From Planctomycetota bacterium (GTDB lineage Bacteria; Planctomycetota; MHYJ01; JACPRB01): a stretch of DNA of 42,629 bases. Shown in pieces: positions 1-42,629 of the stretch. The notes under the pieces are model-generated. The model worked only from the letters and a program-made list of their open reading frames with translations. It made no database searches and had not been told where the DNA came from. A program made the position numbers and the translations under genes. The stretch covers positions 1-42,629 of the forward strand of contig JACPRB010000327.1 of NCBI GenBank assembly GCA_016190155.1. Direction: 5' to 3'. The first letter of the stretch is position 1, and the number at the start of each line of letters is the position of its first letter.

Positions 1-600
1 GGCGTACTCCCACTCCGCTTCCGACGGCAACTTTGCCGCCTTCCCCTTGAGCTGATCCTTCGCCTTCTCGTTCAGCTTCTTCAGGACCTCCTGGCAATCC
101 TCCCAACTCACCCTCTCCACCGGCAAGTCGGCTCCCTTGAAAGACGACGGGTTTTCCCCCATCACCGCTTCCCACTGCCCCTGCGTCGTCTCCGTCGTCT
201 GCATCCAGTAATCCTTCGTCAACGTCACCTCGTGCGGCGGCGCGTCGTCGAAATCCTTGTCTCCCATCATGAACTTCCCCGCCGGGATCCTTACGAATTC
301 CATCTTCACCTTCTTGTCCGCGTCCAGAAAGATCACGATCGGCTGCCGCTCGATCGTCCACATGATCCCCTTCAGGACCCTCTCGGCCCGGACCTTCAGC
401 TCGGCGTCGGACGATTCCGCCGCCGCCTTCTTCAGCAACGGGAGTGACTTCTCCCCTATCGCTGTCAGCGCCTTCTCCGCCTCCTCGCGATCCTCGATCT
501 CCTCCGAGCCCAGTCGCTCGATCCACTCCTGGATGCGCTTATCATCCTCTCCCGATCCCTGGAACGCCCATGCGGCCAAGATCATCAACGGACGAATCAT
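1..600 (-). CDS. SUMF1/FGE-sulfatase domain protein, C-terminus cut by window edge
   Basis: The first 200 codons are visible; the gene runs off the left edge. A start ATG at 600 follows a strong GGAGGAAGAGGA ribosome site. The N-terminus is short and hydrophobic (MIRPLMILAAWAFQG), so it is probably exported. Residues about 25-85 look like a helical HEAT-like segment. From about residue 107 the fragments EFVRIPAGKFMMGD, HEVTLTKDYWMQTTETTQGQW, NPSSFKG, LPVERVSWEDC and LPSEAEWEYA are the classic opening of the formylglycine-generating-enzyme (SUMF1, PF03781) fold. Most bacterial family members with such leaders are not true sulfatase activators but C-lectin-like binding or EgtB-like proteins. 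The catalytic cysteines would lie off the window, so enzymatic function cannot be judged. Confidence 0.85.
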   Translation of the reverse strand, partial: MIRPLMILAAWAFQGSGEDDKRIQEWIERLGSEEIEDREEAEKALTAIGEKSLPLLKKAAAESSDAELKVRAERVLKGIMWTIERQPIVIFLDADKKVKMEFVRIPAGKFMMGDKDFDDAPPHEVTLTKDYWMQTTETTQGQWEAVMGENPSSFKGADLPVERVSWEDCQEVLKKLNEKAKDQLKGKAAKLPSEAEWEYA

Positions 601-715
601 TCCTCTTCCTCCTTCGAGACTTCCTTCGAGTATAAGATCGCCGCTGCGGATGGCAACCGCGGCGCGAGGACTGGGGCATCTCCAGCGACTTGAGCCCCCC
701 TCCGTCGGTACTGCG

Positions 716-744
716 TTGACTGACGGAGCCGCCTCCTGTAGCAT
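716..744 (+). promoter_or_regulatory. Sigma-70-type promoter
   Basis: TTGACT (716-721) and TAGCAT (739-744) are separated by exactly 17 bp, about 28 bp upstream of the ATG at 772. The interval between the divergent genes at 600 and 772 holds nothing else recognisable. Confidence 0.6.
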
Positions 745-771
745 CGTCACGACGACAGAGAGAGGGGACCC

Positions 772-1461
772 ATGCTGCGATTCTTTTCGACTTTGTCGGC
801 GGCGGTCGTGTCGTGCTGCCTCATGGGCACGCCTTCGGCGCCTCAGGACACCCAGGTCTACGAGGAGTACCACGAAGGCAACGTGACGGTGACCTTGGTC
901 TCCCGAGAGAAAACGGAAGAGACGGTCAAGCTCGCCTTCCTCGTCAAGGAGACCCCCGACGAGGAAACCGTGAAGGCCCGCCGCGCCCACGAGGGCACGA
1001 CGTACCAGTTCCACCCGAACGCCGTGGCCGAAGCGGATGCCAAGGTCAAGGAGGCCGGGGAGACCACGCCCTACATGGCGGGCTGGGTCGTGACCCCTCC
1101 GAAGCTCCCCATGGAAGCGGAGATCCAGGATCCCAAGGGCGAGGTGCTCTACGTCTGCGCCGCGGAGACAATGGGATTCCGCCCATTCGACCGATTCACC
1201 TACACGATCGACCTAAAAGAACTGGCGGCCGCCGGCGTGCAACCGTATCGGCTCGTGCTCCGGATCCCCTGCTTCAAGATCAGCCAGGATTCGCTGCAGA
1301 TCCTCGGAGAGGAGGTCTTCCGCGTCAGCATCTGGGCCAGCTGCTCGTGCGGCAAGCTGCACGTGCGGTGCACTCACTGCGCCAGCGCCATGGAATCCAC
1401 CGCGGGCGCCAAGCCGGCATCGTCCTGCCCCTCCGCCCAGGGTTTCCCCGAGGCCGGCTGA
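772..1461 (+). CDS. Secreted hypothetical protein, cysteine-rich C-terminus
   Basis: A 229-residue protein of unknown function. It starts at ATG 772 after GAGAGAGGGGACCC and has a cleavable-looking signal peptide (MLRFFSTLSAAVVSCCLMG, cut near the following TPSA). The middle part is a predicted beta-rich domain without a family I recognise. The last 45 residues are cysteine-rich (SCSCGKLHVRCTHC). The TGA stop at 1459-1461 is followed in the same frame by 228 further open codons that are also cysteine-rich, so this ORF and the next may be one interrupted or recoded gene; see the next entry and the findings. The start is well supported by the promoter and ribosome site. Confidence 0.7.
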   Translation: MLRFFSTLSAAVVSCCLMGTPSAPQDTQVYEEYHEGNVTVTLVSREKTEETVKLAFLVKETPDEETVKARRAHEGTTYQFHPNAVAEADAKVKEAGETTPYMAGWVVTPPKLPMEAEIQDPKGEVLYVCAAETMGFRPFDRFTYTIDLKELAAAGVQPYRLVLRIPCFKISQDSLQILGEEVFRVSIWASCSCGKLHVRCTHCASAMESTAGAKPASSCPSAQGFPEAG

Positions 1462-2145
1462 TGCCGGAAGCCGCAGGCGCGTGACGCCGGCCCTTGCCCA
1501 GGAGGCGCCCTTCCGCCCCGCGGAGGAGCGTCCGGATTGCTCTGCTGCGGATCGATCGCCCAGAACACCCAGCCCACTTCCGGAGACGCCTGGTTGGCGG
1601 ATTTCCTCAGGATCGGGGTATACTGCGGCGGCAACGGCAAGTGCCTGGGAAACTACCAGACGAACGTCAACAACCTCTACCCTACCCCCACGGGGCTCCC
1701 CTACAACAACGCCGCCTGCGCCGAGGTGATCCGCGGACAACGATGCGGCTGCGGACCTTGCGGCGAGTCGGGATGCTGCGTGGCGAAGATGAGCCACTGG
1801 CCCGATTACGACTGGTACAACCCCATCGACAACATCATCCAGGGCATCAACCTCACGATCGGCAGCAGCGGCTGCTTCCCCGGTCGGATGGAAGCCCTCG
1901 GGGCGTGGGCGCCCGACGGAGTCGAGAGCGGTTGCACCATCGCGTATACCAAGTCGTGCAAATGCAAGATGCCCTGCGCGGAGACGACGAACGTGCAGAG
2001 GGGAACGGGAAGCGGCAGCGTCAGCTTCCCCGCCGTCAAGTGCGGATCATCGACGTGCTCGTACCTCTGCATGACGGGGGCCGGCTGCATGGACAAGACC
2101 AACCGATGGCACCCGTGCTTCTGCTTCGCCGTCGGGAACAAGTAA
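1462..2145 (+). CDS. Cysteine-rich hypothetical ORF in frame with the preceding gene
   Basis: An open frame that continues without any stop from the TGA at 1459 to TAA 2145. If translated alone, the best start is TTG 1537, which has GGAGGAG nine bases upstream, giving 202 residues without a signal peptide. It contains about 22 cysteines in clusters such as RCGCGPCGESGCC, CKCKMPC and HPCFCF, typical of a disulphide-rich extracellular protein. A cytoplasmic location without a signal peptide would be odd for such a protein, which argues that it is the C-terminal part of the 772 gene separated by a nonsense codon, a sequencing error or recoding. I do not recognise the family. It is followed after 9 bp by the next gene. 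Confidence 0.5.
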   Translation, partial: CRKPQARDAGPCPGGALPPRGGASGLLCCGSIAQNTQPTSGDAWLADFLRIGVYCGGNGKCLGNYQTNVNNLYPTPTGLPYNNAACAEVIRGQRCGCGPCGESGCCVAKMSHWPDYDWYNPIDNIIQGINLTIGSSGCFPGRMEALGAWAPDGVESGCTIAYTKSCKCKMPCAETTNVQRGTGSGSVSFPAVKCGSSTCSYLCMTGAGCMDKTNRWHPCFCFAVGNK

Positions 2146-2154
2146 GGAGGCCCC

Positions 2155-3039
2155 GTGAGCCCCAACAAGAAGATCGCCTTCATCGCGGCGGCGGCCCTGG
2201 TCGCGGCCGCCCTGATCGCCGGGGTCCTGAGCCTCGCGCTCCGGAAAGAGCTTGAGACGCCTCCGAACCCGCCGCCCGTCGCCTCATCGAAGGAAATTCC
2301 GGTCCCCAAGAAGGGAACGGGCTCCATCCACGGGCGCTTGCGGCCGGAAGGTCTGGACGGGCAAGCACTCATCGTATGGGGGACGAAGCTCCTGCGCGGC
2401 TCGGGCATCGACGAGGAAGGGACGTTCCTGCTGCGCGACCTGCCTCCCCGCGACTATCGCGTCAACTACCACCTGACGTGGAAGGGGAAAGAGTACTTCG
2501 TGGAAGTCCATGAAGCCGACGTGCCCGTGGGGGCGCTCTCGCCGTCGACGAAGGAGAAGATCGGCGCGATCCTGACCGCGAGCCAAGCCGAGTTCCGCAC
2601 CGGCGACGCGAAAGCCGTCCTGCGCCATTACTCGGAGCGCTACGATTCGACCCTGGGCACCCCGATGGAGACCCTGCGGGCGTTCACCGAAGAGGCCGTC
2701 GGCGCGAAGCTGTCCCGCGAAGCGCTCCTGATGGACGTGGCGGGCACCGATGAGCGCCCCGCGGCCGCGGTGAAATACACGTTCCGCTTCCACCATCCGG
2801 AAGACGGCGACGTCGTCCGGACCAACGATTTCATCGTGTTCTTCGCGCGCGAGGGCGAGGACTACCGGATCATCGGCGAACGCAAGCTCTACACCGGAGC
2901 GCTCACCACCCTCGGAACCGACGTGGAAACCCGCGTGGCCGTCTCCCGGCGCTACGCGATCATGCCCGTCGTGGAGGGAGAGATCTACCGCCTCGGCGAA
3001 CTCGACCTGACCGAGCTCTTGAACGGACGGCCGCTGTAG
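2155..3039 (+). CDS. Membrane-anchored protein with carboxypeptidase-regulatory-like domain
   Basis: A 294-residue protein starting at GTG 2155 behind AAGGAGG. An N-terminal transmembrane anchor spans residues 8-28. A Pro-rich linker leads to a small beta-sandwich at about 55-112 (GSIHGRLRPEGLDG, FLLRDLPPRDYRV), which resembles carboxypeptidase-regulatory-like or Cna-B-type domains. Residues about 125-225 (ILTASQAEFRTGDAKAVLRHYS onward) resemble an NTF2/SnoaL-like fold. No catalytic motif is visible. It follows the cysteine-rich ORF by 9 bp and is probably co-transcribed with it, so it may anchor or assist that secreted protein. Domain assignments are by pattern only. Confidence 0.65.
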   Translation: MSPNKKIAFIAAAALVAAALIAGVLSLALRKELETPPNPPPVASSKEIPVPKKGTGSIHGRLRPEGLDGQALIVWGTKLLRGSGIDEEGTFLLRDLPPRDYRVNYHLTWKGKEYFVEVHEADVPVGALSPSTKEKIGAILTASQAEFRTGDAKAVLRHYSERYDSTLGTPMETLRAFTEEAVGAKLSREALLMDVAGTDERPAAAVKYTFRFHHPEDGDVVRTNDFIVFFAREGEDYRIIGERKLYTGALTTLGTDVETRVAVSRRYAIMPVVEGEIYRLGELDLTELLNGRPL

Positions 3040-3045
3040 CCCCGA

Positions 3046-3864
3046 TCACCGGCGCGTGATGTCCTTCACTTCGACCTCGGCCAGTTCCGCCACGAGCTTC
3101 AGCGTCTGATCGCTGACGTCCCTGTCGATCCAGAGATGGAGTCCTCCGTCCGCGTCGCGCCGGGCCGTCAGGATGCCGTCGGTGGCGAGCAGTTCCCTCT
3201 CGAAGGCGGCGACATCGCCTTTGGCGAGCGTCACGGTAACATAAGCGTGGCCGGCACAGGAGACTTTGAAACGACGCGCCTTCGCCGCCGCGCCGACGGC
3301 GCCGGCATCCAGCACGCGAAGATCCGCCAGGACCTCCGCCGTGCCTCCGAGGTAGGCGACGGTCCTCACTCCGGGCACGGCGGCCAGCGACGCCTCGAGC
3401 TTGCTCCTGTCCGCCCCGTCGTCCGCGGTGAAATTGAATACCATCCGCGCGTGGCTGACGATGCGCGTCCGGATCGGATCGAATTCCGACGTCTTCTCGA
3501 GGGCAAGCAGACCGCTGATCGGACCGGCGTAGGCGATGCGCACCGTCCGGGAGCAGCCGTCGATCTCGACTTCCCGCACGCCCTCGATCTGGCCCAGCCA
3601 TTGCGCCAGCGCCTTGCTGGGCTCGCTCTCATCGGTGTAATAGCGCATCAAGATCCGCGCCTCGAGCGCGGGCTGTTCCCCGCGGGGAGGCGGGGGCGGC
3701 GGCACCCCGCGAAAGACCGCCGGAGGGGGCTGAGGATCGCTCTCGCAGGAGGACCCGCCTCCCGAGTTCGACGACGGCCCTCACTGCGCCGCCGCGTCGA
3801 TACGCCCCGCCAGCAAGAAAAGCCCCGCCGAGAACGCGATCGCGAATCGACTTCGGGGACGCAT
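3046..3864 (-). CDS. Secreted triple HMA-like protein with in-frame TGA at codon 28
   Basis: The uninterrupted part is 219 residues (GTG 3705 to 3046). It contains three ferredoxin-like repeats of HMA type, starting about at ILMRYYTDE, ARMVFNFTADD and HAYVTVTLAKGD; none has the CxxC metal site of typical heavy-metal-associated domains. The same frame extends upstream to ATG 3864 and encodes a convincing signal peptide (MRPRSRFAIAFSAGLFLLAG, then RIDAAAQ). A single TGA (3781-3783) follows, then a Ser/Gly/Pro linker containing one cysteine (GGGSSCESDPQPPP) that leads into the domains. A perfect TATAAT at 3877-3882 just upstream of the ATG supports the upstream start. The gene is therefore either a selenoprotein or other recoded gene, a nonsense pseudogene, or starts internally at GTG 3705. 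It converges with the 2155 gene. Confidence 0.55.
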
Positions 3865-3876
3865 CACGATGCATTT

Positions 3877-3882
3877 ATTATA
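3877..3882 (-). promoter_or_regulatory. Perfect -10 element upstream of ATG 3864
   Basis: TATAAT on the minus strand ends 13 bases before the ATG at 3864, so the transcript would be almost leaderless. No good -35 hexamer is seen at 17 bp. It supports expression of the signal-peptide segment of the interrupted gene. Confidence 0.4.
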
Positions 3883-4081
3883 CACCTTTCAGGCAAGAGA
3901 TCCATGAGCCGCCGTAAAGCTAAGAACGTGCAAGAAAAAGGGAGACGGAGAGGACCCTATCTCCAGATCTACCCATCGCCGCATCTCCCGTCGGTCTTGC
4001 CGGTGTAAGGCCCCGCCTAAGATAAGCTGGTCAATTGCGGATTCGGGGCGGGGCCAAATCCCAATGCCCAACTCCAAACTC

Positions 4082-4158
4082 CCAAGGAAATCCAAACTCC
4101 CAAATCCCAGCCAGAAGCGCCTCCGTGGTTTCCTCCTTGGGAGTTTGGATTTCCTTGG
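4082..4158. repeat. 22-bp perfect inverted repeat in a heptamer-like repeat block
   Basis: Arms 4082-4103 and 4137-4158 are exact reverse complements and flank a 33-nt loop. The block extends outward to about 4066-4180 with degenerate copies of an AACTCCCAA-like unit, in opposite orientations on the two sides. It sits in the 518-bp space between divergent genes (3864 and 4383), where no gene is supported. Confidence 0.75.
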
Positions 4159-4186
4159 GGATTGGCGGTTGGGAGTTGGGGCTTGA

Positions 4187-4239
4187 GGGCTGCCCGCACG
4201 GGCTCATGGACAATTGCTCAACTTATTCTTGGGCAGCCC
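4187..4239. repeat. 9-bp hairpin
   Basis: GGGCTGCCC (4187-4195) and GGGCAGCCC (4231-4239) are perfect complements around a 35-nt loop, upstream of the nuclease-like gene. No T-tract follows, so it is not an obvious terminator. Confidence 0.45.
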
Positions 4240-4382
4240 CTAACCTGCGAGTCCCATCTTCCGATCCATGCCGAGAATTCGACTCCCCACATCTTCCTTC
4301 CTTACACAGCCTCAGCTTCATCTCGATTCCTTGTTGCTTTTTGCACCGCAATCCGGGATATTCCCGCCGAGGGAGGAAAGCC

Positions 4383-5453
4383 ATGCTGATGCGCGCCTTG
4401 CTCGCCGGACTCGCGGGTCTCCTTTGGGTCGGTTGCGGTTCTCCCCAAGACGGTCCCGCCCTTCCCCTGCTCAAGATGGACGCGACCCCCGCCAAGCACG
4501 CCTGGAAGTCCTCCGACGGGACGCCCTATCGGCTGGATCGCGCGGCCAAGGACGGCGCCGTCATCGACGGCGACACCGTGCTCCTGGCGGGATTGCGCGG
4601 GAGCGTCCGGATCGTCGGCGTCGACGCCGAAGAAGTGTACAAGAACGACGAGGAACGGGCGGCGGCCGAGAAGGATTTCGACGCGTACGCCAAGGCCAGG
4701 CGGGGCGCCGATCCCAAGCCCGTCAAGTTCGGAACGCCGGCGGGCATGGCCGCCAAGCGATTCGCCGAAACGTACTTCCAGAACGTCGATCAGGTCCTCT
4801 ACCTGCCCGACGATCCCGCCGTCACGCGCGAGTACTACGGTCGCGCGCTGGGGCACATCCTCGTGGACCGCGACGGCAACGGCGACTTCGAGGAGAACTT
4901 CGGCGTCGAGCTCGTCCGCCAGGGCCACTCTCCCTACTTCGTGAAGTACGGAACCAGCCGCCTCTTCCACGACGACTTCGTCGCCGCGGAGAAGGAAGCG
5001 CGCGCGGCCGGCCGCGCCATCTGGAGCGCCCGCCCGGACGCGCCGCGCCACTACGCCGATTACACGGAACGAACCGAGTGGTGGCGTCGCCGAGTCGAGG
5101 CGCTGGGCCACTTCGCCACCGCGCATGCGTCGGATCGCTCGTTCTACGAGATGGGGCGCCCTGAGGAGCTCGAGCGCCTGAAGGCGAACGTGACCGAACA
5201 CGCGGATAGCCCCGTGACGCTCTTCGGCACCTTGGCGCCGCGCGAAGAGAAGTCCCCCGCCTGGACGTTCGCGTACGTCTCCCATCGATACCGGCAGGAC
5301 ATCCCGATCGTCTGGGACTCCGATCAGCCCCGTCCCGACCTGTCGCGGCTGATGGGCGAGCTCGTCTACGTCAAAGGTCGCCTCTTCCCGTCGTCCGCGA
5401 AGGCGGGGGTCGAAATCCGAATCACGGGCGAAGCCGTAAGCCTCAAGCCTTGA
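4383..5453 (+). CDS. Staphylococcal-nuclease-fold (TNase-like) lipoprotein
   Basis: A 356-residue protein starting at ATG 4383 behind GGGAGGAAAGCC. The N-terminus is a lipoprotein signal (LLAGLAGLLWVGC), so it is probably anchored on the outside of a membrane. Residues about 55-220 carry the SNase (PF00565) pattern: VIDGDTVLL, RIVGVDAEE, a fragment AKRFAETYF, YGRALGHILVDRDG, ELVRQGHSPYF and the closing EARAAGRAIW. The Asp of DGDTV, the RIVGVDAEE strand and the RALGHI Arg correspond to calcium and phosphate-binding positions in Staphylococcus nuclease. The remaining 130 residues, possibly an OB-fold-like extension (TLFGTLAPREE, GELVYVKGRLFPS), are not recognised. Its end overlaps the convergent P-loop gene by 11 bp. 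Confidence 0.8.
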   Translation: MLMRALLAGLAGLLWVGCGSPQDGPALPLLKMDATPAKHAWKSSDGTPYRLDRAAKDGAVIDGDTVLLAGLRGSVRIVGVDAEEVYKNDEERAAAEKDFDAYAKARRGADPKPVKFGTPAGMAAKRFAETYFQNVDQVLYLPDDPAVTREYYGRALGHILVDRDGNGDFEENFGVELVRQGHSPYFVKYGTSRLFHDDFVAAEKEARAAGRAIWSARPDAPRHYADYTERTEWWRRRVEALGHFATAHASDRSFYEMGRPEELERLKANVTEHADSPVTLFGTLAPREEKSPAWTFAYVSHRYRQDIPIVWDSDQPRPDLSRLMGELVYVKGRLFPSSAKAGVEIRITGEAVSLKP

Positions 5454-6423
5454 CCGTTTCCGGCTTCAAGCTCGACAGGGCGTCCTGGAGTCCGCGGTGC
5501 ACCAGCCGCACGTCCTCGTCCTTCCAAGAGGCCGGCGCTCCGCGCAGGAATGACGTCTTGTCGATCCGGTTGTCGAATCGCGCGAATGGCAGGCGGAACG
5601 TCCGACCGCGCGCTTTCACCGCGATCGCGCCCGACGCCCCCCACTGTCCCTCCAGCCAGTCGATGTCGTCGCACCCGTAATCGTTGAGCATGACGTCGAT
5701 CGGCACGCCGTGATGCAGGATCGACCCCGGGTTGTTCGGGTCCGTTCGCGCCGCGTTCTTTCGACGCGACTCCTCGGGAGTCACCCAAACGTAGAGGATC
5801 GCGGCGCGGCGCAGGATCTCCTCCGAGAGCCACGCCAGCGACGCCTGATAGCCGAACGGACTCGCCAGCGGCATCGCCGCGCCCTGCGGACCGCCGCGCG
5901 CGAATTCGATGATCACCGTCTTTCCGTCCCGGCGCTCCTCCTCCGCCGCCCGGCGCTCCCGAACCAGCTCGCCGCACTCGTTCTCCAGGGCCAGGGCCAG
6001 CGAACGGCGCGCCGATTCTTTGAGCGCGCCCAGCCGCACGGGGCCGCCGACCGACGCGGCGCACCGATCGATCCGCTGAAAGACGGCTTCCGCGGCCGAC
6101 GGCGGCGCCGCCGATTTTCCCGAGCCGATCCGCGCGTAGTCCTCGTTGAGCAGGGCGATGAGCGTCCCCCAGTCGATCGGATTCCGGAAGGGCATGTCGG
6201 GCGACTGGAAGAAGACGCGCGACTGGCCGAGCTTCGCCAGCTCGTCGTCGACCCGGCGCATCAAGTGCACGTATGGAAAGTCGTCGAGCTGGATGTCCGG
6301 CCCCAGATGGAAATCCCGTCGCCGGACCTCGGGCGACAGGTGTCCGATGTAACGGCGCACCTCCGACTTTCCGGACGCCGGCAGCGCCAGCAGGAGAACC
6401 GTGTCGAGGATGGAGTCGGCCAT
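5443..6423 (-). CDS. P-loop NTPase-like conserved hypothetical protein
   Basis: A 326-residue protein. The start ATG 6423 is chosen because AGGAG lies six bases upstream; the in-frame ATG at 6429 directly abuts that site. The N-terminus has a P-loop, LLLALPASGKSEVRRYI, consistent with a kinase-like fold. Further patterns are TVIIEFARGG (possible Walker B-like strand, but without the usual acidic pair) and VWVTPEESRRKNAART (a lid-like Arg-rich segment, as in nucleotide and small-molecule kinases). I do not recognise a specific family. It lies 9 bp downstream of the membrane-protein gene and is very probably co-transcribed with it. Confidence 0.7.
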   Translation of the reverse strand: MADSILDTVLLLALPASGKSEVRRYIGHLSPEVRRRDFHLGPDIQLDDFPYVHLMRRVDDELAKLGQSRVFFQSPDMPFRNPIDWGTLIALLNEDYARIGSGKSAAPPSAAEAVFQRIDRCAASVGGPVRLGALKESARRSLALALENECGELVRERRAAEEERRDGKTVIIEFARGGPQGAAMPLASPFGYQASLAWLSEEILRRAAILYVWVTPEESRRKNAARTDPNNPGSILHHGVPIDVMLNDYGCDDIDWLEGQWGASGAIAVKARGRTFRLPFARFDNRIDKTSFLRGAPASWKDEDVRLVHRGLQDALSSLKPETVKA

Positions 6424-6432
6424 GCGCATCTC

Positions 6433-7581
6433 CTATGACGTACGAACCGTCGCGGAATCCTGGACCATGCCCGTCCAGGCCCCCTTCTCCGGAGGCGCCT
6501 GCAGCTCCAGCGCCCGCTTCTTCTCGGCCACGCTGAGGAATCCGACGGCGATCAGGATGAACGCCAGCGAAGCCCAGTCCTGGACGGCGGGGAACTTCCC
6601 GCCGAAAGCCAGCCAGTAGATCAACGTCGCCGTCGTACCCGCGACGAGCGACGTAAGCCGATTGACCAGCCCGGCGAACGTGGCCGTGCGCCCCTTGAAC
6701 ATGAAGATGAAGACGGAGAAGAAGGCGACCATCCCGAAGGCCATGCCCGCCAGGATCGCCCATCCCCAGTCCGACTTCGGATCCAGCAACGACCCGCGGA
6801 AGAGGGCTATCTGTTCCACGTCCTGGATCGGCGCCGGAGCGGCGAAGAGCGCCAGCCCGAGCACCGCCAGCGTGACGCTCGCGGCGATCTGTTCCACTCC
6901 GAAGAATCCCGTGTTGTCGTACGGCACGTTCTTCGGACGGGTGTTCTTGTAGTAATTCATGATGTAGATGCGTACGGCGTACGCGACAACATAGCTCGAC
7001 AGGATCGTCATCGCGGCCGGCGAGCCCAGGAAGTCGAAGTGGCCTCCCTTTCCCTTGCCGTTCCCGAAGAAACCCGCGCAGAGATGCGTGCTCACCGCCA
7101 GCAATGCGAAGGCGACGGCCCAATTCTCCTCCGCATAGACCTTCTTCCTCAGAATGCCTTGGCGCGTCTGGACGGCGTCCACGATGCGGCTGATGACGAT
7201 GACGCTGCCCCGCATGAACACCATCGCCACCATCCCCGACATGGCCTTGAAGGAGTACATGAGCGTCGTCGTCGGGATGATGACCGCCGTGCAGATGCCG
7301 GAAGGGATGACGTATAGGAACTCGATCGGGAAACTCAGTCGACCCAATGATAAGAGCCGGTTCGACTTGAGCCGATACCATCCGCGCATCATGACCCACG
7401 CCAGACAGATCGACGTCCCGCCGATCGTGCTGTACGTCAGGAACGCCATTCCGTCGTGCTGCGGACCGTGCTTATAGAACTGGAACAGCGGCACGGTCAC
7501 GCCGGTGACCACATAAAAGAAGAAGTACGCGAAGCACAACTGGAGGAGCCGCCCGGTGCTGCCCGGCGCCGTCTTCCACAT
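6433..7581 (-). CDS. Multi-TM membrane protein, DMT/EamA-like
   Basis: A 382-residue integral membrane protein starting at ATG 7581, with about ten predicted transmembrane segments (examples LLQLCFAYFFFYVVTG, FLYVIPSGICTAVIIPTTT, AGMAFGMVAFFSVFIFMF and AFILIAVGFLSVAEKKR). The topology, with paired five-TM halves and a small exit sequence before a charged tail, is reminiscent of drug/metabolite-transporter (EamA, nucleotide-sugar transporter) proteins. No diagnostic motif confirms this. The gene directly precedes the P-loop protein and the pair may work together. The substrate is unknown. Confidence 0.65.
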   Translation of the reverse strand: MWKTAPGSTGRLLQLCFAYFFFYVVTGVTVPLFQFYKHGPQHDGMAFLTYSTIGGTSICLAWVMMRGWYRLKSNRLLSLGRLSFPIEFLYVIPSGICTAVIIPTTTLMYSFKAMSGMVAMVFMRGSVIVISRIVDAVQTRQGILRKKVYAEENWAVAFALLAVSTHLCAGFFGNGKGKGGHFDFLGSPAAMTILSSYVVAYAVRIYIMNYYKNTRPKNVPYDNTGFFGVEQIAASVTLAVLGLALFAAPAPIQDVEQIALFRGSLLDPKSDWGWAILAGMAFGMVAFFSVFIFMFKGRTATFAGLVNRLTSLVAGTTATLIYWLAFGGKFPAVQDWASLAFILIAVGFLSVAEKKRALELQAPPEKGAWTGMVQDSATVRTS

Positions 7582-7660
7582 AACCCATCACCCCCCAAAG
7601 GCGAGACTAGTGAGGAAGTCGGCAGAAGCGCGGGCGCCGACAAGCCGCGGCTGAAAAGGC

Positions 7661-7760
7661 AACCGCGGATTTCGCTGATTTCGCGGATTGGACATCGAGT
7701 TGAGCGCGCCAGCAGTCCTGTCGGCCATCTCCCCATCCGCGAAATCCGCGCAATCCGTGC
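7661..7760. repeat. Inverted heptamer-like repeat, GCGGATT family
   Basis: The left arm (7661-7690) holds copies of GCGGATTTCGC and the right arm (7731-7760) holds ATCCGCGAAATCCGCG, the reverse complement. The arms can form a long imperfect hairpin. The block lies in the 295-bp gap between the minus-strand genes at 7582 and 7876, where no gene is supported. Confidence 0.65.
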
Positions 7761-7876
7761 TTTCCTCCTCCACGTATTTCGTCGGAAGTGTTTTCCATGC
7801 CAACTTCCTTCCTGCAGTGTCCCAAAGGCCAGGAATTATATGCCTCCGGGGCGGGACGCGCCAGATCAAGTTCCCG

Positions 7877-8611
7877 CTACTGGACGATCCGCCCTTCCCG
7901 CCGGCGCGCGTCCAACCATTCCCGAAAGAGAATCTCCGAGACCTCCGCGCGCAAGCCGTCGTCCAACACCGCCCGACGCACTTCCTCCACTCGGACGATC
8001 TCCCAACCCTCGTCGGTCCCGAACGGTCCCACGACGTCGCCCGGCGCCGCCGTGAAGACCCGCGCCTCCTCCGTCTCGTCCAGGTCGCGCGGACGCACCC
8101 ATCCTCCCAACTCACGATCCAGCGAATGCCGGCGCGCCAGCGCCCCGAAATCCTGACCGTCGTCCGTCACCTGGCTGAGGAGCTCCGCCGCCACTTCCCT
8201 TTTGTCGACCACGATCCGCGAGATGAGCGCCTCGTCGAAGTCATGGCGGTGCTCGACGAAGTACTTCTCCACCGCCGCCGGCGACGCCACGCCAGCGACG
8301 AGCTTCGCCTCCAGCGCGCGCCCCTCGAGCTCTCCCTCCAAATCCTCCAAAGTCAGCCCGTTCTCCGCCAGCCATCGCTCCGTGTCCTCCACGCGATCCA
8401 GGCCGCGCTCCGCCCGAAACGAATCGACCGCCCGCTGCAGCTCCTCATCCGAGAGGGATAGGCCGCGCTGCTCCGCCGCTTCCAGAACCAGCGCGCGCCG
8501 AACGGCGCCTTCGACGAGCGCGGCGTACGCCCCATCGACCTTCAGTCGCACCAAGACTTCCACAAAGGACACGGCACGGCCGTTGACCGTGATGATGGGG
8601 CTGTCGCGCAT
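7877..8611 (-). CDS. Parvulin-type peptidyl-prolyl isomerase-like protein
   Basis: A 244-residue protein. The start ATG 8611 follows AAGGAG at nine bases; the reading frame extends further upstream but only through repeat sequence. It begins with IITVNGRAVSFVEVLVRLKV without a signal peptide. Residues about 15-125 form an all-helical SurA/PrsA N-domain-like region (LSLSDEELQRAVDSFR, WLAENGLTLEDLEGELEGR). Residues about 135-225 resemble a PpiC/parvulin domain (DFGALARRHSLDRELGGWV, AAPGDVVGPFGTDEGWEIVRV). Proteins of this kind commonly accompany C39-peptidase ABC exporters and HlyD adaptors in peptide-secretion loci. It is divergent from the exporter gene with only 76 bp between starts. It may hold or present the small peptides encoded downstream; that role is inferred. 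Confidence 0.8.
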   Translation of the reverse strand: MRDSPIITVNGRAVSFVEVLVRLKVDGAYAALVEGAVRRALVLEAAEQRGLSLSDEELQRAVDSFRAERGLDRVEDTERWLAENGLTLEDLEGELEGRALEAKLVAGVASPAAVEKYFVEHRHDFDEALISRIVVDKREVAAELLSQVTDDGQDFGALARRHSLDRELGGWVRPRDLDETEEARVFTAAPGDVVGPFGTDEGWEIVRVEEVRRAVLDDGLRAEVSEILFREWLDARRREGRIVQ

Positions 8612-8645
8612 GCTCGTCGTCTCCTTGCAAGTCCCGGGTCCCGCC

Positions 8646-8684
8646 ACGAACCGATGAACGGCCGAACCGGTGAACTGATGAGAT
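8646..8684. repeat. Short block of GAACGG-type repeats
   Basis: GAACCGATGAACGGCC and GAACCGGTGAAC units lie in the divergent promoter region between the isomerase and exporter genes. They are the same repeat type as at 13829-14252 and 39846-39883. Confidence 0.5.
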
Positions 8685-8687
8685 GAT

Positions 8688-11600
8688 ATGCTTACCGCGA
8701 TGCGCCAGCTACGCCAATTCCTCCGAGAGCTGGCCCCCTTCTCGCCGCTGTCGGACGAAGACGTGCAAACACTCGCGACATCGGCCGACCTCATCCAGGT
8801 CCCCTTCGGCGAGAAGATCTTCTCCGAAGGAGACGCGGCCGACGGAATGTACGTCGTCTATTCCGGCCGCGTGAAAATCGTCGCGAGCGACCGCGGAGGC
8901 AACGAAATCGTCCTGGCGGCGCTATCCGCGGGCGAACACTTCGGCGAACAGGCGGTGCTGACCGGCGCGCCGCGATCCGCCAAGGCGCGAGCGGCGGACG
9001 ATTCGGCGCTCGTACGCATCGACGCGGCCGCCCTGCGACGGGTGCTCGCGGGAAATCCCGGCCTGCAGCGCTACTTCCAGGAGCACCTCAACCACCTGGG
9101 CGTACACAACTTCCTGAAGCTCTTGACGGGACTCGGCAGCGCGCTCACGCCCGCCGACGTCCGCGCCATGCTCGAGGAACTCGAGATCGAGGCGCACGCC
9201 GCGGGCGAGACGGTCCTGCGTCAAGGCGACCCGCCGGGCGCGTTCCACATCGTCCGCGAAGGACGGCTGCGGACGGTGCGAACGAGGACCGACGGTCAGG
9301 AAGAGCCGCCCGGAGCGATCCTCGAGGGCGAGTTCTTCGGACACCTCTCGATCCTGGATAACCAGACGCAGCCCTGCTCGGTGGTCGCGGCGACCGCCTG
9401 CACGCTGTTCCGACTCAAGCGCGAGCGGTTCGTCGAGCTGCTGCAGAAGTCCCAGCGCATGAAGACGTTCTTCGAGGAGCGCGCGTCCAAATTCCGGTCC
9501 AGCCGCGGCGAACCGCCGCCTCCCGCACCGGCACCGACGGCGATGCGCGCGCCGATTCCGTCCGAGGAGGCGCCCACCCCGCCCCGCGAACGGCGCCACG
9601 GCCGCTTCGTCCCGTTGCAGCAGCACGACGAAACGGATTGCGGAGCGGCGTGCCTGGCGATGATCAGCGGGTTTCACGGCGTGCGCCTGAGCCTGGCCCG
9701 CGCGCGCGACCTGTGCAACGTCTCCGTCGAGGGCTCCTCGCTCAACAGCATCGCGGAAGCGGCGGAAGGCCTCGGATTCCGCACGCGCGGAATCGCCGCC
9801 TCGTACGACTCGATGACGACCGCGGAGCTGCCGGCCATCGTCCACTGGGACGGCTTCCACTTCGTGGTGCTCGTGGACGCGGACGCGCGACGCGCGACGA
9901 TCGCCGATCCCGCCCTCGGCGTCCTCACGAAGATGCCGCGCGAGGAATTCGAGCGCCACTGGACCGGGCGAGCGCTGCTGCTGTCGCCGACGGGATCGCT
10001 GGCCAATGTGCGGCCGGCGCAGACGAGCCTGGCGCGCTTCCGGCCGCTCCTGTCGCCGCACGCGTGGCTCCTCGTCGAGATCCTGATGGCGTCGCTCTTC
10101 CTCGACCTCTTCGGCCTGGCGCCCGCGTTCTTCACGCAGGTGATCGTGGATCGCGTCGTCGTCCATCAGAACAAGAGTCTGCTGGCGCTCATCGCGGCCG
10201 GCATGCTCGTCATCACCGTCGCGGGCATCCTGATGTCGGCGCTGCGGGCGTATCTGGTGACGCACCTGAGCGCGAAGATCGATCTCAAGATGCTCATCCA
10301 CTTCTGTGACCACGTCCTCAGTCTGCCGATGCGCTTCTTCGCGCTGCGCAAGACGGGCGACCTGCTGACGCGATTCCACGAGAACTCGCGCCTACGGGAG
10401 ATGATGACGGACGCGACGATCAGCGTGCTGCTCGACACGGTGCTCATCGGGGTCTACCTCGGCGTGATGTTCTTCTACAACGCCAAGCTCGCCCTGGCGA
10501 CGCTGGCGTTCCTGCCCCTCTTCGCGCTGCTGACGCTGGCCTTCACGCCGGCCTTCCGCGCGCTCAACCGCAAGGCCTTCGCCGCGAAGGGCGAGCAGGA
10601 CTCCTGCCTCGTGGAAACCGTGACCGGCGTGGAAACGGTCAAGGCGCTGGCCATCGAGCGGCCGATGCGCTGGAAGTGGGAGAACCTCTTCGTCAAGTAC
10701 CTCAACCTCGACTTCCGCAGCAACATGACCGCGGTGGCGTACTCGTCGCTCAGCCGCCTGCTCAAATCGCTCAGCTCCGTCGTGCTGCTGTGGTACGGGG
10801 CGACGCTCGTCATCGAGGGACAGATGAGCATCGGCCAGCTCATGGCGTTCAACGCGCTCATCGGCAGCGTCCTCATGCCGATCGCGAGCCTCGTAGGCCT
10901 CTGGGAGGACCTGCAACAGATGCTCGTCTCCGTCGAGCGCCTGAACGAAATCCTCGACACGGATACCGAGGCGGCGAAGATGCGCGGCGCGCCCGTCCCG
11001 CTGGCGGAGGTGCAGGGTCACGTGAAGCTCGATCGCGTGTTCTTCCGCTACGGCGGCTCGGATTCGCCGTGGGTGCTCAAGAGCGTCTCGCTGGAGGTGC
11101 ACCCCGGCGAGACGGCGGCCCTCGTGGGCCGCAGCGGCTGCGGGAAAACGACCTTGGCGAAGCTCCTCTTGCGGCTGCACGACCCGACGGAGGGGCGGAT
11201 CCTCCTGGACGGACAGGACCTGGCCACGGTGAGCCCGCACGCGCTGCGCCGGCAGGTCGGCGTCGTGCTGCAGGAGAGCGTGCTCTTCAGCGGGACGATC
11301 CGCGAGAACATCGCGCTGGGAGAGGCGGACCCGGACATCAAGCGCGTCATCGAGGCGGCGCGGCTGGCCAACGCGCACGATTTCATCAGCGCGCTGCCGA
11401 TGAGCTACGACACGCCCGTCGGCGAACGCGGCGTCACGCTGTCGGGCGGCCAGCGGCAGCGGCTCTGCCTGGCGCGCATGATCTACCGCGATCCGCGACT
11501 CGTGATCCTCGACGAGGCCACGAGCGCGCTTGACACGGAGAGCGAGCGGGCGATCCAGCGGAGCCTGGGGACGCTGCTGAAAGGACGCACGGCGCTCGTC

Positions 11601-11747
11601 ATCGCGCACCGGATCAGCACGGTGCGCCACGCGGACCGGATCTTCGTGCTGGACAACGGCGCGCTGGCGGAGGAAGGGACGCACGTCGAGCTGATGTCGA
11701 AGAAAGGACTGTACAGCTACCTGGCGGGGCAACAGCTGGATCTATGA
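8688..11747 (+). CDS. C39-peptidase ABC exporter with two cyclic-nucleotide-binding domains
   Basis: A 1019-residue protein that should cleave double-glycine leaders and export the released peptide across the inner membrane. Order of domains: cNMP-binding (CAP_ED-like) at about 12-125 (FSEGDAADGMYVVYSGRVKI), a second at about 143-255 (RQGDPPGAFHIVREGRL), a Pro-rich linker, peptidase C39 at about 303-432, six TM segments at about 445-745, then the ATPase. The peptidase triad is visible: Cys318 in DETDCGAAC, His391 in WDGFHFVV and Asp407 in IADPA. The ATPase has Walker A GRSGCGKT (814-821), signature LSGGQRQ (918-924), Walker B LVILDEATS with Asp942, and the switch VIAHR. All key residues are intact. 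ATG 8688 (or in-frame ATG 8700) lacks a clear ribosome site. It overlaps the HlyD gene by four bases (ATGA), so the two are translationally coupled. Confidence 0.93.
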   Translation: MLTAMRQLRQFLRELAPFSPLSDEDVQTLATSADLIQVPFGEKIFSEGDAADGMYVVYSGRVKIVASDRGGNEIVLAALSAGEHFGEQAVLTGAPRSAKARAADDSALVRIDAAALRRVLAGNPGLQRYFQEHLNHLGVHNFLKLLTGLGSALTPADVRAMLEELEIEAHAAGETVLRQGDPPGAFHIVREGRLRTVRTRTDGQEEPPGAILEGEFFGHLSILDNQTQPCSVVAATACTLFRLKRERFVELLQKSQRMKTFFEERASKFRSSRGEPPPPAPAPTAMRAPIPSEEAPTPPRERRHGRFVPLQQHDETDCGAACLAMISGFHGVRLSLARARDLCNVSVEGSSLNSIAEAAEGLGFRTRGIAASYDSMTTAELPAIVHWDGFHFVVLVDADARRATIADPALGVLTKMPREEFERHWTGRALLLSPTGSLANVRPAQTSLARFRPLLSPHAWLLVEILMASLFLDLFGLAPAFFTQVIVDRVVVHQNKSLLALIAAGMLVITVAGILMSALRAYLVTHLSAKIDLKMLIHFCDHVLSLPMRFFALRKTGDLLTRFHENSRLREMMTDATISVLLDTVLIGVYLGVMFFYNAKLALATLAFLPLFALLTLAFTPAFRALNRKAFAAKGEQDSCLVETVTGVETVKALAIERPMRWKWENLFVKYLNLDFRSNMTAVAYSSLSRLLKSLSSVVLLWYGATLVIEGQMSIGQLMAFNALIGSVLMPIASLVGLWEDLQQMLVSVERLNEILDTDTEAAKMRGAPVPLAEVQGHVKLDRVFFRYGGSDSPWVLKSVSLEVHPGETAALVGRSGCGKTTLAKLLLRLHDPTEGRILLDGQDLATVSPHALRRQVGVVLQESVLFSGTIRENIALGEADPDIKRVIEAARLANAHDFISALPMSYDTPVGERGVTLSGGQRQRLCLARMIYRDPRLVILDEATSALDTESERAIQRSLGTLLKGRTALVIAHRISTVRHADRIFVLDNGALAEEGTHVELMSKKGLYSYLAGQQLDL

Positions 11748-13816
11748 CGAACCCGGGCGGATACCTGATCGGACAAATCGCGCTGCGCGAGGGGCTCATC
11801 GCGCAGGCGCAGCTGGACGAGTGCCTGCGCGAGCAGGCGGCGACGGATCCGCCGCGCCCGCTGGGTCAGCTGCTCGTCGAGAAAGGGCGTCTCACGGCGG
11901 AGCAGCTGCGGCGAGTGATCGAGATCCGATCGAAGCAGCTCGAGGAGATCGACGCGGCGACGCGGATGAGCCGGCAGGACTCCATCTTCGGCTCCGTCGC
12001 GGTGTCGCTGGGGTTCGTGTCGCCGCAGCGGCTCAACGAGTGCCTTCGCGAGCAGGAGCTGCTGGCGCGCAAGGGAGTCAACAAGCGGTTGGGCCGGATC
12101 ATGCACGAGCGCGGCTATCTGACGTCCGAGAAGATCCGGCAGGTGCTGGAGATGCAGCGCAAGCGGGTGCTCTTCTGCCCCATCTGCGAGCGGCTGTTCA
12201 ACGTGACGGGCGGAACGGAGCGGCCGGAGACGTGCGTCGGGTGCGGCGGGCCGCTCATCGAGGGGCATTCGTATGTGGCCCTGGAGCCGGAGGAGGTCGT
12301 CTCGCCGGACGCCGCTCCCGAGAGACCGCCGGTCAAGCGCGAGGCGGAGGTCGTGCAGGAGCGCGTCGGAGAGGCGAGCCTGCCGGTGACGCGCGAGGCG
12401 AGCGAGGTCTTCGGACGCGTGCCGCCGGTCATCGCCCGGTCGCTGGTCTACATCGTGCTCGGGACGTTCGCCGTCGGGCTGGTTTGGGCGTGGCTGGGAA
12501 AGGTGGACGTCGTCGTGGAGGCGGACGCGATCCTCGTGCCGCGCGGGTACGTGCAGAAGGTGACGGCGCCGCTGGCGGGAGAGGTCGCGGAAGAGCCGGT
12601 GATCGCCGACGGCGCGCGCGTGGCGAAGGGCGACCGGCTGCTCGTGCTCAAGTCGCGTGACGCGCTCGTCGAAGAGGCGGAGCGACGCCGATTGGAGGAG
12701 GAACTCCGAGAGTCGGAGGGGGCGCTGGAGCGCTTCCGTCAGAAGAAGGAATCGGTGGACCAGAAGCGGAAGCTGCTGGAAGTGCGGGTCGCCGGGCTGG
12801 AGACGCTCAACGCGACCACGCGAGAGTATCTGACGGGGCGGCTGGCGGAGGAGGCGAAGCTGGCGGTGGAGCGCGCGCGGAACGAAGTCGAGAGGGCCAC
12901 GGGGGCGCTGGCGTCGGCCCGCGAGGATCTGTCGTTCAAGGAGCGCGCGGCGGAGCGCGCGGAGCGGGAGCACGAGGCGAACCGGAAGCTGCTGGAGCAG
13001 AATCTGATCTCGGAGCAGGCCTTTCGGGAGAGCGAGGGCCGGTTGGAGGCGGCCGGGGCGGCGGCGGCCTCGGCGCGCGGCGAGGTCGCGAAGCTGGAGC
13101 GGGAGGCGCAGGGATTGCAGACGGAGGTTCGACAGAAGGAGCTCGAGTTCGAGCGCCGGAAGGCGGACCAGGAGAAGGAGATACTGGAGAACGAGGCGTC
13201 GATCGGGTCTCTGCGGGCGGAGAAGCTGCAGGCGGAGATCGAGTTGCGCGCGGAAGAGGAGGGGTTGGAAGCGAAGCGGCGCGACGCGCAGGCAAGGCTG
13301 GCGAGGGCGCGGCTGATCGCGGAGAGCCGGTTCGTCTCTCACGAGAATCTGGGGGACGGCCGCATCGCGATCCTGGCGCCGGCGGACGGGGTGCTCACGA
13401 GCGCGGCGGTTCGACGGCGGGGAGAGATCGTCGCGGCGGGCCAGATGCTGGCGACGATCGCGCCGCTGGAAGCGCCGGTCATAGCGGAGCTTCGCGTGCA
13501 GAATCGGGACATCGGTTTTGTGCGGGTGGCGCAGGAAGTGAAGCTGCTTTACGAAGCGTTCCCGTATCAGGAGTACGGCGTCCAGAGAGGAAGAGTGCGG
13601 GCGGTGGCGCCGGACGCGGTGATGGATGCGCAGCTGGGGCCGGTCTACACGGTTGAGGTGGATCTGGTGGATCGGTCGATCCGCCTCGGGGGCGAGGAGC
13701 GGGTCTTGGGGTATGGCTTGAAGGCGCGGGCGCAGATCGTGACGGAGCGCAAGAGCCTCCTGTCCTATCTGCTGAAGCCGTTCGCGGACTTGGCGGACCA
13801 GGCGACGGCGCGCTGA
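11744..13816 (+). CDS. HlyD-family adaptor with GspE-N-like repeats and zinc ribbon
   Basis: A 690-residue protein and the expected periplasmic adaptor of the preceding exporter (four-base ATGA overlap). Two GspE/MshE N-terminal-like helical repeats come first (about 5-70 and 82-140: IGQIALREGLIAQAQLDECL, RLGRIMHERGYLTSEKIRQV). A zinc ribbon follows (CPIC 145-148, CVGC 164-167), then a charged linker. A single transmembrane helix at about 229-250 leads to the periplasmic HlyD barrel (VEADAILVPRGYVQKVTAPL). A coiled coil follows from about 300 to 530, then the second half of the barrel (ILAPADGVLTSAAVRRRGE) and a C-terminal beta-domain. Ordinary HlyD proteins are about 400-480 residues and begin just before the TM helix. 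The cytoplasmic extension is the odd part and may link the exporter to a cytoplasmic partner or signal. No TolC-like gene is in the window. Confidence 0.88.
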   Translation: MTNPGGYLIGQIALREGLIAQAQLDECLREQAATDPPRPLGQLLVEKGRLTAEQLRRVIEIRSKQLEEIDAATRMSRQDSIFGSVAVSLGFVSPQRLNECLREQELLARKGVNKRLGRIMHERGYLTSEKIRQVLEMQRKRVLFCPICERLFNVTGGTERPETCVGCGGPLIEGHSYVALEPEEVVSPDAAPERPPVKREAEVVQERVGEASLPVTREASEVFGRVPPVIARSLVYIVLGTFAVGLVWAWLGKVDVVVEADAILVPRGYVQKVTAPLAGEVAEEPVIADGARVAKGDRLLVLKSRDALVEEAERRRLEEELRESEGALERFRQKKESVDQKRKLLEVRVAGLETLNATTREYLTGRLAEEAKLAVERARNEVERATGALASAREDLSFKERAAERAEREHEANRKLLEQNLISEQAFRESEGRLEAAGAAAASARGEVAKLEREAQGLQTEVRQKELEFERRKADQEKEILENEASIGSLRAEKLQAEIELRAEEEGLEAKRRDAQARLARARLIAESRFVSHENLGDGRIAILAPADGVLTSAAVRRRGEIVAAGQMLATIAPLEAPVIAELRVQNRDIGFVRVAQEVKLLYEAFPYQEYGVQRGRVRAVAPDAVMDAQLGPVYTVEVDLVDRSIRLGGEERVLGYGLKARAQIVTERKSLLSYLLKPFADLADQATAR

Positions 13817-13828
13817 GCGCCGGGAGTA

Positions 13829-14252
13829 GGCGTTCACCCGTTCATCGGTTTATCCGTTCACTCGTTCTAGCGTTCTTCCGTTCAGGACACCCCGAAACGC
13901 TCACCGGCAGCGGATCGCACGCGTTAGGCAGAACTGAGCGGCGGAGGACAGCAATGGGGACGTTCGAACGGAAGAACGGGCGAACGGGGCAACCGCTGAA
14001 CGATTACGACTCTGGGACGGGACTCTTGAGCGGATGAACGGGTGAACGTTCGAACGGATGAACGGTTGCCGTCGGGGTAACCGTTCACCGGTTCACCCGT
14101 TCATCCGTTCGCCCGTTCCTGGCTTCTGGTCCGTGCGGGCATCCGTTCTCCGCTGGCCGCACACGACCTTTTGCAAGGGCCTTCGAGCGCAGGAACGGGT
14201 AAACGCGAGAACCGGTGAACGGAAGAACGAATGAACGGCTGAACGGTTACCC
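13829..14252. repeat. GAACGG-type degenerate repeat region in both orientations
   Basis: Four blocks of 7-8-bp units alternate in orientation: TTC-type at about 13829-13877, GAAC-type at 13965-14068, TTC-type at 14082-14116, GAAC-type at 14190-14252. Typical units are ATGAACGG, GTGAACGG and their complements. Adjacent blocks can pair into long hairpins. The 558-bp space 13817-14374 between the adaptor and the first small peptide gene contains no other gene that I can support. The units are not separated by unique spacers, so this is not a CRISPR array. Confidence 0.8.
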
Positions 14253-14374
14253 GTCGGGAATGTAGGCGTCGCCACAGAAACGTCCGGCCACGCACGTAAC
14301 TCATTGGACGCCAGTACGACTCCCTGTGGCCTGTCGCTTGCGGGAAGACAGGACTACCTGCTGATGGAGAGCAC

Positions 14375-14539
14375 GTGTCAGACAAGGACGAACTTCGCGT
14401 GGATGCGAAGGAACGGCGCCATGGGCGCACCTCCCCGCGCAAGCTCAGCCAGGCGACGAGGAAGCTGTCGCGCGAGGAGCGGAAGAAGACGATGGGCGGC
14501 GGGGGGAGGTCGGCCCACCGATGGGCGGATGCCGGGTAG
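14375..14539 (+). CDS. Double-glycine leader peptide 1 (short core)
   Basis: A 54-residue ORF starting at GTG 14375 with GGAG six bases upstream. A 42-residue, very basic leader ends in LSREERKKTMGG, which fits the classical double-glycine leader consensus LSxxELxxIxGG (Leu at -12, Ser at -11, Glu at -8, Thr at -4, Gly-Gly at -2/-1). Cleavage by the C39 peptidase would release the 12-residue core GGRSAHRWADAG; cleavage one or two glycines later is also possible. It is the first of five tandem ORFs of this design and is closest to peptide 2 (shared LSR, T-x-GG, GG-x-SA and terminal DAG). Function is unknown: antimicrobial or signalling peptide are both open. Confidence 0.75.
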   Translation: MSDKDELRVDAKERRHGRTSPRKLSQATRKLSREERKKTMGGGGRSAHRWADAG

Positions 14540-14562
14540 ATCGGCGTCAGGGAGGACCAAGA

Positions 14563-14739
14563 ATGGACCCCAAGAACGAAATCAAGTGTCGTGAGGACGG
14601 CAAGAGTGGCGCGCTCCGCCGGCACACGCGTGTGGCCAAGCTCAAGAGGCGGCCGAGCACGCTCTCGCGAAAGCAGCAGGCGAGAACGACGGGGGGCTGC
14701 GGGGGGCTGTCGGCATATTTCGCCGAGGATGCGGGATAG
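14563..14739 (+). CDS. Double-glycine leader peptide 2 (short core)
   Basis: A 58-residue ORF starting at ATG 14563 behind GGGAGGACCAAGA. The 45-residue basic leader ends in LSRKQQARTTGG, with Leu -12, Ser -11 and Thr -4 as in peptide 1. The predicted core is CGGLSAYFAEDAG (13 residues) with one cysteine at its first position; another cysteine is in the leader (residue 9). Homology with peptide 1 over the last 25 residues is evident by eye. It begins 23 bp after the stop of peptide 1. The single N-terminal Cys of the core could form a dimer, a thioether or a lipid linkage, but no modifying enzyme is encoded nearby. Confidence 0.75.
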   Translation: MDPKNEIKCREDGKSGALRRHTRVAKLKRRPSTLSRKQQARTTGGCGGLSAYFAEDAG

Positions 14740-14753
14740 GAAGAGGTGCTGGC

Positions 14754-14942
14754 ATGGGACGGACACGATTGTCGCCGGTGTCGAAGGCCAAACCGATGCG
14801 TTCGGCCGTGCTGAAGGGGACTCGCGGCGGATTCGCCGGAGTGACGGGGCTGGCCACGAGCCTGGGACCCGTGACGCAATCCGGGTCTGGACGGGCACAG
14901 AAAGGGCGCCGCGGGAATTCCGGAAACGCCGTCTATGGGTAG
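14754..14942 (+). CDS. Double-glycine leader peptide 3 (long Gly/Arg core)
   Basis: A 62-residue ORF starting at ATG 14754 behind AGAGGTGCTGGC, 14 bp after peptide 2. The 26-residue leader ends in KPMRSAVLKGTRGG (hydrophobic at -12 and -7, Thr at -4, Gly-Gly). The core has 36 residues and is rich in Gly, Ser and Arg (starts FAGVTGLATSLGP, ends GNAVYG). The leader aligns with those of peptides 4 and 5 through RTR, KP and the Gly-Gly site. The 3' end overlaps the start of peptide 4. Confidence 0.75.
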   Translation: MGRTRLSPVSKAKPMRSAVLKGTRGGFAGVTGLATSLGPVTQSGSGRAQKGRRGNSGNAVYG

Positions 14943-15144
14943 CGGAGGGGACATCAGGCGCAGGACACGCATTTCAAAGGTCGTCTCCACGCCGAAGCCG
15001 TTGTCCGGGAACGCCATGACGCGCGTTCGCGGAGGCAACGCCGGGTTCGACACGCCCGCGAACATCCAGCGGGAGCGCCTGAGGCCCCAACCGGAGCGGC
15101 GACAGCGCGGGGCCGAGCGAGGGGACCGCACGGTGTACGGGTAA
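14935..15144 (+). CDS. Double-glycine leader peptide 4 (long Arg-rich core)
   Basis: A 69-residue ORF. ATG 14935 overlaps the TAG of peptide 3 (ATGGGTAG), which favours coupled translation. A strong GGAGGGG lies just inside the ORF (14945-14951) and precedes an ATC codon at 14953, where alignment with peptide 3 would place the true N-terminus, so the start is uncertain. The leader ends in KPLSGNAMTRVRGG (Leu -12, Ser -11, Met -7, Val -4, Gly-Gly). The predicted 35-residue core is strongly basic (NAGFDTPANIQRERL at its start) and ends DRTVYG, like the AVYG end of peptide 3. Confidence 0.7.
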   Translation: MGSGGDIRRRTRISKVVSTPKPLSGNAMTRVRGGNAGFDTPANIQRERLRPQPERRQRGAERGDRTVYG

Positions 15145-15156
15145 GGGAGCGACATT

Positions 15157-15336
15157 ATGGCACGAATCCAGATATCGACGTCCCAGGGCGGAGGCAAACC
15201 GCTGAGTCGCAGATCGATGAAGCGCGTCCACGGCGGCCAAGGGATCCTTCCCTCTCCGGGCGCGGCCATACAAAGGCCGATCGGACCCGCGCCAAGAGCG
15301 GGTCGCGGACGAATGAGCCGGGGAGTGCTGGGGTAA
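15157..15336 (+). CDS. Double-glycine leader peptide 5 (long Pro/Arg core)
   Basis: A 59-residue ORF starting at ATG 15157 behind AAGGGAGCGACATT, 12 bp after peptide 4. The 27-residue leader ends in KPLSRRSMKRVHGG, almost the same pattern as peptide 4 (KPLS, Met -7, Val -4, Gly-Gly). The 32-residue core begins QGILPSPGAAIQRPIGP and ends in MSRGVLG; it is rich in Pro, Gly and Arg and has no cysteine. Short Pro/Arg-rich cores resemble intracellularly acting antimicrobial peptides in composition, which is only suggestive. It is the last member of the tandem array, and a hairpin follows 45 bp later. Confidence 0.75.
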   Translation: MARIQISTSQGGGKPLSRRSMKRVHGGQGILPSPGAAIQRPIGPAPRAGRGRMSRGVLG

Positions 15337-15381
15337 AGGCCTGTCCGACAATAAGTGCTCAACTCCGGAGAAGAACAGACT

Positions 15382-15448
15382 GAACCGCCAAATCACCAAA
15401 GCGCCAGATTGAGCCCCTATACGCTTCCTTTTGGCGTTTTGGCGGTTC
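15382..15448. repeat. Inverted repeat of CGCCAAA type
   Basis: GAACCGCCAAA (15382-15392) pairs perfectly with TTTGGCGGTTC (15438-15448); further CGCCA/GGCG units lie between them. It is 45 bp after the last peptide gene and could end that transcript, but it lacks a T-run after the stem. It is a fourth heptamer-like inverted repeat family in this window. Confidence 0.6.
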
Positions 15449-15560
15449 TTCCCTTCCTCCATGTGATTGCATCAGTCGTCTCCAGGCCGGCGCCGCAACA
15501 GAGGCACGTGACGCCGGTACGCCGGTTCGGCCGCGGGCAGTCCGCACAGAACCGTCCCAT
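15417..15560 (-). CDS. Possible 47-residue zinc-ribbon ORF
   Basis: ATG 15560 to TAG 15417. It contains FCADC and CLCC, spaced like a small zinc ribbon (C-x2-C-x10-C-x2-C), followed by a basic tail that runs into the inverted repeat. There is no good ribosome site. It might be a remnant of a zinc-ribbon protein or a chance frame; the similar ribbon at the end of the polyferredoxin gene is notable. Confidence 0.25.
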   Translation of the reverse strand: MGRFCADCPRPNRRTGVTCLCCGAGLETTDAITWRKGRTAKTPKGSV

Positions 15561-15570
15561 AGACTCTGCA

Positions 15571-15591
15571 CCTGGCTATTGCATAACCAGG
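15571..15591. promoter_or_regulatory. 21-bp palindrome overlapping the ferredoxin promoter
   Basis: CCTGGCTAT (15571-15579), TGC, ATAACCAGG (15583-15591): nine-base arms with one mismatch. It overlaps the -35 hexamer of the promoter at 15579-15607, the position expected for a repressor operator. The regulator is unknown. Confidence 0.45.
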
Positions 15592-15607
15592 TTACGTTGT
15601 GTATGTT
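15579..15607 (+). promoter_or_regulatory. Sigma-70-type promoter of the ferredoxin gene
   Basis: TTGCAT (15579-15584), a 17-bp spacer and TATGTT (15602-15607), 31 bp before the ATG at 15638. Confidence 0.45.
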
Positions 15608-15637
15608 TTCTGACCCAGACACAGCGGGAGACAAATC

Positions 15638-15934
15638 ATGGCTATGCGAATTGACGCCGACCAGTGCATCGACTGCGGGGCCTGCGTGGAACCTTGCCCG
15701 AACCAAGCCATCCGGCGCGGAGGCGAGGAGTATACGCTTAAGAACCAGACCTATCCGGCGTTGTCGGACAAGTTCTACGTCATCCACCAGCTGTGCACGC
15801 AGTGCGTCGGGTATTACGACGAGCCGCAGTGCGTCAACGCCTGTCCCGTTGACTGCATCACCGCGGACGCCGCGCACGAAGAGAGCCACGAGCAGCTCGA
15901 AGCGAAGGCCAAGAATCTGAAGCCGCAGAAGTAG
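15638..15934 (+). CDS. 2[4Fe-4S] ferredoxin, YfhL/Alvin type
   Basis: A 98-residue cytoplasmic electron carrier starting at ATG 15638 behind GCGGGAGACAAATC. The first cluster motif is CIDCGACVEPCP. The second is CTQCVGYYDEPQCVNACP, which contains the extra residues between the second and third cysteines typical of Allochromatium-type/YfhL ferredoxins. The charged C-terminal helix (HEESHEQLEAKAK) is also family-like. It sits upstream of mobB and facing the respiratory operon, so it may feed low-potential electrons to that system, but this kind of ferredoxin is widespread and its partner here is unknown. Confidence 0.9.
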   Translation: MAMRIDADQCIDCGACVEPCPNQAIRRGGEEYTLKNQTYPALSDKFYVIHQLCTQCVGYYDEPQCVNACPVDCITADAAHEESHEQLEAKAKNLKPQK

Positions 15935-16097
15935 TCGGCGCCGCGCCGAAAAGTCGTTTTCAGGGCGATGTCGAAGAGCGGCCGCCTGCCGGGGTGATTT
16001 CACGGGGCCTGGTACGTACTTTCCCCGTCGCTTCGTCGGCCCCGCGGCCTCGATCTTCACTGGATGCGCCGCGGGTGCTCCTGCTACACTGCGAACC

Positions 16098-16634
16098 ATG
16101 CCTCCCCACATCGTGTCCGTCGTGGGCGCGCAGAACTCCGGAAAGACGCGCCTGGTCATGCGGCTCGTCCGCCACTTCACGGGGATGGGATTGCGCGTGG
16201 GAACGATCAAGCACGCCTCTCATGGATTCGACGTGCCCGGCAAGGACTCTCACGTCCACTTCACCGCGGGCGCCATCGCCACCGCGCTCGTGGGGCCGGA
16301 TCGCCTCGCTCTGTTCCGGCGGCAGCGGGAGCCGACCCTGAAGCGGCTCGTACGGACGCACTTCCGTGACGTCGATCTCGTGATCGTCGAGGGTTTTCGT
16401 CGTTGGCGAGTCCCGCGCATTGAAGTCTATCGGCGCGCGGTTTCCCCGCGGCCCCTGGGCATGCCCGTCGACGCCTTCGTCAGCGACGACATGCCGGACA
16501 CGAAGGTGCCGACGTACGCCACCCGCGACATCGCCAGGTTGGCGCGGTTCATTTTGCGACTGGGCCCTCGTGGCGCCTCGCGGTCGCGTGCTCGCTCGTC
16601 GCACCGGCGGGCCGGCAGCGCGGACACCGCGTGA
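16098..16634 (+). CDS. mobB: Molybdopterin-guanine dinucleotide biosynthesis protein MobB
   Basis: A 178-residue GTP-binding protein that assists attachment of GMP to molybdopterin to make the MGD cofactor. The P-loop is VVGAQNSGKTRL, followed by RVGTIKHASHGFDVPGKDS (the typical MobB TIKH-x-H-x-x-D-x-P-G-K-D-S signature) and VDLVIVEGFR (Walker B-like, with the VEG of the family). The final 25 residues are basic and unlike the family core. Its 3' end overlaps the convergent polyferredoxin gene by 86 bp. Its presence beside a bis-MGD-type oxidoreductase makes functional sense. Confidence 0.92.
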   Translation: MPPHIVSVVGAQNSGKTRLVMRLVRHFTGMGLRVGTIKHASHGFDVPGKDSHVHFTAGAIATALVGPDRLALFRRQREPTLKRLVRTHFRDVDLVIVEGFRRWRVPRIEVYRRAVSPRPLGMPVDAFVSDDMPDTKVPTYATRDIARLARFILRLGPRGASRSRARSSHRRAGSADTA

Positions 16635-17640
16635 TCCGGCCTGCGCCGTGAAATGGAACTCCGCACTCGGAGCAACTGCGGCGATCCAGCGTGGCCACGA
16701 TCACCGGTTGCGACGCCGACAAGACGCTGAGGTCGTTCTCGCGAGAGACGCGCGCGGCCCGCATATAGCAGGCATCGGAACAAGCGCCGCAATCGATGCA
16801 GAGGGCCGGGTCGAAACGGAGAACCACCTTGCCCGCGGACGGCTCTTCGCGCGCGATGGCGCCCGGCGCGCATACGTGCTCGCAGACATTGCAACCGACG
16901 CAATTCGGGCCGATCTCCAGCCGGCCCAACGGCAATTCGCCCGCAGGCGCCGAGCGCAGCCTCACGCCGCCTTGGCGCACGGCGGCAGCCAGGCGGTTTC
17001 TCCTTCCCGTGCCGTGGCTCCCGGACGGCGCGGCGATCCCCAGGATCCTCCGGAAGAAAGCGCGGCGCTCCACGTTCAGTTCACCGTCGTCCGTGGCAGG
17101 AATATGGATCACGGAGATCCGCTCCGAATGGTGGCCGGCCGCCTCCAGGATCCGCCGGACGATGCGCATGGTGCGGCCGAAATATCGACGCACCTGCCGC
17201 AGACCAGCGCACGTCCGGCAATCTCCCAGCACGATGCGTAAGCGGCCCGTTCCGCGAAGCACCGCGGACACGAGGACGGCTTCGTCCACACGCGCGGCGC
17301 ACGACAGCCGGATCTGGCCCGACGTCTGGCCGCCCGATCGCTCACACGCCAGGACAGTTTCTGTTCCCGGCGCGTTCTCCAGCCGGCAACGAACGGCCTT
17401 CTCGATGTCGGACGCGGCCGACGATCGAAGAACAACCGCTCCGGTGGGGCAGGCCTCCTCGCACGCCCCGCAGGAATCGCACTTCGCATCGACGCTCCAC
17501 CGGCCCCCTTGTCTCTGCAACGCGTCGATCGGACACGCCTCGATGCAGGCGCGGCACGTCGCGCGCACGAAGAGCTCGGCCGTGCAAACGGAAGGGTCCA
17601 GCTGCAACGATCGGCCAAGCGGCTCTACATGCGGGCGCAT
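16549..17640 (-). CDS. Polyferredoxin with C-terminal zinc ribbon
   Basis: A 363-residue iron-sulfur protein. ATG 17640 is favoured (GAGGAG immediately upstream); GTG 17655 is possible. Cluster motifs in order: TCRACIEACP, CDSCGACEEACP, a middle domain with CRTCAGL and a RRAFFRRILG segment, then CVGCNVCEHVCA and CIDCGACSDACY. The C-terminus is a rubredoxin-like zinc ribbon (CSECGVPFHG, CPRC). Four [4Fe-4S] sites are likely. There is no signal peptide, so it is cytoplasmic. It is the last gene of the molybdoenzyme operon and overlaps the chaperone gene by 16 bp. Possible roles are electron transfer or maturation of the enzyme; the exact role is not known. Confidence 0.75.
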   Translation of the reverse strand: MRPHVEPLGRSLQLDPSVCTAELFVRATCRACIEACPIDALQRQGGRWSVDAKCDSCGACEEACPTGAVVLRSSAASDIEKAVRCRLENAPGTETVLACERSGGQTSGQIRLSCAARVDEAVLVSAVLRGTGRLRIVLGDCRTCAGLRQVRRYFGRTMRIVRRILEAAGHHSERISVIHIPATDDGELNVERRAFFRRILGIAAPSGSHGTGRRNRLAAAVRQGGVRLRSAPAGELPLGRLEIGPNCVGCNVCEHVCAPGAIAREEPSAGKVVLRFDPALCIDCGACSDACYMRAARVSRENDLSVLSASQPVIVATLDRRSCSECGVPFHGAGRITRCPRCRPAGATSEHATARRHEGPVAK

Positions 17641-18323
17641 AGCTCCTCGGGGCACGGCAACCCGACCTCACGGCGGATCCACCCCTCGGTCAGCGCCGCC
17701 AGAGCCCGAAAGAAGCCCGTTTCCGCCTTCTGCTGGATCCGACCGGCCAACACAGGGAGCCACTGGACCAGATGATCCCGCAGAAACAAACACTCCAGCG
17801 CGGTCGCCTTGAGCGCGGAATCCCCCGCTCCCGAGCGCAGGTACTCCGCCTCCCGCCGGGAGAGATATTCCATGCAGGCCAACTCCAGCCCGACGTAATC
17901 CGGCAGCTCAAGGTACTTGCGCGATATTCCCAGCCCCACGCGATCGTAAAAGGCGATGACCTGTTGCGTGCTCGGACCGAACGTGCGAGGCGAGACTTTC
18001 CCGTTGGCCTCGATAGGCGCGTCGCGATGGACCGACTCGTACGGCGCGACGTACTTGGGTCCCGGAACCATGAACAGGTCATTGAAGTCTTGGCAGAGGA
18101 CCTCGTCCGACTGCGCGGTGCCCTGTTGGGACAGATCGTCGAGGAACTTCGCGAACTCCTCCCAACCCGGTGGGATGCCCACGGGAGCGCGTTTTCGCAC
18201 GACCTCATGCCAATCCGAGATCAGCGGGCGGTGATACGCGGCCGACAGGAGGGCGTACATGTCCGCCCTCCATGAAGCGACGCCGGCGCCGTTCATGTCT
18301 TGGTTCATGAGTGCGCTCTCCAT
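17625..18323 (-). CDS. TorD/DmsD-family molybdoenzyme chaperone
   Basis: A 232-residue all-helical protein. The stop of the upstream iron-sulfur gene and this ATG overlap as TGATG; GTG 18326 and ATG 18308 are alternatives. Features of the TorD/NarJ (PF02613) family are MYALLSAAYHRPL at the start, the central LCQDFNDLFMVPGPKYVAPYESVH (E/D-F-x-x-L-F-x-x-P-x-x-x-x-x-P-Y-E-S-V) and HLVQWLPVLAGRI near the end. Such chaperones bind the TAT leader and insert the cofactor into the catalytic subunit encoded two genes upstream. Confidence 0.88.
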   Translation of the reverse strand: MESALMNQDMNGAGVASWRADMYALLSAAYHRPLISDWHEVVRKRAPVGIPPGWEEFAKFLDDLSQQGTAQSDEVLCQDFNDLFMVPGPKYVAPYESVHRDAPIEANGKVSPRTFGPSTQQVIAFYDRVGLGISRKYLELPDYVGLELACMEYLSRREAEYLRSGAGDSALKATALECLFLRDHLVQWLPVLAGRIQQKAETGFFRALAALTEGWIRREVGLPCPEELCARM

Positions 18324-18889
18324 CACATCGTGAACAGGACGGATGGCCGCGTATGATTAGCGGGCGCAAACCCGGCTGGGGCACTTTGTCCGCTCTGGCC
18401 AGAATCGAAGTTCGTGACGAAATTGAGCGCGCGACCCGCGCAGGTCGTGACACACGCCGGCTTGAGACCGGCGTCGATGCGCTGGACGCAGAACGTACAC
18501 TTTTCGACCTTCTCCGTTGTCTCGTTGAATTGCGGAGCGCCGTAGGGACAGGCCCACAGGCAGTACTTGCATCCGATGCATCGGTCGTAGTCGATGAGCA
18601 CAATGCCGTCCGCCGCGCGTTTCGATATGGCGCCGACGGGGCACGCGGGCATGCAGGCCGGGTTGGCGCAGTGGTTGCACGCGGATGTGACAAACGTCAG
18701 GGTCGGCGTGGGATAGGCTCCCGCCCACCGATACAGGACCCTGCGGTAGTTCACCGCGACCGCCCGGGCGTTGCGAACGACCAGGGGCGCGGTCTGCGGC
18801 GCCGTGTTGTTCTCCGCTTTGCACGCCACGGCGCAACCGTGGCATCCGACGCACTTCGTCAGGTCGATCGTCCATCCATACTGTGGCAT
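18323..18889 (-). CDS. Four-cluster ferredoxin subunit, DmsB/PsrB/NrfC type
   Basis: A 188-residue electron-transfer subunit of a molybdopterin oxidoreductase. Four [4Fe-4S] motifs are visible: CVGCHGCAVACK, CNHCANPACMPACP, CIGCKYCLWACP and the split CTFCVQRIDAG/CVTTC. GATE ends in a Gly/Pro-rich tail. The start at ATG 18889 lies 11 bp after the catalytic gene. It has no signal peptide of its own, as expected if it is co-exported with the TAT-signal-bearing catalytic subunit. No NrfD/PsrC-type membrane subunit accompanies it. Confidence 0.92.
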   Translation of the reverse strand: MPQYGWTIDLTKCVGCHGCAVACKAENNTAPQTAPLVVRNARAVAVNYRRVLYRWAGAYPTPTLTFVTSACNHCANPACMPACPVGAISKRAADGIVLIDYDRCIGCKYCLWACPYGAPQFNETTEKVEKCTFCVQRIDAGLKPACVTTCAGRALNFVTNFDSGQSGQSAPAGFAPANHTRPSVLFTM

Positions 18890-18900
18890 GGCGTGCCTCC

Positions 18901-21900
18901 CTAGTTCGTCACTTTCTGGACATTGACGCGCGTATCATAGAACGAACAACTGCAGCCGATCTTCTCCTGCAGGCTCACATCGCCGAGGACCGGATCCAGC
19001 CGCATGACCAAGGTCGGCTGGAGGCCCAGGGCGCGCGACGGATCCGCCGGCTGGTTGACGCCGTTGTCCTGCCAAACCTGAGAGCTCTGCTGCCAGTGGC
19101 CGAAATGGTGCGAGATGGCCACCACCCCGGGTCTCAGCCCCTCCGTTACCCAGACGTGGCCGACGATGCCCTGAGAGTTGCTCGCCGAGGTGACCCGCGC
19201 CAGATCGTAGGTGCGCAGGTTCAGCGACTGGGCGTCCGCCGAGTTGAGCTCGATGAAATTCTCCGGCTGCCAGACGGTGAGCCAGGGCAAGTTCTGCGTG
19301 CGCGCCTGCCCGTGAAGCACCTTCTTGTAGGTGATGAGTTGGAAGGGGAACGTGGCGTCCGAGATCGGATTGTCGGCGACATCCTTGATCGGCTCGTAGT
19401 GAGCCACGGCCGGATTCGTCGTCACCGGCGCGTAGGTCGTCTGCGCCCCCTCGTCGCTCGCCATGACGTCCCGCGCGAGCGCGAGCTGCTCGTAGTAAAG
19501 CTTGATCTCGTTGGCGTAGCGGTATCTCAGCTTGCCCGACGCCGGCGGCGTGACGCTCGTATCGTACTCGTACCCGGGATCCTGGAAGGCGCCGCCGCGC
19601 GCGACGATATCACTTTCGGACGTGACGGCCGGCTTTCCGGGATCGGAGGCGGACCCGATCGACGTGACCAGCTGCGTGAGCGCCGGCTTGATGTGGGCCC
19701 ATGCGTTGGCCGGAAGGAGCGGGCCGACGTTGGCGCCGCCGGTGCCCGCGCCGATCTCGTTGCTCAGGCCCAGAGCACCCATCAACCCGATCAGGATATC
19801 CTCGAGCATCTTCGTGTCGGGATAGATCGGGTTGTAGTTGTTGGCCGCATTGGGATCGAAGGCGACATCCCAGGCGGCGGAATCGAACGAGCCGACCAGC
19901 GGCTGCCGGAAAGGCGTATGTTTAGCCAATTGCATCACGTTGCCCGGGAAGGACCACTTCTCGAGGTACGTCGTGTCGGGCAGGATGTAGTCGGCGTAGG
20001 AGGACACTTCGCCCATCTGATTGTCGATCGCGACAAAGAGCGGCACCTTGCTCGTGTCCATCACCGTCGACATGAAGACGTTCTTGAGCGCCGGCGTAGA
20101 GTAGGGCAGCGCATTCCAGTAGGTGATGAGCACTTTGCAGGCGTAGGGGTACTGCCCATAGATGCTCGGGATGATCTCCTGGTAATTGCCGTGCGTGCCG
20201 TACGGAAACCAAGGCCGCGCCGCAGGATACGGATAGGCTCCGACGCCATAAGCCGTCCTCAAGCTGTCGTAGAGCGTCGTGCTGACCTTCGTGCGCTCGA
20301 TGCGCGGACCCGTGGGCAGGCCAGAGGTATTCGTACCGCTCATGGCGGTATAGGCATGGGCCCACGACCCGCCGCTCTTGGTGTTGCCGCCCTGCCAGTC
20401 GTAGTTGCCGGCCAGGGTGTTCAGCAGCATCACGCCCGTCATCGACCACAGGCCGTTCGTATGCTGGACGGTGCCCCGGTACGGGTTGGCGACCGCGCGC
20501 TTGCCCGCTGCGAAGAAGCCCGCGGCGACCGCCGTCAGTTGCGTCGCATCCACCCCCGCGATGTCGGCGTAGTATTGGACCGAGTACGGGCCGATGCTCG
20601 TGTCGTAGAGAATCTCGTAGACCGTCTTGACCTGGATCGATTCGACTCCCAATTCGCCACCCGTGAGCGTGAGCGTGCCCGGCAGGAGCTCGCCCTCCAC
20701 GGCGCCGGCCCCGATTTCCACGGGTGCGCCGCCCGACCATGCGGCGTAATTCGTGTTGAGCGACTGCGACGTCGGAAGGTAATCCTGTACCCGCAGGTAC
20801 TCGCCCACGACCGCCGACACCGGGGCGCCCGCGGAACGTCCCACGATCACCAGCCGCGCGGCGTCCGTCCACGTCGTCTCGTTGTCCACGGTGGCCGCCG
20901 CCGCGTTGCAGTTGCGCAGATATGTGGCGATGGAGCTGGAATCGATGGCCCCCTGCCCCGCCGTCGTAGGACCGTAGGTCTTGATGATGTGCGTGGCCAT
21001 GCCCAGCGCCACGGCGCCGTCCGTGCCGGGCCTCGCCGGCAGCCAGACGTTCGCCTTGGCGGCCGTGTTGGAAAACCGCGGGTCGACCACGACGAGCGTC
21101 TTGCCCGCCTTCTTGAACTCGGCGATCTTCCGCGACAGCGCCAGCATCGGGAAATTCGCTTCCAGATAGTTGGCTCCGAAGAGGACGATGTAGTCGGCCC
21201 CCATGATGTCGGGCTTGAAGTGGTTGGTGCGCCCCTTGTTGCTCGCGGTGTCCCACGTCATCAGCTCGTTGGAGACGTGGTGCGACACTTCGCAAATGCT
21301 GGTATGGTCGAGCCGGTAGTTCGCCGTGCCGTACGTGTTCTTGAAGGTGCGTTCGATGATCTCGCCGTCCGTAGACCGGCCAGGCGAGAACATCAGCGCG
21401 TTCGCGGCGCGCCCCAGGAGCGATCTGCCCGGGAACACGTCATCCACCAGACGCGAAGACGTCGGGATCAGCGCGTTGATGGCCGTGGCGATCTCGCTGA
21501 AGGCCGTCGCCCACGAAATCGTCTGCCACTTGCCGGAGCCACGCGACCCCACGCGCTTGAGCGGATGCTTGATGCGGTAGGGGTCGTACAGGACCTGCAC
21601 GCCCGCTTGCCCCTTCGGACAGAGGCGGCCCCGGGTGTTGACGGCGACGGAGGGCGCCGTAGACCAGCCCAACCGCTCGTCGTCTTCCATGTTGTTGGGG
21701 TGGTACGGATTGCCGTCGAGCTTCACGAGAACCCCCGCCGCCGGGCTGGTCGAACCCGCAGGTCCCACGATCTTGCCCATGAGACCGCAGCGCGAATGAC
21801 AGTTCTGGCATACGCTGAAGCGATAGACGATGTTCTCCCCGGCGCCCGCCGCCACCGGATCGGGGGCGTTCTCGCCGGTCGTGATGGCCTCCGCGTCCTT

Positions 21901-22014
21901 CACGGTGAAGAAAGTCGCGAAGACCGTGACCCCGGCCGTGGTGGCCGCGGACGTCTTCAGGAATTCCCGGCGGCTGACATCCGGATGATCGTCGATCGTG
22001 CTCTTGATCGTCAT
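18901..22014 (-). CDS. TAT-exported molybdopterin oxidoreductase catalytic subunit
   Basis: A 1037-residue member of the DMSO-reductase superfamily, active in the periplasm. The twin-arginine signal is SRREFLK (14-20) followed by a hydrophobic stretch. The [4Fe-4S] ligands are Cys69, Cys72, Cys76 (CQNCHSRC) and Cys132 (LCPKGQ). The likely molybdenum ligand is Cys241 in TSICEVSHH; it is a cysteine codon, not TGA. Further family patterns: VLFGANYLEANFP, LVVVDPRFSNTAAKAN and, near the end, ELNSADAQSLNLRTYDLARV. The length and the HSRCG/ICEVSHH patterns place it near the tetrathionate-, arsenate- and polysulfide-reductase side of the family rather than nitrate reductase or formate dehydrogenase. 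The substrate cannot be assigned from sequence alone. Confidence 0.9.
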   Translation of the reverse strand: MTIKSTIDDHPDVSRREFLKTSAATTAGVTVFATFFTVKDAEAITTGENAPDPVAAGAGENIVYRFSVCQNCHSRCGLMGKIVGPAGSTSPAAGVLVKLDGNPYHPNNMEDDERLGWSTAPSVAVNTRGRLCPKGQAGVQVLYDPYRIKHPLKRVGSRGSGKWQTISWATAFSEIATAINALIPTSSRLVDDVFPGRSLLGRAANALMFSPGRSTDGEIIERTFKNTYGTANYRLDHTSICEVSHHVSNELMTWDTASNKGRTNHFKPDIMGADYIVLFGANYLEANFPMLALSRKIAEFKKAGKTLVVVDPRFSNTAAKANVWLPARPGTDGAVALGMATHIIKTYGPTTAGQGAIDSSSIATYLRNCNAAAATVDNETTWTDAARLVIVGRSAGAPVSAVVGEYLRVQDYLPTSQSLNTNYAAWSGGAPVEIGAGAVEGELLPGTLTLTGGELGVESIQVKTVYEILYDTSIGPYSVQYYADIAGVDATQLTAVAAGFFAAGKRAVANPYRGTVQHTNGLWSMTGVMLLNTLAGNYDWQGGNTKSGGSWAHAYTAMSGTNTSGLPTGPRIERTKVSTTLYDSLRTAYGVGAYPYPAARPWFPYGTHGNYQEIIPSIYGQYPYACKVLITYWNALPYSTPALKNVFMSTVMDTSKVPLFVAIDNQMGEVSSYADYILPDTTYLEKWSFPGNVMQLAKHTPFRQPLVGSFDSAAWDVAFDPNAANNYNPIYPDTKMLEDILIGLMGALGLSNEIGAGTGGANVGPLLPANAWAHIKPALTQLVTSIGSASDPGKPAVTSESDIVARGGAFQDPGYEYDTSVTPPASGKLRYRYANEIKLYYEQLALARDVMASDEGAQTTYAPVTTNPAVAHYEPIKDVADNPISDATFPFQLITYKKVLHGQARTQNLPWLTVWQPENFIELNSADAQSLNLRTYDLARVTSASNSQGIVGHVWVTEGLRPGVVAISHHFGHWQQSSQVWQDNGVNQPADPSRALGLQPTLVMRLDPVLGDVSLQEKIGCSCSFYDTRVNVQKVTN

Positions 22015-22030
22015 GATCTCGTCTCCCTCG

Positions 22031-22498
22031 CTACTGTTGATAGAGCTGGCGGCCAGGACCCGCCGCGGTATGACAGGTCACGCACTTGCCCACGGCCACC
22101 TGTTTGCGCAGGTTTCCGGCCGACTTGTCCAGGAAGTCCACGCTTTCGTGGCAGTACACGCACACCTCGTTGGTCGTCGTCGTTTGACCGGCCGCCTGAT
22201 AGACATACGGGCACATCCGCGGATGGATGCCCTGCACGCCGGACGAGAGCGTCGTCTCCTGGCTCATGTCCCCATGGCAGCGCATGCAGTCGGAGTTGTA
22301 GGCCGGCGAGCCGGAGTCGTGCACCTGCACCAAGTTCCAGTTGTGGCAGGTGTTGCAGTTCTGACCCTGGTTATGTGCCGGATCATTCGGAGCCGGAGCC
22401 CCCACGACAGTCGTGGTGTACGTATTCTCCGTTTTCCTGTCACAGGACAAGCAGAGTGATCCGGCCAACACCGCCGGAATCCACCAGATCTTGCGCAT
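22031..22498 (-). CDS. Tetrahaem c-type cytochrome lipoprotein
   Basis: A 155-residue protein. ATG 22498 follows GGAGGAAAGAGG. The N-terminus MRKIWWIPAVLAGSLCLSC is a lipoprotein signal. Four CxxCH haem sites are present: CNTCH, CMRCH, CVYCH and CVTCH, with several free histidines available as second axial ligands. It lies 16 bp upstream of the catalytic subunit gene and is a good candidate for its direct periplasmic electron partner. Confidence 0.88.
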   Translation of the reverse strand: MRKIWWIPAVLAGSLCLSCDRKTENTYTTTVVGAPAPNDPAHNQGQNCNTCHNWNLVQVHDSGSPAYNSDCMRCHGDMSQETTLSSGVQGIHPRMCPYVYQAAGQTTTTNEVCVYCHESVDFLDKSAGNLRKQVAVGKCVTCHTAAGPGRQLYQQ

Positions 22499-22512
22499 CC
22501 TCTTTCCTCCAT

Positions 22513-23535
22513 CTAATGACAGCTTCCGCACCGATCTCCGTTGTCCAGGTGCGGCAGCCCGATGATCAAATGACACGAACGACATTGGTTCTCGGTGGCG
22601 CCGGCGTGCTGCGCATCGGCGGGCCTCGACACGGCGGTCTCGTGAACCGCGCGCACGTGGCACGTGATGCAAGGACGGTTCGGCCCTGCTTCGGCGTGGC
22701 AACCCAAGCAGTGGCGGTTCTGCGAGAGGCCCCAGGCCGCCGTATGCGTTCGAGGCGCGGTGTCGCGATGGCACCGATCGCAGAAGTCGCTGCGATGGCA
22801 GGTCGCGCACGTGCTTCGATCGACGGCCACCGCCACGGCGTGCCCCTGCACGCGCCAGAAGTTCGTATGATTGCGGGGCGCTTCGTCTTGATGACAGCTC
22901 ACGCATGTCGCTTGCGTGTGGCAAAGAGCGCAGCGGTTCTCGTAAGGCGGCACCTCGCCCGCTCTCGCCTCGTCCCCATGCCGCCGCGTCCAGTTGCGAT
23001 GGTGCGTCGCGGGCGCCACGTCCCGACGGATCTCGGTATGGCATACGGCGCATTCGTTCTTCTTGCCGCGTTCGGCATGACAGGTCATGCACGCGTCCTT
23101 CGATACGCGGACCTCTCCGGTGATGCTCTCGCAGGTCTCGATTCCGCGATGGCACTCGGCGCACGCGACCTTCGCCTCGTGGTGCGTCTGGTGCGAGAAC
23201 CGCACCTCGTCGGGCAACGCCGTCACGCGCGTCCACTGGGGCGGATCCCCTACGATCGCCGCCAATCTGCGTTCGGAAGGCTTCTGCTCGTCTTGCCCCT
23301 CATGGCACAGCATGCAACGCTTGAGGCCGGCGGGCATGCCCGCCTCGACGCCTTTCTCGGCCTTCGTGTGGCAGCTCGTACATTCCAGCTCCTGCTCGCG
23401 GCCGTGCTTGACGTGGCTGAACGGACGCGGCGCCTTCTGATCCGGAACGAGGAACCGATAGACCCCGCACGCGCCCATCGCCAAGAGCAGTAGCGCTCCC
23501 GTTACTTTCACAATCCCCAGCAGCAATTTCATCAC
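22513..23535 (-). CDS. Thirteen-haem c-type cytochrome, N-terminally anchored
   Basis: A 340-residue protein. An N-terminal hydrophobic segment (residues 4-23, ALLLLAMGACG) could be a membrane anchor or a lipobox with Cys23. I count thirteen CxxCH sites: CTSCH, CMLCH, CAECH, CMTCH, CAVCH, CALCH, CVSCH, CATCH, CDRCH, CLGCH, CITCH, CRSCH and CGSCH, the last being the final residues of the protein. Spacing of one haem per about 25 residues suggests a wire-like cytochrome. The gene is directly downstream of the beta-barrel gene (9 bp) and upstream of the tetrahaem gene. Confidence 0.9.
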   Translation of the reverse strand: MMKLLLGIVKVTGALLLLAMGACGVYRFLVPDQKAPRPFSHVKHGREQELECTSCHTKAEKGVEAGMPAGLKRCMLCHEGQDEQKPSERRLAAIVGDPPQWTRVTALPDEVRFSHQTHHEAKVACAECHRGIETCESITGEVRVSKDACMTCHAERGKKNECAVCHTEIRRDVAPATHHRNWTRRHGDEARAGEVPPYENRCALCHTQATCVSCHQDEAPRNHTNFWRVQGHAVAVAVDRSTCATCHRSDFCDRCHRDTAPRTHTAAWGLSQNRHCLGCHAEAGPNRPCITCHVRAVHETAVSRPADAQHAGATENQCRSCHLIIGLPHLDNGDRCGSCH

Positions 23536-23544
23536 GCGCTCGGC

Positions 23545-24930
23545 TCAGAACCCTTGCGTGACCCCGGTCTTGAGTGTCCAGAACTCCTCGAAATCGTCGT
23601 CCTCGACCGCCCCGTAGACATCCACCCTCAGATCCTTCGTCAGCAGATAGACCGCCTTCGCGAAGGTGGTGCGCACTTTCTCTCGCTCCTCGCCGGCCTG
23701 CAGGTCGAACTTGAACAGCGCAAACGAGGAACCCGCGCCGAGTTTCAGGCGCTCGGATGCTTTCCACGCGACATCGAAGCCGACGGTTCGGATGTCGCCG
23801 TTGTCCGACCCCGGCACGTCCCACAGTTCGAACGTGACGCCGGCCGAAACCCCAGGCCAAGGCCAATCCGCCAGGGCGGGCGTCAGGAAGACTCGACGGA
23901 ACTCGCGGTTCAGACGACCCTCGTCGTCTTCGTCTTCCAGTTCCCGCAGATCGGCTCCAGCCTGAATCATGCTGTGCGTGCCCAGTCCCTTGGCGACAAG
24001 CAGGCGCACCTGCCGGTACGGGAAGTACTCCTGCGCGGCGACGAAGAAGGAGTCGACATCGATCGCCAAGGACCGTTGCGTTTCGAAGAGCTGGAAGTAG
24101 CTGAGCTGCACCTGCAAGTCCGATTCGGGCTCGCTGTACGTACCCGCGAGGTGCACGGAATGGCTGTCTGATTCCAGGATGTCGTACTGCCCCTGGATGG
24201 CGAATGCGTCACCGCAACGCTGGCGAAGGCCGATCCCAAGAAGGTCGCTCCGCTCCGTTCCCAACAGGTAGTCGTCTACGATCCGCGTGTAGTCGATCCT
24301 CGCTCGCGCGCCTCGCCACACCCGGCTCTGCAGATACGCCCCTCCGATCCCGTCGCCCTCCGATGAGGACTCGAACAGGTGCACGGGGACGCCGCCGTAG
24401 AGACCCGCCTGCAGTCCGAGTAGGCTCGCGAACTCCTTCGACTCCACGCGCACGCCGTCGAAGCTGAAAGGCACCGGCGTTTCCTCGATCATCTGCCGTC
24501 CGACCCGCCCGGTCTCAAGCGGCCCGAAGCGGTGAACGTCTAGATACGCGTAATAAACTCGGCCATTCAGATCGCGCTCGAACGTATCCGTGATGCTGTC
24601 GAAGGTGAAGAAGCCCTCTTCGTCCGTTTCGCCGTCGAGATCCTCCGTAGCGCGCAGGAAGAAATGCGCCGTGACGAAATGTCGCGTCGCATCGCCGATG
24701 TCCGCCGACAGATACTCGTAGAGATCCTGATCGCTGTCGTCGCTCGTGGCCCGCAAGCGGTGGCGCACGGACGCAACCCCATGGACGGGAACACCTGATT
24801 CGCGGTCTTCCTGCACGGATGCGCTGAGCGGCTCTTGCACTTCCTGGCCGCCGCGGGCAACCCCTGAGCCCGTCAATAATACAAGCAGGAAACTGTTAGG
24901 AAGGATCACCCCCGGCCCCCGTCGCCCCAT
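23545..24930 (-). CDS. Outer-membrane beta-barrel protein (possible conduit porin)
   Basis: A 461-residue protein with an N-terminal hydrophobic leader (ILPNSFLLVLLTGSGVARGG). The start at ATG 24930 has a weak ribosome site; GTG 24909 is an alternative. The rest is made of alternating amphipathic strands (RVYYAYLDVHRFGPLETGRVG, ARIDYTRIVDDYLLG, LQVQLSYFQLFETQ) and ends in a terminal Phe (GVTQGF), the signature of outer-membrane barrels. No cysteine motif of the MtrB family is seen. Its place directly before a 13-haem cytochrome recalls porin-cytochrome conduits; it could also be a simple channel for the substrate. Confidence 0.75.
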   Translation of the reverse strand: MGRRGPGVILPNSFLLVLLTGSGVARGGQEVQEPLSASVQEDRESGVPVHGVASVRHRLRATSDDSDQDLYEYLSADIGDATRHFVTAHFFLRATEDLDGETDEEGFFTFDSITDTFERDLNGRVYYAYLDVHRFGPLETGRVGRQMIEETPVPFSFDGVRVESKEFASLLGLQAGLYGGVPVHLFESSSEGDGIGGAYLQSRVWRGARARIDYTRIVDDYLLGTERSDLLGIGLRQRCGDAFAIQGQYDILESDSHSVHLAGTYSEPESDLQVQLSYFQLFETQRSLAIDVDSFFVAAQEYFPYRQVRLLVAKGLGTHSMIQAGADLRELEDEDDEGRLNREFRRVFLTPALADWPWPGVSAGVTFELWDVPGSDNGDIRTVGFDVAWKASERLKLGAGSSFALFKFDLQAGEEREKVRTTFAKAVYLLTKDLRVDVYGAVEDDDFEEFWTLKTGVTQGF

Positions 24931-24940
24931 CCAGAGTCAT

Positions 24941-25360
24941 TCACGACGTTCGCACCCCGCCGGCCCGCTCGCCGAACCCCATCGACATCGGAAAGGATCG
25001 TCCGTTCCGACTCTTGTTGAGCGCAGCCCTCACCACGTCCTTGAGCATCGACATCCCCAGCCCCGCCGCATAGAAGTGGACTCCCCGCTCGACAATGGCG
25101 GCGTCCTCCATCGCGGCCCTCGACACGCAGAAGACGATCCGCATCCTCGGCAACAACGACCGGAGCAAATCAACGAGGTCCGCTGAGGCCAATCGGTCGA
25201 TCACCAAGACGTTGGCCGGACTCTCGTAAAGGGCCTTGACAACAGCCAAGGGCGAACAACGAGAAAGAACTCTCACTTCAGACAGGGCTTCAAACTCGAC
25301 AGCCAAGCAGCTCTCGATTTCGATCTCGTCCACTGCGATGGCGACGATCGGCTTCCCCAT
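24941..25360 (-). CDS. Degenerate response-regulator receiver-like protein
   Basis: A 139-residue protein that reads like a CheY fold: IVAIAVDE, then NVLVIDRL at the place of the phospho-Asp strand, IVFCVSRA at the Thr/Ser strand, and GVHFYAAGL where the conserved Lys-Pro should be. The first acidic pair is incomplete and the lysine is missing, so it is a pseudo-receiver that probably is not phosphorylated normally. It is the first gene after the sigma-54-type promoter and 10 bp upstream of the barrel gene. A role in local regulation or as a phosphate-independent partner is inferred. Confidence 0.6.
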   Translation of the reverse strand: MGKPIVAIAVDEIEIESCLAVEFEALSEVRVLSRCSPLAVVKALYESPANVLVIDRLASADLVDLLRSLLPRMRIVFCVSRAAMEDAAIVERGVHFYAAGLGMSMLKDVVRAALNKSRNGRSFPMSMGFGERAGGVRTS

Positions 25361-25761
25361 GTCGAGATGTGGCGCTTACAATAGCAAACTCTAGGCCACA
25401 ATCCAAGGAAGTGACAGAGCCATCATTAAGCCGCACACAAAAAGTCCCCTCATTTCGGGCGGCTTACCCGCCGAAGGCTTCCCAATCATTCTAACCGTGA
25501 GAGGACGGCAAACGCCGTCAAACAAAGTCCACCGTAACCTACTGTAGTGCCGAATGTTAGGTAACCATCCCCAGCCATCGCACACAACACCTGGCTTTTT
25601 GGGAAGGCTGCGAAAGGTGAGCCCCCGAACGCGAAGGACTTCTTACAGCGAACCTACCTTTCGCCACGAACAACGCGAACCGCCAACACACGCCGCGAAA
25701 TAATCCTGCATATGCAAGAAAGATGCCGCGCACTTGCATCACTAACGCGCTTACGCAGCAT
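25361..25761 (-). other. Intergenic leader region of the respiratory operon
   Basis: About 400 bp, less GC-rich than its surroundings, with no supported gene. It holds the sigma-54-type promoter at 25714-25727. Within the predicted long leader of about 340 nt is a hairpin on the minus strand near 25464-25487 (TTCGGCGG, loop GTAAG, then CCGC-C-CGAA with one bulge). Confidence 0.5.
25714..25727 (-). promoter_or_regulatory. Sigma-54-type -24/-12 promoter
   Basis: On the minus strand CGGCATCTTTCTTGCATA has GG at 25727-25726 and GC at 25715-25714 with exactly ten bases between, close to the consensus TGGCAC-N5-TTGC. It points toward the receiver-like, barrel, cytochrome and molybdoenzyme genes and lies just downstream of an NtrC-type regulator gene. 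Confidence 0.6.
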
Positions 25762-27120
25762 CTACAGGCTCAGCCCGTACTTCCGCATGAGCCGCTGCAG
25801 CGTCGTCCGATGCACCCCCAACGCCCGGGCCGCATGGGTCACATTGCCCCCATGACGCCGCAAAGCCTCCACCACATACTCCCGCTCGAAATCGGAGACG
25901 GCGACGCGCCGAGCGGACGTGGACGTGCCTGGCTGCGAAGGCACGATGGCCCCGCTTCGAGTCAGATCCGCCGCCTCGATCAAAGGACCGGACGAAGCGA
26001 CGTAGGCCTTCCGCACCGCGTTGAGCAATTCGCGCACGTTCCCCGGCCAAGGCTGGTCCACCAACATCTGCAGCGCCTCATCGCTGAATCCCAGAATACG
26101 ACCGGCCTTGTCCTCCGCCGACAAGCGATCCAGAAACGCGACGGCGAGCAGCGGAACGTCCTGCGCGCGTTCCCGCAGAGGAGGAACGACGACCTCAAGC
26201 GAGGCGAGGCGGTAGTAAATGTCCTCGCGGAATCGACCCGCGCGCACCATCTCGCAGAGGTTCTTGTTGCTCGAAGCGAGCACCCGAACGTCGACCGCAT
26301 ACGGCCGTGTCCCCCCCACCCGGCGGCACGTCTTGTCCTCGAAGCAGCGCAGCAGCTTCCCTTGAGCCGCCGGCGTCATGTCGCCGATCCCATCCAAGAA
26401 GAGCATCCCACCCTGCGCCTGCTCCAGGAAACCCGGCCGCGAAACCGTCACGCCGGTGAACGCCCCCTTCTCGATGCCGAACAGATCCGCCTCGAAGAGC
26501 GCGTCCGGCAGCGCCGCGCAATTGACGGCGACGAACGGCCCCGCCGAACGCGCGGACAGGCGATGGATCGATCGAGCTACGAGTTCCTTACCGGTGCCCG
26601 TCTCGCCTTGAATCAGCACGGGTCCCTCGATGCCCGCGATCTGACGCACGCGCGCAAGCATGTCGCGGAATACCGGGGAGTTTCCCACCATCTCCGCCCC
26701 TCCCGCGTCGCCCTGTCCGACCGACCGCAGGAGCTTCGACCGCTGGCAGGCCCGTCCCACGCGCAACGCGCCTTCCACGGCGCGCATCAGCTGCTCGCTC
26801 GTGAAGGGCTTGACTACGTAATCGATCACCCCGCCTTTGAAGGCCTCCACCGCCGATTCGACCGAGGGATAAGCGGTGATCAGGATGACCGGAAGGTCCG
26901 GCGCGGCCGAACGGCTCGCGCGCAGGACCTCCAAACCACCCCCGTGCGGCATACGCAAGTCCGTCAGGACAATGTCGAGATTCTCGCGAAGAAGCACCGG
27001 CTCCGCCTCGATCGGTGATGGCGCCATGAGGACGCGGAATCCGCGTTGCTCCAGAGCCTGCCGGCACGACTCACGCATGGCCTCATCGTCTTCTACCAGC
27101 AAGACCGTCTCGCGACTCAC
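25762..27120 (-). CDS. NtrC-family sigma-54-dependent response regulator
   Basis: A 452-residue regulator. GTG 27120 follows AGGAGGAG and overlaps the kinase stop by four bases. The receiver has Asp11/Asp12, phospho-Asp54 (LTDLRMP), Thr82 and Lys104 (VVKPF), all intact. The AAA+ domain has Walker A GETGTGKE (172-179), the sigma-54 contact loop GAFTGV (219-224, usually GAFTGA), and RFREDIYYRL with the arginine finger. The Walker B segment reads MLFLDGIGDM, where the usual catalytic Glu of LDEIGD is Gly244. A Fis-type helix-turn-helix closes the protein (ALGVHRTTLQRLMRKYGL). It should activate the sigma-54-type promoter downstream of its own gene. Confidence 0.9.
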   Translation of the reverse strand: MSRETVLLVEDDEAMRESCRQALEQRGFRVLMAPSPIEAEPVLLRENLDIVLTDLRMPHGGGLEVLRASRSAAPDLPVILITAYPSVESAVEAFKGGVIDYVVKPFTSEQLMRAVEGALRVGRACQRSKLLRSVGQGDAGGAEMVGNSPVFRDMLARVRQIAGIEGPVLIQGETGTGKELVARSIHRLSARSAGPFVAVNCAALPDALFEADLFGIEKGAFTGVTVSRPGFLEQAQGGMLFLDGIGDMTPAAQGKLLRCFEDKTCRRVGGTRPYAVDVRVLASSNKNLCEMVRAGRFREDIYYRLASLEVVVPPLRERAQDVPLLAVAFLDRLSAEDKAGRILGFSDEALQMLVDQPWPGNVRELLNAVRKAYVASSGPLIEAADLTRSGAIVPSQPGTSTSARRVAVSDFEREYVVEALRRHGGNVTHAARALGVHRTTLQRLMRKYGLSL

Positions 27121-28523
27121 GGACTCCTCCTGATCGGAAGCACGGCGCTCGCGGTCGTGCCTTGACCCGGTTCGCTGTCCAGCAGGAGACGGCCCGCATG
27201 CGCTTCGAGAATCGAGCGGCAGACGGCAAGCCCCAAGCCCGTGCCCCGCTCCTTGGTCGTGAAAAACGGCTCGCTCGCGCGTTCCAGCACGTCGGGGCTC
27301 ATCCCGGGGCCATGGTCTCTTATGCGAATCACCGCGTTCTCTCCGCATCGGTCCAGGGCGATGACAATCTCTCCGCCCTCTGGACTGGCGTCCAGCGCAT
27401 TGCCGACGAGGTTCAGCAGGACTTGCTGGATCCCGCTGTCGTCGCATTCCACTTCGGGCAAATCGGCGGACACATCGCGACGAATCGTGCATCGAGACGC
27501 CTTGATGCGATCCTGTAGCAGTAGGAGCGTCTCGTCGACCAGCTTCGGCAACTGCACACGACGATACTGCGGAGCGCCTTCGCGCGTGGTGGACCGGGCA
27601 AACTGGAGGAACCTCTGGACGACGAGCGCGGCATGGCGCGCGGCATGATTCAAGCGGGTCACCTCCTTCGACGCGTCCGGATCGAGCTTTCCTCCCTGCA
27701 TCCGCTGCGAAAGGAAGTCGCCGTTGAGCACGATGACGCCGAGCGGATTATTGATCTCATGGGCGATTTGCGCGGCAATCTGGCCCAGATAAGCGAGTTT
27801 CTTCGAGGCGTCGAGCTGCCGGGTCCGATCTTCGAGGCGCTTGAGCAGTTCGCGGAAACGACCCGCGATCTCCATCGTCTCCCGCACCTCGCCCGAAAAG
27901 TCGCCGCCCGTGGCGTGATCAAGGTCGAGCGCCTGCTGCACTGCGGCACTCAGGCCTTCGAGCGGCTTGCTCAGCTGAAACGCCAGCGCGAAGACTGCCA
28001 GCAGCCCCAAGACCTCGACCAGGCAAACGTACACGAGGATCATCATCACGGACTGTCGCGACGGCGTCAGGCTCAGCCCCAGCCGCACTTGAACACCCGC
28101 CCGGTCGCTTTGGAAGTCGTACAGCAACTCGTCCTCCGACCGCACGAGCTCGAACAGGAGATCGTCCCCCGCGATCTCTTTGTGCGCGAGGGAGAGCAGA
28201 TCCACCGGCACGCCCCGGGGGAATGTGCTGTAGAGGGGGTTCTTGACGGCGTCCAGGATCAGGACGTAGCGGGCATCGGGCACCGACTTCATGTACGCCT
28301 GGGCGACGTTGTCGAGTTCGTGCATGTCCTCGCGATGAATAAGCGGGACACACTCCCTGGCCAGCGCGCGCGTCAGCAGGACGCCGCGATCGCGAACCTG
28401 CTTTCCCGCCTCCGTGGTCAACAGAAACGCCAGGGAGGCGATGAGCAGGGCGCTCCACAGTACCATGAGCGTCGCGAAGTGAAGCGAGATCGCCGTGCGC
28501 AGCCTGATAGGTCGCCGCTTCAC
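27117..28523 (-). CDS. Membrane sensor histidine kinase
   Basis: A 468-residue kinase. TM helices at about 12-36 and 160-182 flank a periplasmic sensor domain of about 120 residues. A HAMP-like linker follows, then the phospho-acceptor His255 in QIAAQIAHEINNPLG (HisKA of the NtrB-like class). The ATPase domain has the N-box LLNLVGNALDA, the G1 box DHGPGM, the F box EPFFTTK and the G2 box GTGLGLAV. All catalytic boxes are intact. It is translationally coupled on both sides: it overlaps the PhnD-like gene and the regulator gene by four bases each, giving a three-gene sensory unit. Confidence 0.92.
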   Translation of the reverse strand: MKRRPIRLRTAISLHFATLMVLWSALLIASLAFLLTTEAGKQVRDRGVLLTRALARECVPLIHREDMHELDNVAQAYMKSVPDARYVLILDAVKNPLYSTFPRGVPVDLLSLAHKEIAGDDLLFELVRSEDELLYDFQSDRAGVQVRLGLSLTPSRQSVMMILVYVCLVEVLGLLAVFALAFQLSKPLEGLSAAVQQALDLDHATGGDFSGEVRETMEIAGRFRELLKRLEDRTRQLDASKKLAYLGQIAAQIAHEINNPLGVIVLNGDFLSQRMQGGKLDPDASKEVTRLNHAARHAALVVQRFLQFARSTTREGAPQYRRVQLPKLVDETLLLLQDRIKASRCTIRRDVSADLPEVECDDSGIQQVLLNLVGNALDASPEGGEIVIALDRCGENAVIRIRDHGPGMSPDVLERASEPFFTTKERGTGLGLAVCRSILEAHAGRLLLDSEPGQGTTASAVLPIRRSP

Positions 28524-29494
28524 GGGTTCCTCTCCTTGCAGACCTGCGCCTTCCGCAGGATCTCCGCGGCGTTCTCGTACAGCCCGGGCGCCGGCTCCTC
28601 GAAGCGCTGAATACCGAGGTGTTCGAGGGCGCGTCGTCCTTCCGCATCCTTGTTCATGTCCAGCAGCGTGGTTTTGATGGCGTCCCTCAGCTTGGGATCC
28701 AGCCCAGGCGCCAGGACGACCGGGCTGATCCCCAGCGGCGGCGAACGGTGAACGATCCTCAGGCGCTCGCCGATGCTGGGATCCCGTTGGACCTCGAAAT
28801 CGTACACGAGGCTGTCCACCGCCGCGCCGTCCATCGTGCCGTCGAGCACCGACCGGAGGCTGCCGTCATGACTGTGGGTGAAAATCTGGGCGGAGAAGAA
28901 CGTCCTCGGATCGTAACCCAGGTCCGTCAGGAGCGCGCTTGGATAGGCGAATCCGGTGAGCGAAAGCGGATCCGTGAAGGCGAACCGGCGCCCGCGCAAA
29001 TCCTCCATGCTGGAGGTTCCGCTTTCCTTCCGCACCACGATCAGTGAGTAGTAAACCATGCCGCCTGAATACACCGGCACGGCCACGGCCTCGAGCGAGT
29101 CGGCGCCGCCCTGCATCCGCAGATAGGCGCCGGTACAGATGATGCCAACATGGACATTGCCTTGGCGCAGCAGCTCGTTCACTTCGCCGTACGTCTTCCT
29201 CTGGACCAGCAACACAGGGTGCTGAAGCCGGACAGATAGGTACCGCGAGAAGTGGTAGTAATCCTCAACCGTCCTCTCGGGAGAGAGCACGGGGGCGACG
29301 GCGAGTCGAATGGGCGATTCCGGCGGGCGCGGCGCCACGACATCGCCGTGCCGAAGGCGAACGCGCACGGCGTGCGGGCAGATCACCAACCATACCAGAA
29401 CGACGATCAACAGACCAGCGGTGGCGATGATCGCCAACACCAACCTGTTGGATCCCGACTTGGCGTCACCCGTGCCTGACGTGCTTCCCTGCAT
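28520..29494 (-). CDS. Membrane-anchored PhnD-like substrate-binding protein (AioX/ArrX-like sensor component)
   Basis: A 324-residue protein. ATG 29494 gives a cytoplasmic tail of 17 residues and a TM anchor at about 18-40 (LVLAIIATAGLLIVVLVWLV). The periplasmic part is of the PhnD/TtrS-type phosphonate-binding fold: IRLAVAPVLSPERTVEDYY, GNVHVGIICTGAYL, LIVVRKESGTSSMEDLRGRR and FAFTDPLSLTGFAYPSALL. PhnD-like proteins encoded with a kinase and regulator serve as oxyanion-binding sensory partners in the arsenite/arsenate systems AioXSR and ArrXSR, and a related domain is fused into the tetrathionate kinase TtrS. By analogy this protein should detect the substrate of the adjacent molybdoenzyme. 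The ligand is not deducible. Confidence 0.85.
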   Translation of the reverse strand: MQGSTSGTGDAKSGSNRLVLAIIATAGLLIVVLVWLVICPHAVRVRLRHGDVVAPRPPESPIRLAVAPVLSPERTVEDYYHFSRYLSVRLQHPVLLVQRKTYGEVNELLRQGNVHVGIICTGAYLRMQGGADSLEAVAVPVYSGGMVYYSLIVVRKESGTSSMEDLRGRRFAFTDPLSLTGFAYPSALLTDLGYDPRTFFSAQIFTHSHDGSLRSVLDGTMDGAAVDSLVYDFEVQRDPSIGERLRIVHRSPPLGISPVVLAPGLDPKLRDAIKTTLLDMNKDAEGRRALEHLGIQRFEEPAPGLYENAAEILRKAQVCKERNP

Positions 29495-29499
29495 GGAAA

Positions 29500-29538
29500 C
29501 GTGGACAGCGGTACAACGAATCGGCCTCGCTGTCCACG
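29500..29538. promoter_or_regulatory. 11-bp perfect palindrome upstream of the sensory operon
   Basis: CGTGGACAGCG (29500-29510) and CGCTGTCCACG (29528-29538) are exact complements 17 bp apart, just upstream of the ATG at 29494. They may be an operator or a leader hairpin. The remaining space to the divergent gene at 29795 shows nothing else. Confidence 0.5.
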
Positions 29539-29794
29539 ATTTTCGCCCCGCTGAATCCGAACGTCCGCCCGCGGGTTTCGATCCTCATCGCTCGAATACC
29601 GGCTGGTCTCCTTCAGCGCGCCCCCCTCAGACTTCTCAATTAACTCCTCGACGCGCCGGCGGCACGGAGCGTCGCTTCGTCCGGGCCGCGTCCGGCGCGG
29701 CAGCCGGCCGGCCATAGGGTCAAGGAACATCGTGCGCCTGGCAACGAACCCGCCTGGATGCTGCACTAGGGAAGCGGATTGTCGAGGAAGACTC

Positions 29795-30448
29795 ATGACG
29801 AACGACCTCAAGGATCAGATTGCGGCCATCCTCAAAGAAGCGGAAGTGGAGAGGACCGCCCGACAGCAAGCTCGCCACGAGGAAATGCGGGCCAGAGAGG
29901 AACGAGGGCGCCAGATCGAGGGGCAGATCCGGAAGTGGATGGAAGCCGCGATCCTGCCCAGATTGCAGCAACTGTCCCAGGCGATGCCCGCGGCGGGATC
30001 GCCCGCTTGGGACGGAACTTCCGGCGCCGCCTCGCTCGTCATCAAGCGCACCGAAGCTTTTCCCGTCGACGCAGAGATCTCCGTATCGATCGCTCCCGAT
30101 CCCGAAATCCACCATCTCTACGCGACCTTCCGGGTCTCCATCCTCCCGATCCTGGACGACTATCATCGCGAGAGCAGGATGCAGTTGGAGGTGGAGCGGC
30201 CGGACGAGGCCGCGCTGGGGCGATTCCTGGACGAGGGCGTTCTCCGGTTTGCGCGCGACTACGCGCGGATGCTCCGGCCTGCGTCTCCCTACCAGAAGGA
30301 GCGACTGGTCGTCGATCCGGTGTGCGGCATGACGATCCCGGTGTCGGAGGCGGTCGGAAGCGTGCTGCATCGGGGAGCGGTCTTCCACTTCTGCGTCGAG
30401 GAATGCCGTCGCAAGTTCGAGGGGGAACCCGGGCGATTCGCAAGATAG
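29795..30448 (+). CDS. YHS-domain protein with helical N-terminal region
   Basis: A 217-residue protein starting at ATG 29795 behind GAGGAAGACTC. Residues 1-60 are a charged helix (EVERTARQQARHEEMRARE). Residues about 75-165 form an alpha/beta domain I do not recognise. The C-terminus is a YHS domain (DPVCGMTIPVSEA, FHFCVEECRRKF), a small metal-binding module common in copper and heavy-metal handling proteins. It lies upstream of the Fur-family gene in the same direction; the shared theme is metal handling. Confidence 0.75.
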   Translation: MTNDLKDQIAAILKEAEVERTARQQARHEEMRAREERGRQIEGQIRKWMEAAILPRLQQLSQAMPAAGSPAWDGTSGAASLVIKRTEAFPVDAEISVSIAPDPEIHHLYATFRVSILPILDDYHRESRMQLEVERPDEAALGRFLDEGVLRFARDYARMLRPASPYQKERLVVDPVCGMTIPVSEAVGSVLHRGAVFHFCVEECRRKFEGEPGRFAR

Positions 30449-30485
30449 TGCGCGCGATTGTTGTTGACTTCGTTAACAGAATTTA

Positions 30486-30500
30486 TGAAACTAACTTTCA
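30486..30500. promoter_or_regulatory. Candidate Fur-family operator 1
   Basis: TGAAACTAACTTTCA is a palindrome of the form TGAAA-N5-TTTCA, ending four bases before the ATG of the Fur-family gene. It has the same core as the site at 30981-30995. The position suggests autoregulation. Confidence 0.5.
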
Positions 30501-30503
30501 ATC

Positions 30504-30962
30504 ATGGAGACGCAGAAGGGGCTCGAGACGTTCCGAGCGGCGCTTTGCCGCCGACATCTGGCCGTGACGTCGCAACGCATGAAGATCGCCCGCGCCGTCC
30601 TGGAGGCGCAGGACCACTTCACGGCCGACGCCCTTCTGGCGAGGCTGAAGGCCGACGGGGCTCGAGTCGGACGCGTGACGGTCTACCGCACGCTCAAGGT
30701 CCTCTTGGAGGCGGGCCTCGTCGAAGAACGCGCGTTCGACAAGGGGCGCGTGGCGTACGAGCGCGCGTTGGGGCGCTCGCATCACGACCACATGATCTGC
30801 GTCACCTGTCGCCGCGTCATCGAGTTCGAGAGCGCCCGCATCGAGCGCGAGCAACGCCGCCAGGCACAGGCGTGCGGGTTCGAGGTCCTCACCCATCAGC
30901 ACACGCTTTTCGGACACTGCCGAGGCTGCCGCGCAAAGCGGGGCAACGGATCCAAGGCCTGA
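30504..30962 (+). CDS. Fur-family transcriptional regulator
   Basis: A 152-residue regulator starting at ATG 30504. The winged helix includes VTSQRMKIARAVLEAQDHFTA and GRVTVYRTLKVLLEAGLVE. The metal-binding half has HHDHMICVTCRRVIEFE, and the structural zinc cysteines are CVTC and CRGC. Whether it senses iron, zinc or peroxide is not decided by sequence; the adjacent hemP gene argues for iron or haem. The two nearby TGAAA-N5-TTTCA palindromes are its likely binding sites. Confidence 0.9.
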   Translation: METQKGLETFRAALCRRHLAVTSQRMKIARAVLEAQDHFTADALLARLKADGARVGRVTVYRTLKVLLEAGLVEERAFDKGRVAYERALGRSHHDHMICVTCRRVIEFESARIEREQRRQAQACGFEVLTHQHTLFGHCRGCRAKRGNGSKA

Positions 30963-30979
30963 TTTTTCTTGGGGAATTA

Positions 30980-31168
30980 ATGAAACAGAGTTTCAATAAG
31001 GATGGCGACGGAGCCTCGACCCCGCCGGCGAATCCCCTTCCCCCGGCCCCGCGCCACGTGCGCAGCGAGGATCTCATGGCGGGCTCCCCGGAACTCGTCA
31101 TCGACCACGCCGGACAGGCCTATCGCTTGAGAATCACCAGAAATGGCAAGCTCATCCTGACGAAATAA
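30980..31168 (+). CDS. hemP: Hemin uptake protein HemP
   Basis: A 62-residue protein starting at ATG 30980. The last 30 residues (SPELVIDHAGQAYRLRITRN, then GKLILTK) match the HemP/HmuP family (PF10636), whose hallmark is a YRLR-x-T-x-x-GKLILTK ending. HemP proteins usually accompany haem uptake receptors and are iron-regulated. Here the start codon lies directly at the edge of the palindrome 30981-30995, so a bound repressor would also cover the start. No TonB-dependent receptor is adjacent. Confidence 0.85.
   Translation: MKQSFNKDGDGASTPPANPLPPAPRHVRSEDLMAGSPELVIDHAGQAYRLRITRNGKLILTK
30981..30995. promoter_or_regulatory. Candidate Fur-family operator 2, overlapping the hemP start
   Basis: TGAAACAGAGTTTCA is a perfect palindrome of TGAAAC-N3-GTTTCA. 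It begins at the second base of the hemP start codon. Confidence 0.5.
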
Positions 31169-31203
31169 CGCCCCCCCCCAAGCCAGCCACCCGCAAGGTA
31201 GCC

Positions 31204-31237
31204 AGCCAGGGACGCCCCCAGCGACCTGGCTTTTTTT
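31204..31237 (+). terminator. Rho-independent terminator after hemP
   Basis: AGCCAGG (31204-31210) pairs with CCTGGCT (31225-31231), followed by a run of T through 31237. Confidence 0.75.
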
Positions 31238-31268
31238 ATTCTCGCGACGATGAAAGGAGAACATCGCG

Positions 31269-32231
31269 ATGAAGACATCCGCACTCGTGGTGGCGCTGTC
31301 GTGCGCCGTGTTCGCGTCTTCCGCCCTGGCGGCTCAGTCGCCGGTGTCCAAGGCGCCCCCGCCTCAGGAAGAACTACAGGAGACGCCCAGACTCGAGAAA
31401 CCCGTTGTCCCTACGGCGGGTCGCGGCGCGCCGGAAAAATCGGGAATGCACTACTTCACCGCCTACAGCCACCACATCGAGCCGGGCGAGCTCGAGATCA
31501 TGCTCCTGCAGGACTTCACCACCCCTTCCGGCCCGAAGCGCGACGAAGGGCAAGAAGAGTACTTCTCCCAGATGCTCATGGTCGAATACGCCCCGGCCGC
31601 GCAGCTGGCGTTCGAGTTCATGCTCGAAGGCTTCGAGGACATCGGCACCGGAGACGAGAAGTTCACCGGCTACCGGCTCGAGGCGCGCTATCGCCTCTTC
31701 GAACGAGAGGTCCCGCTCAATCCCACGCTCTATGTCGAGTACGAGGACCTCGATCCGGAGACGCGATTCAAGATGGAGGTGAGCGGCTGGGTCCGCCCGC
31801 CCTACGACGAAGACGGAGACGAACCGAGTCGCGAGAAGATCCTGGAGAGCCGCTTGCTTCTGTCGCAGGACTTCGGCCGATGGAACGTCACCTTCAACTG
31901 GCTCAACGAATCGGATCTGCAGGGCGACGTGACCGCCTTCGGCTACATGCTGGGCGTCGGCTACCGGCTCGCGGAAGCACACGAGGCGCACCACGGCGAG
32001 CACGCCTCAACGCAGGCTCCGCTCATCCAACCCGTGGCGCTGGGCGTGGAACTCGTGGGCGCGCTGGGCGACAGCAAGGACTTCGGCCTGACGGCAGACC
32101 GGCAGGAGCACTACCTGCAACCCAGCATCATGCTGCACGTGGGCGGCACGATGGTGGGCCTGGGGATGGCCTTCGGCCTGACCGACGCCAGCGACGACAT
32201 GCTGCGCCTCTCGGTCGGGTGGCATTTCTAG
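31269..32231 (+). CDS. Outer-membrane beta-barrel protein
   Basis: A 320-residue protein starting at ATG 31269 behind GAAAGGAGAACATCGCG. It has a standard signal peptide (MKTSALVVALSCAVFASSALA, cleaved after ALA). The mature part has about ten to twelve amphipathic strands (HIEPGELEIMLLQDFT, YRLEARYRLFEREVPLN, LGVGYRLAEA) and ends with WHF, the terminal aromatic typical of outer-membrane proteins. A His-rich loop (HEAHHGEH) may bind metal. The substrate is unknown. The position behind the hemP terminator suggests separate transcription. Confidence 0.75.
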   Translation: MKTSALVVALSCAVFASSALAAQSPVSKAPPPQEELQETPRLEKPVVPTAGRGAPEKSGMHYFTAYSHHIEPGELEIMLLQDFTTPSGPKRDEGQEEYFSQMLMVEYAPAAQLAFEFMLEGFEDIGTGDEKFTGYRLEARYRLFEREVPLNPTLYVEYEDLDPETRFKMEVSGWVRPPYDEDGDEPSREKILESRLLLSQDFGRWNVTFNWLNESDLQGDVTAFGYMLGVGYRLAEAHEAHHGEHASTQAPLIQPVALGVELVGALGDSKDFGLTADRQEHYLQPSIMLHVGGTMVGLGMAFGLTDASDDMLRLSVGWHF

Positions 32232-32294
32232 CCAAAGGAGGAGAAGGCGTGGAGTCGCGCACCCATAGGCGACGGCTGTGGGAAGGAGGCCGGC

Positions 32295-32753
32295 ATGGTC
32301 CTGCTGTTCGACGAGACCCGAGAAGGGATGACGAGAGCCTCGCTCTACGCCCGCGAGGCGCTGAGCGACGCTGCAAGCGTCCGCTCGATCGGGGTCTCGG
32401 CGCTGGAGGCGATCGACGTGGCCGTGGCGTGGGGCGTGCTCGTGTGCGAGTTGGGCGAAGACGCCTTCCAACGCACGATCCGGATTCTCGAAGACGCGCG
32501 ACTCGATTGGGGATGGAAAGTCGTCGCCTGCCTCGGAGCGACCGCGGAGAGATTGAAAGATCGCCTGCTGGCCCTGGCCGATCCGCCGGAACTCGTGCTG
32601 AGCTACCCCTCGGCCACGGCGCCGATCGAGCTGCGGGCGATCGGGCTCGTCGTCTACATGCGCGCCCGCCAGCTTCGGCACTTCGTCAGGCGCGGGGCTC
32701 ATGACAAGAACACCATAGCTATGGGAGAAAGCCATGCGCAATCGTCGGGATGA
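32295..32753 (+). CDS. Hypothetical protein
   Basis: A 152-residue protein starting at ATG 32295 behind GGGAAGGAGGCCGGC. It begins with MVLLFDETREGM and has alternating strands and helices (GVLVCELGEDAFQRTIRIL, KVVACLGATAERLKDRLLAL), which look like an alpha/beta fold of receiver or STAS-like size. I do not recognise a family. The open frame continues after the TGA at 32751, but into the stem-loop region, so I take the TGA as the real stop. Confidence 0.55.
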   Translation: MVLLFDETREGMTRASLYAREALSDAASVRSIGVSALEAIDVAVAWGVLVCELGEDAFQRTIRILEDARLDWGWKVVACLGATAERLKDRLLALADPPELVLSYPSATAPIELRAIGLVVYMRARQLRHFVRRGAHDKNTIAMGESHAQSSG

Positions 32754-32894
32754 CGCCGGACCCCTACGCGGGATCCTCGGGACGCCCTTCGCCGACACAT
32801 CGTGGGCGTCAACTCTGCGCTCATCGGAGTGGTGACGTCGCTGGGAGTGCTCAGACCGTACCTTCCGGAGCCCAGGGGCGAATCGAGTGAACCA

Positions 32895-33124
32895 CCCTCG
32901 CCCAAAGGCGAGGGCTTCGCGCGCGGCTCGTCGGCTGAAGCCGACAAGACCGGCGCGCCTCGGGCAAGAGGCTCATGCTCGACGTGGAGCGTGGTGAGGC
33001 CGCCGACTTCAGTCGGCGGTTCTTCAAGGAATAAAGAGAAACCCCCACGTTCACGTGGGGGAGATTCCGCTGGGACTGGAACGACCGTCTTGGGATAGGG
33101 GCTCCAGCTGAAGCTGGGGGTTTC
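32895..33124. ncRNA. Array of six stem-loops, possible structured RNA or REP-like element
   Basis: Six hairpins occur in about 230 bp: 32895-32914 (8 bp, loop CAAA), 32930-32945 (6 bp, loop TGAA), 32957-32972 (5 bp), 33000-33019 (8 bp, loop TTCA), 33042-33061 (8 bp, loop TTCA) and 33102-33119 (7 bp, loop TGAA). TGAA and TTCA are reverse complements, so the same unit appears in both orientations. GAAACCCCC (33038-33046) can also pair with GGGGGTTTC (33116-33124). The 436-bp gap 32754-33189 has no supported gene. The element may be REP/BIME-like, an IS200/IS605-type end, or a noncoding RNA. Confidence 0.45.
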
Positions 33125-33189
33125 CACCTCCCCGAGGGAAACAATGAATAATTCGGACGCGCCAGGAGTTAATCGTATGGAAGGTGATC

Positions 33190-33552
33190 ATGGCGCAGAC
33201 GCGAATGATCGTGGCGCTCTTGGCGATGCTCTCGATGTCCTTCAAGCCGGCGATCTGCCCCTGTCGCGCGAGCGCCGGGCCGGAGGCCCAGACACGGAAC
33301 TGTCACGAGAAGCGTAGCGACCGCGCGCCGTGCGGGTGCTGCCAAGAAGGGGCGTGCTCCTGCGCTGCGCTGTCACCGTCGCAAGCAACCGCCGTCTGCA
33401 ACGACATCGCTTCCTCGTCGGCCGTCGTTCAGGGTGCGTCGGAGATCGCCTGCGTGCCCCCGGACCGCGGCACCCCGGCCTTCCTGGCGTCCGCCATCCC
33501 ACCCGCAATCTCACGCCCTCTCTTCCTCCTCAACTGCTGTCTCCTTCGTTAG
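33190..33552 (+). CDS. Small secreted cysteine-rich protein
   Basis: A 120-residue protein. ATG 33190 is preferred (GGAAGGTG upstream); GTG 33184 is possible. A signal peptide (MIVALLAMLSMSFKP region) is followed by a cysteine-rich segment (CPCRASAG, CGCCQEGACSC) and a hydrophobic C-terminus ending LLNCCLLR. No known family. Its design is like that of the 113-residue protein at 37256-37597: signal peptide, Cys-rich front part and variable tail. Metal binding at the cell surface is a plausible but unproven role. The CBS gene follows after 60 bp. Confidence 0.5.
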   Translation: MAQTRMIVALLAMLSMSFKPAICPCRASAGPEAQTRNCHEKRSDRAPCGCCQEGACSCAALSPSQATAVCNDIASSSAVVQGASEIACVPPDRGTPAFLASAIPPAISRPLFLLNCCLLR

Positions 33553-33612
33553 ACCGTCCTCCCACGCACCGACCACGGTGAACGCAGGCGTCGCCCAAGA
33601 AGGAGGCACTCT

Positions 33613-34029
33613 ATGGAAAGAACACTGGAACGCGACACGAAGGCGGACACGGTCGAGCGCTGGATGTCTCCGGCGGCGATGATGGTCTCCTACCTTCCGG
33701 CCGAGGTGGCTCTCGGATTCATGGAGCACCGGGAAGTCAACCATTTGATCGTCGTCGAGGCGGGCAAGATCATCGGCGTCGTGTCCAAGAGCCATCTCCT
33801 CTCCGCCGTCTTGTCGCCCCCGCGCGGTCTTCATCGTACCGTCGCGGACGTCATGAAACGTCACCCCCCCGTCGTATCGTCCCAGGACTCGGTGGAGCGC
33901 GCGACGGCCCAGATGCGCGACCGGAATGTGTCGTTTCTGCCCGTTCTTGAGGCCGGCCGCGTCGTAGGGGCGCTCACGTCGGGCGACCTCCTGCGAGCGC
34001 TGGCCGCAAAGCTCGGACTCGCTTCCTGA
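33613..34029 (+). CDS. CBS-domain-pair protein
   Basis: A 138-residue protein starting at ATG 33613 behind GAAGGAGGCACTCT. It consists only of two CBS motifs (VERWMSPAAMMVSYLPAEVA with HLIVVEAGKIIGVVSKSHL, and VADVMKRHPPVVSSQDSVE with FLPVLEAGRVVGALTSGDLL). Such stand-alone pairs bind adenine nucleotides and regulate partner proteins. The partner is not evident from the neighbourhood. Confidence 0.9.
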   Translation: MERTLERDTKADTVERWMSPAAMMVSYLPAEVALGFMEHREVNHLIVVEAGKIIGVVSKSHLLSAVLSPPRGLHRTVADVMKRHPPVVSSQDSVERATAQMRDRNVSFLPVLEAGRVVGALTSGDLLRALAAKLGLAS

Positions 34030-34050
34030 AAGAGCACTGAGGGGGATCAC

Positions 34051-35139
34051 ATGCTGGCGACCATCGTTTGCTTCGCGTTGCAGGCGCCGCTGGATCAATC
34101 GAAGATCGACCGCGCCGTCGACGAGGGCGCGCGATACCTCCTGGGCCGACTCCGCGCCGGCACGCTCAACGGCCGACCCACAGGCAGGACCGGGGGCGGC
34201 CCGGGCGATGACGACCTGCTCAAGGACGAGATCGTGCTCTATACGCTCATTCATGCTCCGGTGGACGAGCAGGACGAAGAATTCGCCAAGCTCCTCAAAG
34301 GCATCCTCGAGTCGAAGCTCGAAAGCGTCTACCGCGTGGCCCTGCAGGCGATGGCGCTGGAGGCGCTCGACGCCACGAAATACCAGGGTCGAATCGCGCA
34401 ATGCGGACAGTTCCTCATCGACAACCAATGCGGCAACGGGCAATGGAGCTACGGCAAGGAAGTGCCGCCGGATGCATGGACGCCCTCCGGGAAAAAAGGA
34501 AGCGGCACTCAGTCCCGCCCGCGGATCGGGCTCAAGAAACGGCGCAGCGGCCCGTCCTCAGGCGACAACTCCAACTCCCAATACGCGCTGCTGGGGCTGC
34601 GCGCGTGCATGATGTCGGACGTCGTGATTCCGACCGAGGTGTTCACCAAGGCCGAGCAGTGGTGGCTTCAGTCGCAGACGCAGGACGGCGGTTGGGACTA
34701 CGACATGCAGCGGGTGCGCTCCGAGCACAGCTACGGCGCCATGACCGCCGGCGGCGCCAGCTCGCTGGCCGTCTGCAAGTTCTTCCTCAAGAAGGACCGC
34801 AGGAACGATCCCGCGATCCAGCGCGCGCTCGCTTGGTTGGCCAAGACTTTCTCCGTGACGGCGCACCCGAGATTCGACTGGGACACGCCGCGCCATGGCT
34901 GGAAGTACTATTGGCTCTACGCCCTGGAGCGCGCGGGAATGCTCTGCGAGCTGGAGAAGCTCGGCTCGCACGAATGGTATCCGGCGGGCGCGCGTTTTCT
35001 CCTCGAGGCCCAGGGCCGAGACGGAGCCTGGGACGGCGACCGCGACAAGATCACGAACACGTGCTTCGCGATCCTGTTCCTCCGGCGGGCGACCAAGCCG
35101 CTCAAGCCGGTGGCGACCGGCGAGGGGAAAAGGCGTTGA
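34051..35139 (+). CDS. Squalene-cyclase/prenyltransferase-like alpha-toroid repeat protein
   Basis: A 362-residue protein starting at ATG 34051, 21 bp after the CBS gene. It has a short hydrophobic start (MLATIVCFALQ) and then alpha/alpha-toroid repeats of the terpenoid-cyclase/prenyltransferase-beta type: AQCGQFLIDNQCGNGQWSYG, QWWLQSQTQDGGWDYDM, FLLEAQGRDGAWDGD. The Q-x-x-DGGW/DGAW repeats mark the fold. The DxDD acid motif of real squalene-hopene cyclases is not present and the length is about half. This kind of protein is abundant in Planctomycetota, where it has no established function. Confidence 0.8.
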   Translation: MLATIVCFALQAPLDQSKIDRAVDEGARYLLGRLRAGTLNGRPTGRTGGGPGDDDLLKDEIVLYTLIHAPVDEQDEEFAKLLKGILESKLESVYRVALQAMALEALDATKYQGRIAQCGQFLIDNQCGNGQWSYGKEVPPDAWTPSGKKGSGTQSRPRIGLKKRRSGPSSGDNSNSQYALLGLRACMMSDVVIPTEVFTKAEQWWLQSQTQDGGWDYDMQRVRSEHSYGAMTAGGASSLAVCKFFLKKDRRNDPAIQRALAWLAKTFSVTAHPRFDWDTPRHGWKYYWLYALERAGMLCELEKLGSHEWYPAGARFLLEAQGRDGAWDGDRDKITNTCFAILFLRRATKPLKPVATGEGKRR

Positions 35140-35149
35140 GGAGGAGGCA

Positions 35150-35578
35150 TCAGCCCATCGCCGCTCCCCGCGCTCGGAAAACGCCCCAGGCGCTCGCGCC
35201 GACCGAAAAGAGCAAGGAGACGAAACCGGCGGCTTGCACGTAGACCAGACGATCCCACGGCTCGGGCAGAAGCGCCAGCATCATTCCGGCGGGCACGAGG
35301 ACGCCCGACACGATCGCGGCCCAGGAGACCGCCGCGCGGAGAACTCGTGAGAGCGCGGTCAGCGGCAAGACCAGTCCCAGCGCGACGTTGGTCAATCCGA
35401 TCACGCCGAGATGCGCGTGGGCGTACATGACCTGGTTGGATCGAATCGCGGGCCAGCGGAGCCACTCGCCGATCACCGAGATGTCGCGGGCCGCCGCCAT
35501 GAACGAGCCGAAGAACAATCCGGCGGCGATCAGAACAAGGCCCACGATCACATTGCCTCGAGCGATGCTCATGTTCAT
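35150..35578 (-). CDS. Four-TM membrane protein
   Basis: A 142-residue protein. ATG 35572 has AAGGGG six bases upstream and is the likelier start; ATG 35578 is given as the outer limit. Four predicted TM helices are present (VGLVLIAAGLFFGSFMAA, HLGVIGLTNVALGLVLPLT, WAAIVSGVLVPAGMMLALL and VQAAGFVSLLFSVGASAWG). The motif YAHAHLGVIGL in the second helix is reminiscent of small haem- or isomerase-type four-helix membrane proteins. No firm family. It is convergent with the toroid gene, 10 bp away. Confidence 0.6.
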   Translation of the reverse strand: MNMSIARGNVIVGLVLIAAGLFFGSFMAAARDISVIGEWLRWPAIRSNQVMYAHAHLGVIGLTNVALGLVLPLTALSRVLRAAVSWAAIVSGVLVPAGMMLALLPEPWDRLVYVQAAGFVSLLFSVGASAWGVFRARGAAMG

Positions 35579-35589
35579 CCCCTTGGACG

Positions 35590-35630
35590 GTGAAGGCCAA
35601 CCGTGACCCAGGGGTCCGGCTGGCCTTCAC
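35590..35630. repeat. 10-bp perfect hairpin between minus-strand genes
   Basis: GTGAAGGCCA (35590-35599) pairs with TGGCCTTCAC (35621-35630). It follows the stop of the YHS lipoprotein gene on the minus strand but is not followed by a T-run; it might be a processing site or weak terminator. Confidence 0.5.
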
Positions 35631-35657
35631 GAATCCGAATCTGATCGTTAGCGGCAG

Positions 35658-36137
35658 CTAATGGTCGTCGTGGTCATGCTCGTGACCTTCGTGACCCCCG
35701 GAGTCCCCCTTCTTGGTCTCCGGATCGCCGCACAGGCACCGCTCGGGCTTGCCCTTGCAGTGCCCGCACTTGCAGTTGGCCATGCCGCCGGCCGTGCAGA
35801 CGCACGACTCGCCGGGAAGACCGGTCGTCGCCTTGGCGGACGCGGCCTTGAACTTCCCAAGGCACATGTCGGAGCAGAAATGGAACCGCGTCTGGCGGTA
35901 CACGAATTCCGGCTGCTTCAAAACCGGAATCACCATCCCGCAGATCGGATCCCGAGCCTTCCCGTCCACGACCGTCTCCGCGATAGGAGCGGCAGGCGGG
36001 GCGGTGGCGTGCTCCTCGTGCTTCGCCGGCTCCTCGTGCCCGCCGTCGTGCTTGGGACCTTCGTCCTTGCTTCCGCAACCGATCCCGGCGCCGAGAAAAG
36101 CCAAGAGCGACATGGAAACAGTGATGTGCTTGAACAT
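35658..36137 (-). CDS. YHS-domain lipoprotein with Cys- and His-rich tail
   Basis: A 159-residue protein. ATG 36137 is chosen (AGAGGACGACC upstream); the start gives a lipoprotein signal (SLLAFLGAGIGC). A His/Glu-rich segment (HDGGHEEPAKHEEHA) precedes a YHS domain (ARDPICGMVIPVL, RFHFCSDMCLGKF). The tail carries a cysteine cluster (CVCTAGG, CKCGHCKGKPERCLCG) and ends in HEGHEHDHDDH. All parts point to metal binding at the outside of the cell. It is the last gene of a minus-strand run from 37597 with other metal-related proteins. Confidence 0.75.
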   Translation of the reverse strand: MFKHITVSMSLLAFLGAGIGCGSKDEGPKHDGGHEEPAKHEEHATAPPAAPIAETVVDGKARDPICGMVIPVLKQPEFVYRQTRFHFCSDMCLGKFKAASAKATTGLPGESCVCTAGGMANCKCGHCKGKPERCLCGDPETKKGDSGGHEGHEHDHDDH

Positions 36138-36156
36138 GGTCGTCCTCTTTATGCAA

Positions 36157-36468
36157 TCAGTGATGATGGCCCGAACTTGGGCCGGCACCCGAGCCACCCG
36201 CGTGGCCCTTCGCTTTGTGGTATTCCTCCGACTTCGCCCGCATCGCGTCGATCACGGACTGACTGACGCCCGCGCTCATGAGTTTTCGCGCGTCCTCCCA
36301 GCTCAAATCGAACGTCCTCTGTGGATCGTAGACCCATTGCAGGAGTGTCGCCTCGTCCGCCCCGGCGTCCTTCATGGCGATCACGTCGTCCGCCCGGGCA
36401 ACTTGAGGCCCGCTGCACCCGGAGATTCCCAACAACGCCAGCGCGAACGCGACGCTAACGATCCTCAT
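36157..36468 (-). CDS. Small lipoprotein with His-rich tail
   Basis: A 103-residue protein starting at ATG 36468, overlapping the upstream gene by 14 bp. Lipoprotein signal ALALLGISGC, then a helical region (DDVIAMKDAGADEATLLQWV, LMSAGVSQSVIDAMRAKS) and the tail GPSSGHHH. The helical part resembles the small KAGVDD-type repeat seen in the next protein upstream. Function unknown. Confidence 0.65.
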   Translation of the reverse strand: MRIVSVAFALALLGISGCSGPQVARADDVIAMKDAGADEATLLQWVYDPQRTFDLSWEDARKLMSAGVSQSVIDAMRAKSEEYHKAKGHAGGSGAGPSSGHHH

Positions 36469-37192
36469 TCCCCGCCCCTTCCTTCTTCGGACTTGCGAGC
36501 TCGAGCTTCATGCCGCACTTCGGGCAGTTGCCCGCCTCGCGGGACGTGACCTCCGGATGCATAGGACAGGTGTAAAGGGGCTGAGCCATGGTCTCCTTTG
36601 GCGCATCCTTCACCACTTCGACCGTGAGAGTCGGTCCGCCGCAGCAGTCGTCCCCTTCCTGCTCGGCGACGCGCAGCGTCACCGTACGTCCCGAGACGAT
36701 TTCAAGCCTGACGTCCACGGGGGCGCCGTCCCAGCTGACCGTATGACCCCCAGGGCCGACATCGACCGCGATCCCCTTTCCGCGAGGCACCTCGAGCATT
36801 CCTGCGAGTGCGCTGGAGGAGAAGTGCACGGTCCGTTCGCCCTTCACCTGAACCCAGAATACGCGCGATGTCGTGTTCTCTACGGCCAACCGGGTCCTGG
36901 CTTCGACCGCGGCGGGCCGGGTAGGCGCGTTGACCACACCCTTGGGCGGCTCCTGCGGACTGCGCAGCATCGCGGTGATGATCTCCTCGCCGACGTTCGC
37001 AGCCGTCAGCTCAACGAGATCGTCGGAGGAAAGCTCGATCCTCTTCCCGATCGCCTTGAGGATCTTCAGGACCAGCCCGTCGTCCACCCCCGCTTTCTTC
37101 AGCTTCAGGATATCCTCTTTCGTCAGCTCCTGGGCGAAGGCTCCGGTCGTTCCCATGACGATGACCAGGAGAACCGCCAGTGCATGTTGCAT
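36455..37192 (-). CDS. Secreted protein with C-terminal heavy-metal-binding domain
   Basis: A 245-residue protein. ATG 37192 follows AGGAGGTTCATCC and gives a clear signal peptide (MQHALAVLLVIVMGTTGAFA). Residues about 20-75 form a helical segment (DILKLKKAGVDDGLVLKIL, VGEEIITAML). The centre has a beta-rich domain with a CCGG motif. The C-terminus carries YTCPMHPEV and GNCPKCGMKLE, the heavy-metal-binding-domain motif (PF19335) found in copper efflux proteins such as CusB or copper ATPases. It probably belongs to one operon with the flanking small metal-binding lipoproteins. Confidence 0.75.
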   Translation of the reverse strand: MQHALAVLLVIVMGTTGAFAQELTKEDILKLKKAGVDDGLVLKILKAIGKRIELSSDDLVELTAANVGEEIITAMLRSPQEPPKGVVNAPTRPAAVEARTRLAVENTTSRVFWVQVKGERTVHFSSSALAGMLEVPRGKGIAVDVGPGGHTVSWDGAPVDVRLEIVSGRTVTLRVAEQEGDDCCGGPTLTVEVVKDAPKETMAQPLYTCPMHPEVTSREAGNCPKCGMKLELASPKKEGAGNEDR

Positions 37193-37255
37193 GGATGAAC
37201 CTCCTAACGAGATCCGTGATGAGACAAGGCCCAGGCAGAACATGACCGCGAACCG

Positions 37256-37597
37256 CTACTGCGTGAGCTTCCGGATGCGAAGATGCAGAGCAACGTCGGA
37301 CGGTCGCGGTGGACCCGCGCCCGTCGTCGCGATGGTGACGGCGCCCCGAGGCCGGAACGCGGGTTCTTGTACCGCCACGGCCGGCGGCCGGATCGTCATC
37401 TCTCTGGGAAGCACGATCGGACAACTCTCCTGAACGATCGCCGCCCCCGGGCCTTCGCACGAACACACGTGGGTCGGCACCCCGCTCCCGGCGGAATCCT
37501 CACCATGGTGGTGCGACTCGGCGCAGAGACACACGCCCACGTTCAGGGCGACGCCCCACATGGCCAAAACCGCGGCGCACCGGATCGCTCTATCCAT
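37256..37597 (-). CDS. Small secreted Cys/His-containing protein
   Basis: A 113-residue protein starting at ATG 37597. The signal segment is AVLAMWGVALNVGVCLCA, followed by ESHHHGED and VCSCEG, and a variable Pro-rich C-terminal part. No family recognised. It is first in the row of minus-strand metal-related genes and resembles the protein at 33190 in general design. Confidence 0.5.
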   Translation of the reverse strand: MDRAIRCAAVLAMWGVALNVGVCLCAESHHHGEDSAGSGVPTHVCSCEGPGAAIVQESCPIVLPREMTIRPPAVAVQEPAFRPRGAVTIATTGAGPPRPSDVALHLRIRKLTQ

Positions 37598-37671
37598 GCC
37601 TCGGTTCTTTAACGCATCCCACGCCCGAAAGATTCACGACTTCGCGCCGAGACATTGCAGACGCGGCGGAT

Positions 37672-39504
37672 TTACGAATAAGCCATGGCCAAGTACTGCT
37701 GCACCACACGGTGCGTGTTGAAGTACGCCGCGTTGAGGCTGATCGAGAAGCGCATGATCTCGATCCAGCGGTCGCGATCCCGGAAGAACATCGGCGCGAT
37801 CCGCGAGCGCAGCTTCTCGTAGAGTTCCCGTGCGTGATCTTCGCTCGACTCCGCGGGCTGTCCGCGCCCGATCGCCCATCCCGTGATCCCCTCGATGTGT
37901 CCCTCGACCCACCAGCCGTCGAGCACGCTGAGACTCGGAACGCCGTTGTGCGCCGCCTTCATGCCGGACGTCCCGGAGGCCTCCATGGGCGGTTGCGGCG
38001 TGTTGAGCCACAGATCCGCGCCGGCGGTCAAGAGACCCGCGAGTTCCATGTCGTAGTTCTCGAGGTACACGATGGGGACGACGCCGCGCAATTCGCCCGC
38101 GCGACGCGTGATTCGACGAATGATCTCCTTCCCCGGCTCGTCTTGCGGATGAGCCTTGCCGGCGAAGAGGATCTGCAGCGGCCACGCTTGAGCCACACCC
38201 GCCAGCTCGGCGACATCGCCGAGGATCAAGTCCGCCCGCTTGTACGCCGTGGCTCGACGGGCGCACCCGATCGTGAGCGCGTCGCGCGAGAGCTCCACAC
38301 CCGTGCGTCGCCGCACCTCCTCAAGGAGTCCCGCTTTCGCGGCCATGTGTGCGTCCCAGATCTCGTGATGCGGAATCGAGATCGCGTGGCGAAGAGAGAA
38401 CGGATCCGACGACCATCCGGGAATGTGCCGGTCATAGAGTGCCGCGAAACTCGGGCACGTCCACGTCGCCGAATGAACCCCGTTGGTGATGGAATGGATC
38501 GGGTATCCGGGAAACATGTCCTGCGAGACGATCCCGTGCCGCTTCGCGACGCCGTTCACGAATCCGCTGAGGTTGAGAGCCAGGAGCGTCATGTTGAGAG
38601 TCGACCGGCCGGCCAGCATCTCGAGCGCATCCCTCGGGAGCAGATCGCCCAACACGCGATGGACGAGCTCATAGTCGAACTGGTCGTGTCCTGCCGCGAC
38701 GGGCGTGTGCGTGGTGAAGACGCACCGTTCGCGCACGCCGGACAGGTCGGCGGGATCGCCTCCCTTCTCGCGCAGCAGTTCGAGCGCCAGGAGACCCGCG
38801 TGTCCCTCGTTCATGTGGAAGCGGCGCACGTTCGCGTATCCGAGCGCTCGCAGCACCCGTACTCCGCCGATTCCGAGCACGATTTCCTGCGCCAGGCGAT
38901 GGCGCGCGTCCCCGCCGTAGAGCGTGGACGTGAGAGCTCGATCTTCCGGGCGGTTCTCGGGCACGCCCGCGTCGAGGAGGATCACCGGAACGCTGAAACC
39001 GGTGGCGCCGGCCACATCGTAGCGCCACGCCCGAAGCACGACATCGCGTCCCTCGATTTGAACGCGAACGCGAGCCTCAAGCGGTCGCAGCAGCGTCTCG
39101 GGGCTCCAGACGGAGGGGCGCTCGTGCTGGTTGCCCCCCTCGTCGAGTTCCTGCTCGAAGTATCCGGCGCGATGCAGGAGGCTCACCGCAACCACGGGGG
39201 CTTCCAGGTCCGCGAACGATTTGAGCATGTCCCCCGCCAAGATGCCGAGGCCCCCCGCGTAGGTGGGGATCTTCGGCGCGAGGGCCACTTCCATGGAAAA
39301 GTAGGCGATCCAGGGAGCGGCGGCCGACCGCCGGGAGCCGATGGTCCTTGTGGCCATGGAGGCGTACGCTTCCGGCGCCTTCCGAAAGGCCGTTCGGCAA
39401 TACTCGGAACAGAAGAGAAACTCGCGTCCCCCGTACTCGAGGCGGATAGGCGCGTCCCGCACCACGGGCATGCCGCAGACCGGGTCGCGCAGATATTGAG
39501 CCAT
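37672..39504 (-). CDS. Alpha-glucan phosphorylase with N-terminal YHS domain
   Basis: A 610-residue fusion. ATG 39504 is favoured because GGAGGCCGC lies directly upstream; ATG 39531 is also in frame. Residues about 1-48 are a YHS domain (LRDPVCGMPVV, FLFCSEYCRTAF). The rest is a short GT35 phosphorylase of the MalP/GlgP type: IAYFSMEVALAPKIPTYAGG, RFHMNEGHAGLLALE, FTTHTPVAAGHDQFD, SITNGVHSATW, YKRADLIL and EASGTSGMKAAHNGVPSLSV, where the Lys of SGMK is the pyridoxal-phosphate lysine. It should release glucose 1-phosphate from alpha-glucans. The metal-binding module at the front is unusual for this enzyme. Confidence 0.9.
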   Translation of the reverse strand: MAQYLRDPVCGMPVVRDAPIRLEYGGREFLFCSEYCRTAFRKAPEAYASMATRTIGSRRSAAAPWIAYFSMEVALAPKIPTYAGGLGILAGDMLKSFADLEAPVVAVSLLHRAGYFEQELDEGGNQHERPSVWSPETLLRPLEARVRVQIEGRDVVLRAWRYDVAGATGFSVPVILLDAGVPENRPEDRALTSTLYGGDARHRLAQEIVLGIGGVRVLRALGYANVRRFHMNEGHAGLLALELLREKGGDPADLSGVRERCVFTTHTPVAAGHDQFDYELVHRVLGDLLPRDALEMLAGRSTLNMTLLALNLSGFVNGVAKRHGIVSQDMFPGYPIHSITNGVHSATWTCPSFAALYDRHIPGWSSDPFSLRHAISIPHHEIWDAHMAAKAGLLEEVRRRTGVELSRDALTIGCARRATAYKRADLILGDVAELAGVAQAWPLQILFAGKAHPQDEPGKEIIRRITRRAGELRGVVPIVYLENYDMELAGLLTAGADLWLNTPQPPMEASGTSGMKAAHNGVPSLSVLDGWWVEGHIEGITGWAIGRGQPAESSEDHARELYEKLRSRIAPMFFRDRDRWIEIMRFSISLNAAYFNTHRVVQQYLAMAYS

Positions 39505-39894
39505 GCGGCCTCCAAAAAATGCCATTCCCAAGGTTTCATTTGCTTCTCCTCCATTCAGGCGAACAACAACTCCGCTTCCTCCCTCACAATGAAACTGCGT
39601 GCGGGCCGGCCTTCAATCCCGGATGCACCGCATCCGTTCGCTGTTGCGCCTACGCGAGGCGAAGACCTTCATCTCCACGTTCCCGAGGCCCGCCGGAACG
39701 CCTGCCAGGAGAGAGGGACATCCTTCTCTTCCCCAACCGGGAGGACCTCTCGATCACTTTGAGTCTCGGGGACGTCGGCTGTGAGTCCCGGGGCCTGCGC
39801 CGGCAACGAGGGTTATCGGCTTCCCGGGATCAACCTCTCGCTGTCGAACGGGTGAACGGTTGAACTCTTGAACGGCTGAACGACTCCAGTAATG
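39505..39894. other. Intergenic region with GAACGG repeat block
   Basis: No gene is supported in these 390 bp. At 39846-39883 lie four units of the type GAACGGGTGAACGG, the same repeat as at 8646 and 13829-14252. Two TGAAAC/GTTTCA half-sites occur near 39532-39600 but do not form a complete palindrome. Confidence 0.5.
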
Positions 39895-39952
39895 CCTACA
39901 TTCCGCACTTCGCACGACGCAGTAGCGTGAATTACTTGGCTCCCACCTTCGG

Positions 39953-41650
39953 CTACTTGTAGACCTGGGGCGGCAGCCCCAGGAGACGAATCACCTCTTT
40001 CTGGGTAGTCGTAAGCTCAATCGGAAAGGCGATCACCTCGTCGCCCCGCATGAACTCCTGCCAAGCGATGCCACTGAAGTTCTCCAGGATCCGCGGGCAG
40101 GTCGGCGTTTTTGTCATGCGTCCTTCTGGAAGCAGAGGCAGCGCCTCGATCTTCTCGCGAGCCATCGACTGACGCACTCCGCGCTCGATGAGGCTGGCGG
40201 CTACCAGAGCGAAGAAGTACGCATGGACGAGCGCCGCCGCCCGCGAGGGCGTCTTGAGGTAGACCGGGGCGATCTCGAGATCCGTCTTGAGGCCCGAAAA
40301 TCGTTTCTCCACGTAGGGTTGGTACTTGTACATGAGCAGGACCTCGCGCTTGGATCGCGTCTTCAGATTGGTGATGAGGGGGAAGACGCCGTCGGTCCTC
40401 TTCTCGCATGCCAGAGCCTTTGAGGCTCGGCGGATCTTGAGCGTCCAGGTCCGGCGCTTGACCATCCGGACGGGATCGATGGCGCGGGGCCGTCCCCGTT
40501 TGAGCCGCCGAGGGATGAGTTGGGTGCGCTCCTTCAGCTTGACCTCGAGGAAATCGCGCATGCCCAGACGTTTGAGAATCTCCTTCACCGCCCGTCGGAT
40601 GGCTGGTCCTGAACGGAGCCGGCGCCGATTGAGCTTGAGATCCAGCTCGCCCAACTCGGCCTCGGCCCGCCGCAGTTGTCCCTCGCGATAAAGGCGATCG
40701 TCCCGAGTCTTCTGGGAACTGCGAATCCAGATCAGGCGGTAGCCACTCTCCGTCTTGTCCAGCCCGACGCAGGTCGAAAAGATGTCCGGCGGGTCGTCCT
40801 TCCGCCGCCGGTTGGGAATGCGCAGGATCTCCTTCCAGCGGGTCTTGCTTTCGCGAAGCGTCTTGCGGAACCGCTTGTCCTCGCCCCAGGTCCGCGGCAT
40901 GACCGTGACGAAGGTGCCCCCGTAACTCACCAAGTGCTTGAGGTTATCCGCCGTGCAGAGCTTCGAGTCGGCGACGTAGGTGAAGTCGTCACGTCCGAGG
41001 ATGCGTCGGAGATCCTCCAGGTTCCCCTGATGGACGCGGTCGTCGGACGTGTTGCCGCTGTGGACGTGGTGGTGGAGGGGGACGGCGCCGTCGGAGGAGA
41101 CGGTCAGTCCGAAGAGCAGCTGCTTGAGGTCGGGACGATGGTCCTTGTTATGGCCGTGCGTGATCTTCGGAGTCTCCACGGATCCCTCGTACTTGCCGTG
41201 GAAGGTCACGGTCGTGGTGTCGAAATGCATCCGGTCGGTGGCGATCTCGAACTGCTTGATGACGCGCAGCGCCAGGCGGAACCAGATCCCGCGGGCCCGC
41301 TCCGAGACCAGAGCGTCCAAGGCCCGTGCCACCCGGTCGTCGTTGAGGGCGCTCTTCTGGGCTGGAGTGAGCCCCAGGACATGCGGCTCCAGAGGCGCGG
41401 CCCACTCCGCGATCCGGTAGAGCGGTCCCGGCGAGACGATCAGGTTGTGGATGAGCACGGTAAGCGTCCGGGCGTGGTCCAGGACGCCCTGCCGAGCGCC
41501 GCCGAGGAACCCGCGCAGGATGCTCTCGACGTTCATCCGCTCGAGGAAACTCGCGACGATGGGATACGGCCCCAGGAGATGAGTGGAGATCTGGGCGGGC
41601 CCCGAAGGCGTCTGTCGGCGCGAGACGGAACGGCCTTGACTAGTATTCAT
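39953..41650 (-). CDS. IS1634-family (IS4-like DDE) transposase
   Basis: A 565-residue transposase starting at ATG 41650. The region MHFDTTTVTFHGKYE contains the first catalytic Asp (FDTT), and YVADSKLCT the second. KYQPYVEKRFSGLKTDLEIAP is the Y-x-x-x-x-x-E-R-x-F-x-x-LK segment with the catalytic Glu. The N-terminal HLLGPYPIVASFLERMNV and the order of motifs fit IS1634/DUF4277-type transposases. The frame is intact over its full expected length. Confidence 0.9.
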   Translation of the reverse strand: MNTSQGRSVSRRQTPSGPAQISTHLLGPYPIVASFLERMNVESILRGFLGGARQGVLDHARTLTVLIHNLIVSPGPLYRIAEWAAPLEPHVLGLTPAQKSALNDDRVARALDALVSERARGIWFRLALRVIKQFEIATDRMHFDTTTVTFHGKYEGSVETPKITHGHNKDHRPDLKQLLFGLTVSSDGAVPLHHHVHSGNTSDDRVHQGNLEDLRRILGRDDFTYVADSKLCTADNLKHLVSYGGTFVTVMPRTWGEDKRFRKTLRESKTRWKEILRIPNRRRKDDPPDIFSTCVGLDKTESGYRLIWIRSSQKTRDDRLYREGQLRRAEAELGELDLKLNRRRLRSGPAIRRAVKEILKRLGMRDFLEVKLKERTQLIPRRLKRGRPRAIDPVRMVKRRTWTLKIRRASKALACEKRTDGVFPLITNLKTRSKREVLLMYKYQPYVEKRFSGLKTDLEIAPVYLKTPSRAAALVHAYFFALVAASLIERGVRQSMAREKIEALPLLPEGRMTKTPTCPRILENFSGIAWQEFMRGDEVIAFPIELTTTQKEVIRLLGLPPQVYK

Positions 41651-41677
41651 AACTATACCATAATCATACTAGCTTAC

Positions 41678-42049
41678 ATGGGCAGGTCAATCGGAAAAGG
41701 GCGCGCCGCGCTCGAGAATCTCTGGCGACGCCGGAAGGAACTGCTGGAGATCCTGCTGGCGGAGACGCCGGTCCTGGTGGGGACCGTCTACGACACGCTT
41801 CGGAAGTGCGGGAACCCGACCTGCCGCTGTGCGGAACGGCCCACGCACCGACAGACGTTGCTCTTGTTCAAGAAGGCGGGGCGACGGCGGTGCCGCTTCG
41901 TCCGTCAGGAAGATGCCGCCGCTCTTCGCGGCGCCGCCCAGCGGTACCGCCAGTGGCGCATGGCACTACGGGACTTTCACACCCTTCAGAGTCGGGAGAG
42001 GGGACTTTTGAAGGGGCAGATCCTCAAGAGGGCGATCGCGCTCAAGTAG
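41678..42049 (+). CDS. DUF6788-like small protein carried by the IS
   Basis: A 123-residue basic protein starting at ATG 41678. A central CGNPTCRCAERPTHRQTLL segment resembles the CGKPNCRCA motif of DUF6788 proteins, which are often found beside transposases. Its start is 27 bp from the divergent transposase start, inside the inverted repeats. Its function is unknown; DNA-binding or regulation of transposition is plausible. Confidence 0.7.
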   Translation: MGRSIGKGRAALENLWRRRKELLEILLAETPVLVGTVYDTLRKCGNPTCRCAERPTHRQTLLLFKKAGRRRCRFVRQEDAAALRGAAQRYRQWRMALRDFHTLQSRERGLLKGQILKRAIALK

Positions 42050-42130
42050 CGCAACCCACACGGGATCAAATACTTACCCTCTTGGAAATTGTTGGATTGC
42101 ACCCTCGGCGAAGTGCGGAATGTGGGGTAA

Positions 42131-42205
42131 TGGAGCCGGGAATGGGAGTTGAACCCACAACCCCCGCTTTACGAAAGCGGTGCTCTGCCATTGAGCTATC
42201 CCGGC
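42131..42205 (-). tRNA. tRNA-Thr (anticodon CGT) with encoded CCA
   Basis: A 75-nt cloverleaf. Acceptor GCCGGGA pairs with TCCCGGC, D-stem GCTC with GAGC, anticodon stem CCGCT with AGCGG around TTCGTAA (anticodon CGT), and the T-arm is GTGGG-TTCAACT-CCCAT. The 3' CCA is encoded at 42133-42131. The IS is inserted immediately downstream; its target duplication includes the last two bases of CCA, so the tRNA remains complete. Confidence 0.95.
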
Positions 42206-42338
42206 TTGCCCCGAGCTCGCCGAGGGGCCCGCTCCGAGCGCGCGGATTATAACAGCCCCGCCCTTGATGTCAATCGAGGCAACCGCGCGGACAGGGATCG
42301 ATCGGACAACCGCCGACGGCGCCGCAGCAGGAAGAAAC

Positions 42339-42629
42339 CTACTTCACCTTCGTCATCCGCCCGAAGATCTTGATCTTCTTGAACTGCCCCAGGATCTCCT
42401 CCGCCTGCTCCTTCGCGACGTTCTTCGCGATCGGGATGACCAGGCGCGTCGTCAGATCTCGCGCCTCGTTGATCGAACATCCCTTGACCTTGGAGATCAG
42501 CTCCGCCACCTTCTCCTGCTTGCTCCGGTCGGTGATCTTCGAAAGGAAAACGTTGTAGGCCTCCCCCACCGGCGGAGGGGCCGCCTCGGCGACGGGGGCG
42601 GGAGCGGCCTCCTCGAGGGAAGAGCTGAA
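42339..42629 (-). CDS. Protein with L7/L12-like C-terminal region, N-terminus outside window
   Basis: The last 96 codons are visible; the frame is open to the right edge. An Ala/Pro-rich linker (EEAAPAPVAEAAPPPVGEA) leads to a 72-residue domain YNVFLSKITDRSKQEKVAEL, then VKGCSINEARDLTTRL and AEEILGQFKKIK. The order strand-helix-EARDL-helix-strand resembles the C-terminal domain of ribosomal protein bL12, which also occurs in non-ribosomal proteins. The hinge-like linker supports this. It is not the standard bL12 sequence, so I leave it unnamed. Confidence 0.55.
   Translation of the reverse strand, partial: FSSSLEEAAPAPVAEAAPPPVGEAYNVFLSKITDRSKQEKVAELISKVKGCSINEARDLTTRLVIPIAKNVAKEQAEEILGQFKKIKIFGRMTKVK

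Follow-up and report, generated by a model that had tools for sequence, protein, structure and literature searches.

Tandem double-glycine peptides beside a C39 exporter: a candidate precursor family in a Planctomycetota genome

Five small ORFs (p1 to p5) lie in tandem at 14375-15336 of a 42,629-nucleotide contig from a Planctomycetota bacterium (JACPRB010000327.1; the whole stretch is called the window below), downstream of genes for a C39-peptidase ABC exporter and an HlyD adaptor. Judged from their sequences, p1 to p5 belong to a real gene family that is undescribed in the libraries searched, and they are probably exported double-glycine precursors. The locus itself is, by its predicted gene content and domains, a variant of the known long-type C39 export cluster. 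What is new here is the precursor family, its conserved C-terminal tail and the fusion of MshEN-like domains to the HlyD adaptor. To the known precursors the analysis adds a family not caught by the models of Pfam and NCBIfam. Cores of exported peptides normally vary, and a C-terminal tail conserved across the long members is unusual for exported peptides. If the fused adaptor binds c-di-GMP, one could test directly whether peptide export is linked to a second messenger.

Results

Five small ORFs, each with a Gly-Gly site

A first-pass annotation had described five tandem Gly-Gly ORFs of 54, 58, 62, 69 and 59 aa, spaced by 12-23 bp or overlapping, and our ORF reading gave matching coordinates, all on the plus strand. 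The first, p1 (14375-14539; GTG start, 54 aa), has a leader of 42 residues with a net charge of +7 and a 12-residue core, GGRSAHRWADAG; p2 (14563-14739; 58 aa) has a leader of 45 residues (+10) and a 13-residue core, CGGLSAYFAEDAG. A longer frame encloses p2. The leader and core comprise 26 (+7) and 36 residues (+4, ending VYG) in p3 (14754-14942; 62 aa), 34 (+7) and 35 residues (+3, ending VYG) in p4 (14935-15144; 69 aa), and 27 (+6) and 32 residues (+5, ending VLG) in p5 (15157-15336; 59 aa). Gaps from p1 to p5 are 23, 14, -8 and 12 bp, p3 and p4 overlapping by 8 bp; the resemblance of p4 to its relatives starts only at 14956-14962.

As annotated earlier, LS occupies -12/-11 in four of the five ORFs, p3 (MR) being the exception, and all five cores end in Gly. 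The classical leader pattern that had been ascribed to the array holds in part: -12 is L or M in each ORF and -4 reads T, T, T, V and V from p1 to p5, but the hydrophobic residue at -7 is replaced by a polar one in p1 (Arg) and p2 (Gln). Glu at -8 occurs in p1 only. Purine-rich, ribosome-site-like stretches were seen by eye before p1, p2, p3 and p5, in agreement with the four clear sites reported before, and no clear one before p4, which overlaps p3. Neither a promoter-like nor a terminator-like site was found, and no candidate immunity gene was recognised by eye in 15336-15638.

Seven members at two loci form two subfamilies

The source genome comprises 4.49 Mb in 360 contigs and is 88% complete. 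Searching it with p5 led to a second contig (C13), on which two neighbouring ORFs (58 and 56 aa) follow the same plan: relative a, MAKTKI..LSRPQMARTLGG..GGVLG, and relative b, MARTKV..LNRQALKRTTGG..GGVLG. C13 is 3.5 kb long and carries no exporter. A seven-member profile run against the genome recovered its own seven rows and nothing more at E ≤ 10 among the best 150 of 383 first-look candidates; p1, itself a row of that profile, scored E 3.5e-8.

Each of the seven members has an N-terminal leader of 24-45 residues closed by Gly-Gly, and each ends in Gly. Position -12 is hydrophobic and -4 is T or V in all seven; -7 is hydrophobic in five, as is the pair of -12 and -7 together. Leaders carry a net charge of +6 to +10 across the family. 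The motif M-[AG]-[RK]-T-[KR] opens those of p3, a and b, and p5 begins MARIQ.

Pairwise scores against shuffles divide the family into two subfamilies. Subfamily A (p1 and p2) has a long leader and a core of 12-13 residues with the end DAG, and its pair scores z 9.0 (0/1000 shuffles). Subfamily B (p3, p4, p5, a and b) has a cationic core of 32-36 residues with the end V[LY]G (5/5) and is free of Cys; its pairs score z 3.2-8.5, and 5 of its 10 core pairs stand at ≤5/1000 shuffles. The cores of subfamily B carry a charge of +3 to +5, that of p1 carries +1 and that of p2 carries -2. A bridge between the subfamilies is provided by the leaders of p2 and p4, which align with z 8.4. Among the 10 whole-length A-B pairs, p2-p4 stands at 0/1000 shuffles, p1-a and p2-a at 21-32, and the other seven at chance.

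None of the seven peptides had a significant match in Pfam (best, a to DUF3323 with 12.5 bits, cut-off 26.6) or in NCBIfam (best, p5 to a Chryseobacterium leader model with 12.5 bits, cut-off 23.5; p2 gave 12.4 bits to SecE, cut-off 97), and the NHLP and N11P (Nif11-type) precursor models of these libraries matched none of them at E up to 1. This supports the earlier proposal of undescribed double-glycine precursors beside a C39 exporter.

Conservation favours the annotated frames

A leader-motif pattern matched the five ORFs; among all other ORFs of 40-130 aa in the whole window, on both strands, it matched none. When the region was shuffled 2000 times with dinucleotides preserved (plus strand), one matching ORF appeared in 34 shuffles and two in none; a second, hydrophobic-only pattern matched three of the observed ORFs, one ORF in 51 shuffles and two in 1. 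Because the leader-motif pattern was written after the peptides had been seen, and is post hoc, homology is the stronger evidence.

We used frame-specific conservation rather than Ka/Ks because the window paralogues are too divergent. In a six-frame similarity test, the annotated frame came top in 10 of 10 pairs tested (21 possible), and one minus frame was often the runner-up (8.7 vs 7.7 for p1-p2). For this test and for profile A3, p4 was trimmed to its aligned part; p1 and p2 were omitted from profiles A2 and A3. Identity by codon position, computed for the leader block, told nothing either way, whether for five members (0.44/0.535/0.435 at positions 1/2/3) or for all seven (0.438/0.495/0.45). 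Third-position G+C is 0.73 in p3 and 0.67 in p5, below the 0.82-0.90 of six neighbouring genes. The minus strand holds long ORFs, among them one of 271 aa at 14547-15362. An antisense gene in place of the peptides was considered and rejected: three antisense ORFs had no Pfam match at E ≤ 0.001, and the plus frame scored higher in all 10 pairs tested.

The exporter and its neighbours

The ABC exporter (8688-11747, plus strand; 1019 aa) combines two cNMP-binding domains, a C39 peptidase domain and ABC membrane and ATPase domains (Pfam), and is followed by the HlyD-type adaptor (11744-13816, plus strand; 690 aa; Pfam HlyD_3 and DUF4388), both upstream of the peptides, in agreement with the first-pass annotation. 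The C39 domain covers about residues 302-444, and its C, H, D triad aligns with that of PCAT1 (4RY2) and is intact. Two further C39 matches in the genome were discounted as exporters because the frames that contain them, of 188 and 398 aa, are too short. The exporter at 8688-11747 is the sole C39-ABC exporter found in this 88%-complete genome. Since no second exporter was found in the incomplete assembly, the C13 peptides would use the window exporter in trans. Elsewhere in the genome, nine stretches on five contigs match the outer-membrane channel family; the contig of the array has no such match.

Between hlyD and p1 there are 558 bp that contain a dispersed repeat of about 175 bp with inverted ends (14077-14251). 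At least 39 further copies of this repeat exist, and it lies near both peptide loci. The peptides, described earlier as next to their exporter and downstream of HlyD, do share their locus, but with this interval and its repeat in between, which weakens the case for co-transcription of the array with hlyD.

A parvulin-like protein (7877-8611, minus strand; Pfam Rotamase_2) is encoded on the other side of the exporter. Its longest ORF starts at 8794 (7877-8794), and 8611 is the likelier start. It is related to TIGR04500, at 122.9 bits under that model's cut-off of 180. The parvulin-like neighbour noted in the first-pass annotation is present, but its gene is on the opposite strand and divergent from the exporter.

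MshEN-like domains are fused to the HlyD adaptor

The N-terminus of the adaptor carries MshEN-like repeats (NCBIfam NF053729, three stretches, 68.3 bits against a cut-off of 38), and by eye the protein also has a zinc-ribbon-like part with CxxC. Matches of the repeats to structures are weak (PilF chain, E 1.8e-6; MshE, E 0.05). MshEN is a c-di-GMP receptor domain with two 24-residue motifs, conserved Arg and Gln, and a 5-residue spacer (PMC5013675). Compared by eye with that motif, the HlyD repeats are degenerate, keeping the first Arg in one of four and the last Gln in three of four. The likeness to the MshEN receptor lies in the NF053729 match and, weakly, in the matches to structures; the differences are the degenerate motifs and the fusion of the domain to HlyD.

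Within 149 genomes, the fusion was seen in the window protein only, among the matches listed (at most seven candidates per genome). Matches to the HlyD part were listed in six other genomes, and the HlyDs of G147, G143 and G091 had no MshEN-like domain at E ≤ 0.01 (NCBIfam). From a further contig collection the HlyD query returned five HlyD relatives, which we take to be from Pasteurellaceae and Burkholderiales-type bacteria. No paper naming MshEN together with HlyD was found in the literature searched. As read from its sequence, the fusion of HlyD to MshEN-like (c-di-GMP-type) domains is a new adaptor architecture.

Some related exporters in other genomes lie near unlike peptides

Exporters like that of the window (E ≤ 1e-120) occur in nine of the 149 genomes, the source genome included; of four genomes of the same family, G004 has such an exporter and three have no close one. 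Searches of 149 and 392 genomes (source genome included) gave no member of the peptide family outside the source genome; at most 41 and 16 first-look candidates per genome, respectively, were scored, so that weak relatives may be missed. Nor did these searches find the five-ORF order, whose conservation in related genomes had been suggested as a check, in any other genome. Profile matches at E ≤ 0.1 occurred in 36 of the 149 genomes and at E ≤ 0.003 in four of the 392, the source genome counted each time; the best outside it, among the candidates scored, were 1.2e-4 (G097) and 3.5e-4 (G190). We rejected the weak matches as homologues, the frames read at these loci being chance-like by appearance except for L057 (G147) and perhaps L050 (G006). 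Query b alone had no relative among viral contigs.

Three of the eight other genomes (G147, G058 and G004) have Gly-Gly peptides next to their homologous exporters, with cores unlike those of the window. The G147 exporter (44% identity; two cNMP domains and C39) stands in the order outer-membrane channel, exporter, HlyD and an 80-aa Gly-Gly peptide, the last near the contig end. A second G147 contig starts inside a near-identical Gly-Gly peptide, followed by a convergent TIGR04500-like parvulin, and the two contigs presumably join. Scored by a profile built without it, the first G147 peptide gives E 0.049, one of 36 genomes with matches of such strength; what sets it apart is its place only 3.8 kb downstream of the exporter, within a genome of 9 Mb. 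From IEDL onward, where the second contig begins, the two G147 peptides, a single pair from two contig ends, differ across 74 codons by 12 nonsynonymous changes, every one of them in the core, and by no synonymous change; the chance of this under neutrality is about 0.037, and of the leader being spared about 0.014, linked changes not being allowed for. The pattern hints weakly at diversifying selection on the G147 cores.

In G058, a 65-aa Gly-Gly peptide lies 0.25 kb downstream of a short C39 exporter that adjoins the long one; the one flanking ORF tested there gave no TIGR04500-like match. Beside its exporter, G004 encodes a precursor whose leader is of the lanthipeptide type (19.2 bits, cut-off 22), and the G004 precursors are lanthipeptide-like, unlike the window peptides. 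By eye, a second G004 precursor is similar to the first. Pattern searches of 10-18 kb around the exporters of G143, G128, G091, G010 and G121 gave no convincing Gly-Gly peptide. The homologous Gly-Gly ORFs near related exporters that the initial reading called for were thus found in part, as relatives on C13 and as peptides in G147, G058 and G004, but with unlike cores in these three.

In their leaders, the peptides of G147 and G058 are similar to the window peptides (best z 5.1 and 4.9, respectively), and YbaB tails score equally; for this reason we argue their kinship from position and not from leader sequence. At E ≤ 0.05, 16 of 392 genomes had a match to a leader-only profile that included both peptides. 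Of the new matches, that to the second G147 peptide (E 1e-5) alone was strong, and eight of the 13 other loci resemble YbaB C-terminal tails by eye. Pfam confirmed two YbaB tails, one of which is also among the leader-only matches. As a warning control, the tail of YbaB L043 scored z 5.7 against b (0/2000 shuffles). The YbaB tails share the leader motif by chance.

Discussion

Proposed export route and role

In the model that we favour, the ribosome would make a precursor of 54-69 residues with a basic leader, which would dock on the C39 domain of the adjoining exporter via -12, -7 and -4. The C39 domain would cut after Gly-Gly, and the core would exit via the exporter, HlyD and an outer-membrane channel whose gene lies elsewhere. 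The C13 relatives a and b would go through the same exporter. The two cNMP domains of the exporter and the MshEN-like part of HlyD would tie export to a nucleotide signal. What the sequences establish is the gene family with its reading frames, the protein domains, the catalytic residues and the arrangement of the genes; cleavage, export, nucleotide control and activity are steps that we infer. Control of the exporter by a nucleotide is plausible because the cNMP domain of HetC binds ppGpp (PMC10986499), and the leader opening M-[AG]-[RK]-T-[KR] may act as a docking signal since RtgAB exporters read an N-terminal leader motif (PMC7018657).

The model is favoured by seven members at two loci, the pairwise scores within the subfamilies, the annotated frame coming top in the 10 pairs tested, the fit of most leaders to the recognition positions, an intact C39 triad, an exporter adjoining the five peptides of the window, the similar gene order in G147 and the channel-family matches on other contigs. 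Several observations weigh against it: (i) p1 and p2 are without a hydrophobic -7, and with Arg and Gln there they are the weaker substrate candidates; (ii) the contig has no outer-membrane channel; (iii) the MshEN motifs are degenerate; (iv) by pattern searches, the exporter loci in five of the eight other genomes are without a convincing Gly-Gly peptide; (v) neither the family nor the order of its five genes turned up in another genome searched, those of the same family included; (vi) YbaB tails score as well as the G147 and G058 leaders; and (vii) no immunity gene was recognised by eye, and 558 bp with a repeat lie between hlyD and p1.

As to function, an antimicrobial role for the three long cationic cores and the two relatives is about as likely as not, and the short cores of 12-13 aa could be signals sharing the exporter; killing by the one and signalling by the other are assigned from size and charge. 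A somewhat less probable role for the exported peptides is cell-cell signalling only, without killing, as proposed for HetC-type exporters. The HetC-like cNMP-C39-ABC layout of the exporter, the short p1 and p2 cores and the lack of a recognised immunity gene beside the array would fit such a role, but five unlike, mostly cationic paralogues per array would fit bacteriocin arrays better, and no sensor kinase lies directly beside the array, the one found being at 27117-28523. That kinase adjoins an NtrC-type regulator and a binding protein. More speculative, and on present evidence rather unlikely, is a scheme in which a type I exporter under two nucleotide signals (by which we mean the two cNMP-type domains of the ABC protein and the c-di-GMP-type MshEN domains of the HlyD adaptor) would release mixed short and long cationic peptides from two loci, with a common receptor or processing step reading the C-terminal tail.

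Alternative explanations

It is unlikely that the cores are enzymatically modified (RiPPs) with the parvulin as maturation partner. There is precedent in MirC, a TIGR04500 protein encoded alongside a C39 exporter and required for the graspetide rosaritide (PMC13097080), and TIGR04500 proteins are recurrent in graspetide loci (PMC8939145). The window parvulin resembles TIGR04500, and the parvulins by the homologous exporters of G143, G128 and G091 and on the second G147 contig reach 67-107 bits to it. However, all five parvulins are under the cut-off of 180, subfamily B has no Cys, and no graspetide synthetase was found in the genome, where the best TIGR04187 match (88 bits, on another contig) compares with a cut-off of 350 and with sub-cut-off matches in 7 of 14 control genomes. 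Pfam also found no modifying enzyme among the 40 window ORFs scanned, peptides and spurious ORFs included.

We think it improbable, more so than modification, that the array is a relic of formerly exported precursors that are now decaying. Signs of decay would be an apparent frame-broken relative on C13, where a 21-codon ORF also stops at Gly-Gly, the apparent lack (by eye) of a p4 start codon where its homologues start, and the dispersed repeat close to both loci. Against this, the five ORFs of the window and the two of C13 are intact, as are the genes for the exporter and HlyD, and with at least 39 further copies of the repeat its proximity may be meaningless.

Least credible, and in our view very improbable, is that the ORFs are not genes and represent chance frames in DNA of high G+C or by-products of an antisense gene: the long antisense ORFs, the low third-position G+C of p3 and p5, the minus frame frequently placed second, the uninformative leader codon positions and the missing promoter-like and terminator-like sites point that way, but homologues on a second contig, the annotated frame highest in every pair tested, a motif more frequent than in shuffles (if by a post hoc pattern) and three antisense ORFs without Pfam matches speak against it.

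Comparison with known systems

Taking p1 to p5 as exported double-glycine precursors, the closest parallels are in cyanobacteria, where long-type C39 exporters with a CAP_ED domain occur with HlyD and SurA/rotamase proteins (Wang et al. 2011, PMC3140520), in bacteriocin gene clusters whose arrays comprise 1-16 precursors; many of these are absent from the annotation or improperly annotated. The window is like groups I/II of that work in gene set, exporter architecture and tandem, often unannotated double-glycine precursors, and its exporter has the features of the long type: an N-terminal nucleotide-binding domain, C39 and ABC, with HlyD and a rotamase adjoining. Of the novelty first claimed, the precursor family stands, but arrays with exporter, HlyD and rotamase have been known since 2011 (PMC3140520). 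The window differs from these clusters in that its precursors match no NHLP or N11P model and have strongly basic leaders, its HlyD carries MshEN-like domains and its parvulin gene is divergent. Basic precursors have precedent, since the HetP and DUF37 precursor families are already positively charged, opposite to the mostly negative NHLP and N11P families (PMC3140520).

The rosaritide locus (PMC13097080) likewise has a TIGR04500-type parvulin beside a C39 exporter; here, in contrast, no graspetide synthetase was found and the parvulin is under the cut-off. HetC of Nostoc PCC 7120 also unites cNMP-binding, C39 peptidase and ABC exporter domains in a single chain, and no substrate is reported for it in PMC10986499, whereas the window exporter has two cNMP domains and adjacent candidate substrates.

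Substrates of C39 exporters are recognised at -4, -7 and -12 (PMC6959990, PMC7018657), the hydrophobic pair at -7 and -12 being the anchor common to the solved exporters (PMC6959990). With the substrates of PCAT1 (CtA) and of pneumococcal ComAB, BlpAB and RtgAB, the window peptides share the Gly-Gly site and, apart from the polar -7 of p1 and p2, the residues at -4, -7 and -12; they differ in having Glu at -8 in p1 only and a leader net charge of +6 to +10. As with RtgAB substrates (PMC7018657), there is an N-terminal leader motif, which here is M-[AG]-[RK]-T-[KR] in p3, a and b.

Double-glycine peptides outside the window

In another searched genome (G147), two double-glycine peptides, one at L138 and one at L136 (loci read out of the searched genomes), have leaders that are identical over the 22 codons common to both. 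Comparison of their cores gives 12 nonsynonymous changes and 0 synonymous ones. Judged from these two sequences, diversifying selection on the pair is possible. Upstream of the two peptides on C13, another contig of the window's own genome, a 21-codon ORF ends exactly at Gly-Gly (L003:1230-1295) and is a leader without a core. Also upstream of these peptides, the sequence from L003:1044 onward looks like a frame-broken member of the window peptide family.

Surroundings of the window peptides

The HlyD adaptor carries an N-terminal fusion (11744-12268) to MshEN-like repeats and to a CxxC ribbon that was recognized by eye, an arrangement found in one of 149 genomes among the matches listed. Between hlyD and the first peptide lies a ~175-bp repeat with inverted ends (14077-14251), which we take to be MITE-like. 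With 40 of 317 candidates scored, at least 39 further places in the genome carry copies that are 83-97% identical, and one copy (C13:1237-1412) is near the second peptide locus. Downstream, 15638-29494 looks like a respiratory enzyme locus having its own sensor. It encodes a ferredoxin and an Fe-S subunit, together with a protein that by eye is molybdopterin-oxidoreductase-like and another whose weak cytochrome-like similarity stays below the Pfam cut-offs. Next come genes for an NtrC-type regulator, a histidine kinase and a binding protein of the phosphonate type.

Leader-like sequences elsewhere

In genome G006, a 74-aa ORF (MSMPRRKAKKPLSPAAMKKTRGG...; L050 1483-1707) behind a gene that by eye is flagellin-like has a leader resembling those of the window peptides. 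Near-perfect mimicry of double-glycine leaders is seen in YbaB/EbfC C-terminal tails (KSKKLSEEAMGRITGG...) at L043, L048 and L121-L126, two of them confirmed as YbaB/EbfC and the rest assigned by eye, and this resemblance is a pitfall when searching by motif.
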